Source: Natrinema sp. CBA1119 (GTDB lineage: Archaea > Halobacteriota > Halobacteria > Halobacteriales > Natrialbaceae). From it: a stretch of 64,000 nucleotides of DNA. The notes under the pieces were generated by a model that did not search any database, had not been told where the DNA came from, and worked only from the letters and a program-made list of their open reading frames with translations. A program made the translations under genes and the position numbers. This document shows, in pieces, positions 1-64,000 of this stretch. The first letter of the stretch is position 1, and the number at the start of each line of letters is the position of its first letter. The stretch covers positions 3,596,001 through 3,660,000 of the forward strand of contig NZ_PDBS01000001.1 of NCBI RefSeq assembly GCF_002572525.1, written 5' to 3'.

Positions 1-277
1 CGACGTCGTTGTACAGTCCCTGCCCGTAGTTCGTCAGGTACTCGAGCGCGTCGACTCGGTCGAACTCGGCGAACGCCTCGATGTCGCCGCCGGCGATGTA
101 CGAGTCGCCTTTTCCCCGGAGGACGACGACCCCGATATCGTCGTTCGCGTCGATATCGTCGAGCCGGCCGCGGAGCGCGGTCCGTGTTTCCCGATCCATC
201 GCGTTCCGTTTGTCGGGATTGTTGACGGTTAGCGTGGCTATTCGATCCGAAACGTCGAGCAGGACCTTCTCGGACAT
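1..277 (-). CDS. enoyl-CoA hydratase/isomerase family protein, N-terminal part (runs off window)
   Basis: Reading leftwards from an ATG at 277, the frame stays open to the window edge (92 codons). It begins MSEKVLLDVSDRIATLTVNN and contains NPDKRNAMD and the oxyanion-hole segment GDSYIAGGDIEAF. These are the usual N-terminal crotonase-fold blocks (acyl-CoA binding and first oxyanion NH). The C-terminal two thirds, including the catalytic glutamate region, lie outside the window, so hydratase versus isomerase cannot be decided. It diverges from the acyl-CoA dehydrogenase at 407, and the roughly 130-base gap probably carries both promoters. Confidence 0.85.
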   Translation of the reverse strand, partial: MSEKVLLDVSDRIATLTVNNPDKRNAMDRETRTALRGRLDDIDANDDIGVVVLRGKGDSYIAGGDIEAFAEFDRVDALEYLTNYGQGLYNDV

Positions 278-375
278 CAGTGGCCCTACGACCGGTCGCT
301 AGTTAGTCGTTAGCATTGCCAGCAGTACGGCCCGGAAGCCGCGAAACGAGTGTTCGGAGTTCCGACCACCGGTGC

Positions 376-382
376 CTATAAG
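376..382 (+). promoter_or_regulatory. TATA-like box for the acyl-CoA dehydrogenase at 407
   Basis: The heptamer ctataag lies 25-31 bases before the ATG at 407. This is the spacing expected for a leaderless haloarchaeal transcript, and no Shine-Dalgarno sequence precedes the ATG. Confidence 0.5.
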
Positions 383-406
383 TCCGCTTCCCGAAACTGA
401 CATAGT

Positions 407-1576
407 ATGGACTTCGAGCTCAGCGATGAGCAACGACTCATCAGAAGCGAGATTCAGGACCTCTGCGACCAATTCGGCGACGAGTACTGGCGCGAAAAGG
501 ACATGCAACACGAGTTCGGGTGGGAGTTCTACGAGGAGTTCGCCGACGGCGGCTGGTGCGGCGTCACGATTCCGGAGGAGTACGGCGGACAGGGGTACGG
601 CGTTCAGGAGGCGAGCATCATCCAGCAGGAGATCGCCCGCTCCGGCGCTGCGATGGCCGGCACGTCGATCACGTCACACCACGTCTTCAGCGCTGCCCCG
701 CTGGTGGAGTACGGGTCGGACGATCACAAGGAACGGTACCTGCCGGATATCGCCGATGGAGCGGTCATGGTCTGTACGGGCGTCACGGAACCGAACGCGG
801 GGACCGATACGTCACAGATCGAGACGTTCGCGGAGCGAGACGGCGACGAATACGTCGTGAACGGCCAGAAGATTTGGACCTCGAAGGCGCAGGAGGCGGA
901 CGTCATCATGCTCCTCGCGCGGACGCAACCGCGCGAGTCGAGCGACCGGTTCGGCGGCCTCACGCTGTTTTTCACCGAGTTCAACAAGGACATGGACAGC
1001 GTCGACGTGAGCGAGATCCCGAAGGCCGGCCGCGGCGCGGCGGACTCGAACGAGGTCTGGTTCGACGACTTCCGCGTTCCGGCCGCGGATCGAATCGGCG
1101 AGGAAGGAAACGGGTTCAAATACCTCCTCTCGTTCGCGAACTCCGAGCGGATCAGCATCGCTGCCAACGCCGTCGGAACCGGACAGGCCGCACTCGAGAC
1201 GGCCGCATCCTACGCCAGGGAGCGCGAAGTCTTCGACAACTCCATCGGCACCTATCAGGCGATTCAGCATCCGCTCGCGGACTCGTGGACCAAACTGACG
1301 CAGGCGGAACTGATGATTCGGAAGGCCGCGTGGCTGTACGACAACGACAAAAATTCGGGTCCAGAGGCTAACGCCGTCAAACTCCGCGCGAGCGAGGACG
1401 CGATCGAGGCCTGCGAGCGCGCCGTTCGCGTTCACGGCGGAATGGGGTACGCGAGGGAGTACGACGTGGAGCGATACTGGCGCGAAGTCATGATCAACGT
1501 GCTCGCACCGATCTCGAACGAGATGGTCAAAAACTACATCGCACAGCACGTCCTCGATCTTCCGCGCTCTTACTGA
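407..1576 (+). CDS. acyl-CoA dehydrogenase
   Basis: FAD-dependent alpha,beta-dehydrogenation of an acyl-CoA in the cytoplasm, passing electrons to ETF. The 389-aa length is normal for the family. It starts MDFELSDEQRLIRSEIQDL, the classic ACAD N-terminus, followed by PEEYGGQGYG, the FAD/substrate loop VTEPNAGTDTSQIET and the central beta-domain block NGQKIWTSKA. The C-terminal helical domain has RVHGGMGYAREYDVERYWRE and ends with SNEMVKNYIA, where E372 sits at the catalytic-base position of the MCAD class. The ATG is supported by the TATA box at 376. Its substrate class cannot be told from sequence. It is transcribed alone; the next gene is convergent. Confidence 0.93.
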   Translation: MDFELSDEQRLIRSEIQDLCDQFGDEYWREKDMQHEFGWEFYEEFADGGWCGVTIPEEYGGQGYGVQEASIIQQEIARSGAAMAGTSITSHHVFSAAPLVEYGSDDHKERYLPDIADGAVMVCTGVTEPNAGTDTSQIETFAERDGDEYVVNGQKIWTSKAQEADVIMLLARTQPRESSDRFGGLTLFFTEFNKDMDSVDVSEIPKAGRGAADSNEVWFDDFRVPAADRIGEEGNGFKYLLSFANSERISIAANAVGTGQAALETAASYAREREVFDNSIGTYQAIQHPLADSWTKLTQAELMIRKAAWLYDNDKNSGPEANAVKLRASEDAIEACERAVRVHGGMGYAREYDVERYWREVMINVLAPISNEMVKNYIAQHVLDLPRSY

Positions 1577-1741
1577 GTCAGCACGGATACCGCCATTTCC
1601 GCCAGAGACGCGTTATCGGTCGTTTTGACGGCTTCAGGCCTTCGATCGGGAACAGGACTTCGAACCGCCGCACGACTTCGAGCGGGAAGAACCTCGAGCG
1701 GTATCACACCGGACTGACAGCGGACCCCCGCTCGTGGACGG

Positions 1742-2200
1742 TCAGCTGTCCTCGTCGGCCGCTCGTCGCCGAACGATGTTGTGCGAGATGACCGACATCA
1801 CTTCGTCTCCGTCGTCGTTATAGACCCGACGCTTGAAGTCGACGTATCCGCGATCAGAGTGGCTGTCGCTCGGCGTCTTCTCGAGGATCTCCGCGCGAAC
1901 GGTGAGCGTGTCGCCGGGACGAACCGGCGTGTACCACCGAAGTTCGTCCATGCCGCTACCGCCCATGTTTGCTATTTCGCTGAGGCAGTCGTCGACGGTC
2001 AGCCGGGTTGCGAGACTGAGCGTGTGCAGTCCGCTGGCGACTAACCCGCCGAACATCGAGTCCTCGGCCGCCGCTTCGTCGACGTGAAACGGCTGCGGAT
2101 CGAACTGTTCCGCGAACGAGACGATCTCCGATTTCGTCACCGTGTGCGTTCCGCTCTCGAACGTCTCTCCTTCGTCCAGGTCTTCGAATAACTTCGGCAT
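1742..2200 (-). CDS. MaoC-like (R)-specific enoyl-CoA hydratase, hotdog fold
   Basis: A 152-aa single-hotdog protein that would hydrate an enoyl-CoA to an (R)-3-hydroxyacyl-CoA. The hydratase-2 motif is present as FAEQFDPQPFHVDEAAA, with D34 and H39 as the expected catalytic pair. GGLVASGLHTLSL and WYTPVRPGDTLTV are the other family blocks. It begins MPKLFEDLDEGETF, a normal MaoC start. It is convergent with the acyl-CoA dehydrogenase at 407 and co-directional with the downstream end of the crotonase at 2273-3052, suggesting one local catabolic unit. The stereochemical role is from family knowledge. Confidence 0.88.
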   Translation of the reverse strand: MPKLFEDLDEGETFESGTHTVTKSEIVSFAEQFDPQPFHVDEAAAEDSMFGGLVASGLHTLSLATRLTVDDCLSEIANMGGSGMDELRWYTPVRPGDTLTVRAEILEKTPSDSHSDRGYVDFKRRVYNDDGDEVMSVISHNIVRRRAADEDS

Positions 2201-2272
2201 GGACGGTCCGACGAAAGCGACCGATAAATAGCTAGCGTCGTTTCCGTCGTCGCGTTCGGATCGCCGGACCGC

Positions 2273-3052
2273 TTACCGCCCCTGAAACTCCGGCTCCCGG
2301 TTCTCGAGGAACGCCGTCATCGCCTCCTGTTGATCGTACGTATCGAAACAGGCGGCGATCGTCTCGAGGCTGTGATCGATACCCGATTCGACGCCGTTCG
2401 ATCGGAGCGCCCGAAAGACCTGCGTCTGCCACTGGATGATGCGCGGACTCTTGCTCGCCAGCGTTTCGACGAGGTGGTCGACGGTCTCGTCGTACGCGTC
2501 CGGCGCGACCGCCCGGTTGACTAACCCGAGTTCCTCGGCGTCCAGCCCGGAAACCGGTTCACCCGTGTAGACGATCTCCTTTGCGGCCTGAAGACCGACC
2601 AGTCGAACGAGGAGTCCGCCCTGGATGCCGGTGACGAGCCCCGCGTCGATCTCCGGGAGTCCGAGCGCGGCGTCCTCGGTCGCGACGCGAAAGTCACACG
2701 ACATCGCGAGCTCGAGCCCGCCGCCGAGCGCGTACTCGCCACACCGACAGACGGTGACTGCGTCGAGGTTCCGGACCCCTTGCATGAGTTCGTACAGGTT
2801 CGTCAGCATCGCCCGCGCTTCGGAGACGGAGTAGTCCTTCACCTCGTCGAGCTTCAGACCGGCGGTCAGTCCGCCGACGCCGTCGTCGGCATCGGGGCCG
2901 ATAGTGAGGACCGAAACGTCGTCGGAGACGGTTTCGACCCGATCACGGAGGGTAACGATCGCGTCGGGAGAGAACAGGTTCAGATCGCCGAAGTCCAGTC
3001 GGAGGTGGGCGACGTTATTCAGGTCGGTATCGCGGTCGAGGGTTACGGACAT
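2273..3052 (-). CDS. enoyl-CoA hydratase/isomerase family protein with both catalytic Glu
   Basis: A crotonase-fold protein of 259 aa from the ATG at 3052. The open frame runs 16 codons further up, but MSVTLDRDTDLNNVAHLRLD is the natural start. The active-site block ALGGGLELAMSCDFRVA places E114 where the first catalytic glutamate of rat hydratase lies, and LGLPEIDAGLVTGIQGG places E134 at the second. It ends in the family-typical ENREPEFQGR. A true hydratase or a related crotonase is therefore plausible. The first oxyanion block is atypical (GPDADDGVGGLTAGLKL, no GxxFCAG), so the substrate may be unusual. It sits upstream of the MaoC gene on the same strand. Confidence 0.88.
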   Translation of the reverse strand: MSVTLDRDTDLNNVAHLRLDFGDLNLFSPDAIVTLRDRVETVSDDVSVLTIGPDADDGVGGLTAGLKLDEVKDYSVSEARAMLTNLYELMQGVRNLDAVTVCRCGEYALGGGLELAMSCDFRVATEDAALGLPEIDAGLVTGIQGGLLVRLVGLQAAKEIVYTGEPVSGLDAEELGLVNRAVAPDAYDETVDHLVETLASKSPRIIQWQTQVFRALRSNGVESGIDHSLETIAACFDTYDQQEAMTAFLENREPEFQGR

Positions 3053-3270
3053 GCTCACGAGTTCACGGGAAATACACGTTAACCTTTGTGCCGCGGTCAC
3101 GCGAGTCGCGGACGAGCGGACGTAGATTGCGGCGGCATCGGTCCGATCACGGCGTTATCAGCCTGTCCAGTCGACTCGAGGGGCGATAGTAGCGTGTACT
3201 GGCCCATCTTCCCGATAGCGATCGAATGGGACAAAGTAATTATTGCGACGGCTACCGTGACCTCCATTGT

Positions 3271-4089
3271 ATGTCATCCTTTGACAATATATCGGTGACG
3301 ACGGCCGAGACGAACGACAGAATCGCCCGCGTCTCGCTCGATAACGAGGCCCAGCACAACACGCTCGATCTGCGGACGATCCAGGAGTTAGACGACGCCT
3401 TCACGGCGGCCGACCGCGACGCGGAGATCGATGCGATCGTCCTCGGGACGACTGGCGATGTCTTCTGTTCGGGAGCCGACCTCGGCGATCTAACCGAGAT
3501 GGCGTTCGAGGAGGGAACGCGCTGGATGAGCCAGTACTTCGAGACGATCGACGTACTCAGGGACACGGGCAAGCCCACGGTCGCCGCCATCGAAGGGGTT
3601 TGCGCCGCCGGCGGCAACGAGCTCGCGATGGGGTGTGACCTGATCGTCGCGGGCGAATCGGCCAAGTTCGGGCAGCCCGAAGTCGGTGTCGGCTCGACCG
3701 CTGCCGGCGGCGGCGTGCAACTGCTCCCGCTGCTCGTCGGTGAGAAACGGGCGCGAGAGATGCTGCTGCTCGGGGAGATGTATCCCGCGTCGCAGATGCA
3801 GGAGTGGGGACTGGTCAACCGCGTCGTCGATGACGGGGGCGCTCGAGACGAGGCGGTCTCCCTCGCGAACGACATTGTCTCCAACAAAAGCCCGCAGGCG
3901 TACCGCGCCATCAAGACGATCATGAAGACCTGGACGAACATCGGCATGGTCAATCAGGAGATGGCTCGAGACATGACGGCCGCGGTCTGGGACTCCGAGG
4001 AGTTCCGCGACCGCGCCGAGGCGTTCGTCGACAGGGAGGAACAGACTCCGCGATCGTTCACCGGATCGCAACCCGTGGACAGGGAGTGA
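3271..4089 (+). CDS. enoyl-CoA hydratase/isomerase family protein
   Basis: A 272-aa crotonase-fold protein. The frame is open from 3226, but MSSFDNISVTTAE at 3271 is the natural start and a TATA-like gtaattatt lies at about 3235-3243. Family blocks are GDVFCSGADLGDL (first oxyanion), AAGGNELAMGCDLIVA with E117, and FGQPEVGVGSTAAGGG with E137. Both glutamates of the hydratase pair are retained. It ends with the typical FVDREEQTPRSF region. It diverges from the crotonase gene at 3052. Its reaction is probably syn-hydration of a 2-enoyl-CoA; isomerase activity cannot be excluded. Confidence 0.9.
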   Translation: MSSFDNISVTTAETNDRIARVSLDNEAQHNTLDLRTIQELDDAFTAADRDAEIDAIVLGTTGDVFCSGADLGDLTEMAFEEGTRWMSQYFETIDVLRDTGKPTVAAIEGVCAAGGNELAMGCDLIVAGESAKFGQPEVGVGSTAAGGGVQLLPLLVGEKRAREMLLLGEMYPASQMQEWGLVNRVVDDGGARDEAVSLANDIVSNKSPQAYRAIKTIMKTWTNIGMVNQEMARDMTAAVWDSEEFRDRAEAFVDREEQTPRSFTGSQPVDRE

Positions 4090-4265
4090 CGCCGCGGTCG
4101 GGAGCGGAATTCGATCGGCTGCCGTCCGGACTCGAGCGATCGTATCCGGTTCGATCGGCCGTAATGGGTTCTATCGGCCGCATACGGGTTCGAACGTCGG
4201 ATCTTCGGCGTCAAGTATTCGTTCGACCGCAATCGTTGTGCGGTGTGTTATCATTGGTGAACAGT

Positions 4266-4585
4266 ATGCGTTGACTCAGCGACAAGCGCGTCATCGTCAC
4301 CGGGAGCGGCCGCGATATCGGTCGCGGTATCGCACGGCGACTCGCCGAGGAGAGCGCGGTCGTCGTGGTGAACGACATCGACGAAGCGAACGCCGACGAA
4401 ACGGTCTCGTTGATCGGGAACTGGGGGCCAAGATCCTCGGTAGCATGGCGGATCAGAACCCCTTCGGACGGATGGCGGAACCGGAGGACATCGCGGGTGG
4501 CGTCGCGTTCGTGGCATCGGACGACGCGGCGTTCGTCACCGGCCAGGTGCTGAGCGTCTCCGGCGGGCTAACGATGGTCGGGTAG
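4266..4585 (+). pseudogene. degraded SDR (FabG-like) gene with internal deletion, frameshift and early stop
   Basis: From ATG 4266 the reading is Met-Arg-stop. The same frame then continues as LSDKRVIVTGSGRDIGRGIA plus RRLAEESAVVVVNDIDEANADE, a clear SDR nucleotide-binding N-terminus (TGxGxxIG). Near 4425 the homology jumps to another frame, giving GRMAEPEDIAGGVAFVASDD and TGQVLSVSGGLTMVG, the SDR C-terminus, ending at 4585. The central part with the NNAG strand and the Ser-Tyr-Lys active site is missing (on the order of 120-140 residues by comparison with the usual ~250). A stop at codon 3, a deletion and a frame change together make function very unlikely. Confidence 0.85.
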
Positions 4586-4586
4586 G

Positions 4587-5381
4587 TTACTCGCCCCGGA
4601 AATCGGGCTCTCGTTTTTCGTCGAACGCGGCGATGGCCTCCGCGTGGTCGTCCGTTTCGCGACACTCGCCGAGCGCCTCGATCGCGTGCTCGAGCCCCGT
4701 CTCCATGTTGACGTCGTGGGCCTCGTTGACGAGTTGCTTCGCGTTCCCGAGCGCGACGGTGGGCCCGTCCGCTAGCTCGCGGGCCCGGTCGAAGGCGACC
4801 TCTCGAGTGCGCTCGGCGTCTCCATCGACGACCGTCGAGGCGATGCCCAGTTCCTTGGCCTCCGTCCCGGAGACGCGACGACCGGAGAAGATCAAGTCCT
4901 TCGCGACCTCTTCGCCGACGAGACGGGGAAGCATGTACGCGCCGCCGTCCCCCGGCGACAGCCCCACGTTCACGTACGATTGGCTCAGTTCGGCGTCGGC
5001 TCGGACCACTCGGATGTCACAGCCCAGCGCGAGATCCATCCCGGCACCCATCGCGTAGCCGTTGACGCCGCCGACGACGGGAAGCGGCGTGCGTCGGAGC
5101 GCCTTGAGCACACGCTGTGCTCGGTGGACGGTATCCAGCGCCTCCGGCGTCGATTCCGAGAGCCCGCCTTCGTCCCCGAGATCGACGCCGGCGCAGAACG
5201 CCTTGTCACCGGCGGCCGTGAACAGGATCGAACGGACGTCGTCGTCCGCTTCGAACGACCGAATCGCGTCGTGTAACTCCTCGAGGACGCGCGGGGTGAA
5301 CGCGTTCAGGCTCTCCGGACGTTCGATTTGCATGCGACCGACTCCTTCCATAACGGTGGCAGTAACTACGTCATCGGACAT
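4587..5381 (-). CDS. crotonase-fold protein lacking the hydratase glutamate pair
   Basis: A 264-aa protein from the ATG at 5381, where MSDDVVTATVMEGVGRMQIE is the natural start (a further 17 codons are open upstream). The fold blocks are clear: RPESLNAFTPRVLEEL, DKAFCAGVDLGDE and the C-terminal FDEKREPDFRGE. At the two hydratase glutamate positions it has D116 (GAGMDLALGCD) and Y136 (LSQSYVNVGLSPGDGG). It is thus probably not a simple hydratase; isomerases, hydrolases and thioesterases of the superfamily use other residues. Its stop codon lies one base after the SDR remnant on the opposite strand. Confidence 0.85.
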   Translation of the reverse strand: MSDDVVTATVMEGVGRMQIERPESLNAFTPRVLEELHDAIRSFEADDDVRSILFTAAGDKAFCAGVDLGDEGGLSESTPEALDTVHRAQRVLKALRRTPLPVVGGVNGYAMGAGMDLALGCDIRVVRADAELSQSYVNVGLSPGDGGAYMLPRLVGEEVAKDLIFSGRRVSGTEAKELGIASTVVDGDAERTREVAFDRARELADGPTVALGNAKQLVNEAHDVNMETGLEHAIEALGECRETDDHAEAIAAFDEKREPDFRGE

Positions 5382-5550
5382 GAGAGAGTCCACGGAACGT
5401 CGAGGAATAACGTTTTCCCTCGATCGCTGCACGACCGGGACCGTCGATCGAACTCGAGAGGCGCTCGTTCACTGTCCCGCGTCGCAGTGAGTCGTGACGC
5501 ACACCGGCGGCAGCGTAACAGATATGGTTCCGGTTGCAGAACGGTATACC

Positions 5551-5561
5551 GTGATAATTGA
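5551..5561 (+). promoter_or_regulatory. TATA-like box supporting the start at 5581
   Basis: The AT-rich stretch gtgataattga lies 20-30 bases before ATG 5581, at leaderless spacing. It argues for the 5581 start over the upstream in-frame ATGs at 5494 and 5524, which have no such element. Confidence 0.4.
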
Positions 5562-5580
5562 TAACAATCCATCCCTCCGA

Positions 5581-6699
5581 ATGTGGCGGGACATCGTCCA
5601 CGAGTTCATGGACGAGAAAATCGGCGTCGAGTACTGTCGGGAGTGCTACGCGAACCGGGAGTATCCACACCGAATCTACGACGGTGTCGTCGAAAACGAC
5701 TGGATCGGGTTGCTCGTCCCGGAGGAGTACGGCGGGCAGGGCGGCGATATGATCGAACAGGTGATCCTGCTCGAGGCGCTGGGCAAGTACGGCTACGATC
5801 TCGGCATCCCGGTCGCTATCTCGTCGTTTTCGTACGGAAACCTCATCGAGTATGGGACCGAAGAACAGAAACAACGGTTCATTCCGAAGTTGCTCGACGG
5901 CGAGGTTCGGTTCTCGATCGGCGTCTCCGAATCCGGCACCGGAAGCGACGCCGCGAGTCTGCAGACGAGAGCTGAACGGGACGGCGACCACTACGTCGTC
6001 AACGGAGAGAAGATGTGGCAGTCGGCCGCTCACGTCGACGGAAACATCATCAACTTGTACGTTCGGACCGATCCGGACGCGGAGAAACACGAGGGGATCA
6101 GCGCGCTCCTCGTTCCGAACGACCTCGACGGTATCGAGATGACCAAACTCGACACCGTCGTTCGCAAGGCGACGGGCACGAATCAGGTCTTCTTCGACGA
6201 CGTCCGGGTGACCGCCGAGAACCGCCTCGGCGCGGAAGGACAGGGCTGGGAGATACTCACGGACCATTTCGCGAACGAACGGACCCAGATTTCGGCCGCG
6301 ATGGTTGGCAACGCCCAGACGGTCGTCGACACGGCGCTCGAGTACGCGCTGGAACGGGAACAGTTCGGCACCTCGATCGCCGAGTTCCAGACCATCAAAC
6401 ACCGGCTCGCGGACATGCAGACGGAGGTCGACGCCGCGCGCCAACTCGTGTACCACGCGGCGGAACACATCGATCATGGCACCAGCCCTCGTCGCCTCGC
6501 CGCACAGGCCAAACTCAAGGCCAGCGAGACGTTTCAGACGGTCGCGCAGCAGGGGATGCAGATCATGGGCGGTGCCGGATTTCTCCCCGAGAACGACATG
6601 GAACGCTACTGGCGCGAGGGGAAGATTTCCACCATCGGCGGCGGGACCAGCGAGATCCAGCGCTCCATCATCGCGAGCGATATGCTCGAGAATCGATGA
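5581..6699 (+). CDS. acyl-CoA dehydrogenase
   Basis: FAD-dependent acyl-CoA dehydrogenase of 372 aa from ATG 5581; in-frame ATGs at 5494 and 5524 would add up to 29 residues. I prefer 5581 because of the TATA-like element just upstream, but the family N-terminus normally has about 10 residues before the RDIV helix, so 5524 is possible. Visible blocks are VPEEYGGQGGDM, VSESGTGSDAASLQT (FAD loop), NGEKMWQSAAH, MQIMGGAGFLPENDMERYWRE and GGGTSEIQRSI. The Glu of TSEI is the catalytic base. It heads the CoA transferase gene at 6814 by 114 bases on the same strand, suggesting linked activation and dehydrogenation. Confidence 0.92.
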   Translation: MWRDIVHEFMDEKIGVEYCRECYANREYPHRIYDGVVENDWIGLLVPEEYGGQGGDMIEQVILLEALGKYGYDLGIPVAISSFSYGNLIEYGTEEQKQRFIPKLLDGEVRFSIGVSESGTGSDAASLQTRAERDGDHYVVNGEKMWQSAAHVDGNIINLYVRTDPDAEKHEGISALLVPNDLDGIEMTKLDTVVRKATGTNQVFFDDVRVTAENRLGAEGQGWEILTDHFANERTQISAAMVGNAQTVVDTALEYALEREQFGTSIAEFQTIKHRLADMQTEVDAARQLVYHAAEHIDHGTSPRRLAAQAKLKASETFQTVAQQGMQIMGGAGFLPENDMERYWREGKISTIGGGTSEIQRSIIASDMLENR

Positions 6700-6813
6700 G
6701 TCGTCATTCGTCGGGACGCCGCGAGGCCGAACGCCGACGGGCTACCGACCGACCGACGAGTGTAGTACGATTCAACACCGAGAATTACATCGTCAGAGAC
6801 GAACACGCATACG

Positions 6814-8031
6814 ATGACAACTACTGAATCAGCAAGGCAACTTCCGCTGTCCGGAATCACCGTCGTCGAACTCGGCAACCTCGTCGCCGCACCCTTCACG
6901 GGACTCATGCTCGGCGATCTCGGTGCCGACGTGATCAAAGTCGAACGGCCCGGAACCGGCGACATGATTCGCCAGTCCGGCGACTCCGGCGACGCGATCT
7001 TTACGGCGCTCAACCGAAACAAACGCAGCGCGACGATCGATCTCCAGAGCGACGCCGGACGCGAGGCCTACCACGAACTCGTCGCGGTGGCCGATATCGT
7101 CGTCGAGAACCTCCGACCCGGCGTCACCGAACGACTGGGTATCGGGTACGACGCGCTCAGCGACGATCGCGACGACCTGATTTACGTCTCCATCGCCGGC
7201 TTCCTGCAGGGGGGCCCGTACGAGGACCGGCCGGGGATGGACGTCGTCGGCCAGGCCATGTCGGGGATGATGCGGATGACCGGCCAGCCGGGCGGAAAGC
7301 CGCTTCGGGCGGGAACGTCGGTGATCGATATCGGAACCGGCGTCTACGGTGCGTTCGGGGCGATGCTGGCGCTGTGGATGCGCGAAACGACCGGGACGGG
7401 CCAAAAGATCGACGCCGGGCTCTTCGAAACGGCCTCTCACTGGTCTCACTACTGGACGATCTTCGCGCAGCTCTTCGGCGACCATCCGCCGCTGGGCTCC
7501 TCCCATCCCGCGTTCGGCCTCTACGATGTGTTCGAGACCGAACCGGACGAGTGGCTATTCGTCGGCGTCATCACCGAACGCCACTGGCCCGCGTTTTGCG
7601 AGGCCATCGACGCGCCGGAGTTGCTCGCGGACGAGCGCTTCGAGACGAACGAGGGGCGACAGGAGAACGACGACACGCTCTACGATCTGATTCAGGAGAC
7701 GCTTCGCGGCCGCGATCGATCGGCGGTGGTCGACGCGCTACTGGACGCCGGCGTCCCATCAGCTCCCGTCAATCACCCGTCGGAACTGCTCGACGATCCG
7801 CACCTGACTGCGCTGGACCTCCTCGTGGAGACTCAGTCGGACGACGACGAAACGGTTCAGGCGATGCTCACGCCGTTGGCGGGGACCGACATCGGCGTCT
7901 CACACCGTCGCGACCCCCCGAATCTCGGCGAAAACACGGCGGCTATTTTCGAATCGGTCGGACTGAGCGATCGGTACGCCGAACTCGAGGCGAACGGCGC
8001 GTTCGGCGACGAGTCAGCGAATAACGAGTGA
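6814..8031 (+). CDS. class III CoA transferase (CaiB/BaiF family)
   Basis: Moves CoA between a donor acyl-CoA and a free carboxylic acid, forming an aspartyl-CoA anhydride on the enzyme. The 405-aa length is normal. It contains LPLSGITVVELGNLVAAPFTG, LGDLGADVIKVERPGTGD (CoA-binding N-terminus), LNRNKRSATIDL and RPGMDVVGQAMSGMM. D143 aligns with the catalytic Asp of formyl-CoA transferase. The C-terminal ALLDAGVPSAPVNHPSELL block completes the interlocked-ring fold. The starting ATG is 114 bases after the acyl-CoA dehydrogenase at 5581. Donor and acceptor acids cannot be predicted. Confidence 0.92.
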   Translation: MTTTESARQLPLSGITVVELGNLVAAPFTGLMLGDLGADVIKVERPGTGDMIRQSGDSGDAIFTALNRNKRSATIDLQSDAGREAYHELVAVADIVVENLRPGVTERLGIGYDALSDDRDDLIYVSIAGFLQGGPYEDRPGMDVVGQAMSGMMRMTGQPGGKPLRAGTSVIDIGTGVYGAFGAMLALWMRETTGTGQKIDAGLFETASHWSHYWTIFAQLFGDHPPLGSSHPAFGLYDVFETEPDEWLFVGVITERHWPAFCEAIDAPELLADERFETNEGRQENDDTLYDLIQETLRGRDRSAVVDALLDAGVPSAPVNHPSELLDDPHLTALDLLVETQSDDDETVQAMLTPLAGTDIGVSHRRDPPNLGENTAAIFESVGLSDRYAELEANGAFGDESANNE

Positions 8032-8107
8032 GGTCAAGGTCGTCCGATGACTGAGTCGGACGAGCAGTTCCAGGGGTGAACGCGTGCCGTCGATCGAGAG
8101 TCACGAC

Positions 8108-8677
8108 CTACTCGTCGTCGCGATCGTACGTCTCGATCGTCTCGTCGTCGGGCTCCCAGCCGACGAACGCGGTCTCCGGACGCAACGAGAGCGCGTCGAT
8201 GACGACGGCAGTGCCGAGGTAGTGGCCGACCAGCGACGCCATACCCGCGATCGTCTCGTCGTCGAAGTGGGCACCGATCTCCGCGTGCGCCTCGTCGTCG
8301 ACCGACCGTCTCACAGCGAGTTTCGCGTACCTGAGCAACGCGCTGTCGGCGGTGTCGAACTCGTCGACGCGGTCGGTGCCGATCGCTCTGATCTCCTCGT
8401 GCTCGACGCCGACGTCTCGAGCGAGGCCGACGTGCTGGTGCCACTCGTACTCGTTTTCCAGTTCTCGAGCGATCGTCAGAATAACCAGTTCGACCTCCCG
8501 TGAGGTAAGTCCGGCGTGTTCCCACAGTGCGGTCCCGTGGCGCATGTACGTCTGGAGGACCGGCGGGTTGGAGCCGATCGCCTGCAGCAATTCGAGTTCG
8601 CCGAGCGCGTCTTCGCTCAGGAGATACTGATACTCCGCCGGGAGAGCCGACTGTCGCGGGAGCGGGATGCGAGCCAT
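8108..8677 (-). CDS. carboxymuconolactone decarboxylase (AhpD/CMD) family protein
   Basis: A 189-aa all-helical CMD-fold protein from the ATG at 8677 (MARIPLPRQSALP). The family core is LTSREVELVILTIARELENE followed by YEWHQHVGLARDVGV, with Glu and His at the positions used by CMD enzymes. The CxxC redox pair of AhpD is absent, so peroxidase-reductase function is unlikely. Such proteins often accompany catabolic clusters as lyases or tautomerases of unknown substrate. It is the last gene of a same-strand run MaoC - thiolase - DUF35 - CoA transferase - CMD (12299 down to 8108). Confidence 0.82.
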   Translation of the reverse strand: MARIPLPRQSALPAEYQYLLSEDALGELELLQAIGSNPPVLQTYMRHGTALWEHAGLTSREVELVILTIARELENEYEWHQHVGLARDVGVEHEEIRAIGTDRVDEFDTADSALLRYAKLAVRRSVDDEAHAEIGAHFDDETIAGMASLVGHYLGTAVVIDALSLRPETAFVGWEPDDETIETYDRDDE

Positions 8678-8831
8678 ACCTGAGAGGGGCCACAAATCGA
8701 CTTAGTTCTTCGGTCCCGAGCGGGATGGGGCCGATCGACGCCAGACGCGGTCATGGGTCACCGTCAGTCACCCCCGGAATAGCTGCGGGCCTCCGTCACC
8801 TCGTTACGGCCCCGGTTCCGGTCCCGGTCCA

Positions 8832-10037
8832 CTACTGGATGACGCCGTCCTCGCGAAGCTGGGAGAGTTCGTCCGCCGAGTAGCCGTGGCGCTCGAGGAT
8901 CGAGTCGGTGCTCTCTCCCAACTGCTGGGGTGCGACCTCGAGTTGGGTCCCGAGCTGGGCGAAGTGGACGGGTTGATCGATCACGTCCGCGTCCTCCCGG
9001 TCGTCGCGTTCCATGACCTGATGGAGTTCGCGCTGTTTCACGTGGTCGTCCTCCCAGACCGTTTTCGTATCGTAAATCGGGCCGGCGGGAACGGTTTCCG
9101 CGTGAAGGCGATCGATCCAGTACTCGCTCGGTTCCGATTCCAGAATCGGTTCGAGGATGTCGTCCAGTTCCTCCCGGTTTTCGACCCGGTCTTCCATCGT
9201 GGCGAACCGGTCGTCCTCGAGCAGCTCCGGCCGCTCGAGCGCGCGGCAGAAGCCGCGCCAGAAGTCCGGCGTCCCCGCTGCGATGATGATCGGTCCGTCG
9301 GCGCAGTCGTACTTTCCGAAGGGGACGATCGACGGGTGGTGCGTGCCGAGTCGCGGGAACGGCTCGTCGTAGCCGAACGTGTAGCCGGCGCGAGCGGTGA
9401 GCCAGGTGATGGCGGCGTCCAACATGGGGACTTCGATCCACTCGCCGTCGATGCGGCCTCGCTCTCGAGCGTACAGCGCGGCGAGAACGCTCTGGCTAGC
9501 ATACGAACCGGCGATGAGGTCGCCGCTGGGAAGCCCCGACCACAGCGGTTCCCCGCCTTCTTCGCCGGTGATGCTCATGATCCCGCTCATTCCCTGGATC
9601 AGCATGTCCCACGCCGGCAGGTCCTCGTACGGGCTGTCGCGGCCGAATCCGGAGATCGAACAGTAGATGAGCTCCGGATTCAGTTCGGACACGGTCTCGT
9701 ATCCGAGTCCGAACGACTCGGCGCGTCCCGGTTTCGTGCTCTCGATGAACACGTCGGCGTCGGCGACGAGCCGCTGAGCCGCTTCCTGCCCCGCGTCGCT
9801 CTTGAGATCGATGGCGACGCTGTACTTGTTCCGATTCAGGGTGTCGAAGTAGGCTGGTGTGGGCTGAATGTCCCGACTTCGGTCGCCGCGTCCGACCGCT
9901 TCGATCTTGATCACTTCCGCGCCGAGGTCGCCGAGGGCCATCGTCGCGAACGGGCCGGCTGCGACCTGGGTCAGATCGACAACGGTGATTCCGTCGAGGG
10001 GTAACACGTCCGTCTCAGGGGATTTCGCTGCCTCCAT
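8832..10037 (-). CDS. class III CoA transferase (CaiB/BaiF family)
   Basis: A 401-aa family III CoA transferase starting at the ATG at 10037 (MEAAKSPETDVLPLDGITVV); 28 further open codons upstream look non-coding. Blocks are VDLTQVAAGPFATMALGDLG, AEVIKIEAVGRGDRSRD, LNRNKYSVAIDLKS and LPAWDMLIQGMSGIM, with D144 at the catalytic position. The C-terminal YSADELSQLREDGVIQ is typical. It lies downstream of the thiolase/DUF35 pair (gap about 145 bases) and upstream of a CMD protein, all on one strand, so it may load or exchange the CoA of that pathway's acid. Confidence 0.92.
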   Translation of the reverse strand: MEAAKSPETDVLPLDGITVVDLTQVAAGPFATMALGDLGAEVIKIEAVGRGDRSRDIQPTPAYFDTLNRNKYSVAIDLKSDAGQEAAQRLVADADVFIESTKPGRAESFGLGYETVSELNPELIYCSISGFGRDSPYEDLPAWDMLIQGMSGIMSITGEEGGEPLWSGLPSGDLIAGSYASQSVLAALYARERGRIDGEWIEVPMLDAAITWLTARAGYTFGYDEPFPRLGTHHPSIVPFGKYDCADGPIIIAAGTPDFWRGFCRALERPELLEDDRFATMEDRVENREELDDILEPILESEPSEYWIDRLHAETVPAGPIYDTKTVWEDDHVKQRELHQVMERDDREDADVIDQPVHFAQLGTQLEVAPQQLGESTDSILERHGYSADELSQLREDGVIQ

Positions 10038-10182
10038 ACCTGTCCCTACTCTTGATCTGGGGTAAGTGTTTGGGAGCGAAACCCACTGGTCGCCGTGACG
10101 GGGCCGTGATACCGACGACACCGATCGGGATGGGTATCGACTCCGTCAGTACTGGACGGAAAGTCTGAAAAACCGACAGCGA

Positions 10183-10581
10183 TCACTCCGCGAGTTCGAA
10201 CTGGTACAGCTGCTGGTCGCCGCGTTCCTCCCAGATCAGCTCCACCGGATCGCCGACGGAGACGGCCGCCGGCTCCGCGAGGACGTTCGCCATCACCGTC
10301 ACATCAGCCCCCATCGCGACGAGCGCGACGACGTACGGTGTCTCCCCCTCGAACGCCTCCGTCGGAGCGCGGTGGACGACGGTGAACGATTCGACGGTTC
10401 CGCTCCCGTCCAGTTCGACTTCTTCGGACGCCGTGTGCCAGCAGTTCGGGCAGGCGGCCGCCGGGTAAAATCGCTCGTGACCGCAGTCGGTACATCGCTG
10501 GACGATGAACCGCCCGTCGTTGCAAGCGTCCCAGAATCGGGCCGTGTCTTCCGACGGCGTCGGGACGGGTTTGTCGGCCAT
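10183..10581 (-). CDS. DUF35 (Zn-ribbon plus OB-fold) acyl-CoA-associated protein
   Basis: A 132-aa protein with an N-terminal helix (TPSEDTARFWDACNDGRF), a zinc ribbon formed by C30xxC33 and C44xxC47 (QRCTDCGHERF, AACPNCWHT), and an OB-fold domain with the ELDGSGTVESFTVVHRAP and VGDPVELIWEE strands. DUF35 proteins bind acyl-CoA and work as obligate partners of thiolase-fold enzymes, for example in archaeal HMG-CoA formation and in steroid side-chain aldolases. The thiolase-fold gene ends one base upstream of this ATG, so the two are almost certainly co-translated and form a complex. That partnership is inference from family behaviour and adjacency. Confidence 0.9.
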   Translation of the reverse strand: MADKPVPTPSEDTARFWDACNDGRFIVQRCTDCGHERFYPAAACPNCWHTASEEVELDGSGTVESFTVVHRAPTEAFEGETPYVVALVAMGADVTVMANVLAEPAAVSVGDPVELIWEERGDQQLYQFELAE

Positions 10582-10582
10582 T

Positions 10583-11731
10583 TTACCACGCCTCCATCAG
10601 CAGCGTCGCGTTCGTAGACAGGACGCCGCCGACGCCGTGAGCGAGCGCGAGATCGGCGTCCACCTGCGTCTCCGCTGCATCCCCTCTGATCTGGCGTGCG
10701 GCCTCGAGAATGTGAAAGACGCCCGCACCGGCGTAGGAGAGTTCCCCGCCGTGCGTGTTCACCGGTAGTTCGCCGTCGATCGTGATTCCCCGCTCGCGAA
10801 CGAACGAGCCGCTTTCGCCTTTCTCGCAGAATCCGAGATCCTCGAGGAGGAGGAGCGGCGTGATCGTAAAGCAGTCGTACAACTGCGCGACGTCGACATC
10901 GTCGGGGGTGCGATCGGCCATCTCGAACGCCGTCGTCCCGCTCGCTGCCGCGGGCGTCTCCAGCAGGTCGTCGCGTCTGTGGATGTACTCCGACCCGTGT
11001 CCCTCCCCGTAGCCGGTCAGCTCGACTGGGGCTCGCGTCTCCTCGGCCGCATCGGCCGAGGACACGACCACGGCGCCGGCACAGTCGCTGATCAACGCGC
11101 ACTCGAGTTTGTGCAGCGGCGACGAAATCAGCCCCGAGGAGAGGACATCGTCGACGTCTATCGGTTCGGTGTGCTGTCCGGCCCCGCGCATCGACGCGTG
11201 TTCGCGGCAGGCGACCGCGACCGTTGCGAGCTCTTCCGCGGTCGTTCCGTACGTCGCCATGTGCTTCTGTGCGATCAGCGCGTACATCGACGGCACCAGC
11301 GGCCCGAACGGGTTCTCGAACTCGGGGTGCCCGACCTCCGTCGCGAGACTGCTGACCCCGTCGTCGCCCTTGGAGAATCCCGTTCGCCGATTATCGCCGA
11401 ACGCGACGACGACGTTTTCACACTGACCCTGTCGGACGGCGTTCGCAGCGTGACAGACCCCGACGAACGGCGTCGCACCGCCGAGTCGAAGGCTCTCGTT
11501 GTACGTGAGATTCAGTCCCAGGTAATCGGCGACGACCGTACTGTGCATCAGCTTCGGATCGACGAGTGAGTACCCGGTGACGAGTCCGTCGATATCCGCT
11601 TTCTCGAGGCCGGCGTCGTCGACCGCCTCGAGACAGGCATTCGCATAGAGGTTGATCGAATCCATATCCGGCGTCTTCCCGATCGGCGATTCCCCGATAC
11701 CGGTCACTGCGACCCGCTGTGTCGAACCCAT
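10583..11731 (-). CDS. thiolase-fold acyl-CoA lyase/aldolase (SCP2/Ltp-like), no nucleophilic Cys
   Basis: A 382-aa thiolase-superfamily protein beginning MGSTQRVAVTGIGESPIGKT. Other blocks are ACLEAVDDAGL, FGDNRRTGF, the catalytic-loop region DVAQLYDCFTITPLLLLEDLG, NTHGGELSYAGAGVFH and AHGVGGVLSTNATLLM. Where degradative thiolases have the nucleophilic Cys (about residue 84) it reads SLRLGGATPF, without Cys. The GHP loop is replaced by LSYAGAG with Tyr333, and Tyr285 lies in YDCF. This pattern matches lipid-transfer-protein thiolases that act as retro-aldolases with a DUF35 partner (the steroid Ltp2 type) better than a true thiolase. The one-base spacing to DUF35 supports a complex. The substrate is unknown. 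Confidence 0.88.
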   Translation of the reverse strand: MGSTQRVAVTGIGESPIGKTPDMDSINLYANACLEAVDDAGLEKADIDGLVTGYSLVDPKLMHSTVVADYLGLNLTYNESLRLGGATPFVGVCHAANAVRQGQCENVVVAFGDNRRTGFSKGDDGVSSLATEVGHPEFENPFGPLVPSMYALIAQKHMATYGTTAEELATVAVACREHASMRGAGQHTEPIDVDDVLSSGLISSPLHKLECALISDCAGAVVVSSADAAEETRAPVELTGYGEGHGSEYIHRRDDLLETPAAASGTTAFEMADRTPDDVDVAQLYDCFTITPLLLLEDLGFCEKGESGSFVRERGITIDGELPVNTHGGELSYAGAGVFHILEAARQIRGDAAETQVDADLALAHGVGGVLSTNATLLMEAW

Positions 11732-11852
11732 GTACTGTTACCCGCCACATGACCACATAGTTCTTGTTGAAGCGAGGGTCTCGCTCGCGAAAAACGGGCC
11801 AGAGAAGTCGTTCGGATCGACCCGGTGGTCGCGACACCGCCGATCGGCTCGG

Positions 11853-12299
11853 TTACTCGTCGTCGGCGTACTGGACCATCTTCCGATGGTCCCAGACGAC
11901 GCAGACGTCGTCGTCCTGATTGGAAACGGTCGTCCGGAGCGTGACGACGCCGCCTTTCTCCTTCTCCTCGAGGTCGGTGACTTCCTGGACCGTTCGAACG
12001 GTATCGCCCGGGAAAACGGGGGTCGGGAACCGCATGTTGTCGATCCCGTAGAGACCGACGACGGTCCCCTCCGTGTAGCCGATCTGCGTCGTCAGCCCGA
12101 GCCCGATACTGAACACGAGCGGGCCGTGGGCGATCCGAGAGCCGAAGATCGTCTCCTCAGCGTACTCCTCGCTGACGTGTATCTCGTTGTAGTCACCCGA
12201 GAGACCCGCGAAGGACGTCACGTCGGCTTCGGTGATCGTCCGGGTTCTCGATTCGAACATTTCTCCGATCTCGAACTCCTCGAAGTATTTGCCGCTCAT
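11853..12299 (-). CDS. MaoC-like enoyl-CoA hydratase
   Basis: A 148-aa hotdog hydratase. The hydratase-2 motif is canonical: FAGLSGDYNEIHVSEEYA, with D36, N38 and H41. It is followed by GSRIAHGPLVFSIGLGL and FPTPVFPGDTVRT. It begins MSGKYFEEFEIGEMFES, a standard MaoC start. It lies 121 bases upstream of the thiolase/DUF35 pair on the same strand. In steroid and branched-acid pathways a MaoC hydratase makes the tertiary beta-hydroxyacyl-CoA that the thiolase-fold/DUF35 aldolase then cleaves, so this neighbourhood fits hydration followed by retro-aldol cleavage. It diverges from the CoA transferase at 12477. Confidence 0.9.
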   Translation of the reverse strand: MSGKYFEEFEIGEMFESRTRTITEADVTSFAGLSGDYNEIHVSEEYAEETIFGSRIAHGPLVFSIGLGLTTQIGYTEGTVVGLYGIDNMRFPTPVFPGDTVRTVQEVTDLEEKEKGGVVTLRTTVSNQDDDVCVVWDHRKMVQYADDE

Positions 12300-12476
12300 C
12301 TACGCGTCGACTCTAGCGGGGAGGGGGTATAGAGCTTGGTGCAACTGGTCCGTCGGCCGTCACCGAGCGTGCGGTCAGCAGCGGCCGAACTGAGATCGAA
12401 TCCGCATCCGGCGCCTTCCCGATACCGACGAGTAAGAAGTGATAACCCATTGCGCCACGTGGATCGAACTGTTCGC

Positions 12477-13658
12477 ATGCAACCACTGAGAGGAATTGAC
12501 GTGCTTGACTTTACCCAGTCGATCGCCGGCCCCATCTGCACCCAGTCTCTGGCCATCCTGGGCGCAAACGTTGTGAAGGTCGAACCGCCCGAAGGAGACG
12601 CCTTCAGGCCCCTTATCGAGGGCTCGATGTTCGCGTCGTGCAATCGGGGAAAGCGAAGTATCAGTCTCGATCTGAAAAGCGAGTCGGGGCGGGCGATCGC
12701 TCGCGACCTTGCGGCCGACGCGGACGTCGTCGTCGAGAGCTTCCGACCGGGAGTGATGGAGGGCTTCGGCCTCGGATACGATGATCTCAGCGCGGAAAAC
12801 GACGACATCGTCTACTGTTCGATCACCGGGTTCGGGCAGGACGGCCCGTACGAGGAGTATCCGGCCTACGACCCGGTCGCACAGGCGATGTCCGGCCTCA
12901 TGAGCGTCACCGGTCCCACCGACGGCGACCCGGTTCGCGTCGGAACGAGCGCGATCGATTACTCGACCGGGCTGACCGGCGCGATGCTCGTCATGGGCGG
13001 GTTGATCGGCGACGGATCGGAGAGCGGGACCCACATCGACCTCTCGTTGTTCGACGTCGCCACGACGTGGATGGGGTACTGGGTCGCCCACTACACGTCG
13101 ACCGACGAACTCCCCAAACGCGCCGGAGCGGGGCTCTACGGAATGGCTCCGTACGGTATTTTCGAGGCCGGAGACGGACAGCCGTTTTACCTCGCGACGG
13201 CCTCGGAGAAACTGTACGGCCGCCTCTGTGACACCCTCGAGCGGCCGGACCTGCTCGAGGACGATCGCTTCGGGACCGCCGAGGACCGATGGGAGAACCG
13301 CGACGTCCTCCGGGCGGAACTCGAGTCCGAGTTCGGTGCGTTCGATCGCCGGGAACTCGTCGAATCGTTAGCCGAGTCCGGCATTCCCGTCGGACCGCTT
13401 CAGTCCATCGACGAACTGGTCGACGACGACCCCCACGCCGACCACCGGGACCTGTTCGTCGAGACGTACAATCAGCACCTCGAGACTGAGTGTCGGACGA
13501 CGCGAATGCCGTTTCAATTCGCCGAACACTCGCTCGAGCCCGCGTCGTCGCCGCCGCGAAACGGCGAACACACTCGAGCCGTCCTCGGCGAAAACGGCTA
13601 CGACGAGGAGACGATCACCGAACTACTTGATGCGGGTGTCGTGGGAGAATCGGCGTAA
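12477..13658 (+). CDS. class III CoA transferase (CaiB/BaiF family)
   Basis: A 393-aa family III CoA transferase from ATG 12477 (MQPLRGIDVLDFTQSIAGP). The open frame reaches 12336 but the upstream part is not family-like. Blocks are NVVKVEPPEGDAFRPL, CNRGKRSISLDLKS and YPAYDPVAQAMSGLMSV, with D132 as the catalytic Asp, and the C-terminal LGENGYDEETITELLDAGVV. It is closely similar in layout and N-terminal sequence to the transferase at 21382-22557 (MQPLxxIxxxDFTQSIAGPxCTQ in both), so the two are probably paralogues. It diverges from the MaoC gene at 12299. Confidence 0.92.
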   Translation: MQPLRGIDVLDFTQSIAGPICTQSLAILGANVVKVEPPEGDAFRPLIEGSMFASCNRGKRSISLDLKSESGRAIARDLAADADVVVESFRPGVMEGFGLGYDDLSAENDDIVYCSITGFGQDGPYEEYPAYDPVAQAMSGLMSVTGPTDGDPVRVGTSAIDYSTGLTGAMLVMGGLIGDGSESGTHIDLSLFDVATTWMGYWVAHYTSTDELPKRAGAGLYGMAPYGIFEAGDGQPFYLATASEKLYGRLCDTLERPDLLEDDRFGTAEDRWENRDVLRAELESEFGAFDRRELVESLAESGIPVGPLQSIDELVDDDPHADHRDLFVETYNQHLETECRTTRMPFQFAEHSLEPASSPPRNGEHTRAVLGENGYDEETITELLDAGVVGESA

Positions 13659-13950
13659 TCCAATCTCGCTGACGGCACTGCCCGTTTACCGGCCGCCGTT
13701 CGAACCGAGCATACCCCGATCGCCGGCCGAGAGACCGGCTCGAATCGCGTCGGAAACAGTCCACATTCCGCTCGCGATGCTGTCGATTCGCTTCGTCGAG
13801 ACACGGTCGAAACGGGAGAGGATTCTCGCGTGCGAATCGGCACGGATCACCGTCGACGGAGCACTGTCGACCGTCCGTCGGTTGACGCGTTCGTCCCGCA
13901 GTATTCCAGCGGACGTCTCCAATGAGCCGCACTCGAAAAAAGAGAGGGCT
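13659..13950. other. gene-free stretch between CoA transferase and TRAP permease
   Basis: The 292 bases lie between convergent gene ends. I see no convincing ORF, RNA gene or long repeat; open frames here are arginine/serine-rich and lack family features. Confidence 0.5.
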
Positions 13951-15945
13951 TCAGGCGGGAGCGGCCGTTGCCGACTCCTGACGTTCCATATAATGGAACG
14001 CGACGACAACGAGGACCGCCAGAACGAATCCGCCCGCCTGGATGGTCGACGTTCCCCAGAACATGATGGCAACGAGCACGCCCACTCCGACGGTTTTGAT
14101 GCCGACGGAGACGTACCTGTTGTAGTCGATGTTGAAGTGGATGATAGTGACGATCGCGATGAACGTCGCGAGCAGGTAGATGAACGTCAGCGGTGTGTCA
14201 CTCCCCCACTGAGCGATGCTCGGGTGGTAGATAATCGTGTACGGGAGGATGAATAGCGGCGCTCCCATGATCATCGCCTTCTTCGCCACCTGGGTGAAAT
14301 CCGCTTCGGCGATACCGCTGGCGATGACGGCCGCGAGTGCGACCGGTGGCGTGATTGCCGACAGGATCGCGAAGTAGAACACGAACAGGTGCGTGTTGAA
14401 CTCCGAGATGCCGAGGTCTCCGACGGCCGGTGCGACGAACACCACGACGACGACGTACGCGGCGACGGTCGGCATCCCCAGGCCGAACATGATCGACAGG
14501 ATCATCGCCACGAGGAGTAACGGGAAGAGGAGTTCTCCCGAGAGGCCCAACATGAGGAACGACAGTTCCTGCACGATGTTTCCGCTGCCGAGCATACTGA
14601 CGAAGATCGCAATCGCACCGAGGACGACCATGATCTCCGCGCTGGCTATCGCACCTTTCTGGAGGCCAACTAGCAGGTTACGACCGTAATCCCGGAGCGC
14701 AGACCGTCTGTCACTCATGAGGATCATGTTCCAGACGAGCTGGAGTCCGATGAGGGAGATGACCGAGTGGAAGCCGGCGGTAAGCGGCCCAGTCTGTCGG
14801 ATTCCGAGGTCGTAGATGAGGATCAGCACGGACGCGAGCAGAGGCAAGTAGACGTACCACGGTTGGTCCGCGTCCTGCGTCGTCTCCAGGACCTGCTCGT
14901 CATCTGCGTCGGACTTGCTGAGATCGTACCCTTTACTGACGTAGTAGACGGTGATCGACACGGTGAGGTAAAAGATAACCGCTGGGAGCAACGCCCCCAC
15001 GACGACGTCGAGGTAGCTGATGTTCAGGAAGGAGGCCATGACGAACGCCGAGGCCCCCATAATCGGGGGAAGGACCTGGCCGCCCGACGAGGCGTTCGAT
15101 TCGATGGCCGCAGCGGTTTCGCCGTCCATCCCGTAACTCTTCATCAGCGGAATCGTCACGGCACCCGTCGTCGCGGTGTTGGCCGCGGCACTGCCCGATA
15201 TCGATCCCATGACGAAGCTCGTCACGACCGCCAGTTGCGGCACGCCGGACTGCAGGTGTTTGTTCATCCGTCTCCCGAAGTCGATAGCCAGTTGCAGCGC
15301 ACCGAACTCGATCAGGAGACTCGCATAGACGAGGAAGATGACGATCCACTGCGCGCCGACGCCGGGGAGGAATCCGAAGAGTCCGATGTCGAACACGAGG
15401 GAGGACCGCTCGAGGACACGCATTAGCGTGATGCTGCTGTGACCGAACGCCCCGGGAATGTACGATCCGAACATCGCGTACCCGACCGACAGAACGACGA
15501 TCCCGGAGACGAAGAACCCGTATCTGAGGTACGTGAAGAGGAGTATTAATATGACTAATACGAGCGCGAACATGTACTCCATCTGCGTGTAGTTGAGAAT
15601 TCGAGACAGCATCTCGGAGTACGTCGTCACGAAATAGTACGTGATGTAGAGCATCAACGCTGACGTGGCCAACTTCGCGACGAACAGCACCTTGCCGGAG
15701 ATCGCATCCAGATCGGCTTCGACCAGCTGGACCATCAAAAACACCGATAGACACAGCGAAATGATGGTATGTTGGTCGCTATTTACGAGATACGTATACC
15801 CGTATGCGATGTGATAGACAGAGAAGACGAGTGCGCTGAGGGTGAGTAACAGCCATTGTGCGTTCTCGAGCGTGAAATTCAGTGCCGGTAACTGGTCCCC
15901 TTTCTCTTCTAAACTCAGTTCCTGATCGGAGGATGTGTTCGACAT
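13951..15945 (-). CDS. TRAP transporter fused permease (DctQM-type, TAXI partner)
   Basis: A 664-aa polytopic membrane protein, the length of fused 4TM+12TM TRAP permeases. The soluble N-terminus (about 35 aa) is followed by many hydrophobic segments. Family blocks include GVGAQWIVIFLVYASLLIEF, FVMGSISGSAAANTATTGAV, ASSGGQVLPPIMGASAFVMA and LGMPTVAAYVVVVVFVAP, which are the DctM domain. It would import a carboxylate with a Na+ or H+ gradient using the TAXI binding protein encoded 25 bases upstream. It is the likely uptake system for the acids processed by the surrounding CoA enzymes. The substrate is unknown. Confidence 0.92.
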   Translation of the reverse strand: MSNTSSDQELSLEEKGDQLPALNFTLENAQWLLLTLSALVFSVYHIAYGYTYLVNSDQHTIISLCLSVFLMVQLVEADLDAISGKVLFVAKLATSALMLYITYYFVTTYSEMLSRILNYTQMEYMFALVLVILILLFTYLRYGFFVSGIVVLSVGYAMFGSYIPGAFGHSSITLMRVLERSSLVFDIGLFGFLPGVGAQWIVIFLVYASLLIEFGALQLAIDFGRRMNKHLQSGVPQLAVVTSFVMGSISGSAAANTATTGAVTIPLMKSYGMDGETAAAIESNASSGGQVLPPIMGASAFVMASFLNISYLDVVVGALLPAVIFYLTVSITVYYVSKGYDLSKSDADDEQVLETTQDADQPWYVYLPLLASVLILIYDLGIRQTGPLTAGFHSVISLIGLQLVWNMILMSDRRSALRDYGRNLLVGLQKGAIASAEIMVVLGAIAIFVSMLGSGNIVQELSFLMLGLSGELLFPLLLVAMILSIMFGLGMPTVAAYVVVVVFVAPAVGDLGISEFNTHLFVFYFAILSAITPPVALAAVIASGIAEADFTQVAKKAMIMGAPLFILPYTIIYHPSIAQWGSDTPLTFIYLLATFIAIVTIIHFNIDYNRYVSVGIKTVGVGVLVAIMFWGTSTIQAGGFVLAVLVVVAFHYMERQESATAAPA

Positions 15946-15970
15946 GATTGGAGAGTGAAAGGACTGCTAC

Positions 15971-17014
15971 TTATCCTTCGATCAGGTCTTCGTTCCAGAG
16001 ATCGTTCTCCTGATACCACTCGACGGCTCCCGGATGGACCGGCGACTGCGTGAGCCCCTCTACCGCGTACTCCTCGTTGAACAGTCCGAGGGCGTCGTGG
16101 ACGTCCTGAATCTCTTCTACGTTGCTGAACGAGATTTCACAGAACTCCTTGACGAGTTCGTTACTGAGGTCAGGGTGAACGAACCACTGGTACGGCGCCG
16201 TCGGCGATTGGACCGTGTCGATGTTCGTCTCGAACCCGAAGACCTCGTTGACCGGCACCTCGGTGACGTTGAGGTACGGGTCCTCTTCGATCGTCGAAAG
16301 CTGATCGTCGCTGAACTCGAGGACTCGCAGGCTGTCCATGCTATTTAGCTGTTCGGCCCATCCGGGAAGCGACGTCCCGCTCGCCATCACGTACGTGTAC
16401 GCGGCATCGACTCGTCCTTCCTCGAGAGCGAAGGGAATGTCCGACCAGTCTCCCTGTGTGAGTTCGATGTCTTCGTAGAGTCCGACGCTGTCGAAGGGAA
16501 TTGCACCGACGAAGCGGGACCCGGCAGCGCCGTTGTGAACGGTCTTCCCCGCCAAGTCGTCGATCGATTGGATGCTATCGTCCGCCGTCACCCAGAACGG
16601 ACGGATATCGGCGATCGCCATGACCTGTTGTGGGACGGTCGGAACGGTGTTGTCACCACCGAACTGGGCGCCCGGTCGACTCTCTTCGTTATAAGAGGCC
16701 ATCCCCATCGCGCTCGTCCCTCGAGTGATGTGATTCTCACCCTGGGCACAGAGCCTGTAGGCCTCTTCCGACCCACCAGTCGTGTTGAGGGTCAGGTTGA
16801 TATCCGTATCAGCGTTCTCGAAAAGCTGGGCCCACCCGCTTGCCTTTATGTATCCGATCGTTCCCTCGCGCGTAATCCCGAAACTCCAATCGGTGGTATC
16901 ACTTTCAACGCTACTATCACCGTTTCCCCCACCGATACAGCCCGCTAACCCTGCTAGTCCCGCTACACCTGCGGCCGTCATAAAGCGCCGTCTGTTGTAC
17001 GACATCCGTGTCAT
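15971..17014 (-). CDS. TAXI-family TRAP transporter solute-binding lipoprotein
   Basis: A 347-aa extracytoplasmic binding protein (ATG 17014; the alternative start at 17005 begins MSYNRRRFM). The N-terminus has a Tat motif (RRRFM) and a lipobox with C26 (GLAGLAGCIGG), so it is exported folded and lipid-anchored. TAXI features include EGTIGYIKASGWAQLFENAD, TGGSEEAYRLCAQGENHI and DLAGKTVHNGAAGSRF. It feeds the permease gene 25 bases downstream. The start region lies in an exact three-copy 34-bp tandem repeat, which puts extra out-of-frame start codons between the promoter and the true start; see findings. Confidence 0.92.
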   Translation of the reverse strand: MTRMSYNRRRFMTAAGVAGLAGLAGCIGGGNGDSSVESDTTDWSFGITREGTIGYIKASGWAQLFENADTDINLTLNTTGGSEEAYRLCAQGENHITRGTSAMGMASYNEESRPGAQFGGDNTVPTVPQQVMAIADIRPFWVTADDSIQSIDDLAGKTVHNGAAGSRFVGAIPFDSVGLYEDIELTQGDWSDIPFALEEGRVDAAYTYVMASGTSLPGWAEQLNSMDSLRVLEFSDDQLSTIEEDPYLNVTEVPVNEVFGFETNIDTVQSPTAPYQWFVHPDLSNELVKEFCEISFSNVEEIQDVHDALGLFNEEYAVEGLTQSPVHPGAVEWYQENDLWNEDLIEG

Positions 17015-17088
17015 GATGACGCCGTCTGTTGTACGACATCCGTGTCATGATGACGCCGTCTGTTGTACGACATCCGTGTCATGATGAC
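16987..17088 (-). repeat. exact 3 x 34-bp tandem repeat over the TAXI start codon
   Basis: Three identical 34-bp units occupy 16987-17020, 17021-17054 and 17055-17088. Each carries the coding-strand start segment ATGACACGGATGTCGTACAA. Only the gene-proximal unit is in frame with the binding protein. Because 34 is not a multiple of three, each added unit shifts frame. Confidence 0.97.
17011..17082 (-). other. repeat-derived 23-codon upstream ORF overlapping the TAXI start
   Basis: From the ATG of the distal repeat unit (17082) the frame reads MTRMSYNRRRHHDTDVVQQT, then AlaSerSer, then TGA at 17013-17011. That stop overlaps the ATG of the binding-protein gene (17014) as ATGA. If the transcript starts near 17082, as the TATA box suggests, ribosomes would translate this peptide first and reach the gene by coupled re-initiation. 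Confidence 0.5.
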
Positions 17089-17097
17089 ACAATCCAA

Positions 17098-17112
17098 ACC
17101 ATATATACTTAT
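17098..17112 (-). promoter_or_regulatory. TATA-rich promoter for the TRAP operon
   Basis: The segment around 17098-17112 reads AAGTATATATGG on the coding strand, with a second TATA-like run at about 17113-17125. It lies about 20-30 bases before the ATG of the outermost 34-bp unit and about 90 bases before the true start, so the tandem repeat separates promoter and gene. Confidence 0.6.
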
Positions 17113-17255
17113 TTGTATATATCACATACATTCGGCAAGAATTGAAGAGGGAATGAAAACCGACGACCTCGTCTGACGACCGACACACCCATCGGCCGAT
17201 TTCGAGTCACTTCGACCGAGCGAAACGCGGGAGAGCGAACTCACCGTTCGATCCA

Positions 17256-17480
17256 TCAGTAGGACTTCGGCAGTCCCCGTTCGCGCTCGGCGATGAAGGT
17301 CTTCGCCAGTTCGTTGGAAACGGGACCGATCTGGAAAAAGCGAGCGTCCCGCCACAACAGATCGATATCGTACTCCTCGTCACCGACCAGCCGCCAAACG
17401 TCTGCATTCCGTGGCTTGCCGCCTCGTATGCGGCGTTCGATGTCACGACTTTCGCCGAATTCGCAGCGATCCCGACGCCG
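17256..17480 (-). pseudogene. acyl-CoA dehydrogenase C-terminal remnant with frameshift
   Basis: On the minus strand one frame gives IAANSAKVVTSNAAYEAASH and MQTFGG. After a frame change near 17395 a second frame gives LVGDEEYDIDLLWRDARFFQ, then IGPVSNELAKTFIAERERGL and PKSY, stopping at 17256-17258. This is the last ~75 residues of an acyl-CoA dehydrogenase, including the SNE catalytic-glutamate segment. The N-terminal four fifths are absent and the IclR gene begins 84 bases beyond. It is a relic of a gene lost by deletion. Confidence 0.88.
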
Positions 17481-17564
17481 TCGCCGTCGCGGTCGACGAG
17501 AAACATCGTGATCCCGTGGGTCCGGTCCCTCTCGTCGGCTATCGGATGCCCGTCCGATCGGCGC

Positions 17565-18308
17565 TCACGCGTGGGCGATCTCGAGTTCGAGTTCGTTCAC
17601 CGTCTCCAGCAGTGTCGTCGAAAGCTCGTCTTTCACGCCGGGTCGGCCGAGTCGGTTCGCCGGCACCGAGACGCTCATGCTTCCGAGGACACGCTTCTCG
17701 TCGTCGAACACCGGAGCGCCGACGGACCAGAGTCGCTCGACGTATTCGCCGTCGTTGAACGCCAGTCCTCGCGAACGGACGTTCCGAAGCGCTTCCCGGA
17801 GCGCATCCAGGTCGGTGATCGTGTTCGGCGTTACCTGCCGCCGATCGGATTCGGAGACGATCATCTCGATTCGTTCCGGCGGGAGGTTGGCGAGTATCGC
17901 CTTGCCGCTCGCCGTCGCGTGCAACGGCACGAAATCTCCCGTGTGAACTCCGGTTCGGACGGCGTTCTCGCCGGTTTCCGAGTAGAGGAACACCGCGTTC
18001 GTTCCCTCCCTGACGACGTAGTGGGCGCGTTCGCCCGTCCGTCGAGCCAGTTCCACCACCTTCTCACGGGCGGCGATCCGGTGTGGTTCACGACGGCGCG
18101 TGTCCAATCCGAACTGAAGAAACCGAAGCGAGAGTTCGAGATCGTCGCCGGACTGGACTAGGTAGCCGGAGCGTTTGAGCGTCTCGACGTGGCTGTGAAC
18201 GGTGCTTTTTGCGAGGCCGGTCTCGTCGGCGAGCGCCGTCACGCCGGCCCGGTCGTTTTGGTGAACCGCCTCGAGGATCGCCAGCGAATTCTCGGTTGCG
18301 TCGATCAT
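17565..18308 (-). CDS. IclR-family transcriptional regulator
   Basis: A 247-aa regulator from the ATG at 18308 (MIDATENSLAILEAVHQNDR). A Shine-Dalgarno GGAGGAA sits just upstream and fixes the start, although the frame is open much further. The N-terminal winged helix has VTALADETGLAKSTVHSHVE and LKRSGYLVQSGDD. The C-terminal GAF-like effector domain has SGKAILANLPPERIEMIV and GLAFNDGEYVERLWSVGAPV. It is divergent from the acyl-CoA dehydrogenase at 18647 with a 338-base shared intergenic region, and is the likely local regulator of that gene and perhaps of the TRAP operon. The effector is unknown. Confidence 0.93.
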   Translation of the reverse strand: MIDATENSLAILEAVHQNDRAGVTALADETGLAKSTVHSHVETLKRSGYLVQSGDDLELSLRFLQFGLDTRRREPHRIAAREKVVELARRTGERAHYVVREGTNAVFLYSETGENAVRTGVHTGDFVPLHATASGKAILANLPPERIEMIVSESDRRQVTPNTITDLDALREALRNVRSRGLAFNDGEYVERLWSVGAPVFDDEKRVLGSMSVSVPANRLGRPGVKDELSTTLLETVNELELEIAHA

Positions 18309-18646
18309 GTGTTCCTCCGGCGGGGTCTCACGGCCCGTCGATCGGTAGTTCGCCCCTGCCGAACGAGATGTGGTTCGATCAGTTGCCACATAACGGTGCT
18401 GTTTCCCGTTCGGGAGGCCCTGCCGAACGAGTTCCGGATGGACGTTCGTCTCGCATCGATGCGCGCCGTCGAGAATTCGGTCCAAAGATGTAAGCTGGCG
18501 GTCGACAGCGGGCAAATTCCGCCGAACGATCGTTCCGTGGACGCGTTCACGCCTCCCGAACACCGAATCCTCACGAACCCTGTCTCGTCGCATTATTTTC
18601 GAGTGATTTCAACGTTTATTTTCTGAAACACTTATGATCGTGGGTC
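18309..18646. promoter_or_regulatory. divergent promoter region between IclR gene and acyl-CoA dehydrogenase
   Basis: The 338-base region has a Shine-Dalgarno for the IclR gene (GGAGGAA, plus-strand 18312-18318) and a TATA-like gtttatttt at 18614-18622, 25-33 bases before ATG 18647. A likely IclR operator should lie here. I could not pick out a convincing palindrome by eye. Confidence 0.5.
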
Positions 18647-19957
18647 ATGTCAGATGAGGCATCCGCTATGATCGGGGAAGACACGGTCCTGACAGACGAG
18701 GAAGAGGAGTATCTTGCCGACGCGATAACCACCCTCGAGACCGAGGTGTTCGTCGATGGGCTCGGCCACGACCACTTCCGAGCACTCGACGAGAACGAGG
18801 GCTCTCGAGAGGAGTGGCAGGAGTACGTCAGCCGCATGGGGGACGCCGGCTTCAACGCCATCTCGGTCCCCGAGGCGCACGGCGGTCCGGGCGGGACCAT
18901 CATCGAGACGGTGCTGGCCGAACAAGCGATCGGCTACTGCGGCAACATCGTCCACGCCTGCCAGACATCGCTGACGCAACACGTCGGACGGACGATGTAC
19001 GAACACGGCAACCAGCACATCACGGAGGAGTATCTCGAGCCGATGGCCGCGGGCGATCTCGTCGTGGCGCAGGCCTATACGGAACCCCGGAGCGGAACAG
19101 ATCTCGCCCATCTCGAGACCGACGCCGAGAAGGACGGCGACGAGTGGGTGATCAACGGCGAGAAGCGATTCATCGACTTCGCGCCCTACGCTGACTTCTA
19201 CTTCACGCCCGTGCGTACAAGCGGCGAAGACGGCGACCGTGAGGGCGTCTCGATTATCGTGATCGATCGTGATACCGACGGTATCGAACTCCTGCAGGAC
19301 CAGTCCGATTGGCACGGCTTCCGGGGGACTGGAGCGTCGTGGATGCAGTTCGACGACGTCCGCGTGCCCGAGGCCAACCTCGTGGGGAACGAGGGCGAGG
19401 CGTGGTCGTACATCACCGACGAACTCAACCTCGAACACCTGACCGTCGCCCGCTACTGTCTCGGAGCGAGCCAGCAAGCGCTCGAGATCGCCGCCAACTA
19501 CACCGCCAACCGAGAGGTCAACGAACGACCGGTCTCGCGGTACCAGGCCGTCAATCACAAGGTCGCCGAGATGGTGACGAAGCTCGACGGGGCGTACCTG
19601 CTTAACACCCGTGCAGCCCGGATTATGGACGATCGCGGCGTCTCCGCCGGCCGGATGGAGAGCGCGATGGCGAAGTGGCTCGGCAACGAGCTGGCTCACG
19701 AGATCGCCGACACCTGCATCCAGATCATGGGCGGAATCGGGACGACCACGTCGTATCCGGTCGAGCAGACCCAGCGCGACGTCCGCGCTGGCAGGTTCAT
19801 GGGCGGTGCGACCGAGGTCATGAAGAGCGTCGTCCAACACGACGCCTACCAGCTGCTTCTGGACGAGGAGTTCGACGCCGACCTCGTCGGCAACGAACGC
19901 GAGGGGCTCCCCTGGTTGAGCGAAGACGAGCAACCGGCACGGATAGCGGACGAGTAG
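18647..19957 (+). CDS. acyl-CoA dehydrogenase (long form)
   Basis: A 436-aa acyl-CoA dehydrogenase, about 50 residues longer than its neighbours, with extensions at both ends (acidic N-terminus MSDEASAMIGEDTVLTDEEE and a C-terminal tail after the catalytic helix). Blocks are VPEAHGGPGGTIIET, YTEPRSGTDLAHLET, NGEKRFIDFAPYAD, QIMGGIGTTTSYPVEQTQRD and FMGGATEVMKSV. E390 takes the catalytic-base position. A TATA-like box at 18614 supports the start. It is divergently paired with an IclR regulator. The GxxTxSYPVEQTQRD segment differs from the usual YDVERYWRD, so it is a distinct subfamily. Confidence 0.92.
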   Translation: MSDEASAMIGEDTVLTDEEEEYLADAITTLETEVFVDGLGHDHFRALDENEGSREEWQEYVSRMGDAGFNAISVPEAHGGPGGTIIETVLAEQAIGYCGNIVHACQTSLTQHVGRTMYEHGNQHITEEYLEPMAAGDLVVAQAYTEPRSGTDLAHLETDAEKDGDEWVINGEKRFIDFAPYADFYFTPVRTSGEDGDREGVSIIVIDRDTDGIELLQDQSDWHGFRGTGASWMQFDDVRVPEANLVGNEGEAWSYITDELNLEHLTVARYCLGASQQALEIAANYTANREVNERPVSRYQAVNHKVAEMVTKLDGAYLLNTRAARIMDDRGVSAGRMESAMAKWLGNELAHEIADTCIQIMGGIGTTTSYPVEQTQRDVRAGRFMGGATEVMKSVVQHDAYQLLLDEEFDADLVGNEREGLPWLSEDEQPARIADE

Positions 19958-19970
19958 CAGCTCGAACACA

Positions 19971-20067
19971 CCGCAGCGAATTACGACGGTCGATTAACCG
20001 TAGCGAACCACGACGATCGATTAACCGTAGCGAACCACGACGATCGATTACACCGTAGCGCATCGCT
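19971..20067. repeat. about 3.5 copies of a 27-bp tandem repeat
   Basis: Units ccgtagcgaaccacgacgat + cgattaa recur at 19998-20024 and 20025-20051 (the last bases differ). A diverged first copy lies at 19971-19997 and a partial copy begins at 20053. The array sits just after the acyl-CoA dehydrogenase stop (19957) and is non-coding. Confidence 0.9.
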
Positions 20068-20202
20068 CCGAACGATCGCACCGTCTCACAGCAAATAACG
20101 GGCGGCTCCGCTGACGGAGATACGCTGCTCCTCCATCGTCGCTATCGAGGATTGCAAGGGTTCTCACCCAGTCGAAGAGCGCCTCCGAACTGCGGCGTGT
20201 CG

Positions 20203-21000
20203 TTATTCCCCGTGGAACTCCGGATCGCGTTCCTCGAAGAACGCGTCGACGCCTTCGCGGTGGTCTCGAGTCGACTGGAGTAATCCCTGCGACGTCGCTT
20301 CGTTCCGGATCGCCGTCGCGAAGTCGGCCGTAGCGCCCGCGTTGAGGTCTCGTTTCGCCAGCGCGAGCGCCTCGGTCGGCGCCGACGAGAGGTCCGAAAC
20401 CCACTCGTCGACCAGGGCGTCGAGGTCCCCCGGCGGGACCGCATCGTTAATCAGTCCGATTTCGGCCGCCTCCTCGCCCGAAATCGGTTCGCCGGAGAAC
20501 ACGAGTTCCTTGGCTTTGTGGAGGCCGACGAGTTGCGGAAGCAAGAACGAGCCGCCGAAATCGACCGACAGTCCGACGTTTCTGAACACCTCGCCGAACG
20601 TCGCGTCCGTCGCGGCGAACACCAGATCACCCGCCAGTGCGAGGTTCGCACCGCCGCCCATCGCGACGCCGTCGACTTCGACGATCACCGGCTTCTCGAG
20701 GGAGAACACTCGCTCGACCGTGTCTCTGACCTGATACAGGACTTCTCGCCGCATTTCGGGCGGCGTGACGTTCCGTTCGCGACGGCCCTTCATCCGGCCA
20801 ATGTCGCCGCCCGCACAGAAGGCATCACCGGCCCCCGACAACACGACGCAGCGGACATCGGGATCGCGCTCGACCCTCTCGAGGATGTCCGACAGGCGCT
20901 CGACCAGGGCGTCGTTCAGCGCGTTGTACGTCTCCGGTCGGTTCAGCTCGACGCGTGCCGCACCGTCGGTCACGTCCAGGAGAACGGGGTCATCAGTCAT
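20203..21000 (-). CDS. crotonase-fold protein lacking both hydratase glutamates
   Basis: A 265-aa protein from the ATG at 21000 (MTDDPVLLDVTDGAARVELN). It carries the fold blocks NRPETYNALNDALVERL, DAFCAGGDIGRM and the C-terminal FEERDPEFHGE. At the two hydratase glutamate positions it has N119 (GGGANLALAGD) and F139 (FGEVFRNVGLSVDFGG). The retained GLSVDFGG aspartate resembles isomerase-type members such as the PaaG group. A 2,3-hydratase role is therefore unlikely, and isomerisation or another crotonase reaction is more plausible. It follows two tiny ORFs chained by ATGA overlaps (see findings) and lies downstream of the CoA transferase at 21382 on the same strand. Confidence 0.85.
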   Translation of the reverse strand: MTDDPVLLDVTDGAARVELNRPETYNALNDALVERLSDILERVERDPDVRCVVLSGAGDAFCAGGDIGRMKGRRERNVTPPEMRREVLYQVRDTVERVFSLEKPVIVEVDGVAMGGGANLALAGDLVFAATDATFGEVFRNVGLSVDFGGSFLLPQLVGLHKAKELVFSGEPISGEEAAEIGLINDAVPPGDLDALVDEWVSDLSSAPTEALALAKRDLNAGATADFATAIRNEATSQGLLQSTRDHREGVDAFFEERDPEFHGE

Positions 21001-21381
21001 CGCGTCTCGCCTCCGTCCCGGAGCCGCCTTCGTCTTCTCTCGTCGGTTCTCGTCTTCGGCAGGACGCATGCCGTTCCGGTCATTCCGGGCCGCCCTCCGA
21101 TGCGATCGACTCGAGTCGAATCTCGGGGGACTCGCTCGGTGTCAGCGGTAGCGGTTGTCTCTCCTCGGCAGGTTCGAACAGGACCATCGTAGTACGATTT
21201 CACGCACCAGCGCATAAAACTAGGTCTCAGCCGGCTTCGACCTGATTTACTGGTGGCAAGCCGACGAATTCGCCGGCGATTGCTCGTCCGTGACCGCGGA
21301 TCGATGCCGTCGCGACGGTACGGCCGGAGACGGAGAGTGGACCGCACTCGCCGTTTCGTCGTCGAACTCGTGTCGGAACGC
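21001..21381 (-). promoter_or_regulatory. leader region with chained tiny ORFs upstream of the crotonase gene
   Basis: The 381-base gap carries a TATA-like TTTTAT (minus strand, about 21214-21219), with an ATG 29 bases downstream at 21187. That ATG opens 35 codons ending at 21080 in an ATGA overlap with a second ATG at 21083. The second ORF (28 codons) ends at 20997 in an ATGA overlap with the crotonase ATG at 21000. Nothing else is recognisable in the remaining bases. Confidence 0.35.
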
Positions 21382-22557
21382 TTACTCGATGACGCCGTTG
21401 TTTCGGAGGGTTTCGATCCGTTCGTCGGAATACGCGAACTCCTCGAGCACTTCCGTCGTGTGCTGCCCCTTCGTCGGCGGTGGACTGCTGTATCCGGGCC
21501 GTTCGCCGTCGGACTCGAACGTGAACGGAAGGGCCGCGATATCGACCGGCTCGTCCACTTCCGGGTTGTACGATTCGGTGAGCATGGATCGGGCCTCGAG
21601 ATGCGGCAGTTCGACGACCTCGTCGATCGAGCGCACCGCGGCCGCGGGAACGCGCGCCTCTAACAGGAGCTGCTCGAGTTCCTCGGCGGTGTACGAGGCG
21701 AACGCCTCGTGTAGTTCCTCCCGCAACTTCGGCCGGTGTTCGATCCGATCGTCCATCGTTTGATACTCGGCGCTGTCGAGCAGATCGGACCGATCCACGG
21801 CCTCACAGAGTCGTTCGAACATGGTCTGGGTCATCGTGATCAGATACACGTAGCCGTCCGCTGCCTCGAAGAGTCCGTTGGGGGCGCTTCCGATTCCCTG
21901 TTCGCCGTTCCGTTCCGGCACTTCTCCCGTCGTGTCGTAGTTGGCGATCCAGTAGGACATCCAGGAGATTCCGACGTCGAACAGCGAGACGTCGATGTGG
22001 TCACCCTCGCCCGTCTTGTCCCGCTCGCGGATCGCGGCCATGACCGCGAAGGCGGCGTTGGTCCCGGTGCCGCAGTCGATCAGGCTCGAGCGGATTCGGA
22101 CGGGCGGTCGGTCCGGGTAGCCCGTCGTCGCCATCAGGCCCGACATCGCCTGAATGCACGGATCGTATCCGGGAAAGCTGCGGTTCGGACCAGTCTGTCC
22201 GTACCCCGACAACGAGCAGTAGACGATGTCCGGATTGTCCGCGGAGATTGAGTCGTAGTCCAGACCGTACTCGTCCAGGACGCCCGGGCGGAAACTCTCG
22301 ATCAACACGTCGGCTTTCGCGGCGAGGTCCGTGAGAAGCTCCTGTCCCTCGTCGGTCTTCAGATCGACGCAGATGCTCTTCTTCCCGTTATTGTAGGCGG
22401 AAAAGAGACTCCCCTTCATCAGGGGTCGAAAGGCGTCTCCGTTCGGGGGCTCGACCTTGATCACTTCCGCGCCCATCTCACCCAACATCTGCGTGCAGAC
22501 CGGCCCGGCGATCGATTGAGTAAAGTCTATGATATTTATGTCTTCTAACGGTTGCAT
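21382..22557 (-). CDS. class III CoA transferase (CaiB/BaiF family)
   Basis: A 391-aa family III CoA transferase from the ATG at 22557 (MQPLEDINIIDFTQSIAGPV), supported by a strong TATA box 22-30 bases upstream. Blocks are AEVIKVEPPNGDAFRPLM, YNNGKKSICVDLKTDEG and FPGYDPCIQAMSGLM, with D132 as the catalytic Asp. The C-terminal FAYSDERIETLRNNGVIE closes the fold. It is strongly similar to the transferase at 12477 over its whole N-terminus, so a duplication is likely. It diverges from the TPP enzyme gene at 22799 with 241 bases between; CoA transfer plus TPP lyase is a known pairing in oxalate and 2-hydroxyacid metabolism. Confidence 0.93.
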   Translation of the reverse strand: MQPLEDINIIDFTQSIAGPVCTQMLGEMGAEVIKVEPPNGDAFRPLMKGSLFSAYNNGKKSICVDLKTDEGQELLTDLAAKADVLIESFRPGVLDEYGLDYDSISADNPDIVYCSLSGYGQTGPNRSFPGYDPCIQAMSGLMATTGYPDRPPVRIRSSLIDCGTGTNAAFAVMAAIRERDKTGEGDHIDVSLFDVGISWMSYWIANYDTTGEVPERNGEQGIGSAPNGLFEAADGYVYLITMTQTMFERLCEAVDRSDLLDSAEYQTMDDRIEHRPKLREELHEAFASYTAEELEQLLLEARVPAAAVRSIDEVVELPHLEARSMLTESYNPEVDEPVDIAALPFTFESDGERPGYSSPPPTKGQHTTEVLEEFAYSDERIETLRNNGVIE

Positions 22558-22578
22558 GCCAAGTAGTCGCAGAGACGG

Positions 22579-22587
22579 ATATATAAA
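22579..22587 (-). promoter_or_regulatory. TATA box for the CoA transferase at 22557
   Basis: Plus-strand atatataaa (TTTATATAT on the coding strand) lies 22-30 bases before the ATG at 22557, which is leaderless spacing. Confidence 0.6.
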
Positions 22588-22798
22588 CATTCGGTCCCGG
22601 TCGATTCGGAGCGTACGCACCAGTGGGCTGATCGTCCGCGCTCGTGCTGCCGGCCGGGGAACTCATACGTCACTGACGGACCGATCCCACGCTCGAGCAC
22701 ACCGGCCGACGCGACGAATATCGCCCCGCTCGAGACGGGATGGACCGTGCTCACCGGTAGTACGATAACGGTAGGGGCCTAGTATCGAGGAGAAGATC

Positions 22799-24475
22799 AT
22801 GAAAGTCCACGACGCAGTCATTAGACTGTTCAACGAGGAGGGAGTCGATACGCTGTTCGCGCTGATGAGCGAGGACACGATGCGCACGCTCTCGACGTTA
22901 CACGACCAGTGGAGCGGAGAAATTCGCGTCGTCCACACGCGCCACGAGCAGGGCGCCGTCGGAATGGCCGACGGCTACTCGCGAGCGAGCGACGACGTCG
23001 GCGTCTGTATGGTCGGTCGAGGACCCGCCGTCGCACAGACCGGCACCTCGCTCGTCACGGCTCGGAAGAAGGGGTCGAAGTTGCTCGTCATCGTTCCGGA
23101 GATGTCCGTGTCCGACTCCTACGATATCAAGGACTTCGAACAGGAGTCCTTCCTGAAGTCGACGGTCGGTACCGTCCGTACCGCTCGAAGCCCCGAAACA
23201 CTGCTTTCGACGCTCGAGGAGGCCTTCCGGAGCCTCCGAGTCGGAGAGGGGCCGATAGCGGTCCAGGTTCCGTGGGACGTACTGGACGGCGAACTGCCCG
23301 ACTCTGACGTCGAGACCGACCGAAATCGATCGGTAGCGGCGACGGACGCCGCCACATCGAACGCTCGACTCCACCCCGACGACGACGCGATCGATGCGGC
23401 CGTCGACCTGTACCTCGATTCGGACGCGACCAAAGTCCCGATAGTCGTGGCCGGTCGCGGTGCGATTGCGGCGGACGCGAAGGACGCGATCGAGTCGTTC
23501 GCCGAGCGGACGAACGCCGCGCTCGCCACCACCCTGCAGGCTCGAGGCTACTTCGACGATCATCCGTTCTCGCTCGGGTTCGTCGGCGATTTCGGGAGCA
23601 ATATCGCAAACGAACACCTGCACGAGAGCGACTTCGTGCTAGCGGTCGGCTGTAGCCTGAACCCGTATACGACGGACTCCGGCCACCTCGTCGAGGACGA
23701 GACCAAAGTCGTCCACGTCGATACGGACCCGAGCGCGATCGGGCGGTACGAGCCCGTCGATCTCGGCGTCCGAGGGGACGCCCGGCTGACGGTCGACGCG
23801 CTGACCGAGCGGCTGGAGGCACACGGAATCGACCGAAGCGGCGAGTTCTGGACCGATCGGTTCCGGAACCGGATCGCGGACACGCCGTCGCTAGACGAGG
23901 ACGAGTTCCCCGAACAGGAGGGACGAATCGATCCGCGAGAGTTGGTCCGCGGTCTCGATTCCACCTTGCCCGAAAACCGCGTGGTCGTCAGCGACGGTGG
24001 ACACTTTTCGCGATGGGTCCTCGACGGGGTTTCGACGCCGGAGCCAGCCGATTTCCACTGGACGCTCGACTTCGCGGCGATCGGGCAGGGACTTTCCCAC
24101 GGGATCGGCGCGGCGTTGAACTCGGGTGACCGCACTCCCGTCACGTTCTGTGGCGACGCGGGATTCATGATGGCGCTTCAGGAGGTTGACACCGCCGTCC
24201 GCCACGAGATCCCTGTGACCATCGTCGTCATGAGTGACAGCGCCCTCGGAACGGAGTATCATAGTTTACAAACCGCCAACAAGTACGCCGACGTCGCTCT
24301 CTTGGAGGCACCCGACATCGCGGACGTCGCACAGTCGCTCGGCGCGGACGGCTACACCGTTCGCTCGAGCGACGATCTGGACGCTATCAGCGACGTTCTC
24401 GACCACCGACCGGACGGGCCGGTCGTCGTCGACTGCAAGACGAACAGCGCCGTCCGCCATCGAAGTAAGATGTAG
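22799..24475 (+). CDS. thiamine-diphosphate-dependent lyase/decarboxylase (acetolactate-synthase-like)
   Basis: A 558-aa protein with the three-domain ThDP layout. The N-terminal Pyr domain has VVHTRHEQGAVGMADGYSRA with catalytic Glu50. The central domain has VAGRGAIAADAKDAI, and VHVDTDPSAIGRYEPVDLGV lies near the linker. The C-terminal PP domain has GQGLSHGIGAAL and GDAGFMMALQEVDTAVRHEI. The usual GDG...NN metal motif reads GDA...SD (S479, D480), so Asp may replace the metal-binding Asn. An unusual Shine-Dalgarno gaggaga precedes ATG 22799. Position between a CoA transferase and an SDR suggests 2-hydroxyacyl-CoA lyase, oxalyl-CoA-type or 2-oxoacid decarboxylase activity rather than acetolactate synthesis; this is inference. 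Confidence 0.9.
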   Translation: MKVHDAVIRLFNEEGVDTLFALMSEDTMRTLSTLHDQWSGEIRVVHTRHEQGAVGMADGYSRASDDVGVCMVGRGPAVAQTGTSLVTARKKGSKLLVIVPEMSVSDSYDIKDFEQESFLKSTVGTVRTARSPETLLSTLEEAFRSLRVGEGPIAVQVPWDVLDGELPDSDVETDRNRSVAATDAATSNARLHPDDDAIDAAVDLYLDSDATKVPIVVAGRGAIAADAKDAIESFAERTNAALATTLQARGYFDDHPFSLGFVGDFGSNIANEHLHESDFVLAVGCSLNPYTTDSGHLVEDETKVVHVDTDPSAIGRYEPVDLGVRGDARLTVDALTERLEAHGIDRSGEFWTDRFRNRIADTPSLDEDEFPEQEGRIDPRELVRGLDSTLPENRVVVSDGGHFSRWVLDGVSTPEPADFHWTLDFAAIGQGLSHGIGAALNSGDRTPVTFCGDAGFMMALQEVDTAVRHEIPVTIVVMSDSALGTEYHSLQTANKYADVALLEAPDIADVAQSLGADGYTVRSSDDLDAISDVLDHRPDGPVVVDCKTNSAVRHRSKM

Positions 24476-24671
24476 CGGGCTGTCGAAGTGCAGGCTGTCG
24501 AACGACGCATCGTCGAAACCGCCCCGCCTCCACCGGTTCGTTTTCTCGCGCCCGTCGCCCGTCGGCCCGCGTCCGTCAGTAGTCCGAACGCGGTGGGTTC
24601 CGAAAATCCGTCGTCGTCCGGCTCAGCGTCAGTACCGGTACGCTTTCGTGCGTCTACCGACATGGCAACGC

Positions 24672-25463
24672 ATGGATCTCGGATTGGACGGAAACGTCGC
24701 GCTGGTTACGGCCTCGAGTAGCGGTCTCGGAAAGGCGTCCGCGAAAGCCCTCGCGAGGGAGGGCGTACACGTGGTTATCAACGGGCGAGACGAACAGCGG
24801 TTGGCCGACGCCGCCGAGGAAATTCGGGCGGTCGCCTCGGGAGACGTGATCGCACAGTCGGGCGATCTCACGGACCCCGAGGACGTCGAAACGCTCGTGG
24901 CGCGACCCGTCGAGGAGTTCGGCCGATTGGATCACCTCGTGACGAGCGCCGGCGGACCGACGCCGATGCGCCCGCTCGAGCCGGACGACGACGAGTGGTA
25001 CGAGGCGTTCGACCTGCTGACGATGAGCGTCGTTCGGGTCGTCCGCGAAGCGGCGGAACACCTCCGGAGCGGTGACGGCGGCTCCATCGTCGCCATCGCC
25101 TCGATAGCCGCCAAGCGAGCGGACGGCGGGAACGTCCTCTCGAGTTCGGTGCGGACGAGCGTCGTCGGCCTCGAGAAGGTGCTCTCGAAGGATCTCGGTC
25201 CCGACGTTCGCGCCAACGCCGTCTTGCCGGGCGTCCACGAAACGCCGCGTCTCCAGGACGTGTTCGAAGCGGCGGTCGAGCGGGGCGAGTACGACTCCTA
25301 CGAGGAGGCGAAGGCCGCCAGAGTGGCATCGATTCCGGTCGAGCAGATCGGCGATCCGGACGCCTTCGGCGACGCCGTCACGTTCCTCTGCTCCGACCGG
25401 GCAGGCCAGATAAACGGTGCGGCGGTCCCGATCGACGGCGGGGAGAGCGATTCCATTTTCTGA
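24672..25463 (+). CDS. SDR-family protein with altered catalytic motif
   Basis: A 263-aa short-chain dehydrogenase fold from ATG 24672 (MDLGLDGNVALVTASSSGLG). The cofactor loop is TASSSGLG rather than TGxxxGIG, and the NNAG motif reads TSAGG. Ser144 is retained in IVAIASIAA, but the YxxxK motif is replaced by S157xxxR161 (LSSSVRTSVVGL). This matches the BKR-like SDR subgroup known to lack the perfect tetrad. The C-terminus FLCSDRAGQINGAAVPIDGG is otherwise standard. It follows the TPP enzyme by 196 bases on the same strand. Catalysis by the classical mechanism is doubtful, though related proteins may still act on acyl-CoA-type substrates. Confidence 0.88.
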   Translation: MDLGLDGNVALVTASSSGLGKASAKALAREGVHVVINGRDEQRLADAAEEIRAVASGDVIAQSGDLTDPEDVETLVARPVEEFGRLDHLVTSAGGPTPMRPLEPDDDEWYEAFDLLTMSVVRVVREAAEHLRSGDGGSIVAIASIAAKRADGGNVLSSSVRTSVVGLEKVLSKDLGPDVRANAVLPGVHETPRLQDVFEAAVERGEYDSYEEAKAARVASIPVEQIGDPDAFGDAVTFLCSDRAGQINGAAVPIDGGESDSIF

Positions 25464-25818
25464 AGGAGTAACCGTTTGCAGCGGGTTCGGCTACGGAACA
25501 CCGGTTCGCAGCCCTACGCGGTCGGAGGTAGCAGATGTTTCTGCCTCATCGGCAATCCACGTCGGCGGTTTCGTCCGTCGCTGAGCTCGTGATGCGTCGC
25601 TGAGACGGGAGCACTCGAGATACTCGCGCCTGACACTGGAACCCGCTCCACTCGATCCGGAACACGGAGTGCGAGCGTTCTATTCAGGGTGGAAGCACAG
25701 ATAGTTACAAAACCGCCCGAATTCTCCGGAACAGTCCGGAAAATGTCGGTCTCGGTCGGGGCTGATGGGTGTTCGAGTATACGGAATGTTTATACACCAA
25801 GCTACGGTATCTGTTCTC
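25464..25818. other. gene-free stretch before the second IclR gene
   Basis: In these 355 bases I recognise only the TATA box at 25789-25795 for the regulator. No ORF here has family features, and I see no long repeat or RNA-like structure. Confidence 0.5.
25789..25795 (+). promoter_or_regulatory. TATA box for the IclR gene at 25819
   Basis: The heptamer tttatac lies 24-30 bases before ATG 25819, leaderless spacing. This decides the start over the in-frame ATG at 25765, which would place the TATA box inside the gene. Confidence 0.6.
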
Positions 25819-26586
25819 ATGGAAACGTACACCGATCCGGGAACGGTGAAGGCGACGCGGACGACGTTCGAGATCATCGAAACGCTCGCCGAAGCGGACG
25901 GCGGTCAGATCACCGAGATCGCGGACGAACTCGGCCTCGCGAAGAGCACCATCCACCGGCATCTGGCGACGCTCGAGGACCTCGAGTACGTCGTCAAAGA
26001 CGGGGACCGGTATCGAATCGGCTTTCGGTTCCTGGAACTGGGTGAAGGGACGAAAAAGCGCACCGACACGTACCAGATGGCGAGTCAGAAAGTCAAGAAA
26101 ATCGCCGAGCAAACCGCCGAGCGGGCGCAGTTCGTCGTCGAGGAACACGGCAAGGCCGTCTACGTGTTCGGAGAGACCGGTGAACACGCCGTGCAAACCG
26201 ACTCCGTGATCGGCAAGTACCGGCCGCTCCAATCGATGGCCGCGGGAAAGGCGATCCTCGCACACCTCCCCGAGGAGCGCGTCGAGGAAATCATTCGACA
26301 GCACGGACTGCCATCGCTGACCGAGAACACGATTACGGACGAGGACGAACTCTACGAGGAACTCGAGGAGATCCGAGAGCGGGGGTACAGCATCAACGAC
26401 CAGGAAACGATCCCCGGGCTCCGGGCGATCGGTGTCCCGATCGAGTGCCCGGACGGCGGCGTCTTCGGCGCGCTCAGCGTGTCCGGCCCCACACACCGCG
26501 TGCAAGGCGATCGCCTCGACGAAACGATTCCGAATATCCTCCTCGGAACGGCGAACGAACTCGAACTGGATATGAAATACTCCTGA
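25819..26586 (+). CDS. IclR-family transcriptional regulator
   Basis: A 255-aa regulator starting METYTDPGTVKATRTTFEII. The winged-helix part has GGQITEIADELGLAKSTIHR and LATLEDLEYVVKDGDRYRIG. The effector domain has SMAAGKAILAHLPEERVEEI and RERGYSINDQETIPGLRAIG, then IECPDGGVFGALSVSGPTHR. It is the last gene of the plus-strand run TPP enzyme - SDR - IclR (355-base gap) and carries its own promoter, so it may regulate that unit or itself. The ligand is unknown; IclR proteins usually sense aromatic or short organic acids. Confidence 0.94.
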   Translation: METYTDPGTVKATRTTFEIIETLAEADGGQITEIADELGLAKSTIHRHLATLEDLEYVVKDGDRYRIGFRFLELGEGTKKRTDTYQMASQKVKKIAEQTAERAQFVVEEHGKAVYVFGETGEHAVQTDSVIGKYRPLQSMAAGKAILAHLPEERVEEIIRQHGLPSLTENTITDEDELYEELEEIRERGYSINDQETIPGLRAIGVPIECPDGGVFGALSVSGPTHRVQGDRLDETIPNILLGTANELELDMKYS

Positions 26587-26654
26587 ACCCGCACTGTGAC
26601 GTTCGTTTCCGGGAGAACGCACCGTGGTCCGAATTTCGGCCCGATCTGACCGTC

Positions 26655-26726
26655 TCTTCCCAAAACCCGTTCTGATCGGTCCGTAGCGTATCTTCCCAAA
26701 ACCCGTCCCGATCGGTCCGCAGCCAT
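26655..26726. repeat. two tandem copies of a 36-bp repeat
   Basis: Copies at 26655-26690 and 26691-26726 share tcttcccaaaacccg, then atcggtccg; the second has a few base changes. They lie between the ends of the convergent IclR and SDR genes and are non-coding. Confidence 0.85.
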
Positions 26727-26798
26727 TCGATTCACCGACGCGGTGCTATCGATCGTTTCTCGATAAAGAACGGAATCCCGCTGTCGCGTCGGGACGGG

Positions 26799-27548
26799 CT
26801 AGCCGGAAAACTTGTCGCGACGGTACAGGTCCAGTTCGCTCACCGTGTTGGGCGTCTCCTGACGCGCGGCGAACGCGATCGCGTCGGCGACGGCTCGAGG
26901 CCCGGTGACTTCGTCCTGTTCGTAGCGTTCCTCCGAGGTTCGTTCTCGGAACTCCTTGCCGAACTCCGTCCGGACTTCCGACGGGTTGACGATGCTGACG
27001 GCGATATCGTCCGTCCCGACCTGTCCCGCGAGGCTCTTCGCGAATCCGCGGGTCCACCATTTCGTCGCCGCGTACAGCGGCGCGTCCGGACGGGGGTTCT
27101 TGCCCGCGTAACTCGCGACAAAAATCGCCGTTCCGTTCGTCTCGCGCAGGTGCGAAATCGCCGCCCGGGCCGCGTAGAACATCCCGTCGACGTTCACCCC
27201 CATGACGGTCCGATACTGGTCGGTCGGAAACTCCTCGACGGGCGTCTCGGAATCGGTCGCGATCCCCGCGTTGTTCACCAGCACGTCGAGACGGCCGAAC
27301 TCCGAGACCGTCTTCTCGACGGCCGCCTCAACCTCGTCTTCGTTGCTCACATCTGCGGGACAGACGAGCGCCGACGCGTCGGTCTCGGATTCGATTTCGG
27401 CCGCGAGTTCCGTCAACCGATCCTCTCGACGGGCGACGAGTGCGACGTCGGCACCATCGGCTGCGAGTGCGCGAGCCGTTTCCCGTCCGATTCCCGCGCT
27501 CGCACCGGTAACGATCGCTCCGTTGTCTGCCAGTGGGTGGGTTGCCAT
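26799..27548 (-). CDS. short-chain dehydrogenase/reductase (classical SDR)
   Basis: A 249-aa NAD(P)-dependent oxidoreductase with all classical motifs: TGASAGIG at 14-21, NNAG at 92-95, N119, S146, and Y159-A-A-T-K163. It begins MATHPLADNGAIVTGASAGI. The arginine pair after the second strand (VARRED) suggests NADP preference. In this setting it could oxidise or reduce a hydroxy/keto intermediate, possibly supplying the missing 3-hydroxyacyl-CoA dehydrogenase step, but nothing in the sequence fixes the substrate. It is convergent with the IclR gene and co-directional with the MFS gene upstream (27723-28895). Confidence 0.92.
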   Translation of the reverse strand: MATHPLADNGAIVTGASAGIGRETARALAADGADVALVARREDRLTELAAEIESETDASALVCPADVSNEDEVEAAVEKTVSEFGRLDVLVNNAGIATDSETPVEEFPTDQYRTVMGVNVDGMFYAARAAISHLRETNGTAIFVASYAGKNPRPDAPLYAATKWWTRGFAKSLAGQVGTDDIAVSIVNPSEVRTEFGKEFRERTSEERYEQDEVTGPRAVADAIAFAARQETPNTVSELDLYRRDKFSG

Positions 27549-27722
27549 CGGTGAGACATTGTCGCGGTGATGCTAAACTCTACGTGTTACTGCTGTAACC
27601 GTATTCAGCCCCGTGTCGTTTCCGACGGGGCCGCTCGAGGGGCTTCCCCCACTCACGGCGCATGCGTTCCATCAGCGGTGGAGGTCCGATGATCGACCGC
27701 CGGAAGAGGATGAAACGGTCGG

Positions 27723-28895
27723 CTACAATCCGAGCCGAAAGAGACGGTTCGCCGCGAGGATACCGAGGCCGAGGATCATGATTCCGGCGAGCAACGTGAA
27801 CGAGACGTCCCACCCGTACAGGTCGGCGAGAATACCGACCACGACGCTGCCCGTCGCGCCCGTCGTCATGTACGCGGTCCTGACGAGCCCGAATCCGGTA
27901 CCGCGCTCGGACGCCCCAAGGAGATCCATGAATCGCGACTGGATCGGCGCTCCCCAGCTCATCGCGAGGCCGATGAACAACACCCCCGCGACGAACTGCG
28001 GGAGGCTCCCGGCGACGACGAGCAGTCCGTACCCGACGATGCCGGCGCTCATCGTCACGATCGCGGCCGAATCGCGACCGATTCGATCCGAGAGCCCGCC
28101 CATCAGCGGTTGCGTGAGCCCGTGGACGACGAAATACAGCGAGAAGAGCGCGCTCGCGATCGCCGGCGAGAGTCCTTGCCCCTCGGCGAAAAACGTCGGC
28201 AGGAACGACGCCGTCGCCTGCCAGACGAACGCACAGAGAAACGAGAGCAGCGTCGTGTACGCGATCGACGGCCGGGAGAGCAGTTCGACCATCGCGCCGA
28301 GTTCGGCCCGTTCGCGCATCGGCTGCTCGGGTCGGTCCGGCTCCGTCGGGCGGATTCGCCACGCGAACAGGACGAAAATCGGGGCTGCGACAAAGAATCC
28401 GAGTAACACGCCCGCTCGCCACCCGTACCGAACGGCGATCAGCGTCGCGGCGATCGGCGCGACGAGGCCCGCAACGGGGCCGCCTGCGATATGCAACCCG
28501 ATCGCGCGACCCGTGTTTGCGAACTGCTTCGTGAGATATGTCGTTGCGACCGTGTAGTGGAGCCCAGCACCGACGCCGAGAACGATCGTGAAGAGGACGA
28601 AAAATTCGTACGACGGAGAGACGGCGAGCAGCAGACTGGCGATCGCGGTCAATCCGATCGCGACGAGAATGACTCGCCGTTCTCCGAACCGATCACCGAA
28701 GATGCCGCTCGGGAATTGGGTGAGCGCGTACGTCGCCCACATCAGCGATAACGCGGTTCCGAGAGCCGCGTTCGAGACGGCGAAATCGTCCGTGATAGCG
28801 GGAACGAGCGGGCTGATCGCGAGACGAGCGGCCATCGTCGCCATGAACGCAAATGTACAGAGAAGCAGCGCCGTGTATTGATATCGCCAGTTCAC
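27723..28895 (-). CDS. MFS transporter
   Basis: A 390-aa, about 12-TM major facilitator carrier. It begins MNWRYQYTALLLCTFAFMAT. The loop 2-3 signature is FPSGIFGDRFGERRVILVAI, and the matching loop 8-9 is LMGGLSDRIGRDSAAIVTMS. It resembles organic-acid (OFA-like or nitrate/nitrite-porter-like) MFS members only in general layout, so no substrate is assigned. Together with the SDR (26799) and acyl-CoA dehydrogenase (29050) it forms a minus-strand group, and it may import the substrate of that group or export a product. Confidence 0.9.
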   Translation of the reverse strand: MNWRYQYTALLLCTFAFMATMAARLAISPLVPAITDDFAVSNAALGTALSLMWATYALTQFPSGIFGDRFGERRVILVAIGLTAIASLLLAVSPSYEFFVLFTIVLGVGAGLHYTVATTYLTKQFANTGRAIGLHIAGGPVAGLVAPIAATLIAVRYGWRAGVLLGFFVAAPIFVLFAWRIRPTEPDRPEQPMRERAELGAMVELLSRPSIAYTTLLSFLCAFVWQATASFLPTFFAEGQGLSPAIASALFSLYFVVHGLTQPLMGGLSDRIGRDSAAIVTMSAGIVGYGLLVVAGSLPQFVAGVLFIGLAMSWGAPIQSRFMDLLGASERGTGFGLVRTAYMTTGATGSVVVGILADLYGWDVSFTLLAGIMILGLGILAANRLFRLGL

Positions 28896-29049
28896 AGGCT
28901 CCCTACAGAGAGCCGATGAAAACGATTTGTGGTATCGGACTATCTGGCCGAATTACGAGTCGGCACCGTCGGAACGCATTGGGACAGTCAACAGACGGAC
29001 TCGAGAGGGACGCTGACGGGATCGAGACGGACTGATTCGACGGCGGTCA

Positions 29050-30210
29050 TTACGACGACAGCAGGTCGTCGGCGATGATGCGTTTCTGTATCTCGTTGGT
29101 TCCCTCGAAGATTCGAGTCACTCGAGCGTCCCGCCAGTATCGCTCGACGTCGAAATCAGTCGTGTAGCCGTAGCCGCCGTGAATTTGAATCCCCTCGCTG
29201 GTGACCTCCTCGGCGATATCGCTGGCGAAGAGCTTCGCCATCGCGGCTTCGGCGTCGGCTCGCTCGCCGGAATCGACCGCGTCGGCGACGAGCAGCGTCA
29301 GCGCCCGCGCGGCCTCGACCTGCGTCGCCATGTCAGCCAACTTGAATCGGATCGCCTGAAACTCCGAGATCGGTTCGTCGAACTGTACGCGTTCCTTCGC
29401 GTACTGCACCGAGTCCTCGATCGCGCCGCGGGCTAATCCCACCGACCGGGCGGCGGTGTGGACGCGGCCTTCCTCGAAGAAATCCATGATCTGATAGAAT
29501 CCGTTCCCTTCCTCACCGCCGACGAGCTTGTCGGCGCTAACGCGCACGTCGTCGAAATTCACCTCCCACGTTTTCCAGCCGTGGTAGCCGATCTTGTCGA
29601 TCGCCTGGCCGCTAAGGCCGTCGCGATCGAACGTCCCGGCCGGCTTCTCGACGATGAAGCCGGAAATACCGCGGTGTGCTGGCTCCGCGTCCGGGTCAGT
29701 GACCGCGTACGTCAGAATGAAATCCGATCCCTTCGCGAACGTCGTCCACGTCTTCTGACCGTTGAGGACGTATTCGTCGCCGTCGCGCTCGGCGCGGGTC
29801 TGCATGTTCGCGACATCGCTGCCCGCGTTCGGCTCGCTGATCGCGATACTCTTGAGCGCGTCTCCGGACGCCATCTTCGGCAAATATTCCTCTTTCTGCT
29901 CGTCCGTCGCTCCCGCGAGGCTCTGTCCGCGCGCGATGATACTGCCGACGCTGAGCCACCCTCGAGAGAGTTCCTCAGCGATAACCGCGTACGATTTCAG
30001 GTCCATCCCGAGTCCGCCGTACTCCTCGTCGATGAGAACGCCGAAAAACCCCATCTCCCCGAGCTGGTCGACGAGTTCGGCCGACATCTCCTCTTTCTTC
30101 GGGTCGCGTTCGCTCGCCTCCGGGCGGACCTCGTTCGTGACGAATCGCTTCGTTTCGTCGCGCAGTAGTTTATGTTCGTCTGACAAGATGGTGTCCGAAA
30201 TGTTGTTCAT
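29050..30210 (-). CDS. acyl-CoA dehydrogenase
   Basis: A 386-aa acyl-CoA dehydrogenase, close to the short/branched-chain family pattern. It begins MNNISDTILSDEHKLLRDET. Blocks are IDEEYGGLGMDLKSYAV, ISEPNAGSDVANMQTRAERD, NGQKTWTTFAKGSDF, QIHGGYGYTTDFDVERYWRD and RIFEGTNEIQKRIIADDLL. E373 of GTNEI is the catalytic base. A TATA box on the minus strand at 30231-30240 supports a leaderless start at 30210. It is monocistronic or leads the minus-strand group with the MFS and SDR genes. Confidence 0.94.
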   Translation of the reverse strand: MNNISDTILSDEHKLLRDETKRFVTNEVRPEASERDPKKEEMSAELVDQLGEMGFFGVLIDEEYGGLGMDLKSYAVIAEELSRGWLSVGSIIARGQSLAGATDEQKEEYLPKMASGDALKSIAISEPNAGSDVANMQTRAERDGDEYVLNGQKTWTTFAKGSDFILTYAVTDPDAEPAHRGISGFIVEKPAGTFDRDGLSGQAIDKIGYHGWKTWEVNFDDVRVSADKLVGGEEGNGFYQIMDFFEEGRVHTAARSVGLARGAIEDSVQYAKERVQFDEPISEFQAIRFKLADMATQVEAARALTLLVADAVDSGERADAEAAMAKLFASDIAEEVTSEGIQIHGGYGYTTDFDVERYWRDARVTRIFEGTNEIQKRIIADDLLSS

Positions 30211-30230
30211 ACGTGTTCCACGTTACGCCG

Positions 30231-30240
30231 GTATTTATTA
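30231..30240 (-). promoter_or_regulatory. TATA box for the acyl-CoA dehydrogenase at 30210
   Basis: Coding-strand TAATAAATAC lies 21-30 bases before the ATG. Confidence 0.55.
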
Positions 30241-30414
30241 AACCTTTTAATATATTCCAGATCTGTCGCTCAGTGAGCGAAGGACGATGGTGATTTGCCA
30301 GGGGAGTCATCAGCCGCCGAGATCGCTGGCGTCCCACGTCTCCGTCGAACAGTGCGAAGCAGCACTCGAGCGGCACTTACGCAGCATCCGTGCGGCGGCC
30401 GGTCCGACTACACA

Positions 30415-30422
30415 ACTATAAG
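30415..30422 (+). promoter_or_regulatory. TATA box for the VOC gene at 30447
   Basis: The octamer actataag lies 25-32 bases before the ATG at 30447. Confidence 0.55.
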
Positions 30423-30446
30423 CGCGGCCCACGTTAACAGGCCACG

Positions 30447-30908
30447 ATGGATGAAATCGATCACATCGCACACGCAGTCTGGGACCTGTCGGACGCGCTC
30501 GAGACCATCACGGCGGTCGACGGCGTCGAACACGTCTGGACCCTCGAGAGCGAGAAATGGCAGTACCGAACGGCGTACCTCCTGTTCGGTAGCGATATGT
30601 TCACCCTGCTCTCCCCGACGAGCGAGGGGAGTTTCGTCGCCGACTACCTCGAGCGAAACGGCCAGGGACTTCATCACATCGGTGCCACCGTTGCGGACCT
30701 CGAGACGGCCGTTGCACAGCTGACGGCGGCCGGCGGGGAGGTCGTCATGGAAGACGTGGTTTCGGGCGTCCGAACGGAGGCGACCCTCCATCCCAAATCG
30801 CTGTTCGGCCTCCAACTGCAACTCATTGAGTGGCACGACGATGTCGGACCGACCGCGCGCGACCACATCGAGGCGATGCGCGCCGCCGCGGCGGACGATC
30901 GACTCTGA
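30447..30908 (+). CDS. VOC (glyoxalase/epimerase-like) family protein
   Basis: A 153-aa vicinal-oxygen-chelate protein with two beta-alpha-beta-beta-beta modules. The N-terminal MDEIDHIAHAVWDLSDAL carries H7, the middle GLHHIGATVADLETAVAQL carries the second-half His, and LFGLQLQLIEWHD carries the C-terminal Glu. These are the ligand positions of the methylmalonyl-CoA epimerase/glyoxalase I type. In a CoA-catabolic region, acyl-CoA epimerisation is an attractive guess, but dioxygenase or lyase activity is equally compatible. It overlaps no neighbour and is convergent with the LLM gene at 30918. Confidence 0.85.
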   Translation: MDEIDHIAHAVWDLSDALETITAVDGVEHVWTLESEKWQYRTAYLLFGSDMFTLLSPTSEGSFVADYLERNGQGLHHIGATVADLETAVAQLTAAGGEVVMEDVVSGVRTEATLHPKSLFGLQLQLIEWHDDVGPTARDHIEAMRAAAADDRL

Positions 30909-30917
30909 ACCGACGAG

Positions 30918-31925
30918 TTACGCGACCGTCTCGCCGACGTTGTCGATCGTCTCGCGTATCTCTTCGACGGTGGCAGTGGTCGGCGGAAGCAGCGCGAGCG
31001 TGTCGGCGATCCCCTCGTACCGCTCGAAGAGGTGCTCGACGGCGTCCGGACTGCCGGCGATCGCGATCTCGTCGAGGAGGTCGTCGCTGACGGCCGCTCG
31101 AGCCGCGTCCTTCTCCCCGGCCTCCCACTCGTCCTGGATCCGGTCGGCGACGTCCCGGAACCCGTGATCGGCCACCGCATCGTAATGGAAATCGCCCATC
31201 GCGCCGACGTAGAACGCGATCATCTCCCGGCATCTGTCTCGAGCCCGCTCGCCGTCTTCGAGGACGCAAGTCGTCACCCACGGGATCGTCGCGACCGCTT
31301 CGGGATCGCGATCTTGCTTTCGAGCGCCGCGATCGACGTGTTCACGCTTCGCCGGGAGCGCCGACACCGGAATGCGGTTCGGCATCCATCCGTCGCCGAA
31401 CCCGCCCGTCAGTTCGATGTTCGTCTCGCCCTGCGCGGCGACGTAAATCGGAACGTCCGAGCGATGCGGTTCGAATCGGAGACGGAAGTGACGGAGGTCG
31501 AACAGCCGGCCGTCGTAGGTCACTTCGTTCCCAGAGAGGACGCGTCGGACGATCTCGATCGTTTCGCGCTGGCGGCGCAACGCCGGCTGAAAGTCCACGC
31601 CGTGCCAGTTCTCGATGACCTTCGGCCCCGACAGGCCCAGCCCGAGTACCGCCCGTCCGTCCGTGAGTTCGTCCAGCGTCGCCGCTCCCTGCGCGATCAG
31701 CGCGGGCGACCTCGAGTAGACGGGGATGATTCCCGTTCCGAGCCCGATCGTTTCCGTACGGGCCGCGAGGTAGCCGAGACGGGTGAACGCTTCCCGACCC
31801 CACGTTTCGGGGACCATCACGAGGTCGTATCCGGCGTCCTCCGCCGCGATCGCGAGGTCACACTGCTCGACTGTGGTGACGTCGCCGGTGGCTGGCAACG
31901 GTAGCGCGAGGTCGTACGATGGCAT
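30918..31925 (-). CDS. LLM-class (luciferase-like, probably F420-dependent) oxidoreductase
   Basis: A 335-aa TIM-barrel flavin/F420 enzyme from the ATG at 31925 (MPSYDLALPLPATGDVTTVE); the open frame continues 44 codons up but without family sequence. Blocks are AIAAEDAGYDLVMVPETWGR, TETIGLGTGIIPVYSRSP, AQGAATLDELTDGRAVLGLG and the substrate-loop region VPIYVAAQGETNIELTGGFG. Archaeal members usually use coenzyme F420 (Mer-like or F420-dependent dehydrogenases). It is divergent from the CMD-like gene at 32020 with a 94-base gap, so the two probably share regulation. The substrate is unknown. Confidence 0.9.
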   Translation of the reverse strand: MPSYDLALPLPATGDVTTVEQCDLAIAAEDAGYDLVMVPETWGREAFTRLGYLAARTETIGLGTGIIPVYSRSPALIAQGAATLDELTDGRAVLGLGLSGPKVIENWHGVDFQPALRRQRETIEIVRRVLSGNEVTYDGRLFDLRHFRLRFEPHRSDVPIYVAAQGETNIELTGGFGDGWMPNRIPVSALPAKREHVDRGARKQDRDPEAVATIPWVTTCVLEDGERARDRCREMIAFYVGAMGDFHYDAVADHGFRDVADRIQDEWEAGEKDAARAAVSDDLLDEIAIAGSPDAVEHLFERYEGIADTLALLPPTTATVEEIRETIDNVGETVA

Positions 31926-32019
31926 ACTGTAACAAACGAGAAGAGACCGTGTTAGCTGTTTCCCACCCGACGCGAGCGCCGGACCATTCATGTGGTCACC
32001 GCTCGCTCTAGTCGGTACG

Positions 32020-32577
32020 ATGTCGAACGAAGGAACGTCCAGGGTGCCGTACATCACCGCAAAAGAGCAGCTATCGGAGGACTGGCACGACCACTACGAT
32101 CGGATCGCGGCCAGCCGGGGCCACGTTCGCGGTCCATTCAGCGTCCTCATGAACAGCCCGGCGGTCGCGACTAGAATCGCAGATGTCGGAACGTACGTGC
32201 GCTTCGAGGGTACGCTCCCGGGTCCGGTGCGAGAACTCGCGATCATCACGACGGCCCGGGAACTCGACTGCGCCTACGAGTGGGCGATACACGAGCCGCT
32301 GGCTCGAGAGGAGGGGGTCGCTGACGACACGATCGATATCGTCGCCGCTCGAGAGCCGACGGATCCCCTTTCGGCGACCGACGCGCTCGTCGTCCGCTAC
32401 GGTCGCGCGTTGTTCCGCGAAAACGAGATCCCGGAGTCGCTCTTTCGGTCGGCGAGAGATCGCTTCGGCGTCGAAGGAGTCACTGAACTGACGGTGACGT
32501 TCGGCTACTACAGTATGCTGGCCTGCGTCCTGAACGCCTTCGCGGTTGACCCGGGAGAATCGCTCGAGCAGTGGTGA
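32020..32577 (+). CDS. carboxymuconolactone decarboxylase family protein
   Basis: A 185-aa CMD-fold protein from ATG 32020 (MSNEGTSRVPYITAKEQLSE); an in-frame ATG at 31990 is less likely. The family core is LPGPVRELAIITTARELDCA then YEWAIHEPLAREEGV, followed by DALVVRYGRALFRENEI. It lacks a CxxC pair, so it is not an AhpD-type peroxidase. It is a second member of the family after the one at 8108, which suggests related chemistry in the two units. It is divergent from the LLM oxidoreductase gene. Confidence 0.85.
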   Translation: MSNEGTSRVPYITAKEQLSEDWHDHYDRIAASRGHVRGPFSVLMNSPAVATRIADVGTYVRFEGTLPGPVRELAIITTARELDCAYEWAIHEPLAREEGVADDTIDIVAAREPTDPLSATDALVVRYGRALFRENEIPESLFRSARDRFGVEGVTELTVTFGYYSMLACVLNAFAVDPGESLEQW

Positions 32578-32648
32578 TCCCGTCTCGAGTGCGTGTCTCA
32601 CAGGTATCGACGCGCCAGTGCGAGCCACATTCTCAGCAGGTAGCTCGC

Positions 32649-33884
32649 TCAGTCGTTCGATCGAGCGACCAACACGACGGCGAGGCCGGCACAGAGTACC
32701 GTCACGCAGGTGAGCACCGCGAATAACGCGGGTGTACCGCCGTAATCGAGCGTGACGCCAGCGACGGCCGAGCCGACCGCGCCGATGCCGAACAGTCCCA
32801 GATAGATGTACCCGAACGAGAGGCCGTGGCTCTCCGCCGGGACGTACTCCGCGATGAGACTCTGTGCGATCGGTGCGAACATGTAGATGAAAAATCCGAG
32901 TGCGACGCAGACGGCCAGCAGTGGGGCGACGCCGATTGCGGAGGCGGGAACGAACAGCGCGGATGCGATACCGAGCGCGATGAACGTTCCGAGAAGGGCC
33001 GTCTCGGAGCGTCCCCTGTCGCTGATCTTGCCGCCGGTGTACTGCCCGAAGATACCGACCAGCAGGAGTCCTGAGTAGGCGATCTGGCCCGCTTCGATCT
33101 CTCGATCGCCGACCGCGACGGTCTCGAACATCGGCAAGTCCGTGAGGACGTCGGGGAGGAACGTGAAGATCCCTCGATAGTAGACGCCGTACAGGATCTG
33201 TATCGCGAACACGAGAACGAACCCACCGATCAGCAGGGTCCGCGTGTTCATTACGACGTTACGAAGCGACGCGACGAGGGTCGGATTCGCCGTTCGGTCC
33301 GAATCGGGTTGCGCCGAGGCCGCCTCGGAAACGGTGTCGTCGAACGAGACGAAGAGACCGACGATAACGCAGATCGCTGCCGGGGCGGTGAGGAGGAGCG
33401 CGACCAGTCGCCACTCGAAAAACGCGAGCAGGACGATCGCAGCGAGCGGAACGACGACCATTCCGACGTTTCCCCCGGCACCGTGGTACGCGAGCACCGT
33501 CCCTCGTTGCTCCGCGCTCCGACTGATGAGCGACAGTCCGGACGGATGGTAGAGACTCGCCATCGCGCCCCAGATCATCAGCGTCACGGTGAGCGCCGCG
33601 ACGGATTGAAGCACGCTCAGCGCGGCGAACGAGAGCCCCATGCCACCAGTGGAGAGCAAGACGAGCCGTTTCGATCCGTATACATCCGCCAACACGCCCG
33701 CGAGGGGCGCGAACAGTCCGATGAGGGCGTACCCCGCCCCGACGACGAGTCCGAGCGTCGTCGCCGAGACGTCGAACATCGAGAGCCAGATCGGGACGAA
33801 AAGCGGAATTACCAGCTCGAATCCGTGAAACACCCCGTGACCGAGACCCGTGAAGACCGCAATAGAGGAGTCGTTGTTCTTCAT
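32649..33884 (-). CDS. MFS transporter
   Basis: A 411-aa carrier with about 12 hydrophobic segments. It begins MKNNDSSIAVFTGLGHGVFH, and the loop 2-3 region reads LAGVLADVYGSKRLVLLSTG. The second-half counterpart is GQYTGGKISDRGRSETALLG. The N-terminal GLGHGVFHGFELVIPLFVPI resembles the fosmidomycin-resistance/organic-solute MFS group in layout only. It is convergent with the CMD gene and co-directional with the UspA gene upstream. Substrate not assignable. Confidence 0.9.
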   Translation of the reverse strand: MKNNDSSIAVFTGLGHGVFHGFELVIPLFVPIWLSMFDVSATTLGLVVGAGYALIGLFAPLAGVLADVYGSKRLVLLSTGGMGLSFAALSVLQSVAALTVTLMIWGAMASLYHPSGLSLISRSAEQRGTVLAYHGAGGNVGMVVVPLAAIVLLAFFEWRLVALLLTAPAAICVIVGLFVSFDDTVSEAASAQPDSDRTANPTLVASLRNVVMNTRTLLIGGFVLVFAIQILYGVYYRGIFTFLPDVLTDLPMFETVAVGDREIEAGQIAYSGLLLVGIFGQYTGGKISDRGRSETALLGTFIALGIASALFVPASAIGVAPLLAVCVALGFFIYMFAPIAQSLIAEYVPAESHGLSFGYIYLGLFGIGAVGSAVAGVTLDYGGTPALFAVLTCVTVLCAGLAVVLVARSND

Positions 33885-33981
33885 CGTCCGTCTCTCACGA
33901 AGGCAATGTTCAATATTCTACTGATTACGGAACGGTGCCGCGTCGCCGTGGCCGATTTCGACGTTCCGGCCCCCTCGAGAC

Positions 33982-34401
33982 TCAGTCACTCGTGGCGACG
34001 ATCACGGGGCGGTCGGCGGAGAGGAGCAGGGACTGCGTGACGCTTCCGAAGATGGCTTTCCCGGCGGGGCTGCGCTTTCGCCCGCTGACTGCGATACTGT
34101 CCGCGTCGATTTCCTCGGCGACCGAGAGGATCACTTCGGTGGGTTCGCCGTGTTCGCGTCGCGTCACCGGATCGATACCGGCCGCCTCGAGGACGCCCTC
34201 CGCGGCCGTCACGCTCTCCGGGAGATCGTCTTCGTCGTATAGTTCGGACGAATCGATCCGCGCATCGCCGTCGGTTACGTTGAACTCTTCGAATACGTTC
34301 AAGAGGACGACCTCGATCTCTCCCGGGAGATTCGCGACGGCTTCGGCCGCCAGCGTGGAACGATCTTCGTTCGTATCGACCGCTAGTAGTACCTTGTACA
34401 T
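33982..34401 (-). CDS. universal stress protein (UspA family)
   Basis: A 139-aa UspA-fold protein: MYKVLLAVDTNEDRSTLAAE, then VILSVAEEIDADSIAVSGRK. The ATP-binding loop is close to GxxGxxxxGSxxxxL (SGRKRSPAGKAIFGSVTQSL), and it ends DRPVIVATSD. The residues suggest nucleotide binding. A TATA-like GATAAGTAG on the minus strand at about 34422-34430 supports the start. Its role here is probably general stress or metabolic sensing rather than a pathway step. Confidence 0.92.
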   Translation of the reverse strand: MYKVLLAVDTNEDRSTLAAEAVANLPGEIEVVLLNVFEEFNVTDGDARIDSSELYDEDDLPESVTAAEGVLEAAGIDPVTRREHGEPTEVILSVAEEIDADSIAVSGRKRSPAGKAIFGSVTQSLLLSADRPVIVATSD

Positions 34402-34718
34402 AGTTGTACTACCAGTCCCACCTACTTATCTCTCCGGGAAGTTCCACCGACGGTCGCCCGCGAGTCGGTGAGTTCGGGTCCAACACGCAGTTCCACCGAC
34501 ATTCCCAGTGACGATGCTCCCACCGAGTTCGAGCGACGAGGGCTCGAAAAGACGCGTCGCACGGACGGAACCGATACGTTCGACCGGGTATCGACGATTC
34601 GGCGGACGACGGCGGTCGGGAAGGCGTCGATGCGCGGACGACGACTTGCCACGGAAACCGGGATTCGGTATCTGACTAAACAGAAGACTTTACTGTGAGA
34701 GCCGTAGTAATCGTGGTA
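34402..34718. promoter_or_regulatory. divergent promoter region, UspA and acyl-CoA dehydrogenase
   Basis: The 317 bases carry a TATA-like element for UspA (minus, about 34422-34430) and ctttactg at 34688-34695 for the acyl-CoA dehydrogenase at 34719. I see no gene or repeat in the rest. Confidence 0.45.
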
Positions 34719-35861
34719 ATGCTGTCGCTATCGGCGGAACAGGAGATGGTCGTATCGTCACTGGAAGAACTCGCCCAAAACGAATTTTCTGACGCTGCGT
34801 TCTCGTGGGACGGGGACATTCCGTTGGAGAACATCGAACTGCTCGCGGACCGCGGCTATCTCGGACTGAACATCTCCGAGGAGTACGGCGGCGGCGGCAT
34901 GGGCGAATTCGAGGCGATGCTCAGCATCGAAGCCGTCGGACAAGTCTGTCCGGATACGGCCGAATACCTCTACAACCAGCAGATGGTCGCCCCTCGCGGT
35001 ATCGAGATGTTCGGGAGCGACACCGTGAAAGACCGGTACCTCCCCGGCGTCACTGCGGGCGAAGACGCGATCGCGATCGCGATTTCCGAACCCGAAGCCG
35101 GATCGGACGTCGGTGCGATGAGTACCACGGTCGAAGAGGAGAACGGCGAACTCGTCCTGAACGGCGAAAAAGTATGGGTAAGTAACATCCCGCACGCGTC
35201 TGCCTGCGTCGTCTGGGCGAGGTTCCCGGACGGACTCGGCTCGGTCATCATCGACCTCGATGACAACGAGGACAGCGTCGAGATCGAGCAACACTACACG
35301 AACATGGCGAACCACACCCAGACGCAGTTCCGCATGCACGACATCGTCGTTCCAGAAACGCACGTCCTGACTCGAGGGAAGGACGGGTTCAAACAGCAAC
35401 TCCAGGCGCTGAACTGGGAGCGTCTCGGAAGCGCGACGCTCTCGAACGCCATCGGCCGGTGTGCCCTCGACAAGGCGCTGGAGTACGGCCAACAGCGCGA
35501 ACAGTTCGATCAGCCGATCGCTGATTTTCAGGGCATCGAGTGGAAGCTCGCCGATATGGTCAAGGAACTCGAGGCGTCGCGCTCGCTCACGTACCGGGCG
35601 GCGCTCAACGCGGAAGAGCAAGGCCGGATCCCCGATCGGATGGACGCGTCGCTGGCGAAGCTCTACTCCGGGGAAATGGTCGAAACGGTGGTCAGCGAAT
35701 CGCTGCAGGTCCACGGTGCAAACGGCTATCAGCAGGGACACGCGTTGGAGTACCTCCACCGACTCGCGCGAGGTCGCCGGCTCGCGGCGGGGACCGACGA
35801 AATCCAGAAGAATCAGATCGCGGCGGCCCTCAAACGGGACGGCCTCCCCTCGCTCACGTAA
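34719..35861 (+). CDS. acyl-CoA dehydrogenase
   Basis: A 380-aa acyl-CoA dehydrogenase from ATG 34719 (MLSLSAEQEMVVSSLEELAQ); the frame is open 8 codons further. Blocks are ISEEYGGGGMGEFEAML, ISEPEAGSDVGAMSTTVEEE, NGEKVWVSNIPHAS, QVHGANGYQQGHALEYLHRL and LAAGTDEIQKNQIAAAL. The Glu of TDEI (E361) is the catalytic base. The HGANGYQQGHALEYLHR segment departs from the usual HGGxGYxxxxxxERxxRD, so it is a divergent member. It stands alone with its own promoter and is convergent with the MFS gene ending at 36234. Confidence 0.92.
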   Translation: MLSLSAEQEMVVSSLEELAQNEFSDAAFSWDGDIPLENIELLADRGYLGLNISEEYGGGGMGEFEAMLSIEAVGQVCPDTAEYLYNQQMVAPRGIEMFGSDTVKDRYLPGVTAGEDAIAIAISEPEAGSDVGAMSTTVEEENGELVLNGEKVWVSNIPHASACVVWARFPDGLGSVIIDLDDNEDSVEIEQHYTNMANHTQTQFRMHDIVVPETHVLTRGKDGFKQQLQALNWERLGSATLSNAIGRCALDKALEYGQQREQFDQPIADFQGIEWKLADMVKELEASRSLTYRAALNAEEQGRIPDRMDASLAKLYSGEMVETVVSESLQVHGANGYQQGHALEYLHRLARGRRLAAGTDEIQKNQIAAALKRDGLPSLT

Positions 35862-36233
35862 CTCCCCTCGCGGAGACGCTGCTCCCTCGTCGATCGAGGC
35901 CAGACGTGTCTTCCCGGTCGGCGTTGGCCGCCGCATCGAAGTTTCCTTCTTGACCACCGACGAACGCCCGTATTACCACGAGACGTTTTACTTCGATCGA
36001 CCGTTCCAGCAGCCGTCGATACCTCAAGCCCGGCCCGGTTCGGACTCGTCCGACGCTGGGCAGGAAACCGGTAGTCGTTCGAATCTCGAACCGCGTCGGT
36101 CGAAGCGTTTCGAACAGTGTCGATCGAGGCGTTTTGAAACGCTCTCGAGTCGGCTTCCGCAAGACGGTTTCGGATGGCAGAGCAGAACCGCCAGACAGGA
36201 GAGGTCCCCCTCCGTGACGGACGGGGGTATCGA
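35862..36233. terminator. convergent intergenic region with short hairpins
   Basis: The 372 bases lie between convergent gene ends. Around 36100-36150 are related short palindromic segments, gaagcgtttcgaac and ggcgttttgaaacgct; the latter holds GCGTTT-TG-AAACGC. They may terminate one or both transcripts. No ORF here looks real. Confidence 0.3.
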
Positions 36234-37505
36234 TCAATCGGAATCGACGAGCCCGGACTGGTGTGGAAGGGGTGACGCCGTACGGGCGACGACGAGACAG
36301 GCGATACCGACGAGGCCGCCGACGACGCCGATGCCGCCGACCATGAGCTGTAACGACTCCGTCTGGGGAACCGACCCGTCGAGGAACTCGATCCCGAACC
36401 CGACGACGATCGGCGCTGTGGTCGCCGAAAGCCGACCCGCCGATTCGAATACGCTCACGAGGCCACCCCTGAGTTCCGTGGGTGCAAATCCGGTCGCGAC
36501 GCTTCGGAGGAGGGATAGCGACATGCCGAACCCGACCCCGAGTGCCAACGCGCCGACGGTCGCCAGGGCGACCGTCGGGACGAACGCGACGATCACGAGG
36601 CCGACCGCCATGAGCGATATCGCGGTCGCAAGGGGGAGGATTCGTCCGGCGAACGACGAGCCGAATCGTCCGGCTTGCGTCGCCGCGACGGCGTAGGTGG
36701 CGCTGGCCAACGCGACCAGAATACCGGCCTGCCCCGCCGTGCCGCCCATCGATCTCACGACTAACAGCGACACGTACGTCATGAACGTGATATACAGGAG
36801 TATCGGTATCATGCGGAACACGAGAACCGAGGCGACGCGCGGTCGGAGCAGGACGGCAGTCAGTTCGCGAACGTAGGTCCCACGGTCGGCTCGATCAACC
36901 GCTGACGCGGTCTCCCGAGACGGTGTCGTCGGTTCGGTAAACCACAGCGCGAGAACGATCGAGATCGGGATACCGATCGCGTACAGCAACAGGGGGTACT
37001 GCCACGCGACGCCGACCAGTACACCGCCGATCAGCGGGAAGAACCCCTGTGTCAGGCCGGATACCGAAAATCGCAATCCCTGTCCCGTCGCTTCGGCACG
37101 ACCGGTATAGAGGTCGCCGATACTCGTGATGATAACCGGCGTCACCGCGGCGAAGCTGACGCCCTGACAGAACCGAAGGAACAGGACGACGCGAAAGCTC
37201 GTCGTTACCGCGAGTGCGGTTCCGGCGACCGAAAAAACGAACAATCCGACGACGAGGAACGGCTTCCGCCCGTATCTGTCGGCCAGAACACCGACCACCG
37301 GAATCATCAGGATGCTCGGGGCGGTGAACACGGTCATCAGCAATCCGATGGTCGCGTCCGTCGCGCCGTAGGGGTGCTGGAGGGACTCGAGAAGCGGAGA
37401 GATAAGTGCCGTTCCGAGTGGCGCAACGAGGTTCGCCAGCAACAGAAGCTGAAAATTCGTGTCGCGTAAAACCGCCGCTTTCTCTCCGAAGAGCGACTGT
37501 ATCAT
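36234..37505 (-). CDS. MFS transporter
   Basis: A 423-aa carrier from the ATG at 37505 (MIQSLFGEKAAVLRDTNFQL). The frame extends to 37631 but the family N-terminus matches the 37505 start, and a TTTTTGAG element lies about 33 bases upstream. The loop 2-3 signature is VVGVLADRYGRKPFLVVGLF, and the topology is about 12 TM (APLGTALISPLLESL, VIITSIGDLYTGRAEATGQG). It belongs to the drug/metabolite-efflux-like MFS set by general sequence; the substrate is unknown. It is co-directional with and downstream of the LLM gene at 37748. Confidence 0.9.
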   Translation of the reverse strand: MIQSLFGEKAAVLRDTNFQLLLLANLVAPLGTALISPLLESLQHPYGATDATIGLLMTVFTAPSILMIPVVGVLADRYGRKPFLVVGLFVFSVAGTALAVTTSFRVVLFLRFCQGVSFAAVTPVIITSIGDLYTGRAEATGQGLRFSVSGLTQGFFPLIGGVLVGVAWQYPLLLYAIGIPISIVLALWFTEPTTPSRETASAVDRADRGTYVRELTAVLLRPRVASVLVFRMIPILLYITFMTYVSLLVVRSMGGTAGQAGILVALASATYAVAATQAGRFGSSFAGRILPLATAISLMAVGLVIVAFVPTVALATVGALALGVGFGMSLSLLRSVATGFAPTELRGGLVSVFESAGRLSATTAPIVVGFGIEFLDGSVPQTESLQLMVGGIGVVGGLVGIACLVVARTASPLPHQSGLVDSD

Positions 37506-37747
37506 CGGCACGTCGCCGAGTTTCTCGGCGAGGCTCAAAAAGATTCCCTCACCGACGCCGTCTGAAATCGTGTCGATCGCAGGGCGGGAGGACGATCGCA
37601 TACGATGTCCTCGGTGCCCATGCTTCGGCACAGTTTCAGCGCCGCCGGGCGCTCGACGCCCCCTCCGAACGGCGCGGCCAAGAGCCCGGCCTCCAGGAGA
37701 ATCAGTTCTCGGAGGACGTGTTGGAAATAGTAGCCGTTCGTCCCGCC

Positions 37748-38713
37748 CTACAATAGTTCTCGAAACCGACGGAGTTGCGCGTGCTGATCCGTCGTCGCGA
37801 ACCGCGTGACAAACGTCTCGACGCCCGCGTCGGCATACCGTTCGAGATGCTCGGCGACGACCGACGGCGGGCCGAACGCGCCCCGACGCTCGAGTTGCTC
37901 GTCAGACATCTGCCCCCATTCGGGATAGTACGCTGCGATGAAGTCGCGAGCCTGATCGAGGGCCGCCTCGCGCGTCTCGTCGATGACGATGTCCTGATAG
38001 TACGCCGCGCCGAACGCCGACGGATTGCGGCCGGCGTCGTCGACGATCTCTCGAGCGCGGTCGATTCCGCCGGCGTACATCTCCGGTGACTTCGAAATCG
38101 GCAGCCAGCCGTCGCCGTGGTCCGCGATCCGCCGACGGATCTGTTTCGGATATCCGTCGCGCGGGTCGAACGTCGCCGATGCGACGTAGATGGGAAGATC
38201 CCCGGTCGGCCGTAATCCGATATCGGCGTCCTCGAGCGTGACGAAGTCGCCGTCGTACGTGTCTATCGCCCCGTCCCACAGCCCGCGAATCACGTCGAGG
38301 GTCTCGTCGAGCACGCGGCCGCGTCGGTCGAACGGGACGCCGAGTTGTTCGTGTTCGGTCGCGACCGACGCACCGCTTCCGACGCCGACCCCGAGCGACA
38401 GACGGCCGCCAGAGAGCAAATCGACCGTCGCGGCCTGCTGGGCGACGGCGACCGGACGCCGGAGATGCGGGAGGTGGATCGCAGTCCCCAGTTCGATCGC
38501 GTCCGTCTCGGCCGCCACGGCCGCGAGCGTCGACAGCGGATCGAGGCGCGGTTTCGCGAGGACGCTGTCGCCTGCCCAGACCGATTCGAACCCCATCGAC
38601 TCGGCCGCTCGAGCGAGCGTCGAACACGACCGCGTGCGTGCGAGCTGGTCCTGTGCCCCATCGGAATCGAGTACGATACCCCGCGTCGGAAGGACGTATC
38701 CATGATCGACCAT
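37748..38713 (-). CDS. LLM-class F420-dependent oxidoreductase
   Basis: A 321-aa luciferase-like TIM-barrel enzyme: MVDHGYVLPTRGIVLDSDGA, then ARAAESMGFESVWAGDSVLA, AIELGTAIHLPHLRRPVAVA and LLSGGRLSLGVGVGSGASVA. The C-terminal half has GPPSVVAEHLERYADAGVET. The GVGVGSG phosphate-binding loop and SVWAGDS are typical of F420-dependent archaeal and actinobacterial members. It is about 20% shorter in its insertion segments than the paralogue at 30918 and not a close relative. It is the last catabolic-type gene before the mobile-element junction. Confidence 0.9.
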   Translation of the reverse strand: MVDHGYVLPTRGIVLDSDGAQDQLARTRSCSTLARAAESMGFESVWAGDSVLAKPRLDPLSTLAAVAAETDAIELGTAIHLPHLRRPVAVAQQAATVDLLSGGRLSLGVGVGSGASVATEHEQLGVPFDRRGRVLDETLDVIRGLWDGAIDTYDGDFVTLEDADIGLRPTGDLPIYVASATFDPRDGYPKQIRRRIADHGDGWLPISKSPEMYAGGIDRAREIVDDAGRNPSAFGAAYYQDIVIDETREAALDQARDFIAAYYPEWGQMSDEQLERRGAFGPPSVVAEHLERYADAGVETFVTRFATTDQHAQLRRFRELL

Positions 38714-39410
38714 ACAGTCCGTCTCTCGAGTTCCTCCTTAACAGCTCCGTCGGTCGGATATACTTCTCGACGGTAATTTCCGAACGGCCCAGTTTTCGAT
38801 ACCATTCTGTAGGAAGGAACGTTGAAATACACTCATCAGATGAGGGTATATATGCCAATATTTCTCGAATATAGATACATATGCCCAAGTTATCGGGGAA
38901 AAGAAGCTAGTTATCTATTCAAACGAGTGTGGAATAGATTGCCAAGGGTGAAAAGATTCGTTCGAGATTATCGAACGCAATTATCGACGCACGAGCGGAA
39001 CGACAGGAACGATCACTACTCGGTGACTCCTCGAGCCGTCAGTCGCGACGGCAATACAATGACTGAATTCACGGTGGCTCGCGTGGTATCGATCGGCAAC
39101 GATAGCCGTTCGACGCATTCCTCGGAACGGAAAGACGGATGGGAGCGGAGCCGCGCACCGAGGGTCGCCAGCCCAGGGATAGATCGGTGAGTTTCGTCCC
39201 GCGGAACGAACCGTGACAGAGCCCGCTACCGACGGCGTGGTTTACAACAGTACGACTGGAAAGCAGGTGCTGCACGAACGTGACGAGAGTCGTCAAAATG
39301 GAGACGGTCTTCCCCGCGATACACCATGAACGACCAAAGATAACACGCCAGGGTTCGGGCGATCGCGGGAGCTATCGGAGGGCGAAGCCGGAACGAGTGA
39401 TGCGATCGAA
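38714..39410. other. gene-poor, partly AT-rich stretch before the mobile-element cluster
   Basis: The 697 bases hold no ORF with recognisable family features. From about 38,780 to 38,990 the composition is clearly more AT-rich than the surroundings, with TATA-like runs (gggtatatatgcc at about 38845). Two short inverted repeats stand out: ctcatcagatgag at 38832-38844, and cgttcga-gatta-tcgaacg at 38959-38977. The AT-rich part may be an acquired fragment or a complex promoter. Confidence 0.5.
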
Positions 39411-39496
39411 CTATAGTAGCCACTGAAACGATTCACATACTGATCGTACAGCTGTCGTTCTATCAGGTGTTCAATGACGTTCAGTGGCTACTATAG
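39411..39496. mobile_element. 86-bp MITE-like element with ~19-bp terminal inverted repeats
   Basis: The left end ctatagtagccactgaaacg (39411-39430) and right end cgttcagtggctactatag (39478-39496) are inverted copies differing by one extra A. The core between is 47 bases with no gene. The outer CTATAGTAGCC matches the ends of the IS630-type element at 39957-41006, suggesting mobilisation by a related transposase. Confidence 0.75.
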
Positions 39497-39509
39497 GGGT
39501 GGAGCGGTA

Positions 39510-39821
39510 ATGAGTGATGCTCTCGAGAACGAATACCAGTGCACGTGCAAAATCGGCGGCGCCATCGGTCGGTACAATCTCGACGGACTAAACGGAGAAC
39601 TCCAGCACCGACGCGACATGGCGGACGCGAGTCTTCTGACGCTCGCGGAGTGTCTCAACGAGCGGATCCTCGAGACGGCGCTCGCCGAGGCAGAGACTGA
39701 TCTAACGGACGGCGCGTACGGGGCAGTTAGCGCCGACGCCCTCTCAGCGGTGTATGAAACGCTGACGAGCGACACAGCGCCGACCGATCGCGAAGCGCGA
39801 GTCCGAAAACGCTTCGAATAG
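39510..39821 (+). pseudogene. RdfA-like protein, apparently C-terminally truncated
   Basis: A 103-aa ORF (MSDALENEYQCTCKIGGAIG) with the haloarchaeal rod-determining-factor-like pattern: CKIGxxIxxYNLDGLNGEL, SLLTLAECLNERILETAL, then an acidic TLTSDTAPTDREARVRKRFE end. From memory, family members continue with about 40-60 more residues (a DVDxxxxDFVSHQTV-like segment) that are absent here, so this is probably a truncated copy next to mobile elements. It starts 13 bases after the MITE-like element. RdfA proteins influence cell shape in Haloferax; function here is doubtful. Assignment is by remembered pattern, so moderate confidence. Confidence 0.5.
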
Positions 39822-39956
39822 AACCTACTGCTCCGGCGGTGACGGCTCCCCGGACCGAGACGCAGTGTGGGCGAAACGCGACCCGGAGCACCGTCTGACG
39901 CAGTACTCTCGGTGCCGTCTATCCGCTGAATGACTCGTAACGCTACGACGCGCCGT

Positions 39957-41006
39957 CTATAGTATCCGTTAGAAATAATTGCTCACTCATGAACTAGGAT
40001 TGTGTAAGCGCGGTGTAGTCGCTGTTAGTAACTCGCTGGGGGTGTCAGAACTGATCCTGAGAGGAGGTGCAGCCGTCGTCACCACACCTGACTGAATTCG
40101 ATTCCGGCGAATACGCCGGAAACGTGGCGAATGCAGAGTCGTCACGGTTCTCGAGGACAGTGACGACCGATGCCAGGACGGACGGCGCTCCCTCCGGAAC
40201 GACAATCGAGTTATCTATATACCATTGTATAATTCGAAACTGGCATTCTTTGAGTAATGATCAGTAACGTACATCTCGGATCGAGAGGAAAAGTGAGTAC
40301 TGTCCTCGGTGGTCGCGCCCGAGAGAGGCATCCAGCCGCGTTGCCCGGATAATTCGACAGACGGCCGCGACCCGCACGGAAACAACGTGGCACGCGGCTC
40401 GACGTGGACGGATCTCTCGGTTTGATCGAGAGAGCCTACTGTGGCGTCCATTTCCTGCCGCTTTTTTTTTGGGTTCCGCACGAAACGGTTCTCGCTCGTC
40501 AGCATCAGATTCAGCGGCTGTCAGGCGAGATTTTTGATAACTCAATCCCGCTTCTCGAGTAGCTGCCGACAACTCGGGATCGAGTATTCGACGGCATAGC
40601 TCTCGTCAAGATATTGCTGGACGAGCACCGGCGTCCACGTCGTCGCATCGAACCGACCGCCTCGGGTGATTCGTGAACAGCTTCCTCGAATTCGTTTCAC
40701 TCTTTTTCTGATGGCTTTCGTTTTCTCCCAGATCATTGAGTATTGGTTACTGTCTGCTCGAGCGACTCGTCGGTGTCGAGTCGTTTGAGCCAGCTGTAGA
40801 TCGGCCGTCGTTGAACGTCGTACCACTCGGCTAGCTCGGTCTGCGTGAAGCCATTTTGGACGCTATTGCCGCTAATAGCCGTTGTGTCGGTTTCTTTTGT
40901 TTCATGTTGTCGAGATATCTTGCAATTACCCGACAGAAATCTCGTCGAGAGGGTCCACTGTGTTCAGTACCAACTTTTGAGTAGAAAGTTCTAACGGCTA
41001 CTATGA
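39957..41006 (-). mobile_element. decayed IS630-family insertion sequence, full length
   Basis: Terminal inverted repeats are CTATAGTATCCGTTAGAA at 39957-39974 and, inverted, TCATAGTAGCCGTTAGAA from 40989-41006 (15 of 18 identical). The ~1.05-kb size fits IS630. Between them lies a full-length transposase homology on the minus strand broken by stops and frameshifts. It begins at 39957, 460 bases after the MITE-like element, and abuts the IS6-type element at 41007. Confidence 0.85.
39969..40958 (-). pseudogene. IS630-family transposase, multiply frameshifted
   Basis: Homology can be followed across all three frames. GTG 40958 opens DPLDEISVG-stop, then KQKKPTQRLLAAIA. Next come NGFTQTELAEWYDVQRRPIY and SWLKRLDTDESLEQTVTN, then DATTWTPVLVQQYLDESYAV and EYSIPSCRQLL. 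GLSYQKSRLTAAESDADERE follows, then DATVGSLDQTERSVHVEPRA and PSVELSGQRGW. The DDE C-terminus appears as IVVPEGAPSVLASVV, FPAYSPESNSV and a final VSNYF-stop at 39969. At least three stops and several frame changes rule out expression. The second Asp and the final Glu regions are also altered (GAPSVL, PESNSV). Confidence 0.88.
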
Positions 41007-41688
41007 GGCCGTGTTCAGTTTCGTTGATTCCCTACGTACGCGTAGCGCTGGAGCCACGTTTCGGCGGTATTCGGTTCGGCGTTTCTGAAGGAATTTTCGA
41101 ACTGGTAGGTCCGCTGTTTTACTTCTTGAGAGAGATGTTCGACGGCGTTCCGATCTCCGTGTGTCTCGTGACGAAATCGGAGGACGTGTCAGTGGAGTTG
41201 AACTTTCAGCCACGGTCCAAAATCGACGAGAAACACGGCGTCGTCGACGTCGTGTTTCTCGGTGAGTTCAGAGAGAAAGATCCAGGTGACACCTTCGTTT
41301 CGCGTCGGAAACAGCCTGGCATGGAGAAATTTGTTCGCTTCGAGATCGACAGCAGCGTACAGCCAGTAGCGCTGATCGTCGAGATGGATCGGGGTTTCGT
41401 CGAGCGCGATGTGATCCGGCTGGGTACCGTCTGTCGGCTGTACGTCGACCTTTTGGACCCAATTGTGTACAGTCGAGCGCGCCCGTTCGGCACCGAAACA
41501 CTCTAAGATAGAGATTGTTTCTAAAAGTGATGATTCGCACAACTGGAGCTGGATACTGAGTTCCATGAGTTCGCGCTCCACAAAATCTAACGCGATCCCG
41601 ATGCTAGATCCGTCGAGGCGGTCGAATTCTGGCATAGCACAACGAATTTTACCGCCTCACTCCTTCGCACTCTACTCTGAACAGCGCC
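41007..41688 (-). mobile_element. IS6-family insertion sequence
   Basis: Ends GGCCGTGTTCAG (41007-41018) and the inverted GGCGCTGTTCAG (from 41677-41688) agree in 10 of 12 bases. The 682-bp length matches haloarchaeal IS6-type elements. I see no matching 8-bp target duplication in the flanks (tactatga versus agatgaga), and its left end coincides with the right end of the IS630 relic. Confidence 0.75.
41015..41635 (-). pseudogene. IS6-family transposase with one in-frame stop
   Basis: A 206-codon frame, MPEFDRLDGSSIGIALDFVE to WLQRYAYVGNQRN, uninterrupted except for TGA at 41189-41191 (codon 149). The DDE residues are visible: HIALDETPIHLDD (first Asp), VFLVDFGPWLK (second Asp; normally VDGAPW) and, after the stop, HGDRNAVEHLSQEVKQRT (Glu). 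STVHNWVQKVDVQPTDG and YWLYAAVDLEANKFLHAR are diagnostic IS6 blocks. A single nonsense change suggests a recent loss of activity, or inactivation balanced by trans-acting copies elsewhere. Confidence 0.88.
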
Positions 41689-41765
41689 AGATGAGAGCGA
41701 CCGCTGTCGGCCATCGATCGCAGAGAAAATTCGGGGTTGACTGGCTCGTCTTCGAATCGACTGCC

Positions 41766-42368
41766 CTACTCGAAGTGGCCGAGGCAGGTCTGGTACTCCT
41801 CTTCGGCCTTCTCCCAGTTGACGACGTCGAAGAAGGCGTCGATGAAGTCTCCGCGGTCCGGTCCGTAGTCGTAGTAGTAGGAGTGTTCCCAGACGTCCAG
41901 CGCGAGGATGGGGTGAGAGCCCCAGAGTGCGCCCTGGTCGTGCTTGTCGACCGCGACGTTGCGAAGCTGCTTGGAAACCGGGTCGTACACGAGCAGTGCC
42001 CAGCCACCGGCTGCGCCGGCAGCTGCCTCGAACTCGCCCTTCCAGCCCTCGTAGGAGCCGAAGTCCTCCTCGATGCGGTCGGCGAGGTCGCCCTCCGGCT
42101 CCCCGCCGCCGTTGGGGGACATGTTCTCCCAGAACAGCGTGTGGAGATAGTGTCCACAGCCGTTGTGGGTGACGTTCTTGAGGGCTCCGGGCGTGGAGCC
42201 GAAGTCGCCCTCCTCGCGGTTTTCCGCGAGGGTTTCCTCGGCGGAGTTCAGTCCGTTAACGTAGCCCTGGTGGTGGGTATCGTGATGCCAGGTCAGTACC
42301 TGTTCGGACAGTGCCGGTTCGAGCGCGTCGTAATCGTACGGAAGCGGTGGAAGTTCGTGATCAGCCAT
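41766..42368 (-). CDS. sod: superoxide dismutase (Mn/Fe family)
   Basis: A 200-aa enzyme converting superoxide to peroxide and oxygen, from the ATG at 42368 (MADHELPPLPYDYDALEPAL). Metal ligands are H28 in LTWHHDTHHQGYV, the His of CGHYLHTLFWENM, and Asp and His of ALDVWEHSYYYDYG. The NMSPNGGGEPEGDLADRI segment and SYYYDYG suggest the Mn type usual in haloarchaea. It is the first core gene after the mobile elements; the IS6 element ends 78 bases beyond its stop. Confidence 0.97.
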   Translation of the reverse strand: MADHELPPLPYDYDALEPALSEQVLTWHHDTHHQGYVNGLNSAEETLAENREEGDFGSTPGALKNVTHNGCGHYLHTLFWENMSPNGGGEPEGDLADRIEEDFGSYEGWKGEFEAAAGAAGGWALLVYDPVSKQLRNVAVDKHDQGALWGSHPILALDVWEHSYYYDYGPDRGDFIDAFFDVVNWEKAEEEYQTCLGHFE

Positions 42369-42584
42369 AGTATGCACCTCACGTTCTGTATCGGTATCTC
42401 GCCTGTTAAGTTTTGAGGAGTGAGACGATATCACACCTCATCGCTCGACGACCTTCTCGTCGTGCGATTTACCGACACCTCAGTCGATTCACAACGAATG
42501 GGGTATTAAAACTTTCAGCGATCGGCGGCTGCCCACTCCCCCAGCGGTCGTTCGTGGCTGCCGGCCGGTTCGGTATCCCCGGGA

Positions 42585-43004
42585 CTACGCCGTTTCCTTG
42601 TGCTGTGCGTGCTCGAGCCACTCCTCGACCGACGGCTGGCTCCAGTATCGAACCGTCTCGCTCCGTGGATCGTGTTCGAGGATTCCCGCGTCCTCGAGTT
42701 TCGGAAGGTGGATGTGCTGGAGTTCCATTCGCACGCTCGCTCGTTGGTCCGCCGAGCCGTCCCCCGGATCGTGACCGGATACCGCCTCCGTCTTGGCCGT
42801 CGTCTCCTCGTCGGCGCCGGTTGACCGTTCGAGGGCGATAACGTTTTTCGTGAGGTTTTCGATCGTTGCGACGCCGTCGGGCTGATCGTTCAGATAGTAC
42901 AGTGCGTATCGCCGTCGGCTGTCGGAGAGGAGATCGAAAACGAGATCTAGCGACGGTGTCGCGTCCGGCGCCAACGCTGTCGCCTCTCCCTCCGTTTCAC
43001 GCAT
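42585..43004 (-). CDS. haloarchaeal winged-helix (DUF7344-type) regulator
   Basis: A 139-aa protein with LDLVFDLLSDSRRRYALYYL, a degraded linker, then LPKLEDAGILEHDPRSETVR. This is the ArsR-like winged-helix layout of small haloarchaeal regulators (helix, recognition helix, wing). The middle, GADEETTAKTEAVSGHDPGD, is an acidic low-complexity insert. No metal site is visible. It is co-directional with sod (216-base gap). Its 263-base upstream region is AT-rich and probably holds its promoter. The target is unknown. Confidence 0.8.
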   Translation of the reverse strand: MRETEGEATALAPDATPSLDLVFDLLSDSRRRYALYYLNDQPDGVATIENLTKNVIALERSTGADEETTAKTEAVSGHDPGDGSADQRASVRMELQHIHLPKLEDAGILEHDPRSETVRYWSQPSVEEWLEHAQHKETA

Positions 43005-43267
43005 CCACGAACCACCTACCGTGTGTTACCATTCGAAACCACCACGGGCCTCTACTGCAGCCGACACATTAGATGTTACGTCTACCTAGAAAAATAGATG
43101 TTTAAAATGTGTTATTATTCTGTAATAGTATAATAGAAATAAGAAGGGAACGCGATCTACTGACAAACGTCTCGACCGTCGCCGAACAGTGATTGTCGAC
43201 GAGCAGTCGGAACGCGTTCAATTGAGCGGACCACCACGGTCGGGACTCGTCGGCCGATCGAGACCGG

Positions 43268-43732
43268 TTACTCGTAGAGCCACTCGGCGTCGTGCTGATC
43301 GTAATCGATCAGTTCGTCGTCGTCGAAGTGGATCCCGATTTCGCGCTCGTTTGCGCCCTCGTCCTCGTGGTCTGCGGCGTGAACGACGTTCCGACCGAGA
43401 TCGAGCGCGTAGTCTCCCCGAATCGTTCCGGGAGCTGCCTCGAGCGGGTCGGTCTCGCCGATCATCTGGCGAACCTGTCGGGTCGCGTCCTGTCCCTCCC
43501 AGACCATCGGGACGACGGGCCCCGAGGTGATGAAGTCGACGAGGTCGTCGTAGAACGGCTTGTCCTCGTGTTCGCCGTAGTGTTCTTCCGCCCGTTCGCG
43601 GGGCATCGTTTCGACTTTGATACCGACGAGCTTGAGCCCGCGGTCCTCGAGCCGAGAGACGACAGTTCCCACGAGCCCGCGTGCGAACGCGTCGGGCTTG
43701 ACCATCACGAACGTGCGCTCGTGATCGCTCAT
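43268..43732 (-). CDS. ndk: nucleoside diphosphate kinase
   Basis: A 154-aa enzyme that equilibrates NTPs through a phosphohistidine. It begins MSDHERTFVMVKPDAFARGL; the active-site His is H118 in RNVVHAADHEDEGANEREIG. RGDYALDLG and FVMVKPDA are standard Ndk blocks. It is the last gene of the operon L7Ae - S28e - L24e - Ndk, overlapping L24e by four bases (ATGA at 43729-43732), so it is translationally coupled. Confidence 0.97.
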   Translation of the reverse strand: MSDHERTFVMVKPDAFARGLVGTVVSRLEDRGLKLVGIKVETMPRERAEEHYGEHEDKPFYDDLVDFITSGPVVPMVWEGQDATRQVRQMIGETDPLEAAPGTIRGDYALDLGRNVVHAADHEDEGANEREIGIHFDDDELIDYDQHDAEWLYE

Positions 43733-44130
43733 GCTTCCTCGGCTTCGGTCTCGGTTTCTTCAGCGTCGGTTTCCTCGGCGTCGGCGTCTGCGTTGGTCTC
43801 CTCGGCGTCGGTCTCCGGAGTGTCGTCCTCGGCAGCCACGTCTTCCTCGGGCTCGTCGACGGCGCCTGCTTCCGTCTCGGGGTCCTCGTCGTCATCGACT
43901 GCAACCTGCTCGGCTTCCTCGTCGGCAGGTGCGTCTTCTTGGGCGGGACCCTTGCCGCGACGACCGTCCTCGGTCCACTCGAGGTCGCGTGGTTCGCGCC
44001 CGAGCTTGAAGTTTTTCTCCGCCTTGGAGTCGACGAAGTGGAGCACGGTACCGTCCCTCTGGACGTACATGATGCCCGTGCCGGGTTCGATCTCTTCGCC
44101 CGTGTAGTCGCAGGTGCGTTTCTCGACCAT
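43729..44130 (-). CDS. rpl24e: ribosomal protein L24e with acidic C-terminal extension
   Basis: The first ~60 residues are L24e: MVEKRTCDYTGEEIEPGTGI, HFVDSKAEKNFKLGREPRDL and EWTEDGRRGKG. The remaining ~70 residues are an Asp/Glu/Ala/Thr tail with repeated EETDA-like units. L24e is normally about 60-70 aa. Of the four zinc-ribbon cysteines seen in Haloarcula L24e only C7 remains; T10, V33 and A37 occupy the other positions, so zinc is not expected to bind. It is in the operon between S28e (3-base gap) and ndk (4-base overlap). Ribosomal identity is clear; the tail's role is unknown. Confidence 0.93.
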   Translation of the reverse strand: MVEKRTCDYTGEEIEPGTGIMYVQRDGTVLHFVDSKAEKNFKLGREPRDLEWTEDGRRGKGPAQEDAPADEEAEQVAVDDDEDPETEAGAVDEPEEDVAAEDDTPETDAEETNADADAEETDAEETETEAEEA

Positions 44131-44133
44131 TGG

Positions 44134-44358
44134 TTATTGTCCTCCGATGGAGTCCGCCTCACGGGCGGTCTCGCGAAGCTGGAGTACGTCCCCTTCGCGG
44201 ACCGGCCCGAGGCAGTTTCGGGTAATGATTCGTCCCTGATTCTCGCCCTCCTTGATCCGGCACTTGACCTGCATGGCTTCGCCGTGCATGCCGGTCTTAC
44301 CGACGACCTCGATGACCTCGGCGGGCGTAGAGCCGCTTTCTTCCTCTTCAGCACTCAT
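44134..44358 (-). CDS. rps28e: ribosomal protein S28e
   Basis: A 74-aa small-subunit protein of the OB-fold S1-like type. It reads [20 protein letters not shown], then [40 protein letters not shown] and the invariant C-terminus [14 protein letters not shown]. It sits 11 bases after L7Ae and 3 bases before L24e, forming the archaeal L7Ae-S28e-L24e-Ndk operon. Confidence 0.98.
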
Positions 44359-44369
44359 CTCTGATCACC

Positions 44370-44732
44370 TCAGTCGAGGTCCTCGACCTTGTCGGCGATG
44401 TCCTCGACGTCGTCTTCGGCTTCGCCGGCGTCGACGATTGCCGCGGCGGCCGAGCCGACCTCGAGGCCGGCGGCGTGGCCGACGTCGTCCTGGGTCTCGA
44501 TGAAGACGACAGGAATCCCCTTCTCGTCTGCGAGTTCGGGCAGATGCATGACGATCTCCTCGGGGGAGACGTCTTCGGCGACGTAGACGAGCTCGGCGTT
44601 GCCGCGCTCGATCGCCTTCGTGGTTTCGTTCGTTCCTTTCTTTACTCGACCGGTGTCTCGTGCGACCTCGAGCGCCTCAAGGGCGTCGTCGGCGAGGTCG
44701 GCTGGGATGTCCGTAGTTACGTAAACTGACAT
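44370..44732 (-). CDS. rpl7ae: ribosomal protein L7Ae
   Basis: A 120-aa kink-turn-binding protein: [60 protein letters not shown] and [20 protein letters not shown]. The KKGTNETTK loop is the RNA-binding signature. In archaea it serves the 50S subunit, C/D and H/ACA RNPs and RNase P. It is the first gene of the operon. A Shine-Dalgarno-like GGAGAGGTGA precedes the ATG at 44732, and a TATA-like CTTTTAAGG lies about 150 bases upstream, implying a leader that could hold a self-regulatory kink-turn. Confidence 0.98.
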
Positions 44733-45047
44733 TGGTTGTTCACCTCTCCTACACGTGGGCTCGCGCTCCCCTGCCGTCCGGGCACTGGGTACCCGTGCCG
44801 GGCGGATCCCGGCGGAAGTCCTGTGAAGCTAGGAGCATCATCAACCCCGCGTAGGGTGTACACTCGAATAGCGTTGCCCCCCTTAAAAGCGTGTTCAAAC
44901 GCATGAGGCCGTGGGAGGCCACCGCACGGATTGTCCGCCATCGTGAACCCTCCAACACGAACACGCATACATATATTTGAACTTACAATATCACGGCGGG
45001 CCGCCGCGGGTCGGTGCCTATTACTCCCGAGGCACCAAGCCGAACGC
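44733..45047. promoter_or_regulatory. divergent promoter/leader region, L7Ae operon and tmcA
   Basis: On the minus strand, CTTTTAAGG (44881-44889) is a likely promoter for the ribosomal operon, implying a leader of roughly 120 nt that includes TTGATGATG (box C-like, 44836-44844), GC-rich inverted segments around 44780-44805 and GGAGAGGTGA before the ATG. On the plus strand, catatatttg (about 44968-44977) could serve tmcA. No protein gene is supported. Confidence 0.4.
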
Positions 45048-47351
45048 ATGAACGTCGATGTCGTCGGACTCGTCGAGTCGCTCGCCGAGGAGGCGACGCG
45101 AGCGAACGAACGACGGATGCTGGTGCTCGCGGGCGATCGCGAGCGGGGGTACGACGCGCTCGAGTCGATCCTCGATACGCTCCCTGTTGGGATCACCGAG
45201 ACGACGCTCGTCGGTCCCGACGACCGACTCCGGTGCGAACAGATTCCACAGGTCAACGCGGGCGACCTCCTCGGGACGACGCGGGACGTAATCGCTATCG
45301 ACGCTCACGAGGAACTTCAGCCGAACGCGCTCGGGAAAGTCGTCGGGGCGGTCGACGGTGGGGGACTCCTCGTGGTACTCACACCGCCGCTCGAGACGTG
45401 GCCGGACCGCCGCGACGGATTCGACGCCTCCCTCGCCGTCCCGCCGTTCGAACTGGACGACGTTACCGGTCGGTTCAGACGCCGTCTCGTCGAGACGCTG
45501 CGAGAACACCGCGGGATCGCTATCCTCGACCTCGATACTGAGCAAGTCGAGGCCGACGGGCTGACCGATCCGGCCCCGCGGCTGTCACCGAAGACGCCGA
45601 CTCCACCCCCGGACCACCGGTTTCCGGCCGCCGCCTACGAAGCCTGTCTCACGGCGGATCAGATCGACGCCGTCGCCGCATTCGAGTCACTACTCGATAG
45701 CGACCGAGCCGTCGTCCTCGAGGCCGATCGTGGCCGCGGCAAGTCCAGCGCGGCGGGTCTGGCTGCGGGGGCGTTCGCCATCGATGGCGAGGACGTCCTG
45801 GTAACCGCTCCCGCCGCGCGGAACGCGGCGGAACTGTTCGACCGCGCGGGGGAACTCTGCGAACGCCTCGAGGGCGATGCCGCGATCGTCGAACCCCGCC
45901 GAATCGAGACGGCTACCGGTGGCTCGATCGGATTCCACGAGCCCCCCGACGCGATCGCGGACCTCGAGTCGGCGGACGTCGTCGTCGTCGACGAGGCGGC
46001 CGCGCTCCCGGTCGCGACCCTCGAGTCGCTACTGACGGCCGATCGCGTCGCGTTCGCCACGACGATCCACGGCTACGAGGGAGCCGGACGGGGGTTCTCG
46101 GTCCGATTCCGCGATCGGCTCATCGAGAGCGACCACGCCGTTACCGACTGCACGCTCGTGGAACCCATCCGGTACGCGGCGGGCGATCCGATCGAAGTGT
46201 GGGCCTTCCGCGCGTTGTTGCTCGACGCTCGCCCACCGGTAGAGCCGCTCGTGGACGCCGCCACACCCGAATCGGTCGACTACCGGCGACTCGAGGCGGC
46301 CGAAGCGCTCGCGGACGAACGCCTGCTCCGCGAGGCCTTCGGGCTGCTCGTCCTCGCACACTATCGGACCGAGCCGAACGACCTCGCTCGATTGCTCGAC
46401 GCGCCGAACCTCGAGGCCCGCGCACTCACCCACGACGGTCACGTCGTCAGTGTCGCGCTGCTCGCACGCGAGGGAAACCTCTCGGCGGAGACCCGAGCGA
46501 TGATGTACGAGGGCGGCCGTGTCCGCGGAAACATGCTGCCCGACATACTGACGAGCCAGCTCCGGGACGAGGCGGCGGGCGAGCCGGCGGGACTCCGCGT
46601 CGTCCGCATCGCCACCCACCACGCTGCCCGCTCGCAAGGACTTGGCTCGCGGTTGCTCGAGCGCGTTCGCGAGGAGTTTACCGATAGCACCGAGAGCGCC
46701 GGTCCAGATCGCGGAGAGCGTGGCGACGACGCCGCAATCGACTGGCTCGGAACCGGCTTCGGCGCGACCCCCGGCCTCCTCGAGTTCTGGCGCGAGAACG
46801 GCTACCGGACGGTCCACGTCTCGACGACGCGCAACGACGCCAGCGGCGAGTACTCTGCACTCATGCTCGCGCCGACCAGCGACGCGGGCCGGGCGGTACG
46901 CGACCGCCACGCCGACTGGTTCGCCGGCCGGTTCGCCGCCCTGTGTTCGGACGCGCTCGACGATTTCGAGCCCGATATCGCCCGCGCGGTGCTTCGAAGC
47001 GTCGACACCGACGCCGGACCGCCGCTGGCGCTGACCGACCACGAGTGGCGCGTCGTCGCGGGTGCCACCTACGGACCGGGGCTGTTCGACGTCGATCCCG
47101 GCCCGTTCAGACACCTCGTCGTGCGATACTTCGTGGACGACCCTGATACAGCCGACCTGACCGATCGCGAGGAACGGCTGCTCGTCGCGCGCGTCCTCCA
47201 GGGTCGGGACGCGGAGACCATCGCCGAACGGCTCGGGTACCATTCGTCGGGACAGTGTATGCGGGCGCTCGGCGACGCGCTCCGTCCGCTCGTCGATCGC
47301 TACGGGACGGACGCGGCGGTCGAGGTCCGGGAGCGGTTTGACGATGGGTGA
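45048..47351 (+). CDS. tmcA: tRNA(Met) cytidine acetyltransferase
   Basis: A 767-aa enzyme from ATG 45048 (MNVDVVGLVESLAEEATRAN) that makes N4-acetylcytidine in RNA using acetyl-CoA and ATP. The frame is open from 44931 but the family starts here. Domains are an N-terminal DUF1726-like region, an RNA-helicase module with Walker A ADRGRGKSS (226-234) and Walker B VVVDEAAALP, then a GNAT domain with VRIATHHAARSQGLGSRLLE, and a C-terminal tRNA-binding region. Archaeal TmcA acts on tRNA and, in some species, widely on RNA. It is divergent from the L7Ae operon. Confidence 0.95.
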   Translation: MNVDVVGLVESLAEEATRANERRMLVLAGDRERGYDALESILDTLPVGITETTLVGPDDRLRCEQIPQVNAGDLLGTTRDVIAIDAHEELQPNALGKVVGAVDGGGLLVVLTPPLETWPDRRDGFDASLAVPPFELDDVTGRFRRRLVETLREHRGIAILDLDTEQVEADGLTDPAPRLSPKTPTPPPDHRFPAAAYEACLTADQIDAVAAFESLLDSDRAVVLEADRGRGKSSAAGLAAGAFAIDGEDVLVTAPAARNAAELFDRAGELCERLEGDAAIVEPRRIETATGGSIGFHEPPDAIADLESADVVVVDEAAALPVATLESLLTADRVAFATTIHGYEGAGRGFSVRFRDRLIESDHAVTDCTLVEPIRYAAGDPIEVWAFRALLLDARPPVEPLVDAATPESVDYRRLEAAEALADERLLREAFGLLVLAHYRTEPNDLARLLDAPNLEARALTHDGHVVSVALLAREGNLSAETRAMMYEGGRVRGNMLPDILTSQLRDEAAGEPAGLRVVRIATHHAARSQGLGSRLLERVREEFTDSTESAGPDRGERGDDAAIDWLGTGFGATPGLLEFWRENGYRTVHVSTTRNDASGEYSALMLAPTSDAGRAVRDRHADWFAGRFAALCSDALDDFEPDIARAVLRSVDTDAGPPLALTDHEWRVVAGATYGPGLFDVDPGPFRHLVVRYFVDDPDTADLTDREERLLVARVLQGRDAETIAERLGYHSSGQCMRALGDALRPLVDRYGTDAAVEVRERFDDG

Positions 47352-47719
47352 TTCCGACTCCCGCTCCGATCGATGGGAGAAACGGAGGGGGAACGCTCAA
47401 CATAACGTACCGTCGTCTCGCACCAAACTGATCGACCCGCATGCGGTGGCGCACGCTGTGCCGCGGTGAACTGCGAGGCCTGAACGAAGTGAAGGCCTCG
47501 ATGTGAGCGGTGACCGCAGGGAGCCGCGAACCACTGGTGAACCGCGGCTCGAAGCCGTGCGAGGGATGAGCGAAGGAACGAAGTGACTGAGCGAATCGGC
47601 TGGGGAGGGCGTGGCGATTCCCCGTTGCCACGATAGCAGGACGCTTCGTCTCACCCAATACCCATCAGTAACACGCCGTTCCATTCGCTAGTACACTGAA
47701 CGCGCCTCGAGCATCGACC
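47352..47719. repeat. non-coding, hairpin-rich intergenic region
   Basis: The 368 bases have no credible gene. Between about 47,440 and 47,600 lie perfect inverted repeats: gaggcct/aggcctc (47475-47499, 7-bp arms) and gagccgcg/cgcggctc (47521-47550, 8-bp arms). A gagcgaaggaacgaagtgac segment and the purine-rich tggggagggcgtggcg follow. The look is that of a dispersed haloarchaeal intergenic repeat, but I cannot confirm other copies from this window. Confidence 0.6.
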
Positions 47720-48460
47720 TCACAACAGCCGTCGAAGCAGCGCGTCCGGAACCAGATCGAGAACCCACGCGATAGCTCGCCAGCGCCGAGTGACGTAGGC
47801 GTGGGCCCGTTTCTTCGATATCGCTCGAGCGATCTGTTCGGCCGCCGTCTCGGGCGAACACTCCCAGAAGCCGCCCATCGAGAGCTCGGTGTCGACGAAG
47901 CCTGGCTCGATGGTCGTGATCGTCACGTCCGCGTCGCGATCGGCCTGTCGGTAGCGCAGCCCCTCGAGATAGGTCGACACGTAGGCCTTCGAAGCGTTGT
48001 ACGCCGGGGCGTCGTCGTTGCCGACGTGCGCCGCGACCGAGGAGAGTCCCACGAGGTGGCCGTCCGACTCGCTCGCGCGGTCGGGATTGCGCTCGAAGTA
48101 CTCCATCGCGGCCGTCGCGAGGGCCGTAAAGCCCCGGACGTTCACGTCGATCGTTCGCTTCTCGGGTTCCCACTCGAGGTCGCGATTGCGGGCCGCAGTC
48201 CCGGCGCTGATGACGACGAGGTCGACCGACGGCATCGCCTCGGCGAGCTCGAAAAAGCCCGCTCGAGCGTCCTCAGTCGCGGTGACGTCCATCGTCGCGA
48301 CGTAGGATTTCGTCGGGAGGGCCGCGCCGATCCGCTCCATCCGTTCCGTTCGCCGGGCCGCCATGCCGATCTCGTAGCCGTCGGCGGCGAGTCGACGGGC
48401 CAGCGCCTCGCCGATACCCGACGACGCGCCGACGATTATCGCTCCGCGCTGGTTGGTCAT
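47720..48460 (-). CDS. short-chain dehydrogenase/reductase
   Basis: A 246-aa classical SDR from the ATG at 48460 (MTNQRGAIIVGASSGIGEAL); the frame is open 68 codons upstream without SDR features. Motifs are GASSGIG at 11-17, ISAG in place of NNAG (84-87), SS at 140-141, and Y154-N-A-S-K158. The C-terminal AHAYVTRRWRAIAWVLDLVP is a hydrophobic amphipathic end seen in lipid-related SDRs. It is divergent from the DUF456 gene. The substrate is unknown. Confidence 0.9.
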   Translation of the reverse strand: MTNQRGAIIVGASSGIGEALARRLAADGYEIGMAARRTERMERIGAALPTKSYVATMDVTATEDARAGFFELAEAMPSVDLVVISAGTAARNRDLEWEPEKRTIDVNVRGFTALATAAMEYFERNPDRASESDGHLVGLSSVAAHVGNDDAPAYNASKAYVSTYLEGLRYRQADRDADVTITTIEPGFVDTELSMGGFWECSPETAAEQIARAISKKRAHAYVTRRWRAIAWVLDLVPDALLRRLL

Positions 48461-48614
48461 ATCCCACACGTTCGGTCCCCGATACGTATACCGTTCGCTG
48501 TCTGCCCACGACCGACTCCGCCGGCACCCCGTGGATCCGCGAACCCGTTCCAGCGCCCGAGACACCGGTACCGAAGGCGGTACGCCTTTCCCGCGGTCCG
48601 TCGTCATCGCCAGC

Positions 48615-49100
48615 ATGGTCGACGTCATCACCGTCGTCGCGGTCGCGTTGCTCGTGGGTGCCATCGCCGGAGCCGCCGTCCCGATGGTCCCGAGCGGCCT
48701 CCTCTCGCTTTCCGGACTCGGCGTCTACTGGTGGGGGGCCGGACTCGAGGAGCTGAGCGTGCTCACCTTCACCGTCCTCGTGTTCATCGCCGTCATCACC
48801 GCGCTCGTCGAGTTCTTCGGCGGCTCGATCGCCGCCCGGGCCGGCGGTGCCTCGTGGCTGACGACCGCAGCCGCGGCCATCGTCGGCATCCTCCTCATGA
48901 TTGTCACCGGCCCGCTGGGGCTGCTCGTCGGCCTCTTCGGCACCGTCTTCGTCCTCGAGTTCGTTCGCAACGGCGAACTCGAGGGGAGCACGCGATCGGC
49001 GGTCTACACGACGATCGGCGTCCTCGCGTCGACGGCGGTGCAGGTCCTGCTGACGGTGTCGATCCTACTCGGATTCCTCGCGGCCGTCTTTCTCCTGTGA
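48615..49100 (+). CDS. DUF456 family membrane protein
   Basis: A 161-aa very hydrophobic protein from ATG 48615 (MVDVITVVAVALLVGAIAGA). It has about four to five TM segments, with the family-typical VPMVPSGLLSLSGLGVYWWG, FFGGSIAARAGGASWLTTAA and TGPLGLLVGLFGTVFVLEFV. The glycine-rich VPxxPG-like start of DUF456 is recognisable. No function is known for the family. It runs divergently from the SDR at 48460. Confidence 0.85.
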   Translation: MVDVITVVAVALLVGAIAGAAVPMVPSGLLSLSGLGVYWWGAGLEELSVLTFTVLVFIAVITALVEFFGGSIAARAGGASWLTTAAAAIVGILLMIVTGPLGLLVGLFGTVFVLEFVRNGELEGSTRSAVYTTIGVLASTAVQVLLTVSILLGFLAAVFLL

Positions 49101-49144
49101 TCTCGGGGAAACACTGAAGCCATGGGTGCCGTTGGCACGACTAG

Positions 49145-49315
49145 ATGGAGTGTTCCGAGGCCGACTGCGAGCGCCCCGCCGCCGTCGAGTTGCATATCCC
49201 CTGGGACGAGAATCGGCTCGTCTGCGCCGCCCACGCCCGCGTACTGGGACGGCAGGACGGCGTCGTGGCCGACCCGGATCCCGAACGAGGGGACGCGTTG
49301 CTCGAGGAAGAGTAA
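49145..49315 (+). CDS. small zinc-finger-like protein (56 aa)
   Basis: A 56-codon ORF, MECSEADCERPAAVELHIPW then DENRLVCAAHARVLGRQDGV, ending DALLEEE. C3xxxxC8 and C29xxH32 could hold a zinc ion. The strong acidity, codon use matching its neighbours and clean start/stop make it a believable haloarchaeal micro zinc-finger protein; such proteins are widespread in Haloferax and relatives. It lies between the DUF456 gene (44-base gap) and the convergent gltX. No specific role can be given. Confidence 0.75.
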   Translation: MECSEADCERPAAVELHIPWDENRLVCAAHARVLGRQDGVVADPDPERGDALLEEE

Positions 49316-49396
49316 TTCGCCGACTTTCGATGTGAGAGCGCCAAAACGGGAACTGATTGGTTCCGGGGACGGTCGCTCGACGAGCGACGGACCCGT

Positions 49397-51121
49397 TCAG
49401 GGATGCGCGTAGTACGCGACCGTCTCCTCGTCCGCCTCGTCATGTCGGTCTATTCTCGCGAACCCGACCCGTTCAAACTGCACCATGTCGTCGGGAGCGA
49501 GGTCACCGACGCCCGGTTCCGCGTGCCCCCGAACGTCGCCATCCATCGTTCGCATGCGGACGGGGACGCGCTCGTCGGCCGGCACCCAGTGGATCACGTC
49601 CACGTCGCCCTCGCGGACGACTTCGATGTCCTCGCCCGTGTACTGGAGGACATCGCGGGTGAACTGGAAACAGCCCAACCCCTTGAGCCAGATGCGCTCC
49701 TCGCGCTCGGGGAGGTCGTCGGGCTCGAGCATCACCGAATCGCCGACGGGGATCTCGCGAACGCCGCGCTCCTCGTGGTTGGGATGAAGCGGCGGCGTCC
49801 CCACTTCGGGCGGGCTCCCGCCGAGGGGGATCTGGTTGCCGTCGCGGACGAGGAACCGGCGGTCGGTCTCCTCGTCGATCAGGTCGCGGTTGTTCGCGTA
49901 GATCGAACTCATCGCGAGATCGACATCGGTGGTCGAAGTGCCGAGCCCGGTCATCGCCTCGACGATGGCCTCGCCGCGGATGCCGCGCCGGCGCAGACTC
50001 TTCAGCGTCGGCGCGCGCGGGTCGTCCCAACCGTCGAGTTCGCCGTCCTTGATGAGTTCCGAGATGGTCGACGTGCTCATCTTCACGTCGTAATCGTCGA
50101 GTTGGACGTGGCCCCAGTGGATGACCTCAGGGTACTCCCAGTCGAAGTAGTCGTAGACGAAGCGCTGTCGTTTGGCCGAATCCTGCAGGTCGATCCCGCG
50201 GATGATGTGCGTGATCTCGAGCAGGTGATCGTCGACCCCCGACTGGAAGTCGAGCATCGGCCAGCAGCGGTACTCGCTGGCCTCCTCGCGGGGGTGGGGC
50301 GTGTCGATCATCCGGAACGCGACCCAGTCGCGCAGCGCGGGGTTCTTGTGCTCGATGTCGGTCTTGACCCGCAGAACCAGTTCGCCGCTGCTGTACTCGC
50401 CGTCGATCATCCCGTCGAACTCCTCGAGCACGGTCGCCTCGTCCTTCTGTCGGTGGGGACAGGCCTCACCCGAGTTCTTCAGCTCCGAGAATTCCTCGCC
50501 CGAACACGAGCAGGTGTAGGCCCCGCCCATCTCGATCAGGTCGCGGGCGTGGTCGTAGTAGGTCTCGAGGCGATCGCTCGCCCTGTAAGTCGCGTCGGGT
50601 TCGAAGCCGAGGTAGTCGAGGTCCTCGAGGATCGCATCGTAGGCCTCGAGATCCGGCCGTTTGGTCTCGGGGTCGGTGTCGTCGAAGCGCACGCAGAACC
50701 AGCCGTCGTAGCGCTCGCGGTAGGTGCCGATGACGGCGGGCATCCGGGCGTGGCCGACGTGCCACGGACCGTTCGGGTTCGGCGCACACCGCATCCGGAT
50801 GGCGTCGTAGTCGTCGGCGTTGGGTAGCTCCGGAAGATCGTGCTCGTCTTCCTCCTCCTCGGCCTCGATCTCGGCGAGTTCCTCGGGTGCGAGTTCCTCG
50901 AGCCGTTCGCGTTTGTCCTTGTAGTCGAGGTCGTTCATTCGACCCACGACGCCGCCGACGATACCCGGAATCTCGTCGCCGTGCTCGCGGAAGTCGGGGT
51001 TGTCGCCCATCAGCGGTCCCATGATAGCGCCGACATCGGCGTCGCTCTCGTGTTTCACGGCGTTCAACAGCGCGTGCTTCTCGGCCTCGCGCTCGACGCG
51101 CTCGCGTAACTCGTCGTTCAT
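49397..51121 (-). CDS. gltX: glutamyl-tRNA synthetase (archaeal type)
   Basis: A 574-aa class I synthetase that charges tRNA(Glu) and, in archaea without GlnRS, tRNA(Gln) for later transamidation. The HIGH motif appears as NPNGPWHVGHARM and the KMSKS loop as DYDVKMSTSTISEL. The C-terminal beta-barrels include VGDSVMLEPDDLPEREERIW. It begins MNDELRERVEREAEKHALLN, with the archaeal N-terminal helical region. It is convergent with the small zinc-finger gene. The gene order RNase J - prenyl synthase - (lipoprotein) - gltX on this strand is a familiar haloarchaeal arrangement. Confidence 0.97.
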   Translation of the reverse strand: MNDELRERVEREAEKHALLNAVKHESDADVGAIMGPLMGDNPDFREHGDEIPGIVGGVVGRMNDLDYKDKRERLEELAPEELAEIEAEEEEDEHDLPELPNADDYDAIRMRCAPNPNGPWHVGHARMPAVIGTYRERYDGWFCVRFDDTDPETKRPDLEAYDAILEDLDYLGFEPDATYRASDRLETYYDHARDLIEMGGAYTCSCSGEEFSELKNSGEACPHRQKDEATVLEEFDGMIDGEYSSGELVLRVKTDIEHKNPALRDWVAFRMIDTPHPREEASEYRCWPMLDFQSGVDDHLLEITHIIRGIDLQDSAKRQRFVYDYFDWEYPEVIHWGHVQLDDYDVKMSTSTISELIKDGELDGWDDPRAPTLKSLRRRGIRGEAIVEAMTGLGTSTTDVDLAMSSIYANNRDLIDEETDRRFLVRDGNQIPLGGSPPEVGTPPLHPNHEERGVREIPVGDSVMLEPDDLPEREERIWLKGLGCFQFTRDVLQYTGEDIEVVREGDVDVIHWVPADERVPVRMRTMDGDVRGHAEPGVGDLAPDDMVQFERVGFARIDRHDEADEETVAYYAHP

Positions 51122-51248
51122 TACCCGGCGATAGTCGCGCCCGTCCCAAAACCTTCGCGATTCGCCGTCTCGTTCGGCCCGTGTTCGACTCCGACGTTAG
51201 CGTCCTGAGCCGCTGATCCGGTTTCCGGTTCAGTCTCCGACGACATCC

Positions 51249-51950
51249 TCAGTTCTCGACGTCGTCATCGTACACCCGCGTGTTGAGGACGTTACTCATG
51301 AGGACCATCGCGGCCCGGCCCACCGAGGACGTGCCATCCTCGGTACTGTTGCCGTCACTATCCGTTGTCTCGGTACTATTTCCGTCGCTCTCAGTTTCGT
51401 TGGAGCCGTCGGATTCCTCGGTATCGCCCTCTGCATCGGTCGACCCATCGTCATCACTGCCGGTCTCGGTGTCGCCGCCCTCGCTGTCGTCGACGGCCGC
51501 GTTATACTGCTTACACCACTCGGTCTTGACGCCCCAGCCGTAGGCCTGCCCGTCGAACGGGTTCGTGACCTCCGCGTAGAGCATGTTGACCTCGGCATCG
51601 TTTTTCACGAGGTTCTCGTTGTAGACGGTCGTGATGACTTCGATCTCCGTCGTCGACTCCGATTCGGTCGAGGCACTCGAGTCGTACTGGAGAACCAGAT
51701 CCGATCCGTCCCACCGGAGCGATTCAACGGGGATGTCGTTTCGCTCGACGAGCGTGTAGAACTCGCCGGGCGTCCCCTTCCGGGGCTCGCTGGGCTCTTC
51801 GGGTTCGATCTCGTTCGCGTTCGAATCGGACGTGTCGAGCAGCGATCCGACACAGCCGGCGGTCGCAGCCATGCCAGTGGCCACGGCCGTGCCGAGAAAC
51901 CGTCGTCGAGAGGAGGAAGCGGCGGGTACGTCCGAAGAGTCGTCAGTCAT
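51249..51950 (-). CDS. Tat-exported lipoprotein of unknown function
   Basis: A 233-aa protein with the Tat motif SSRRRFLGTAVATGMAAT and a lipobox cysteine in TAGCVGSLL. A ~110-residue compact domain follows (GTPGEFYTLVERNDIPVESL to AYGWGVKTEWCKQYN). The C-terminal ~80 residues are mostly a Ser/Asp/Glu/Thr/Gly low-complexity tail. It is predicted to be anchored outside the membrane. The tail resembles the spacer regions of haloarchaeal surface proteins. I do not recognise the domain. It lies between gltX and the prenyl synthase gene, co-directional with both. Confidence 0.85.
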   Translation of the reverse strand: MTDDSSDVPAASSSRRRFLGTAVATGMAATAGCVGSLLDTSDSNANEIEPEEPSEPRKGTPGEFYTLVERNDIPVESLRWDGSDLVLQYDSSASTESESTTEIEVITTVYNENLVKNDAEVNMLYAEVTNPFDGQAYGWGVKTEWCKQYNAAVDDSEGGDTETGSDDDGSTDAEGDTEESDGSNETESDGNSTETTDSDGNSTEDGTSSVGRAAMVLMSNVLNTRVYDDDVEN

Positions 51951-52112
51951 GTCCTTCGCTCAGTGTGGGACCCGCAAAAAGACCCGGACGATATCGAACG
52001 TTGAGTTCGGCCGAGAACGAACCCGTTCCGCCCGACTCAAGCAGGGAGCGCACGGAACACGACTCGAGCGAGGAATATGCAGAAACTCCGCGAAACAGGG
52101 CCGCGGCTTCGT

Positions 52113-53165
52113 TCAGTAGCCGCGTTCGATCAGGTAATGGGCAATTTCACAGAGGAGTTCACGGGCCTCGTTGTCCGGCAGGACCTCGAGTCGCTCCTTC
52201 CCTTGCTCGACTAGCTCCTGGGCGGTCTCGTTCGCATAGGTAATCGAACCGGCCGCCTCGAGTTCGGCGACCGCCTCGTCGATCTCAGCCTCCGTGACCG
52301 CGTCGACGTCGTCGGTGTCGACCAGTCCGTCGATGTCGACGCCCTGCTCGCGAGCGTGAACGGTGATCAGCGTCTGTTTGTTCTCGACGAGGTCGCTCCC
52401 CCGCTGTTTGCCGAGTTCCTCGCTGGGGACCGTCAGATCGAGCACGTCGTCTTGAATCTGGAACGCACGGCCGATGTCGAGTCCGTAGCCGTAGAGTTCG
52501 TCGATCGTTTCGTCGTCGGCTCCGAGCAAGATTGCCGGAAGACAGGCCGAGGCCGCGTACAGGACGGCCGTCTTCTGTTCGACCATCTCCAGGTACTCGT
52601 CGGGAGTGACGTCGGCGCGCTGCTCGAAGGTGACGTCCAGCGACTGGCCCTCACAGATGTCCGTGCAGGTGGTGGCGAGGACGGAGAGCGCATCGACGAT
52701 GCGGTCGGACTCCGCTCCCGTCTCGAGCATGATCTCGAAGGCCTTCGAGTAGAGCGTGTCGCCCGCGAGAATGGCCGTCTCGAGGTCGTACTCCTTGTGG
52801 ACGGCGGGGACGCCGCGGCGGAGGTCGTCGTCGTCCATGATGTCGTCGTGGATCAGGGTGAACGACTGGATGACCTCGACGCTGACCGCGGCGGCCATCA
52901 CGTCGACCGGGCCGCTCTCGTCGAGCGGCGCGAACGACCGATACGCCGCCGAGAGCGGATCGGTGTCGGTCAGCGCCTCGGCCGTCGTCAGGAGGACGGT
53001 CGGGCGGAGCCGCTTGCCGCCCGCGTCCAACAGGTATCTGGATGCCTCGTAGAGCCGTTCGGGCCGCTGGATCGGGAGCTCCTCGGGAATCGCGTCGTTA
53101 ACCAGCTCGCGGCGCTGCCGGACCGCCTCGAGCACCGCCTCTTCGCGTGCCTCGGGACTCGTCAT
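52113..53165 (-). CDS. idsA: isoprenyl diphosphate synthase (geranylgeranyl/farnesyl type)
   Basis: A 350-aa trans-prenyltransferase that condenses IPP with allylic diphosphates for archaeal membrane lipids. The first aspartate-rich motif is SFTLIHDDIMDDDDLRRG (DDIMD at 107-111), the second is AFQIQDDVLDLT, and GGKRLRP (49-55) binds IPP. It begins MTSPEAREEAVLEAVRQRRE. Its ATG lies one base after the RNase J stop, so the two are co-transcribed. It links functionally to the mevalonate kinase and isopentenyl phosphate kinase genes at 58470-60193. Confidence 0.95.
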   Translation of the reverse strand: MTSPEAREEAVLEAVRQRRELVNDAIPEELPIQRPERLYEASRYLLDAGGKRLRPTVLLTTAEALTDTDPLSAAYRSFAPLDESGPVDVMAAAVSVEVIQSFTLIHDDIMDDDDLRRGVPAVHKEYDLETAILAGDTLYSKAFEIMLETGAESDRIVDALSVLATTCTDICEGQSLDVTFEQRADVTPDEYLEMVEQKTAVLYAASACLPAILLGADDETIDELYGYGLDIGRAFQIQDDVLDLTVPSEELGKQRGSDLVENKQTLITVHAREQGVDIDGLVDTDDVDAVTEAEIDEAVAELEAAGSITYANETAQELVEQGKERLEVLPDNEARELLCEIAHYLIERGY

Positions 53166-53166
53166 A

Positions 53167-54519
53167 TCAGTCGACTAATTGGATGAGGTTCCCGTTGCGC
53201 GTGACGTGGAGGTCTCGTCCCATCTTGTATCCCTCGCTCTCACAGAGATCAACGTAGCTCGAGTAGCCTTTCATGTCTTGGTGGGCGGGAATGATGTTCT
53301 GGGGTTGTAGTGCGTCGAGCATCGCGTAGTGACCCTCTTGATTGAGGTGGCCCGAAACGTGGATGTCGTCGTAGACCCGTGCGCCCTGCATGCCGAGCAG
53401 TTTCTCGGCCTGGTAGCGCTGACCCTCGTTGGTCGGTTCCGGAATCACGCGGGCGGAGAAGACGACCTTGTCGCCGTCTTCCAGTTCGTACGGCGTCTCG
53501 CCGCGGGCCATCCGAGTGAGCATCGCGCGAGGCTCGCCCTGGTGGCCGGTGACGATCGGCAGGTAGTCGCCCTTGCCCTCGTTCATGATCCGCTTGAACG
53601 TGCGGTCGACGGACTTGCGGTGGCCGAACATTCCCAGATCGGAGGGGAAGTCGATGAAGTCCAGCCGTTCCGCGGTGCCCGAGTACTTCTCCATCGACCG
53701 ACCCAGCAACACGGGCTGGCGGCCGATGTCGTCGGCGAACTCCACCAGCGACTTCACGCGAGCGATGTGGCTCGAGAAAGTAGTGGCGACGATGCCGCCG
53801 TCGTAGTCCTCCATGCTGTAGAGCACGTCCCGGAGGTGTTCTCGGGCGACGCTCTCGGAGGGGGTTCTCCCCTTCTTGTTCGCGTTGGTACAGTCCTCGA
53901 TGTAACAGAGGACGCCCTCGCCCTCGCGGCCGATCTCGCGGAAGCGCTCCATGTCGATCGGATCGCCGATGACCGGCGTGTGATCCATTCGCTTGTCCAG
54001 CCCGTAGACGATCGCGCCTTCGGGCGTGTGGAGAACGGGGTTGATCGCGTCGATGATCGAGTGCGTGACGTTGACGAACTCGAGGTCGACCTTGCCGGAA
54101 TCGCCGATCGACATCGTCTCGCCGGCCTCCATCTTGACGAGGTCGTTCTCGACGCCGAACTTCTGTTCGCCCTCGATCTGCTGTTTGACCAGCTCGATCG
54201 TAAACGGCGACGCGACGACCGGCGCGTTGTACCGGTGGGCCAGCTTCGAGATGGCACCGATGTGGTCGAGGTGGCCGTGCGTCGGGACGATGGCCTTCAC
54301 GTCGCCCTCGAGGTCGCTCATGACCCGGTCGTCGGGAATAGCGCCCATGTCGATCAGGTCGAGGCTGTGCATCCGTTCGGTTTCGACGTTGTCGTGGATC
54401 AGAACCTGCGAGAGGTTCAGACCCATGTCGAAGATAACGACATCGTCGCCTGCGCGGACGGCAGTCATCTGCCGGCCGACTTCTTCGTAGCCGCCGATGG
54501 TTGCGATTTCGATTTCCAT
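53167..54519 (-). CDS. rnj: ribonuclease J (archaeal)
   Basis: A 450-aa metallo-beta-lactamase/beta-CASP exonuclease. The zinc motif HxHxDH is [12 protein letters not shown] (H81, H83, D85, H86). [20 protein letters not shown] starts the domain, and the beta-CASP part includes [20 protein letters not shown] and [20 protein letters not shown]. The C-terminal [20 protein letters not shown] carries the last metal histidine. It probably degrades RNA 5' to 3' and takes part in RNA turnover. It is followed by idsA with one base between, and preceded by a 445-base region with a possible long leader. Confidence 0.95.
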
Positions 54520-54964
54520 GGTTCCTCGTACTGAAAGTCACTGCCTGGACTCTCGTCGAAACGGTCCGCGGACTCCCGGTTGTGCGGCCCCGGCGTCTTG
54601 CAGCACGTCGGCCATCCCGCTATGCGCTCGGTGCGACGGCGGTTCCGTCTCCGATAGCTCGCGACATCGCAAGCCCCGAACGCACTTGCCCGCGGGTTTC
54701 GCTAGTGCCTCCTACACGCCCGGGTGTTAAAAACGCAGTGGGTTGGCTTGCCCGTCGTCGCATCGCCCCTACCGTCCATTGAAGGCACTCCCCGGAGAAC
54801 GCGCAGACTCTTTCATACGGATTGCTGTGACGGTGTTCCGGTGCAACGACAGGAGGGTCGCAGTCGCGCCGAAACGACTAACGGTAGTCAGTATCAGGCA
54901 CCGAAATCCATTTCCCCGTCGCCTCGAAACGGATCCCACTAACTATGATTTCGGAGGGACCGTC
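54520..54964. promoter_or_regulatory. divergent intergenic region, RNase J operon and trkA
   Basis: The 445 bases hold a TATA-like GTTTTTAAC on the minus strand (about 54724-54734) for the RNase J operon, implying a leader of roughly 180 nt, and a ~78-bp repeat at 54817-54894. ORFs here are not credible. The trkA start is GTG 54965. Confidence 0.4.
54817..54894. repeat. intergenic repeat, copy A (upstream of trkA)
   Basis: From acggattgctgtgacggtgt this 78-base segment aligns end to end with 60256-60335 (copy B), sharing tgctgt, ccggtgc, cgccgaaa-like and gact blocks. The ends form an imperfect inverted repeat. It is about 70 bases before the trkA GTG. Confidence 0.7.
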
Positions 54965-56296
54965 GTGTACGTAATCATCGTCGGGGCCGGCGAAGTCGGT
55001 CGATCGATCGCCGCCAACCTAGAGGACACCCACGACGTTGCCCTGGTCGATCGCGACGGCGACGTTACCGAGGAACTCACGTACTCGCTTGACGTACTCA
55101 CGATCCGCGGTGACGGCACCGACCTCGAGACGCTACGCGAGGCCGGGCTCGAGCAAGCGGGTCTCGTCATCGCCTGTACCGACAACGACGAGACGAACGC
55201 GGTCGTCTGCGGCGCGGCGAAGGCTACGGGCGACGTCTTTACCATCGCGCGAGTGCGTCGCCGGACGTTGCTCGAGACGTGGCAGGGCTCGAAGGGGGCC
55301 TTCGGCGTCGATTTCATGGTCTGTACCGACCTCTTGACCGCACAGGCTATCTTCCGGATTTCCGGGTTGCCGAGCGCGCACGACGTCGATACGTTCGCCG
55401 GCGGACTCATTCGCATGGCCGAGTTCGACATCCCAGTGGACAGCCCGATCGCAGATCGGACCGTCAGGGAAGCTGACTGTTACGATTCGCTCACGTTCGC
55501 CGCGATCTTCCGGGACGACGAGATGGTCGTCACCAGAGGTGACACCGTTATTCAGGCCGGGGATCGGGTCGTCGTAATCGGGAGCCCGACTTCGATCAAC
55601 GACTTCGCCAACGAAGTCGCTATGACGCCCGAGGAAGCGGAGGAAGTCGTCATCGTCGGTGCCAGCGAGATCGGATTTCAGACCGCCCGGGAGTTCGAGG
55701 ATCACGGCTTTCGTCCGCGGCTGATCGAACGCGACCACGGACGGGCTCGCGAGGTCGCCGAGTCGCTCCCGAACACGATGGTCATGGAGAGCGACGCTAC
55801 CAATCAGGAGTTCCTCGCCCGCGAGCACGTCGGCGAGGCCGACGTCGTGATCGCCGCCCTCGACAGCGACGAGAAGAACCTCCTCGTCTCCCTGCTCGCC
55901 GACCGCCTCGGCGTCGACCGCACCGTCGCGATCATCGAGAACCCCGAGTACGCCGACCTCTTCGAGACCGTCGGCGTCGACGTCGCGATCAACCCTCGAG
56001 AGGAAACCGCGGAGGAAATCATCCGGTTCACCCGGACGGACAACACCGAGAAGGTTGCGATGCTCGAGCACGATCGCGCGGAAGTCATCGAGATCGAAGT
56101 CGATTCGGAGAGCGTTCTCGTCGGGCGAGAGATCGTCGATGCGACGAATGACCTTCCTGAGGGCGTCGTCATCGGTGCGATATCGCGGGACGGGGCGCAT
56201 ATCACGCCGCGCGGATCGACAATCGTCCAGTCCGGCGACCACGTGATCATCTTCGTCGCCGCGGACGCGCTCGACGAAGTCATCAAACTGATCTAA
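54965..56296 (+). CDS. trkA: Trk potassium uptake regulator TrkA (two RCK domains)
   Basis: A 443-aa protein starting at GTG 54965 (VYVIIVGAGEVGRSIAANLE, first residue Met); the frame is open to 54743 but the Rossmann strand must begin here. First RCK: G7xGxxG12 with LVDRDGD, then a TrkA-C domain. Second RCK: VVIVGASEIGFQTAREFEDH, then a second TrkA-C domain ending GDHVIIFVAADALDEVIKLI. It would bind NAD(H)/ATP and gate the TrkH channel encoded at 56876, separated by a small membrane-protein gene on the other strand. Potassium uptake is central to the salt-in strategy. Confidence 0.95.
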   Translation: MYVIIVGAGEVGRSIAANLEDTHDVALVDRDGDVTEELTYSLDVLTIRGDGTDLETLREAGLEQAGLVIACTDNDETNAVVCGAAKATGDVFTIARVRRRTLLETWQGSKGAFGVDFMVCTDLLTAQAIFRISGLPSAHDVDTFAGGLIRMAEFDIPVDSPIADRTVREADCYDSLTFAAIFRDDEMVVTRGDTVIQAGDRVVVIGSPTSINDFANEVAMTPEEAEEVVIVGASEIGFQTAREFEDHGFRPRLIERDHGRAREVAESLPNTMVMESDATNQEFLAREHVGEADVVIAALDSDEKNLLVSLLADRLGVDRTVAIIENPEYADLFETVGVDVAINPREETAEEIIRFTRTDNTEKVAMLEHDRAEVIEIEVDSESVLVGREIVDATNDLPEGVVIGAISRDGAHITPRGSTIVQSGDHVIIFVAADALDEVIKLI

Positions 56297-56385
56297 TCTC
56301 CGTTGTAGAATAGAGAACACGTCCGTCTGCTGCTCCGTGGTCCGGTTCTCCTCGAACCGTAGTCGGATCGTCCAGTGGTAACGCG

Positions 56386-56637
56386 CTATCGAGGCCGTCT
56401 GTTTCGAGAGAAACGCGAATCTCCGCTGGATCCCGTTCCGGACTGTTCGAGAATTCCGTGGACCGCCCAGCCGACCCAGAGGAAGACGATCGCCATGAAG
56501 ACGACCATCTCCAACCTGACGACTGAACTATATCGAACGGCGAGGACGAGAGCCATGATCGCCACCGCGGTGGCGATGACGCCGAACACGTCGTAAAACG
56601 AGTGCGGGTGACGGACGCTTGGTAATCGAACGTTCAT
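56386..56637 (-). CDS. small membrane protein with two TM segments
   Basis: An 83-aa ORF, MNVRLPSVRHPHSFYDVFGV, with hydrophobic segments IATAVAIMALVLAV and MVVFMAIVFLWVGWAVHGIL, and a basic C-terminal tail (SRFSRNRRPR). A coding-strand TATA-like element at 56656-56666 lies at leaderless distance from its ATG. It sits between trkA and trkH on the opposite strand; a link to potassium transport is only positional. Unknown family. Confidence 0.6.
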   Translation of the reverse strand: MNVRLPSVRHPHSFYDVFGVIATAVAIMALVLAVRYSSVVRLEMVVFMAIVFLWVGWAVHGILEQSGTGSSGDSRFSRNRRPR

Positions 56638-56875
56638 AGCTGATATACGCGCAGTCCGTATATAGACCCCTCACAACGTGGGACTCGGGTCACGAGAATC
56701 GCTGCGACAGACACTGAACCGCCGAAACGACGGTGAAAATGCTCCACCTCGAGAAGCGAGTCGCAACCGCCGCCGTCGAATCGAAGAGCGAACCGAGTCA
56801 CGATGGATTAATACGATCTACCCCAAATTTCGTTAGATACCGTGTCCAGACGTGAGTATTCGAGTGGGGTGTTCC

Positions 56876-58414
56876 ATGCGGCTCCGTACTGACTGGCGCG
56901 CCAGTTTCGCGCTCGTCGGGATCGTCCTCAAATATCTCGCCGTCCCACTGGTGATTCCGCTCATCGTGGCGCTCATCTACAGCGACCCCGTATTCCCGTT
57001 CATCGCAACGATCGCCCTCACGATCGCTGTCGGCTACGGCCTCGAGCGACTCAGTCCCGATCCGGACCTGCAGGTCCGCGAGGCGATGCTCTTCGTCGCG
57101 ATCACGTGGCTCGCAGTGGCGATCATCGGTGCAGTGCCGTACGTGCTCGCAGGCTGGGGTACCGAATCGACGCTCGCCCACCCCGTCAACGCCTTGTTCG
57201 AGTCGATGTCCGGGTTTACGACGACAGGGGCGACCGTTCTCGGGGAAATATCGGTCGAGAGCCACTCACACGCAATAATGATGTGGCGTCAGCTGACTCA
57301 GTGGCTCGGTGGGATGGGGATCATCGTCCTGATGGTCGCGATCTTGCCGGAGCTCGCGGTCAGCGGTGCACAACTCGTCGAGTCCGAAGCGCCGGGACCG
57401 CAGTTACAGAAGCTCACGCCGCGAATCGCCGAGACGGCGCGCATCCTCTGGCTCGTTTACTTCGCGTTCACCCTCGTTTTCATCGCCATTCTCTACGGCC
57501 TGCACCTCGCGGGACTAGCTCCGGAGATGGGACTCTACAACGCCATCGCCCACGGATTCACGACGCTCCCGACGGGTGGATTCTCGCCAGAAGCAAACAG
57601 CGTCGCGGCGTTCTCCGCGATCGTCCAGTGGACGTTCATTCCGTTCATCGTCATCGCCGGGACCAACTTCGCCCTGTTCTGGCACGTCTTCAGCGGCGAG
57701 CGACAGCGCTTCGTCGGTAACTCCGAGTTCCGCGCCTACATCGGAGCGATCGGCGGGCTGACGGTGCTGCTCGCGGGAATTCTCTATACCGGTGCCGCGC
57801 CGTCACTGGCGGAACTCGGCGGCGTAACGGAGGGAACGTTCGAGAACTCGCTGCGACAGAGCGCCTTCCAGATCGCGTCGCTGTTGAACTCGACCGGCTA
57901 CGCGACCAGCGACTTCGCCGAGTGGACCTCGACGGGCAAAATCGTACTCCTGTTCGCGATGCTCGTCGGCGGCTGTGCCGGCTCGACCGGCGGTGGCGTC
58001 AAGGTCGTTCGGTGGCTAATCGTGTTCAAGATCTTGCGTCGGGAGCTGTTTACGGCCTCCCACCCCGAGGCCGTTCAACCGATCCGTCTCGGCGGCAACG
58101 TCGTCGACGAGGACGCCATCCGCGGCGTCCTCGGGTTCACCTTCATGTACCTCTTCATCTTCGGCATCGCAGCGCTGCTCATCGCGCTCGACGCCAGCCG
58201 AATCGGGTACTCGCTGACGCCGCTCGAGGCGTTCAGCGCGAGTCTGGCAACGATCGGGAACATCGGTCCCGGGTTCGGCTCACTGGGCCCCTTCGGGAGC
58301 TATCTCGAGTTTCCGATGAGTTCGAAACTCCTGATGATCTTCCTGATGTGGATCGGTCGCCTGGAGATCATCCCCGTGCTCGTCATGTTTACCGGCGGGT
58401 TCTGGACCCGCTAA
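56876..58414 (+). CDS. trkH: Trk potassium channel subunit TrkH
   Basis: A 512-aa polytopic protein from ATG 56876 (MRLRTDWRASFALVGIVLKY); a GTG at 56852 is possible. The four pore-loop repeats are visible: SMSGFTTTGATVLGEI, HGFTTLPTGGFSPEAN, LLNSTGYATSDFAEW and SLATIGNIGPGFGSLGP. Each has the selectivity-filter Gly. GGCAGSTGGGVKVVRWLI is the conserved cytoplasmic loop. The partner regulator is TrkA, 580 bases upstream. Confidence 0.95.
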   Translation: MRLRTDWRASFALVGIVLKYLAVPLVIPLIVALIYSDPVFPFIATIALTIAVGYGLERLSPDPDLQVREAMLFVAITWLAVAIIGAVPYVLAGWGTESTLAHPVNALFESMSGFTTTGATVLGEISVESHSHAIMMWRQLTQWLGGMGIIVLMVAILPELAVSGAQLVESEAPGPQLQKLTPRIAETARILWLVYFAFTLVFIAILYGLHLAGLAPEMGLYNAIAHGFTTLPTGGFSPEANSVAAFSAIVQWTFIPFIVIAGTNFALFWHVFSGERQRFVGNSEFRAYIGAIGGLTVLLAGILYTGAAPSLAELGGVTEGTFENSLRQSAFQIASLLNSTGYATSDFAEWTSTGKIVLLFAMLVGGCAGSTGGGVKVVRWLIVFKILRRELFTASHPEAVQPIRLGGNVVDEDAIRGVLGFTFMYLFIFGIAALLIALDASRIGYSLTPLEAFSASLATIGNIGPGFGSLGPFGSYLEFPMSSKLLMIFLMWIGRLEIIPVLVMFTGGFWTR

Positions 58415-58469
58415 GAGATGCGTCTCGTCGTTCTGTTCTGCTCCGGTGGCCGTCGATCGTTCGTCGACC

Positions 58470-59210
58470 TCAATCGATCGTCGTTCCCGAATCTGCACCG
58501 TCGAGGAACGACTCAAGCGCGTCGAGGCCGAAAATCGATGCCTCGGCCTCGAGAGCCAGTAGCGTTCGGACCTTGCCTGCCATCCCGCCGGTCACGTCGG
58601 TCGCGTCGCTGGCCCCGAGCACCGCGGCCACCGCGTCGAAGTCGTCGATCCGATCGATCACTGCGTCGTCTTCGTCCAGAACGCCGGGAACCGTCGAGCA
58701 GAGACCGACGCGGTCCGCAGTGAGGTCGCGGGCGAGTACCGCCACGAGTTCGTCGCCGCTGATCACCGTCGCACCCGCGCCGGCGTGGGCGATCACGTCA
58801 CCGTGGAGGACGGGAACGAACCCCTCCTCGAGCATCGTTTCGATCTGCTCAGTCGCTAGGTCGAGGTGCCCCTCGCGATCGCGATGCGCCGCCGAAAACG
58901 GGTGGACCGGGACCGCGTCGACGTCCCGCTCGAGCAATCGAGTCAGAACGAACTGGTTCAACGTTTTCATCGCCCCGTGGATGTCCAGCACTGCGCTCGC
59001 GTCGTGGGTCCCGTCGGTCGTACTGACGCCGTGTTCGCTGGCGTTGTAGTGCCCGAAGCTCCCGCCGCCGTGGACGACGATGAGTTCGTCGATCCCCGCC
59101 TCGAGCGCCGCAGCGATAGCGTCCGCCGCTCGCTCGAGCGCGCCGCCGTCGAGCGTCTCCGGCCGGTCCTTCTCGGTGATGACGCTGCCGCCGAGTTTCA
59201 GGACGATCAT
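58470..59210 (-). CDS. ipk: isopentenyl phosphate kinase
   Basis: A 246-aa amino-acid-kinase-fold enzyme that makes IPP from isopentenyl phosphate, the last step of the archaeal mevalonate pathway. It begins MIVLKLGGSVITEKDRPETL; ELIVVHGGGSFGHYNA holds the substrate His, and VISGDELVAVLARDLTADRV and DVTGGMAGKVRTLLALEAE are the nucleotide and C-terminal loops. It overlaps the mevalonate kinase gene by four bases (59207-59210, ATGA), so the two are coupled. Confidence 0.95.
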   Translation of the reverse strand: MIVLKLGGSVITEKDRPETLDGGALERAADAIAAALEAGIDELIVVHGGGSFGHYNASEHGVSTTDGTHDASAVLDIHGAMKTLNQFVLTRLLERDVDAVPVHPFSAAHRDREGHLDLATEQIETMLEEGFVPVLHGDVIAHAGAGATVISGDELVAVLARDLTADRVGLCSTVPGVLDEDDAVIDRIDDFDAVAAVLGASDATDVTGGMAGKVRTLLALEAEASIFGLDALESFLDGADSGTTID

Positions 59211-60193
59211 TCGAGTCGCGTCACCCCTTCATCGGCGAGTTCGGCGCGGAACGCGTCCTCACACCCCGGCGTAAAGGAGAGGGCCGTCTCGGTTTCCGGC
59301 GTCGGGTCCAGCGCGACGATGCAGCCGCCGCCGCCGGCACCGGTCAGCTTCGCGCCGTATGCGCCCGCGTCACGGGCCGCCCAGACCATCGTATCGAGCG
59401 AGCGCGAGGAGACCCCCAGCGCGGAGAGCAGACCGTGATTGAAGTCCATCAGCCGACCGATCTCCTCGATGTCGCCGTCGGCGAGCGCGTCCTCGCCGTT
59501 CCGGACCACGTCGCCGATCGCTTCGACCGTGTCGGCCGCGAAATCGTACTCCGCGCGGAGGTCTCGAACGCCCGCGACCAACTGGCCGGTGTCCCCCGCG
59601 CCACCGTCGAAGCCGATCACGATCGGTAGATCGGGCGCCTCGAGCGTGCGACAGTCCTCGCCCTCGACGCGGACCGCGCCGCCGGTCGCGGAACAGAACG
59701 TGTCGGCCCGGGAGGCCTGGCCGTCCTGAACCCGGGACTCCGTCTGATAGGCCCGCTCGGCGAGTTCGGCGGTCTCGAGGGTGACGCCGAGTTCTCGAGT
59801 CGCGGCATCGATCGCGGCAACGACGACGGCCGCTGAAGACCCCAGTCCGGCACCGAGGGGAATGTCGCTCTCGATCGTCACGTCGAAGCCGGCGTCGTCC
59901 TCGCCAGTGACCTCGCGGACCTGTTCGATCGCCCCGTCGACGTACCCCATCGCCGCGCTAACGAGCGATTCCGAGACATCGATGTCGGGCCCGTCCTCCG
60001 TCGTCCCGTCGTACTCGACCGTGAATCCGTCCAGACTGAGATCGTCCGCTCGAACGCGGAGTTTGCCGTCGTCGCGTCGTTGCACGCCGACTCGTGCCCG
60101 CCGCTCGATCGCACATGGGACGGCGGGCTCGCCGTAAACGACCGCGTGCTCCCCGAACAGGTACACCTTCCCGGGAGCGCTCGAGAGTGTCAT
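59207..60193 (-). CDS. mvk: mevalonate kinase
   Basis: A 328-aa GHMP kinase from the ATG at 60193 (MTLSSAPGKVYLFGEHAVVY); the frame runs 36 codons higher without GHMP sequence. Motif 2 is DIPLGAGLGSSAAVVVAAID, and motif 3 is KLTGAGGGGCIVALDP. It phosphorylates mevalonate in the isoprenoid pathway that ipk and idsA continue. The leaderless start is plausible. Upstream lies a perfect 14-bp inverted repeat element at 60256-60333. Confidence 0.96.
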   Translation of the reverse strand: MTLSSAPGKVYLFGEHAVVYGEPAVPCAIERRARVGVQRRDDGKLRVRADDLSLDGFTVEYDGTTEDGPDIDVSESLVSAAMGYVDGAIEQVREVTGEDDAGFDVTIESDIPLGAGLGSSAAVVVAAIDAATRELGVTLETAELAERAYQTESRVQDGQASRADTFCSATGGAVRVEGEDCRTLEAPDLPIVIGFDGGAGDTGQLVAGVRDLRAEYDFAADTVEAIGDVVRNGEDALADGDIEEIGRLMDFNHGLLSALGVSSRSLDTMVWAARDAGAYGAKLTGAGGGGCIVALDPTPETETALSFTPGCEDAFRAELADEGVTRLE

Positions 60194-60255
60194 GCCCGGC
60201 CGTTTGTCCGAAGACAAGTAATACCTGTCTGTGTCACGCTGTCGTCCGCGGTGAG

Positions 60256-60335
60256 ACGGTCTGCTGTAACGATGTACCGGTGCGACCGCAGGCCAGATCA
60301 CGGTCGTGCCGAAAATGACTTACAGCAGACCGTAT
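60256..60335. repeat. intergenic repeat, copy B, with perfect 14-bp inverted ends
   Basis: The ends acggtctgctgtaa (60256-60269) and ttacagcagaccgt (60320-60333) are perfect inverted copies around a 50-base core. The whole element is similar to 54817-54894 (copy A). It lies in the 201-base divergent gap between mvk and the HTH-ThiN regulator, so it may be a MITE-like sequence or a shared operator. Confidence 0.85.
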
Positions 60336-60394
60336 GAGCCGTCGGCCGTTCGATCGGAGTCGGACTTATGCCCCTGCAGTCGAACGTCGATCGT

Positions 60395-61321
60395 ATGTCG
60401 CTCGTTCTCCCGAGTGAACTCGTCGTCGAACGGTTCCTGCCGACCGTGCGGGCGATGTTGGCCACCCGGCTCGCCGACCGCGGGATGACACAACAGGAGA
60501 TCGCCGCCGAACTCGGCGTGACTCAGGCCGCGGTCAGCAAGTACGTCAGCGGTGACGGCGGCGGTGACGATCGGTTTCGCGACGACCCCGAAACCGTTGC
60601 CACCGTCGATCGCATCGCGGACGGACTCGTCGGCGGCGAACTGGACAGCTACGACGCGCTCGCCGAACTCCTCGCGTTGATCCGTACGCTCGAGGACCGC
60701 GGCCCAATCTGCGAACTTCACGAAGAAGCGATGCCGGAGCTGCGGGGACTCGGCTGCGACCTCTGCGTGCGCGGGCTCGATCCAGATATCCGTGCCGAAC
60801 GGGACGTTCTCGCGAACGTCCGCACCGCCGCGCGGACGCTTGCCTCGATCCCCGGCATGGCCGACTCCATCCCGAACGTGGGGACGAACGTCGGTATGTG
60901 CTTGCCCGAGCCGCACGACGAGACCGATATCGCCGCGGTTCCCGGTCGGATCTACGCGATGGGCGGCCGAATCGAAATTCCAGCCAACCCCGAGTTCGGC
61001 GCCTCGAAACACGTCTCGACGGCGATACTCGCCGCCAACGACGCTGATCCATCCGTTCGTGGCGCGATCAACGTTGCCACTGACGACGATTTACTCGAGG
61101 CCGCGGCGGCGATGGGGATCGATCCGCTCGAGTTCGATGCCGACTACGAGGACCGCGGGGACCACCTCCGAAATCGGTTCGCGGACCACGGCGAGGTTCC
61201 CCGCATCGCATACCATCGAGGCGCGTTCGGGATCGAGCCCGCGACCTACGTCTTCGGTGCGACGGCGACGGACGCCGCCGAACTGATCGAGGCGATGCTA
61301 GATGCGGCGTCTTCGTCCTGA
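60395..61321 (+). CDS. HTH-ThiN transcriptional regulator (ThiR-type)
   Basis: A 308-aa protein from ATG 60395 (MSLVLPSELVVERFLPTVRA); an in-frame ATG at 60368 would add 9 residues. The N-terminal HTH is MTQQEIAAELGVTQAAVSKY. The C-terminal ThiN-like domain has NVGTNVGMCLPEPHDETDIA, PGRIYAMGGRIEIPANPEFG and the terminal YVFGATATDAAELIEAML. HTH-ThiN fusions have been described as archaeal regulators of thiamine genes, with ThiN sensing thiamine phosphate. The genes it controls are not in this window, apart from possible self-control. It is inserted between mvk and rps2. Confidence 0.88.
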   Translation: MSLVLPSELVVERFLPTVRAMLATRLADRGMTQQEIAAELGVTQAAVSKYVSGDGGGDDRFRDDPETVATVDRIADGLVGGELDSYDALAELLALIRTLEDRGPICELHEEAMPELRGLGCDLCVRGLDPDIRAERDVLANVRTAARTLASIPGMADSIPNVGTNVGMCLPEPHDETDIAAVPGRIYAMGGRIEIPANPEFGASKHVSTAILAANDADPSVRGAINVATDDDLLEAAAAMGIDPLEFDADYEDRGDHLRNRFADHGEVPRIAYHRGAFGIEPATYVFGATATDAAELIEAMLDAASSS

Positions 61322-61786
61322 GGGCCCTCGAGCCATCCGCGAACGCTCACGGTTCGCGTTGATCGTCACCGTAACGGCATCGATGACGGTCGCGTTTGCC
61401 CCGCGTTCGACCCGGATCTGATACGTCGGGTCGGGTTCGTCCGGAAGCGGCGACCCAACGGAGAATTCGGTGTGATATCTGTTCGGATCGAGGCTGTAGG
61501 TACCGTCCCATTCAAGCGAATCGTTCCGGCGCTCGTAGACGACGAGAGAGTAGGTCTCGTTCGCAGTCGCGTCGATAGAGTAGTCCACGTCGAAGCGAGC
61601 GCCGTTTTGCTGGTCGATAGTATCAACGGAGACGTTGTCAATCACGTCACCGGTCGACGGATCGCTGATCGTCGAGTTGTACTCTCTGCTACTAGTATCG
61701 GTACAGCCGGCAATGAGAAGCGCGCTGACGACCATCACGGTCGCGATAACGGCCCGCCAGTCCCGGTCGAAGGGTGCCGAGGACAT
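61298..61786 (-). CDS. secreted lipoprotein of unknown function
   Basis: A 162-aa protein with a Sec-type signal and a lipobox (VVSALLIAGCTDTSS, Cys at about 28). A single beta-rich domain of about 110 residues follows (NVSVDTIDQQNGARFDVDYS, YQIRVERGANATVIDAVTVT). It overlaps the 3' end of the HTH-ThiN gene on the other strand by 24 bases. I do not recognise the domain; an immunoglobulin-like fold would be a guess. It is co-directional with rps2. Confidence 0.78.
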   Translation of the reverse strand: MSSAPFDRDWRAVIATVMVVSALLIAGCTDTSSREYNSTISDPSTGDVIDNVSVDTIDQQNGARFDVDYSIDATANETYSLVVYERRNDSLEWDGTYSLDPNRYHTEFSVGSPLPDEPDPTYQIRVERGANATVIDAVTVTINANRERSRMARGPSGRRRRI

Positions 61787-62000
61787 TATCGCTTCTTTCT
61801 ACTAGTTGTGTATAAGTCTTATCATACAGTTGACCTCTTTGCGCCGATCCGAACGCCGATGGAGTAGCCGTCGAATTGCCCAGAAGAAGTCTCACCGATC
61901 ACACGCCGTTTAAGCGCAGTGATAGTCCGTCGCCACGCGCTCGGAGATCGGGCTCGAGCGAAAGTCGGCGAGAAAACGAACAGCGTCGATATCTACAGCG

Positions 62001-62810
62001 TTAGACCGTACTTTCGAAGTCCTCGAGCGAGTACGACGGCTCGGCACCGCGTCGATCGAGGACCTCGTTGGCGAGGAGCCAGTAGACGACCGAGAGGGCC
62101 TTCCGACCCTTGTTGTTCGTCGGGACGACGAGGTCGACGTTACTGACCTGGTTGTTCGAGTCACACATCGCGATGACCGGGATACCGACCGTGATAGCCT
62201 CTTTGACGGCCTGGGCGTCACCGATCGGGTCGGTGACGACGAGCACGTCCGGCTCGATATAGCCATCGTACTTCGGGTTCGTCAGCGTGCCCGGGATGAA
62301 GCGGCCGGTGCGGGCGCGAGCGCCCACGGCATCGGCGAACTTCTCCGCCGGGAACCGACCGTACTGACGGCTCGAGGTGACCAGGATCTGCTCCGGGTCG
62401 TAGTTCGCGAGGAAGTCCGCGGCCGTGCGGATGCGGCCGTCGGTCTTCGAGACGTCGAGCACGTAGAGACCGTCGGTTCGGACACGGTGGATGAACCGAC
62501 CCATGTCCTCGGTCTTCTGTTGGGTCCCGATGTGGACGCCAGCGCCGAGGTAGTCCTCGACGGGGATCAACAGGTCCGCCTCCTCGTCGGACATGACGTC
62601 GTCGTCGAGGGTTGGACCGGCGTCTTCCTCCTCGGCGTCGTCGTCGGCTGGTTCTGCGTCGGCCGCGGGCGCTCCCCCGGCGTCGGCGGGCTGTTCGTCT
62701 ACTGGCTCGACATCCTCCTCGGCGGCGGGGCCAGCCCCTTCGGCTGGCTCCTCGTCGATTTCCTCCTCGGCGGCGTCGAGCCCTTCCTGGGTTGCGTCGT
62801 TTTCTGTCAT
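62001..62810 (-). CDS. rps2: ribosomal protein S2 (with acidic N-terminal extension)
   Basis: A 269-aa protein: about 75 N-terminal residues of Glu/Asp/Ala-rich sequence ([20 protein letters not shown] and on) precede the S2 core. The core reads [44 protein letters not shown]-type [20 protein letters not shown] and [12 protein letters not shown]. The archaeal family has a shorter N-terminus outside the haloarchaea. It overlaps enolase by four bases (62807-62810, ATGA), the classic eno-rps2 coupling in archaea. Confidence 0.96.
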
Positions 62811-64000
62811 GTCGCGTCGTCTGCGATTCGAATGAGCTCGTTGAGCTTTGCGGTTCGCTCGCCGCCGACGGTTCCCGTCTTGATGAAGGGAGCGTCGGTC
62901 GCAACGGCGAGGTGTGCGATCGTCGCGTCTTCGGTCTCGCCCGACCGGTGGGAGACGACCGAGTCGTAGCCGTTCTCCGTCGCGAGTTCGATCGCGTCGA
63001 ACGCGTCCGACAGCGTCCCGATCTGGTTCGGCTTGATCAGGATGCTGTTGGCCGCGCCGCGGTCGATTCCCTCGACGAGACGGTCGGTGTTGGTGACGAA
63101 CAGGTCATCACCGCAGATCAGCGTCTGGTCGCCGACTTCCTCGGTCAGTTCGGCGAAGGCATCGTAATCGTCCTCGTCGAGGGGATCCTCGACGTAGACG
63201 AGGTCGTACTCCTCGACGAGTTCGGCGATGTACGCGATCTGCTCGTCCGTATCGCGGCTCCGGTCGCTGTACTCGTACGTTTCCGACTCGGAATCGTACA
63301 GTTCAGCGCCGGCGACGTCCAGCCCGAAGCCGACGTTGAAGCCGACCTCGTCTTGGACCATCGAGACCGCCTCGGCGACGATTTCGAAGGCCTCGCCGTC
63401 GTCGATCGACGGTGCCCACGCGCCCTCGTCGCCCTTGCCACAGGGAACGCCGCGTTCCTCGAGCAGGTCGGCGACTGCGGCGTGGACGGCCGCGTTCGCG
63501 AAGACCGCATCTTCGACGCTCGGCGCGCCGACGGGTGCGGCCAGGAACTCCTGAATGTCGGTCGCGTCGGCAGCGTGTTCGCCGCCACCGACGACGTTAC
63601 CGAGCGGAATCGGGAAGCTCTCGCCGCGGAACGTGCCACCGAGGTGCTGAAAGAGCGGCGCACCGAGCACGTCGGCACCGGCTTTTGCAGCGGCCATCGA
63701 GATCGCGACTGCGCTGTTTGCGCCGATCTCCGAGAAGTCGTCGGTGCCGTCAGCAGCGTGGAGCGCGGCGTCGACGTCGCGCTGGTTACCCGCATAGATC
63801 TCGCCGACGAGCCGGGGAACGGCGCGTTCCCGGGCCGCCGCGATCGCCTCACCTGGGGCCCGTTCGACGGCTTCGTACTCGCCCGTGCTGGCCCCGCTGG
63901 GCGCTGCGGCGCGGCCGAAACCGCCGCTCTCGGTCACGACATCCGCCTCGACTGTCGGATTCCCTCGCGAGTCGAGGATCCGACGCAGCCGGATGTCGGT
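62807..64000 (-). CDS. eno: enolase (start just beyond window)
   Basis: 397 residues are visible, starting [20 protein letters not shown]; only the first few residues should be missing. Blocks are [15 protein letters not shown], the metal/active-site region [76 protein letters not shown] and [20 protein letters not shown]. It converts 2-phosphoglycerate to PEP. It is followed by rps2 with a four-base overlap. Confidence 0.97.

Follow-up and report, generated by a model that had tools for sequence, protein, structure and literature searches.

A nucleophile-less thiolase-fold protein and its DUF35 neighbor in Natrinema sp. CBA1119: a probable archaeal aldolase of the Sal/Ltp2 kind

The thiolase fold can become an aldolase, as described for bacterial steroid degradation with CtSal and TcLtp2, for both of which aldolase activity has been shown experimentally (PMC12329534). 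The CtSal variants Y302F, C304A, and C304S are inactive, indicating that Tyr302 and Cys304 are both needed, and Gln161, Gln347, and Gln352 are proposed as helper residues; the substrate of this dyad is a secondary alcohol, and the same authors tie the catalytic pair of Ltp2 to more crowded substrates (PMC12329534). In ibuprofen degradation, ipfDE has been linked to propionyl-CoA release (PMC9195938). With respect to the architecture of such systems, split MaoC and DUF35 domains are reported for Comamonas testosteroni TA441, so separate proteins are compatible with function (PMC12502768).

We analyzed a 64,000-nt stretch of Natrinema sp. CBA1119 DNA, here called the window (GCF_002572525.1, NZ_PDBS01000001.1, positions 3,596,001-3,660,000; the host genome assembly comprises 5.06 Mb in 9 contigs). 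The three genes of the original prediction, encoding a MaoC hydratase, a nucleophile-less thiolase-fold protein, and a DUF35 protein, were recovered as minus-strand open reading frames with Pfam support for each. The features to which we refer are as follows, the loci counted being those of the four orthologues of the thiolase-like gene, that of the window included.

10583-11731, minus strand: thiolase-fold protein, nucleophile-less, SCP2-thiolase-like, 382 aa (ORF and PF22691)
10183-10581, minus strand: DUF35 protein (zinc ribbon and OB fold, ChsH2 C-terminal type), 132 aa, stand-alone (PF01796 and PF12172)
11853-12299, minus strand: MaoC hydratase, 148 aa, accessory (PF01575)
8832-10121, minus strand: CaiB/BaiF CoA-transferase, next gene after DUF35, constant core (PF02515)
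8108-8695, minus strand: carboxymuconolactone-decarboxylase (CMD)-family protein (PF02627), in 3/4 loci
4587-5432, minus strand: PaaG-like protein of the crotonase fold, lacking the usual Glu pair, in 4/4 loci
18647-19957, plus strand: acyl-CoA dehydrogenase, in 4/4 loci
407-1576, plus strand: acyl-CoA dehydrogenase, in 4/4 loci

The gene order on the minus strand is MaoC, thiolase-like, DUF35, CaiB, and CMD family, with a gap of 121 bases between the first two and, as had been predicted, a single base (10582) between the thiolase-like stop and the DUF35 start. By sequence, the MaoC protein carries an Asp36/His41 pair inside the family motif SGDYNEIH, and the DUF35 protein carries four zinc-ribbon cysteines (C30, C33, C44, and C47), its best matches in a sequence search being the partners of Ltp2 and Sal. 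Elsewhere in the window, a TAXI-type TRAP transporter with fused permease and binding protein (13951-17014) lies near the orthologous gene in three of the four loci, and an acetolactate-synthase-family TPP enzyme (22799-24475, under every NCBIfam cut-off) adjoins a CaiB gene and is present in both Natrinema loci. Two luciferase-like oxidoreductases of the F420 type (30918-32057 and 37748-38713) have counterparts, 83% and 86% identical, only in the vicinity of the orthologue in Halobacteriales archaeon YIM A00010.

Two maximum-likelihood trees were built on different row sets, with 37 of 137 rows removed as near duplicates from the first and 39 of 139 from the second, the distant rows L130 and L132 being among those removed. 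In these trees a branch with SH-aLRT support of 100 separates 92 nucleophile-less rows, including those of CtSal and TcLtp2, from eight rows of Cys-type and TSS/TSA-type thiolases. The window protein and its three orthologues (89-91% identity) form a clade of four with a support of 100. Its branch is long, lacks a firm sister, and lies outside the Sal and Ltp2 branches, although the trees contained one Sal row, which also has a long branch; about 2 changes per site separate the clade from the nearest bacterial rows. PDB searches with phmmer and Foldseek ranked 4u4e and CtSal first. The AlphaFold2 model of the thiolase-like protein has a mean pLDDT of 93.1, and VIA-align scores put TbSLP and a Cys thiolase level with the aldolases or slightly ahead, so that the aldolases are not separated by this measure. 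On sequence grounds, membership in the clade that holds the aldolases CtSal and TcLtp2, rather than among the Cys thiolases, is strongly supported; the original prediction is borne out to that extent, in the absent nucleophile and in the placement within a clade that includes the DUF35-dependent aldolases. Four loci (L069, L071, L089, and L101) derive from metagenome bins whose titles name Bordetella parapertussis, Klebsiella pneumoniae, or Sphingomonas paucimobilis; the Klebsiella-titled L071 clusters with Binatota rows in the tree, and such titles therefore look unreliable.

The motif SLRLGGATPF occupies residues 80-89 of the thiolase-like protein, and in a 137-row alignment its Gly85 aligns with CtSal Gly89 and with the nucleophilic Cys of the Pyrococcus thiolase 7yvy, in agreement with the earlier claim that the thiolase Cys has been replaced; the column that was checked for a nucleophilic Cys thus holds none in this protein. 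Gly occupies the same column in 125/125 nucleophile-less relatives (a count that excludes five reference rows and seven own-genome thiolase rows), five HDCF thiolases from the same genome retain Cys there, and purifying selection acts on the gene, with a dN/dS of 0.08-0.09 versus all three orthologues. Together, these observations indicate that the missing nucleophile goes beyond chance. That the protein might still be a thiolase using another cysteine, such as Cys211, is barely credible: Cys211 is constant in 62/62 aligned relatives (the structure alignment comprises 61 of the 80 relatives' loci plus the window protein), but it lies outside the nucleophile column, and CtSal has Ile and 7yvy Ala in its place.

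Tyr285-Asp286-Cys287-Phe288 aligns with Tyr302-Asp-Cys304-Tyr of CtSal. Tyr285, in the catalytic-base column of the YDx[FY] motif, is invariant across the 125 nucleophile-less rows, of which 63 have Cys, 58 have Ser, and 4 have Ala at position 287, and both Tyr285 and Cys287 are retained in all four haloarchaeal orthologues. Since Ser or Ala stands at position 287 in 62/125 rows and C304S inactivates CtSal, the Tyr-Cys dyad is not a feature of the family as a whole. The original prediction had assigned Tyr285 and Tyr333 to the active site; both are located where it placed them and the first fits the role of base, but the second aligns with CtSal Phe350, and the column of Ltp2 Tyr344 is occupied by Gly335. 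The likely second catalytic residue is instead Cys287 of the YDCF motif, which the prediction had overlooked, as in CtSal. We accordingly give little credence to an Ltp2-type aldolase in which Tyr285 and Tyr333 are catalytic and the substrates are tertiary 3-hydroxyacyl-CoAs. Tyr333 stands two residues before the Tyr344 column in a remodeled loop and could reach the pocket; however, a Tyr is found in its column in 48/125 relatives, mostly ones that have the loop His, and Cys287 is kept.

The GHP loop is replaced by LSYAGAG (residues 331-337), as predicted, in a shortened form from which the loop His is absent. The Gly335 column is His in 113/125 nucleophile-less rows, and Gly335 and Glu330 are found in 4/125 rows each, exclusively the four haloarchaeal orthologues, which have a common four-residue deletion in the loop; the distant rows L130 and L132 have their own, separately shortened loops. 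CtSal Gln161, Gln347, and Gln352 correspond to Pro147, Glu330, and Gly335, a mismatch in the proposed helpers that counts against the Sal-like reading, and Gly369 aligns with CtSal Gly391. We tentatively consider that these archaea may possess an aldolase family whose active site is distinct, in which the loop is cut by four residues and Glu330 activates Cys287 as the acid. This natural variant poses the question of where the proton comes from when there is no loop His. We also considered whether loss of the loop His is confined to proteins with Cys287; the counts point in this direction, but a tree-aware pair test, with too few pairs (4 on starred branches), was not significant.

At an E value of 1e-100, the thiolase-like protein is found in 1/392 sampled genomes of the phylum (that of the window itself), in 3/29 genomes of the genus, and in 3/125 of the family, with the fourth orthologue in YIM A00010. 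At 1e-60, matches occur in 32/292 genomes of the class, and among 29 class loci fetched (L027-L055), DUF35 is within reach in 29/29 and MaoC in 15/29. Of 80 genome loci, 72 have a DUF35 gene and 28 a MaoC gene within 1.5 kb. In the plasmid collection 532 records match, and those of Natrinema caseinilyticum and N. gelatinilyticum are the nearest. In the window's own genus, two genomes carry the gene at identical plasmid coordinates.

When 30 window genes were compared with the 60 kb around each of the three orthologous loci, the thiolase-like, DUF35, and CaiB (8832-10121) genes, the crotonase gene at 4587-5432, and the two acyl-CoA dehydrogenase genes were present in 4/4 loci (window counted), with DUF35 adjoining the thiolase-like gene each time. 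A MaoC orthologue was present in only 2/4, and a whole-genome search for MaoC gave best identities of 40% in N. gelatinilyticum and 45% in YIM A00010, with no close relative. A fixed trio of MaoC, thiolase-like, and DUF35 genes, which the original prediction proposed to look for in other archaea, is therefore not what we observe; it is the thiolase-like, DUF35, and CaiB genes that stay together, with a variable hydratase. Crotonases usually carry a Glu pair. The crotonase at 4587-5432, which resembles 3hrx, lacks it in alignment and so, despite its presence in 4/4 loci, is not an obvious substitute hydratase; those at 2273-3100 and 3226-4089 retain the pair.

Ten thiolase-family genes were found in the window's own genome, and for 9/10, Cys-bearing ones included, a DUF35 match lies no more than about 1.3 kb away. 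The weight that had been placed on DUF35 pairing as evidence for an aldolase was thus overstated, the pairing not being diagnostic, and the aldolase reading stands on residues and tree. About 10 kb before the window start, a second nucleophile-less thiolase-like gene (C1:3584920-3586427; L001, L019) with the motif YDSF also has a DUF35 partner, so the acid-degradation island probably reaches beyond the window. Two further SCP2-thiolase-like genes (C1:74549-75697, L025; C8:219214-220305, L026) have TSS or TSA in place of ACA, an HDMF or HDAF motif, and an intact GHP loop, and represent another class without the usual Cys.

Three Cys-type thiolases (C1:3432197-3434745, C1:3548454-3551017, and C1:3490202-3492725) adjoin archaeal-type HMG-CoA-synthase-like ORFs, all below the TIGR00748 cut-off, and in two cases the same long frame also contains a DUF35 match; the single PF01154 HMG-CoA synthase match lies at C1:3765471, about 158 kb from the locus. 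These observations bear on the notion that the protein is a noncatalytic CoA-binding or scaffold protein, or the partner of an HMG-CoA synthase, which we hold to be very unlikely. The arrangement has a precedent in a methanogen, where DUF35 bridges thiolase and HMG-CoA synthase (PMC12329534; structures 6esq and 6et9). In the present genome, however, the HMG-CoA-synthase-like genes sit beside the three Cys thiolases, and searches with TIGR00748 and PF01154 matched none at this locus, which favors the original prediction; furthermore, the low dN/dS and the retention of Tyr285 and Cys287 in all orthologues argue for a catalytic protein.

Based on homology, we propose that the thiolase-fold and DUF35 proteins probably form an aldolase of the Sal/Ltp2 kind that cleaves a 3-hydroxyacyl-CoA. 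The enzyme would break the C2-C3 bond to give a short acyl-CoA together with either an aldehyde or a ketone, using neither free CoA nor a covalent acyl-enzyme. Tyr285 would act as the base that removes the proton from the 3-hydroxyl, Cys287 as the acid that protonates the departing CoA enolate, and the backbone NH groups of Gly85 and Gly369 would contact the hydroxyl and the thioester oxygen, with DUF35 binding the thiolase-fold protein and shaping the pocket. By the same analogy, the CoA ester would come from the CaiB transferase and the enoyl-CoA from an acyl-CoA dehydrogenase, while the 3-hydroxyacyl-CoA would be formed by a hydratase, this being MaoC here and another hydratase where MaoC is missing. 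Aldehyde-forming cleavage of a secondary alcohol appears at least as likely as a tertiary substrate, which is not favored given that CtSal acts on a secondary alcohol and that the Ltp2 pair is linked to more crowded substrates.

Two other reactions have to be weighed against such cleavage. The first, which we consider unlikely, is that of a TbSLP-like enzyme with decarboxylase or condensing activity, generating a CoA enolate from a malonyl-CoA-like substrate that is released or added to an acceptor. TbSLP structures are among the closest to the window protein, the YDCF motif is common to both, and TbSLP slowly decarboxylates malonyl-CoA; yet its rate is very low, and CtSal, with the same dyad, is described as not decarboxylating malonyl-CoA (PMC12329534). 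The neighboring acyl-CoA dehydrogenase, hydratase, and CoA-transferase genes are, moreover, those of a degradative route. The second is the forward aldol reaction in the cell, in which an acyl-CoA enolate and an aldehyde or ketone would give a 3-hydroxyacyl-CoA. Aldol reactions are reversible in principle and nothing in the sequence fixes the direction, but the surrounding uptake and acyl-CoA dehydrogenase genes point to degradation, making synthesis distinctly unlikely; CtSal and TcLtp2 are likewise degradative (PMC12329534).

Attempts to name a substrate from context did not succeed, the clustered neighbors of related loci being generic: the commonest are CaiB, acyl-CoA dehydrogenase, crotonase, MaoC, TctC, ADP-forming CoA ligase, and AMP ligase, and NCBIfam matches of the window's neighbors are nearly all under the cut-off. 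For steroid degradation, no KshA_C (PF19298) match was obtained in the genome, a result of little weight because 14/14 control genomes were likewise under the cut-off. If aldol cleavage does take place, Natrinema-type archaea might shorten branched, alicyclic, or aromatic acids in this way instead of by thiolysis, with a stand-alone DUF35 protein and exchangeable hydratases.

We found no report of an archaeal member of the Sal/Ltp2 kind in the open-access literature, most subscription papers being outside this scope. Many nucleophile-less relatives carry the annotation thiolase, acetyl-CoA acetyltransferase, or lipid-transfer protein, which suggests that nucleophile-less aldolase chemistry may be common and misannotated, archaea included. 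With three nucleophile-less YDxF genes in one genome, the locus offers a testable haloarchaeal case.

Compared with known systems, the window protein lacks the hallmarks of SCP2-type thiolases, with Gly85 for the nucleophilic Cys and Gly335 for the loop His. TbSLP from Trypanosoma brucei (PDB 5ab4-5ab7) has the same YDCF motif and the same fold (Z 53-54), but is about 25-27% identical and has weak malonyl-CoA decarboxylation as its shown activity (PMC12329534). The closest solved chain by phmmer and Foldseek, 4u4e, a putative thiolase of Sphaerobacter thermophilus (41.3% identity), is similar in having GGSS at the nucleophile and different in having YDSF and a loop His. Putative IpfD of the ibuprofen plasmid pIBU218 (name inferred from gene order; 33.8% identity) is nucleophile-less and adjoins a DUF35 gene, but combines YDAF with an Ltp2-like loop Tyr; near the ibuprofen genes, a second cluster of lipid-transfer-protein, DUF35, crotonase, and CaiB genes (L139:939-4557) has the Ltp2 motif YDHF and a loop Tyr. 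TcLtp2, the steroid C3 side-chain aldolase that works with the DUF35 of ChsH2 (PDB 6ok1; 33.7% identity), shares the absent nucleophile, the catalytic-base Tyr, and the DUF35 partner, but has YDHF and Tyr344, its second catalytic Tyr, where YDCF and Gly335 are found here. CtSal with CtShy DUF35, the bile-acid C5 side-chain aldolase of Comamonas testosteroni (PDB 9myr; PMC12329534; 36.8% identity), shares the Gly at the nucleophile, the Tyr-Asp-Cys motif with its dyad, the Gly391 equivalent, and the DUF35 partner. It differs in having Gln347/Gln352 for Glu330/Gly335, a loop four residues longer, and a C3H1 rather than a C4 zinc site (PMC12329534), whereas in the haloarchaeal locus DUF35 is stand-alone and MaoC is separate. 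Ltp2 and Sal already define the kind; judged by its residues, the haloarchaeal clade is new by its loop deletion and Glu330.

Follow-up and report, generated by a model that had tools for sequence, protein, structure and literature searches.

The window analysed here, a 64,000-nucleotide stretch of the genome of Natrinema sp. CBA1119, carries on its minus strand an operon in which an intact solute-binding protein gene and an intact fused permease gene of the TRAP transporter type stand side by side, and three exact copies of a 34-bp unit lie across the start of the binding-protein gene (Table 1). The adjacent binding protein and permease both exceed the cut-offs of the curated models (91.0 bits against a cut-off of 84.35 for TIGR02122, and 373.7 bits against 320.65 for TIGR02123), which places the locus among the TAXI-type TRAP transporters; it shares both subunits with these systems and differs from them in the start region alone, through the extra copies. 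The N-terminus of the binding protein is a signal sequence with a twin-arginine and a lipobox-like Cys. Compared with its orthologues, the binding-protein gene has a dN/dS of 0.13-0.19, a value that speaks for long-term purifying selection and hence for a function in the past, though not necessarily today. Between the array and the gene for an IclR-family regulator, immediately upstream of the former, is what is left of an acyl-CoA dehydrogenase gene. The remnant corresponds to residues ~308-388 of N. caseinilyticum NJT13_RS19790, with 74% and 90% identity in its two frames, and a complete acyl-CoA dehydrogenase gene occupies the syntenic place in N. caseinilyticum.

Table 1. Features at the start of the TAXI-type TRAP operon and around it (positions in the window).
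Feature	Position	Strand	Basis or remark
TRAP transporter fused permease gene, intact, in one operon with the binding protein	13951..15945	minus	TIGR02123
TAXI-type TRAP solute-binding protein gene, 347 aa, intact	15971..17014	minus	TIGR02122
Exact direct repeat, 3 x 34 bp, unit (minus-strand reading) GTCATCATGACACGGATGTCGTACAACAGACGGC	16987..17088	minus	sequence, TRF
Decoy ORF (23 codons if read from ATG 17082, 20 if read from 17073)	17011..17082	minus	frame computation
Codon-4 ATG of the outermost copy (putative first AUG)	17071..17073	minus	inferred from the promoter model
BRE+TATA model match, 7.87 bits, top site in 17250-16900	17101..17114	minus	predicted TSS 17077
TATA box TATATA	17102..17107	minus	conserved as TAT[T/A]TA in three orthologues
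Acyl-CoA dehydrogenase gene remnant, last ~80 codons, two frames, frameshifted	17259..17500	minus	
IclR-family regulator gene (longest ORF)	17565..18593	minus	N. caseinilyticum orthologue aligns from 18308

The tandem repeat had been noticed earlier from the letters of the DNA, and its description as an exact 3 x 34-bp array at the binding-protein start (17088-16987, minus strand) was confirmed by TRF, which called 16986-17088 with a period of 34, 3.0 copies, a 100% match and no indels. At lags of 20-60, exact matches extend to 69 bases in the array and to 10-14 bases in ten 64-kb Markov simulations, and the array is far beyond chance expectation. At their ends, the units have about 1 base in common with the flanking sequence. 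Across 2.06 Mb of the chromosome, 16 near-perfect tandem arrays (at least 97% identity, period at least 15) were counted, this one included, and by our own reading of the ORFs listed it is the only one of the 16 with a likely start codon inside the repeat unit. The folding of the array was unremarkable (z of -1.57 as RNA and -0.42 as DNA), and on these values an RNA structure of the array acting as a regulator was rejected. It is very improbable that the copy number is an assembly or sequencing artefact; ordinary reads can span the 103-bp array, which lies in a contig of 4.09 Mb. Other tandem repeats were seen as well: a 27-bp unit present 3.3 times (92%) at 19970-20060 of the window, just beyond the acyl-CoA dehydrogenase gene at 18647-19957; a 26-bp unit present 13.2 times (98% match) at C1:38352-38694 of the Natrinema genome (in L037), intergenic and upstream of a small ORF; and a perfect 32-bp unit present 6.2 times at C1:170677-170875 (in L044), flanked by two convergent ORFs.

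Near orthologues of the locus are rare. The comparison covered one genome per species and was made with three independent ones, from N. caseinilyticum (L003), Halomarina halobia (L011) and G390, which belongs to another family (L012); L014 is identical to the Halomarina locus and was left out as a fourth. The unit is present once in all three orthologues, and each has TAT[T/A]TA at -25 to -20 from its ATG, the same spacing as that to the outermost ATG in the window. The 45 nucleotides before the outermost ATG agree with G390 at 37, with N. caseinilyticum at 34 and with Halomarina at 27 of 45 positions, whereas for the 45 nucleotides before the inner ATG the corresponding numbers are 18, 14 and 17. 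Because the orthologues are single-copy and their upstream sequence matches that of the outermost and not the inner copy, the comparison indicates that one copy is the ancestral state and that the array expanded downstream of a promoter that has not moved. The proposal of a one-copy ancestor whose promoter was tied to the outermost copy is thereby upheld. The three copies are identical to one another despite the change of about 0.5 of the synonymous sites relative to the orthologues, and the array is therefore young.

The position of the promoter was assessed with a BRE+TATA model trained on 589 unambiguous starts taken from 2.06 Mb of the Natrinema genome, in which the modal site starts at -37 from the ATG and 71% of sites fall at -36 to -39. 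The earlier note had put the TATA box at leaderless distance from ATG 17082, but the spacing is about 5 nt too short: the top site starts at -32 from this ATG, outside the standard leaderless range, and the predicted transcription start falls at +6 (range 17078-17075), not far into the outermost copy. Since the TATA box is too near ATG 17082 and the predicted start lies downstream of it, the transcript probably has its first AUG at codon 4 (17073), preceded by a predicted leader of 2-5 nt. In Haloferax volcanii, the TATA box of leaderless genes is found at -29 to -25 (PMC3986360), and 72% of protein-coding transcripts are leaderless, with leaders of 0-5 nt (PMC4983044), a class into which the predicted leader before 17073 would fall. 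The -32 site is also the best one in N. caseinilyticum and in Halomarina (12.6 bits there), while in G390 a site at -30 scores best and the -32 site second. In all three orthologues (L003, L011 and L012), too, the TATA box and the first ATG of the TAXI gene lie about 5 nt nearer to each other than the model expects, and the model suggests that codon 4 is the true start of the gene across the whole family. A second, weaker site at 17120 (5.14 bits) is not conserved; it would place the transcription start at 17083, leaderless for ATG 17082. A promoter inside the array was rejected, as the learned model found none there and the best internal site reached only 2.48 bits.

The consequences of the array for translation were followed by computing all reading frames for 1-9 copies of the unit. 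With the three copies present, the frame from ATG 17082 runs through 23 sense codons, as had been claimed, and its TGA (17013-17011) overlaps the ATG of the gene (17014-17012) as ATGA, the stop/start overlap of a termination-reinitiation pair. With one copy the gene is read directly, and with two copies the product is a 43-residue peptide, out of frame. From three copies upward, the outermost frame always ends at the ATGA in the third copy; the idea that a fourth copy would restore an in-frame N-terminal extension thus failed over the whole range computed. Only odd copy numbers (n) connect to the gene, by way of (n-1)/2 chained re-initiations, and this rule arises because the gene begins with ATGA and the unit has 3k+1 bases. 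When the 589 clear starts of the Natrinema genome were triplicated in silico with the same geometry, 163 (28%) gave exact ATGA coupling. The overlap was accordingly rejected as a mark of selection, given that geometry alone yields it at this rate, and the odd/even frame rule with its ATGA coupling is a by-product, with no evidence of design.

Taken together, these results are best explained by a recent triplication of the start codon that is private to this genome, after which the gene has come to depend on termination-reinitiation or on weak internal initiation, with a probably lower output; we give this reading a probability of about 0.6. A 34-bp stretch at the start of the intact TAXI-TRAP gene would have been duplicated in tandem, and a second step would have led to three copies. 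Transcription would still begin at the old promoter, a few bases within the outermost copy, and a ribosome on the nearly leaderless mRNA would start in that copy and read a frame other than that of the gene. It would make a decoy peptide of 20 (or 23) codons that terminates in the AUGA of the innermost copy, and the binding protein could then be made only if ribosomes re-initiate after termination, at the AUG at 17014 or the one at 17005, or if some initiate internally. That three-copy expression needs re-initiation, as suggested in the earlier note, is what we infer too, with internal initiation as the alternative. The level of the binding protein is most likely reduced, not absent.

Among known systems, the arrangement comes near to the overlapping gene pairs coupled by termination-reinitiation in another haloarchaeon, H. 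volcanii (Huber et al. 2019, PMC6728339), where the upstream frame and the downstream gene likewise share a four-base AUGA overlap within a single mRNA. The Natrinema arrangement differs from these pairs in that its upstream frame is a decoy of 20-23 codons derived from the duplicated start of the gene itself and not a conserved gene, and in that no Shine-Dalgarno (SD) motif precedes the downstream start. No SD-like motif was found upstream of the inner ATG, so re-initiation may be weak. If few ribosomes re-initiate, the array could amount to a silencing of the gene, in a locus that is decaying, as would fit with the acyl-CoA dehydrogenase neighbour in the same cluster, which is already a frameshifted remnant. 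We consider silencing unlikely, however, since the binding protein and the permease are both intact, the dN/dS of the former points to long-term purifying selection, and termination-reinitiation at ATGA has been shown by experiment in H. volcanii, where an SD motif improved it without being indispensable (PMC6728339). The opposite outcome, in which ribosomes initiate directly at the inner start behind an SD-less leader of 60-70 nt and the outer copies are mostly neutral, draws on the finding that SD-less 5'-UTRs also support initiation in H. volcanii (PMC3986360), and for this reason coupling at the Natrinema start may not be strict. It is nonetheless improbable that the array has so little effect: the outer AUG sits where a leaderless start would be expected, leaderless initiation is the main route in haloarchaea (PMC4983044), and in the overlapping pairs of H. 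volcanii translation of the downstream gene depended strictly on the upstream gene (PMC6728339).

In bacteria, contingency loci vary in phase through tandem repeats located at the 5' ends of genes. The Natrinema array resembles them in having a tandem repeat at the start codon with a unit not divisible by three, such that the copy number sets the frame. The likeness raises the question of whether units are gained and lost often enough to tune binding-protein expression within a population, with one copy fully on, higher odd numbers weak because they need re-initiation, and even numbers off. Adjacent perfect 34-bp units are able to recombine or slip, and on paper the frames obey a strict odd/even rule. 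Yet the rule comes automatically with a gene that starts in ATGA and a unit of this length, the array is missing from all three orthologues, and the gene is of a metabolic type with no known need for bet-hedging. The array also departs from contingency loci in its long unit (34 bp) and its three copies, in that copy-number change would be hypothetical here, and in that re-initiation gives its frames an odd/even rule in place of a period-three one. A search of titles and abstracts of the open-licence literature returned nothing relevant on tandem-repeat phase variation in haloarchaea. A copy-number switch is thus possible, but nothing favours it over chance mutation, and we regard it as improbable; that odd and even numbers of start units connect and disconnect a leaderless promoter and a transporter gene in an archaeon, through chained AUGA re-initiation, is in our view a long shot. 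Most likely the array is a snapshot of an ordinary mutation and not an evolved switch.

Under the preferred reading of a recent, private triplication, the locus offers a clean natural case in which to study the survival of a leaderless gene after the out-of-frame duplication of its start, and it bears on how efficient SD-less AUGA re-initiation is in haloarchaea. If the copy number did prove to vary, the locus would represent an archaeal expression switch of an unusual, odd/even kind.
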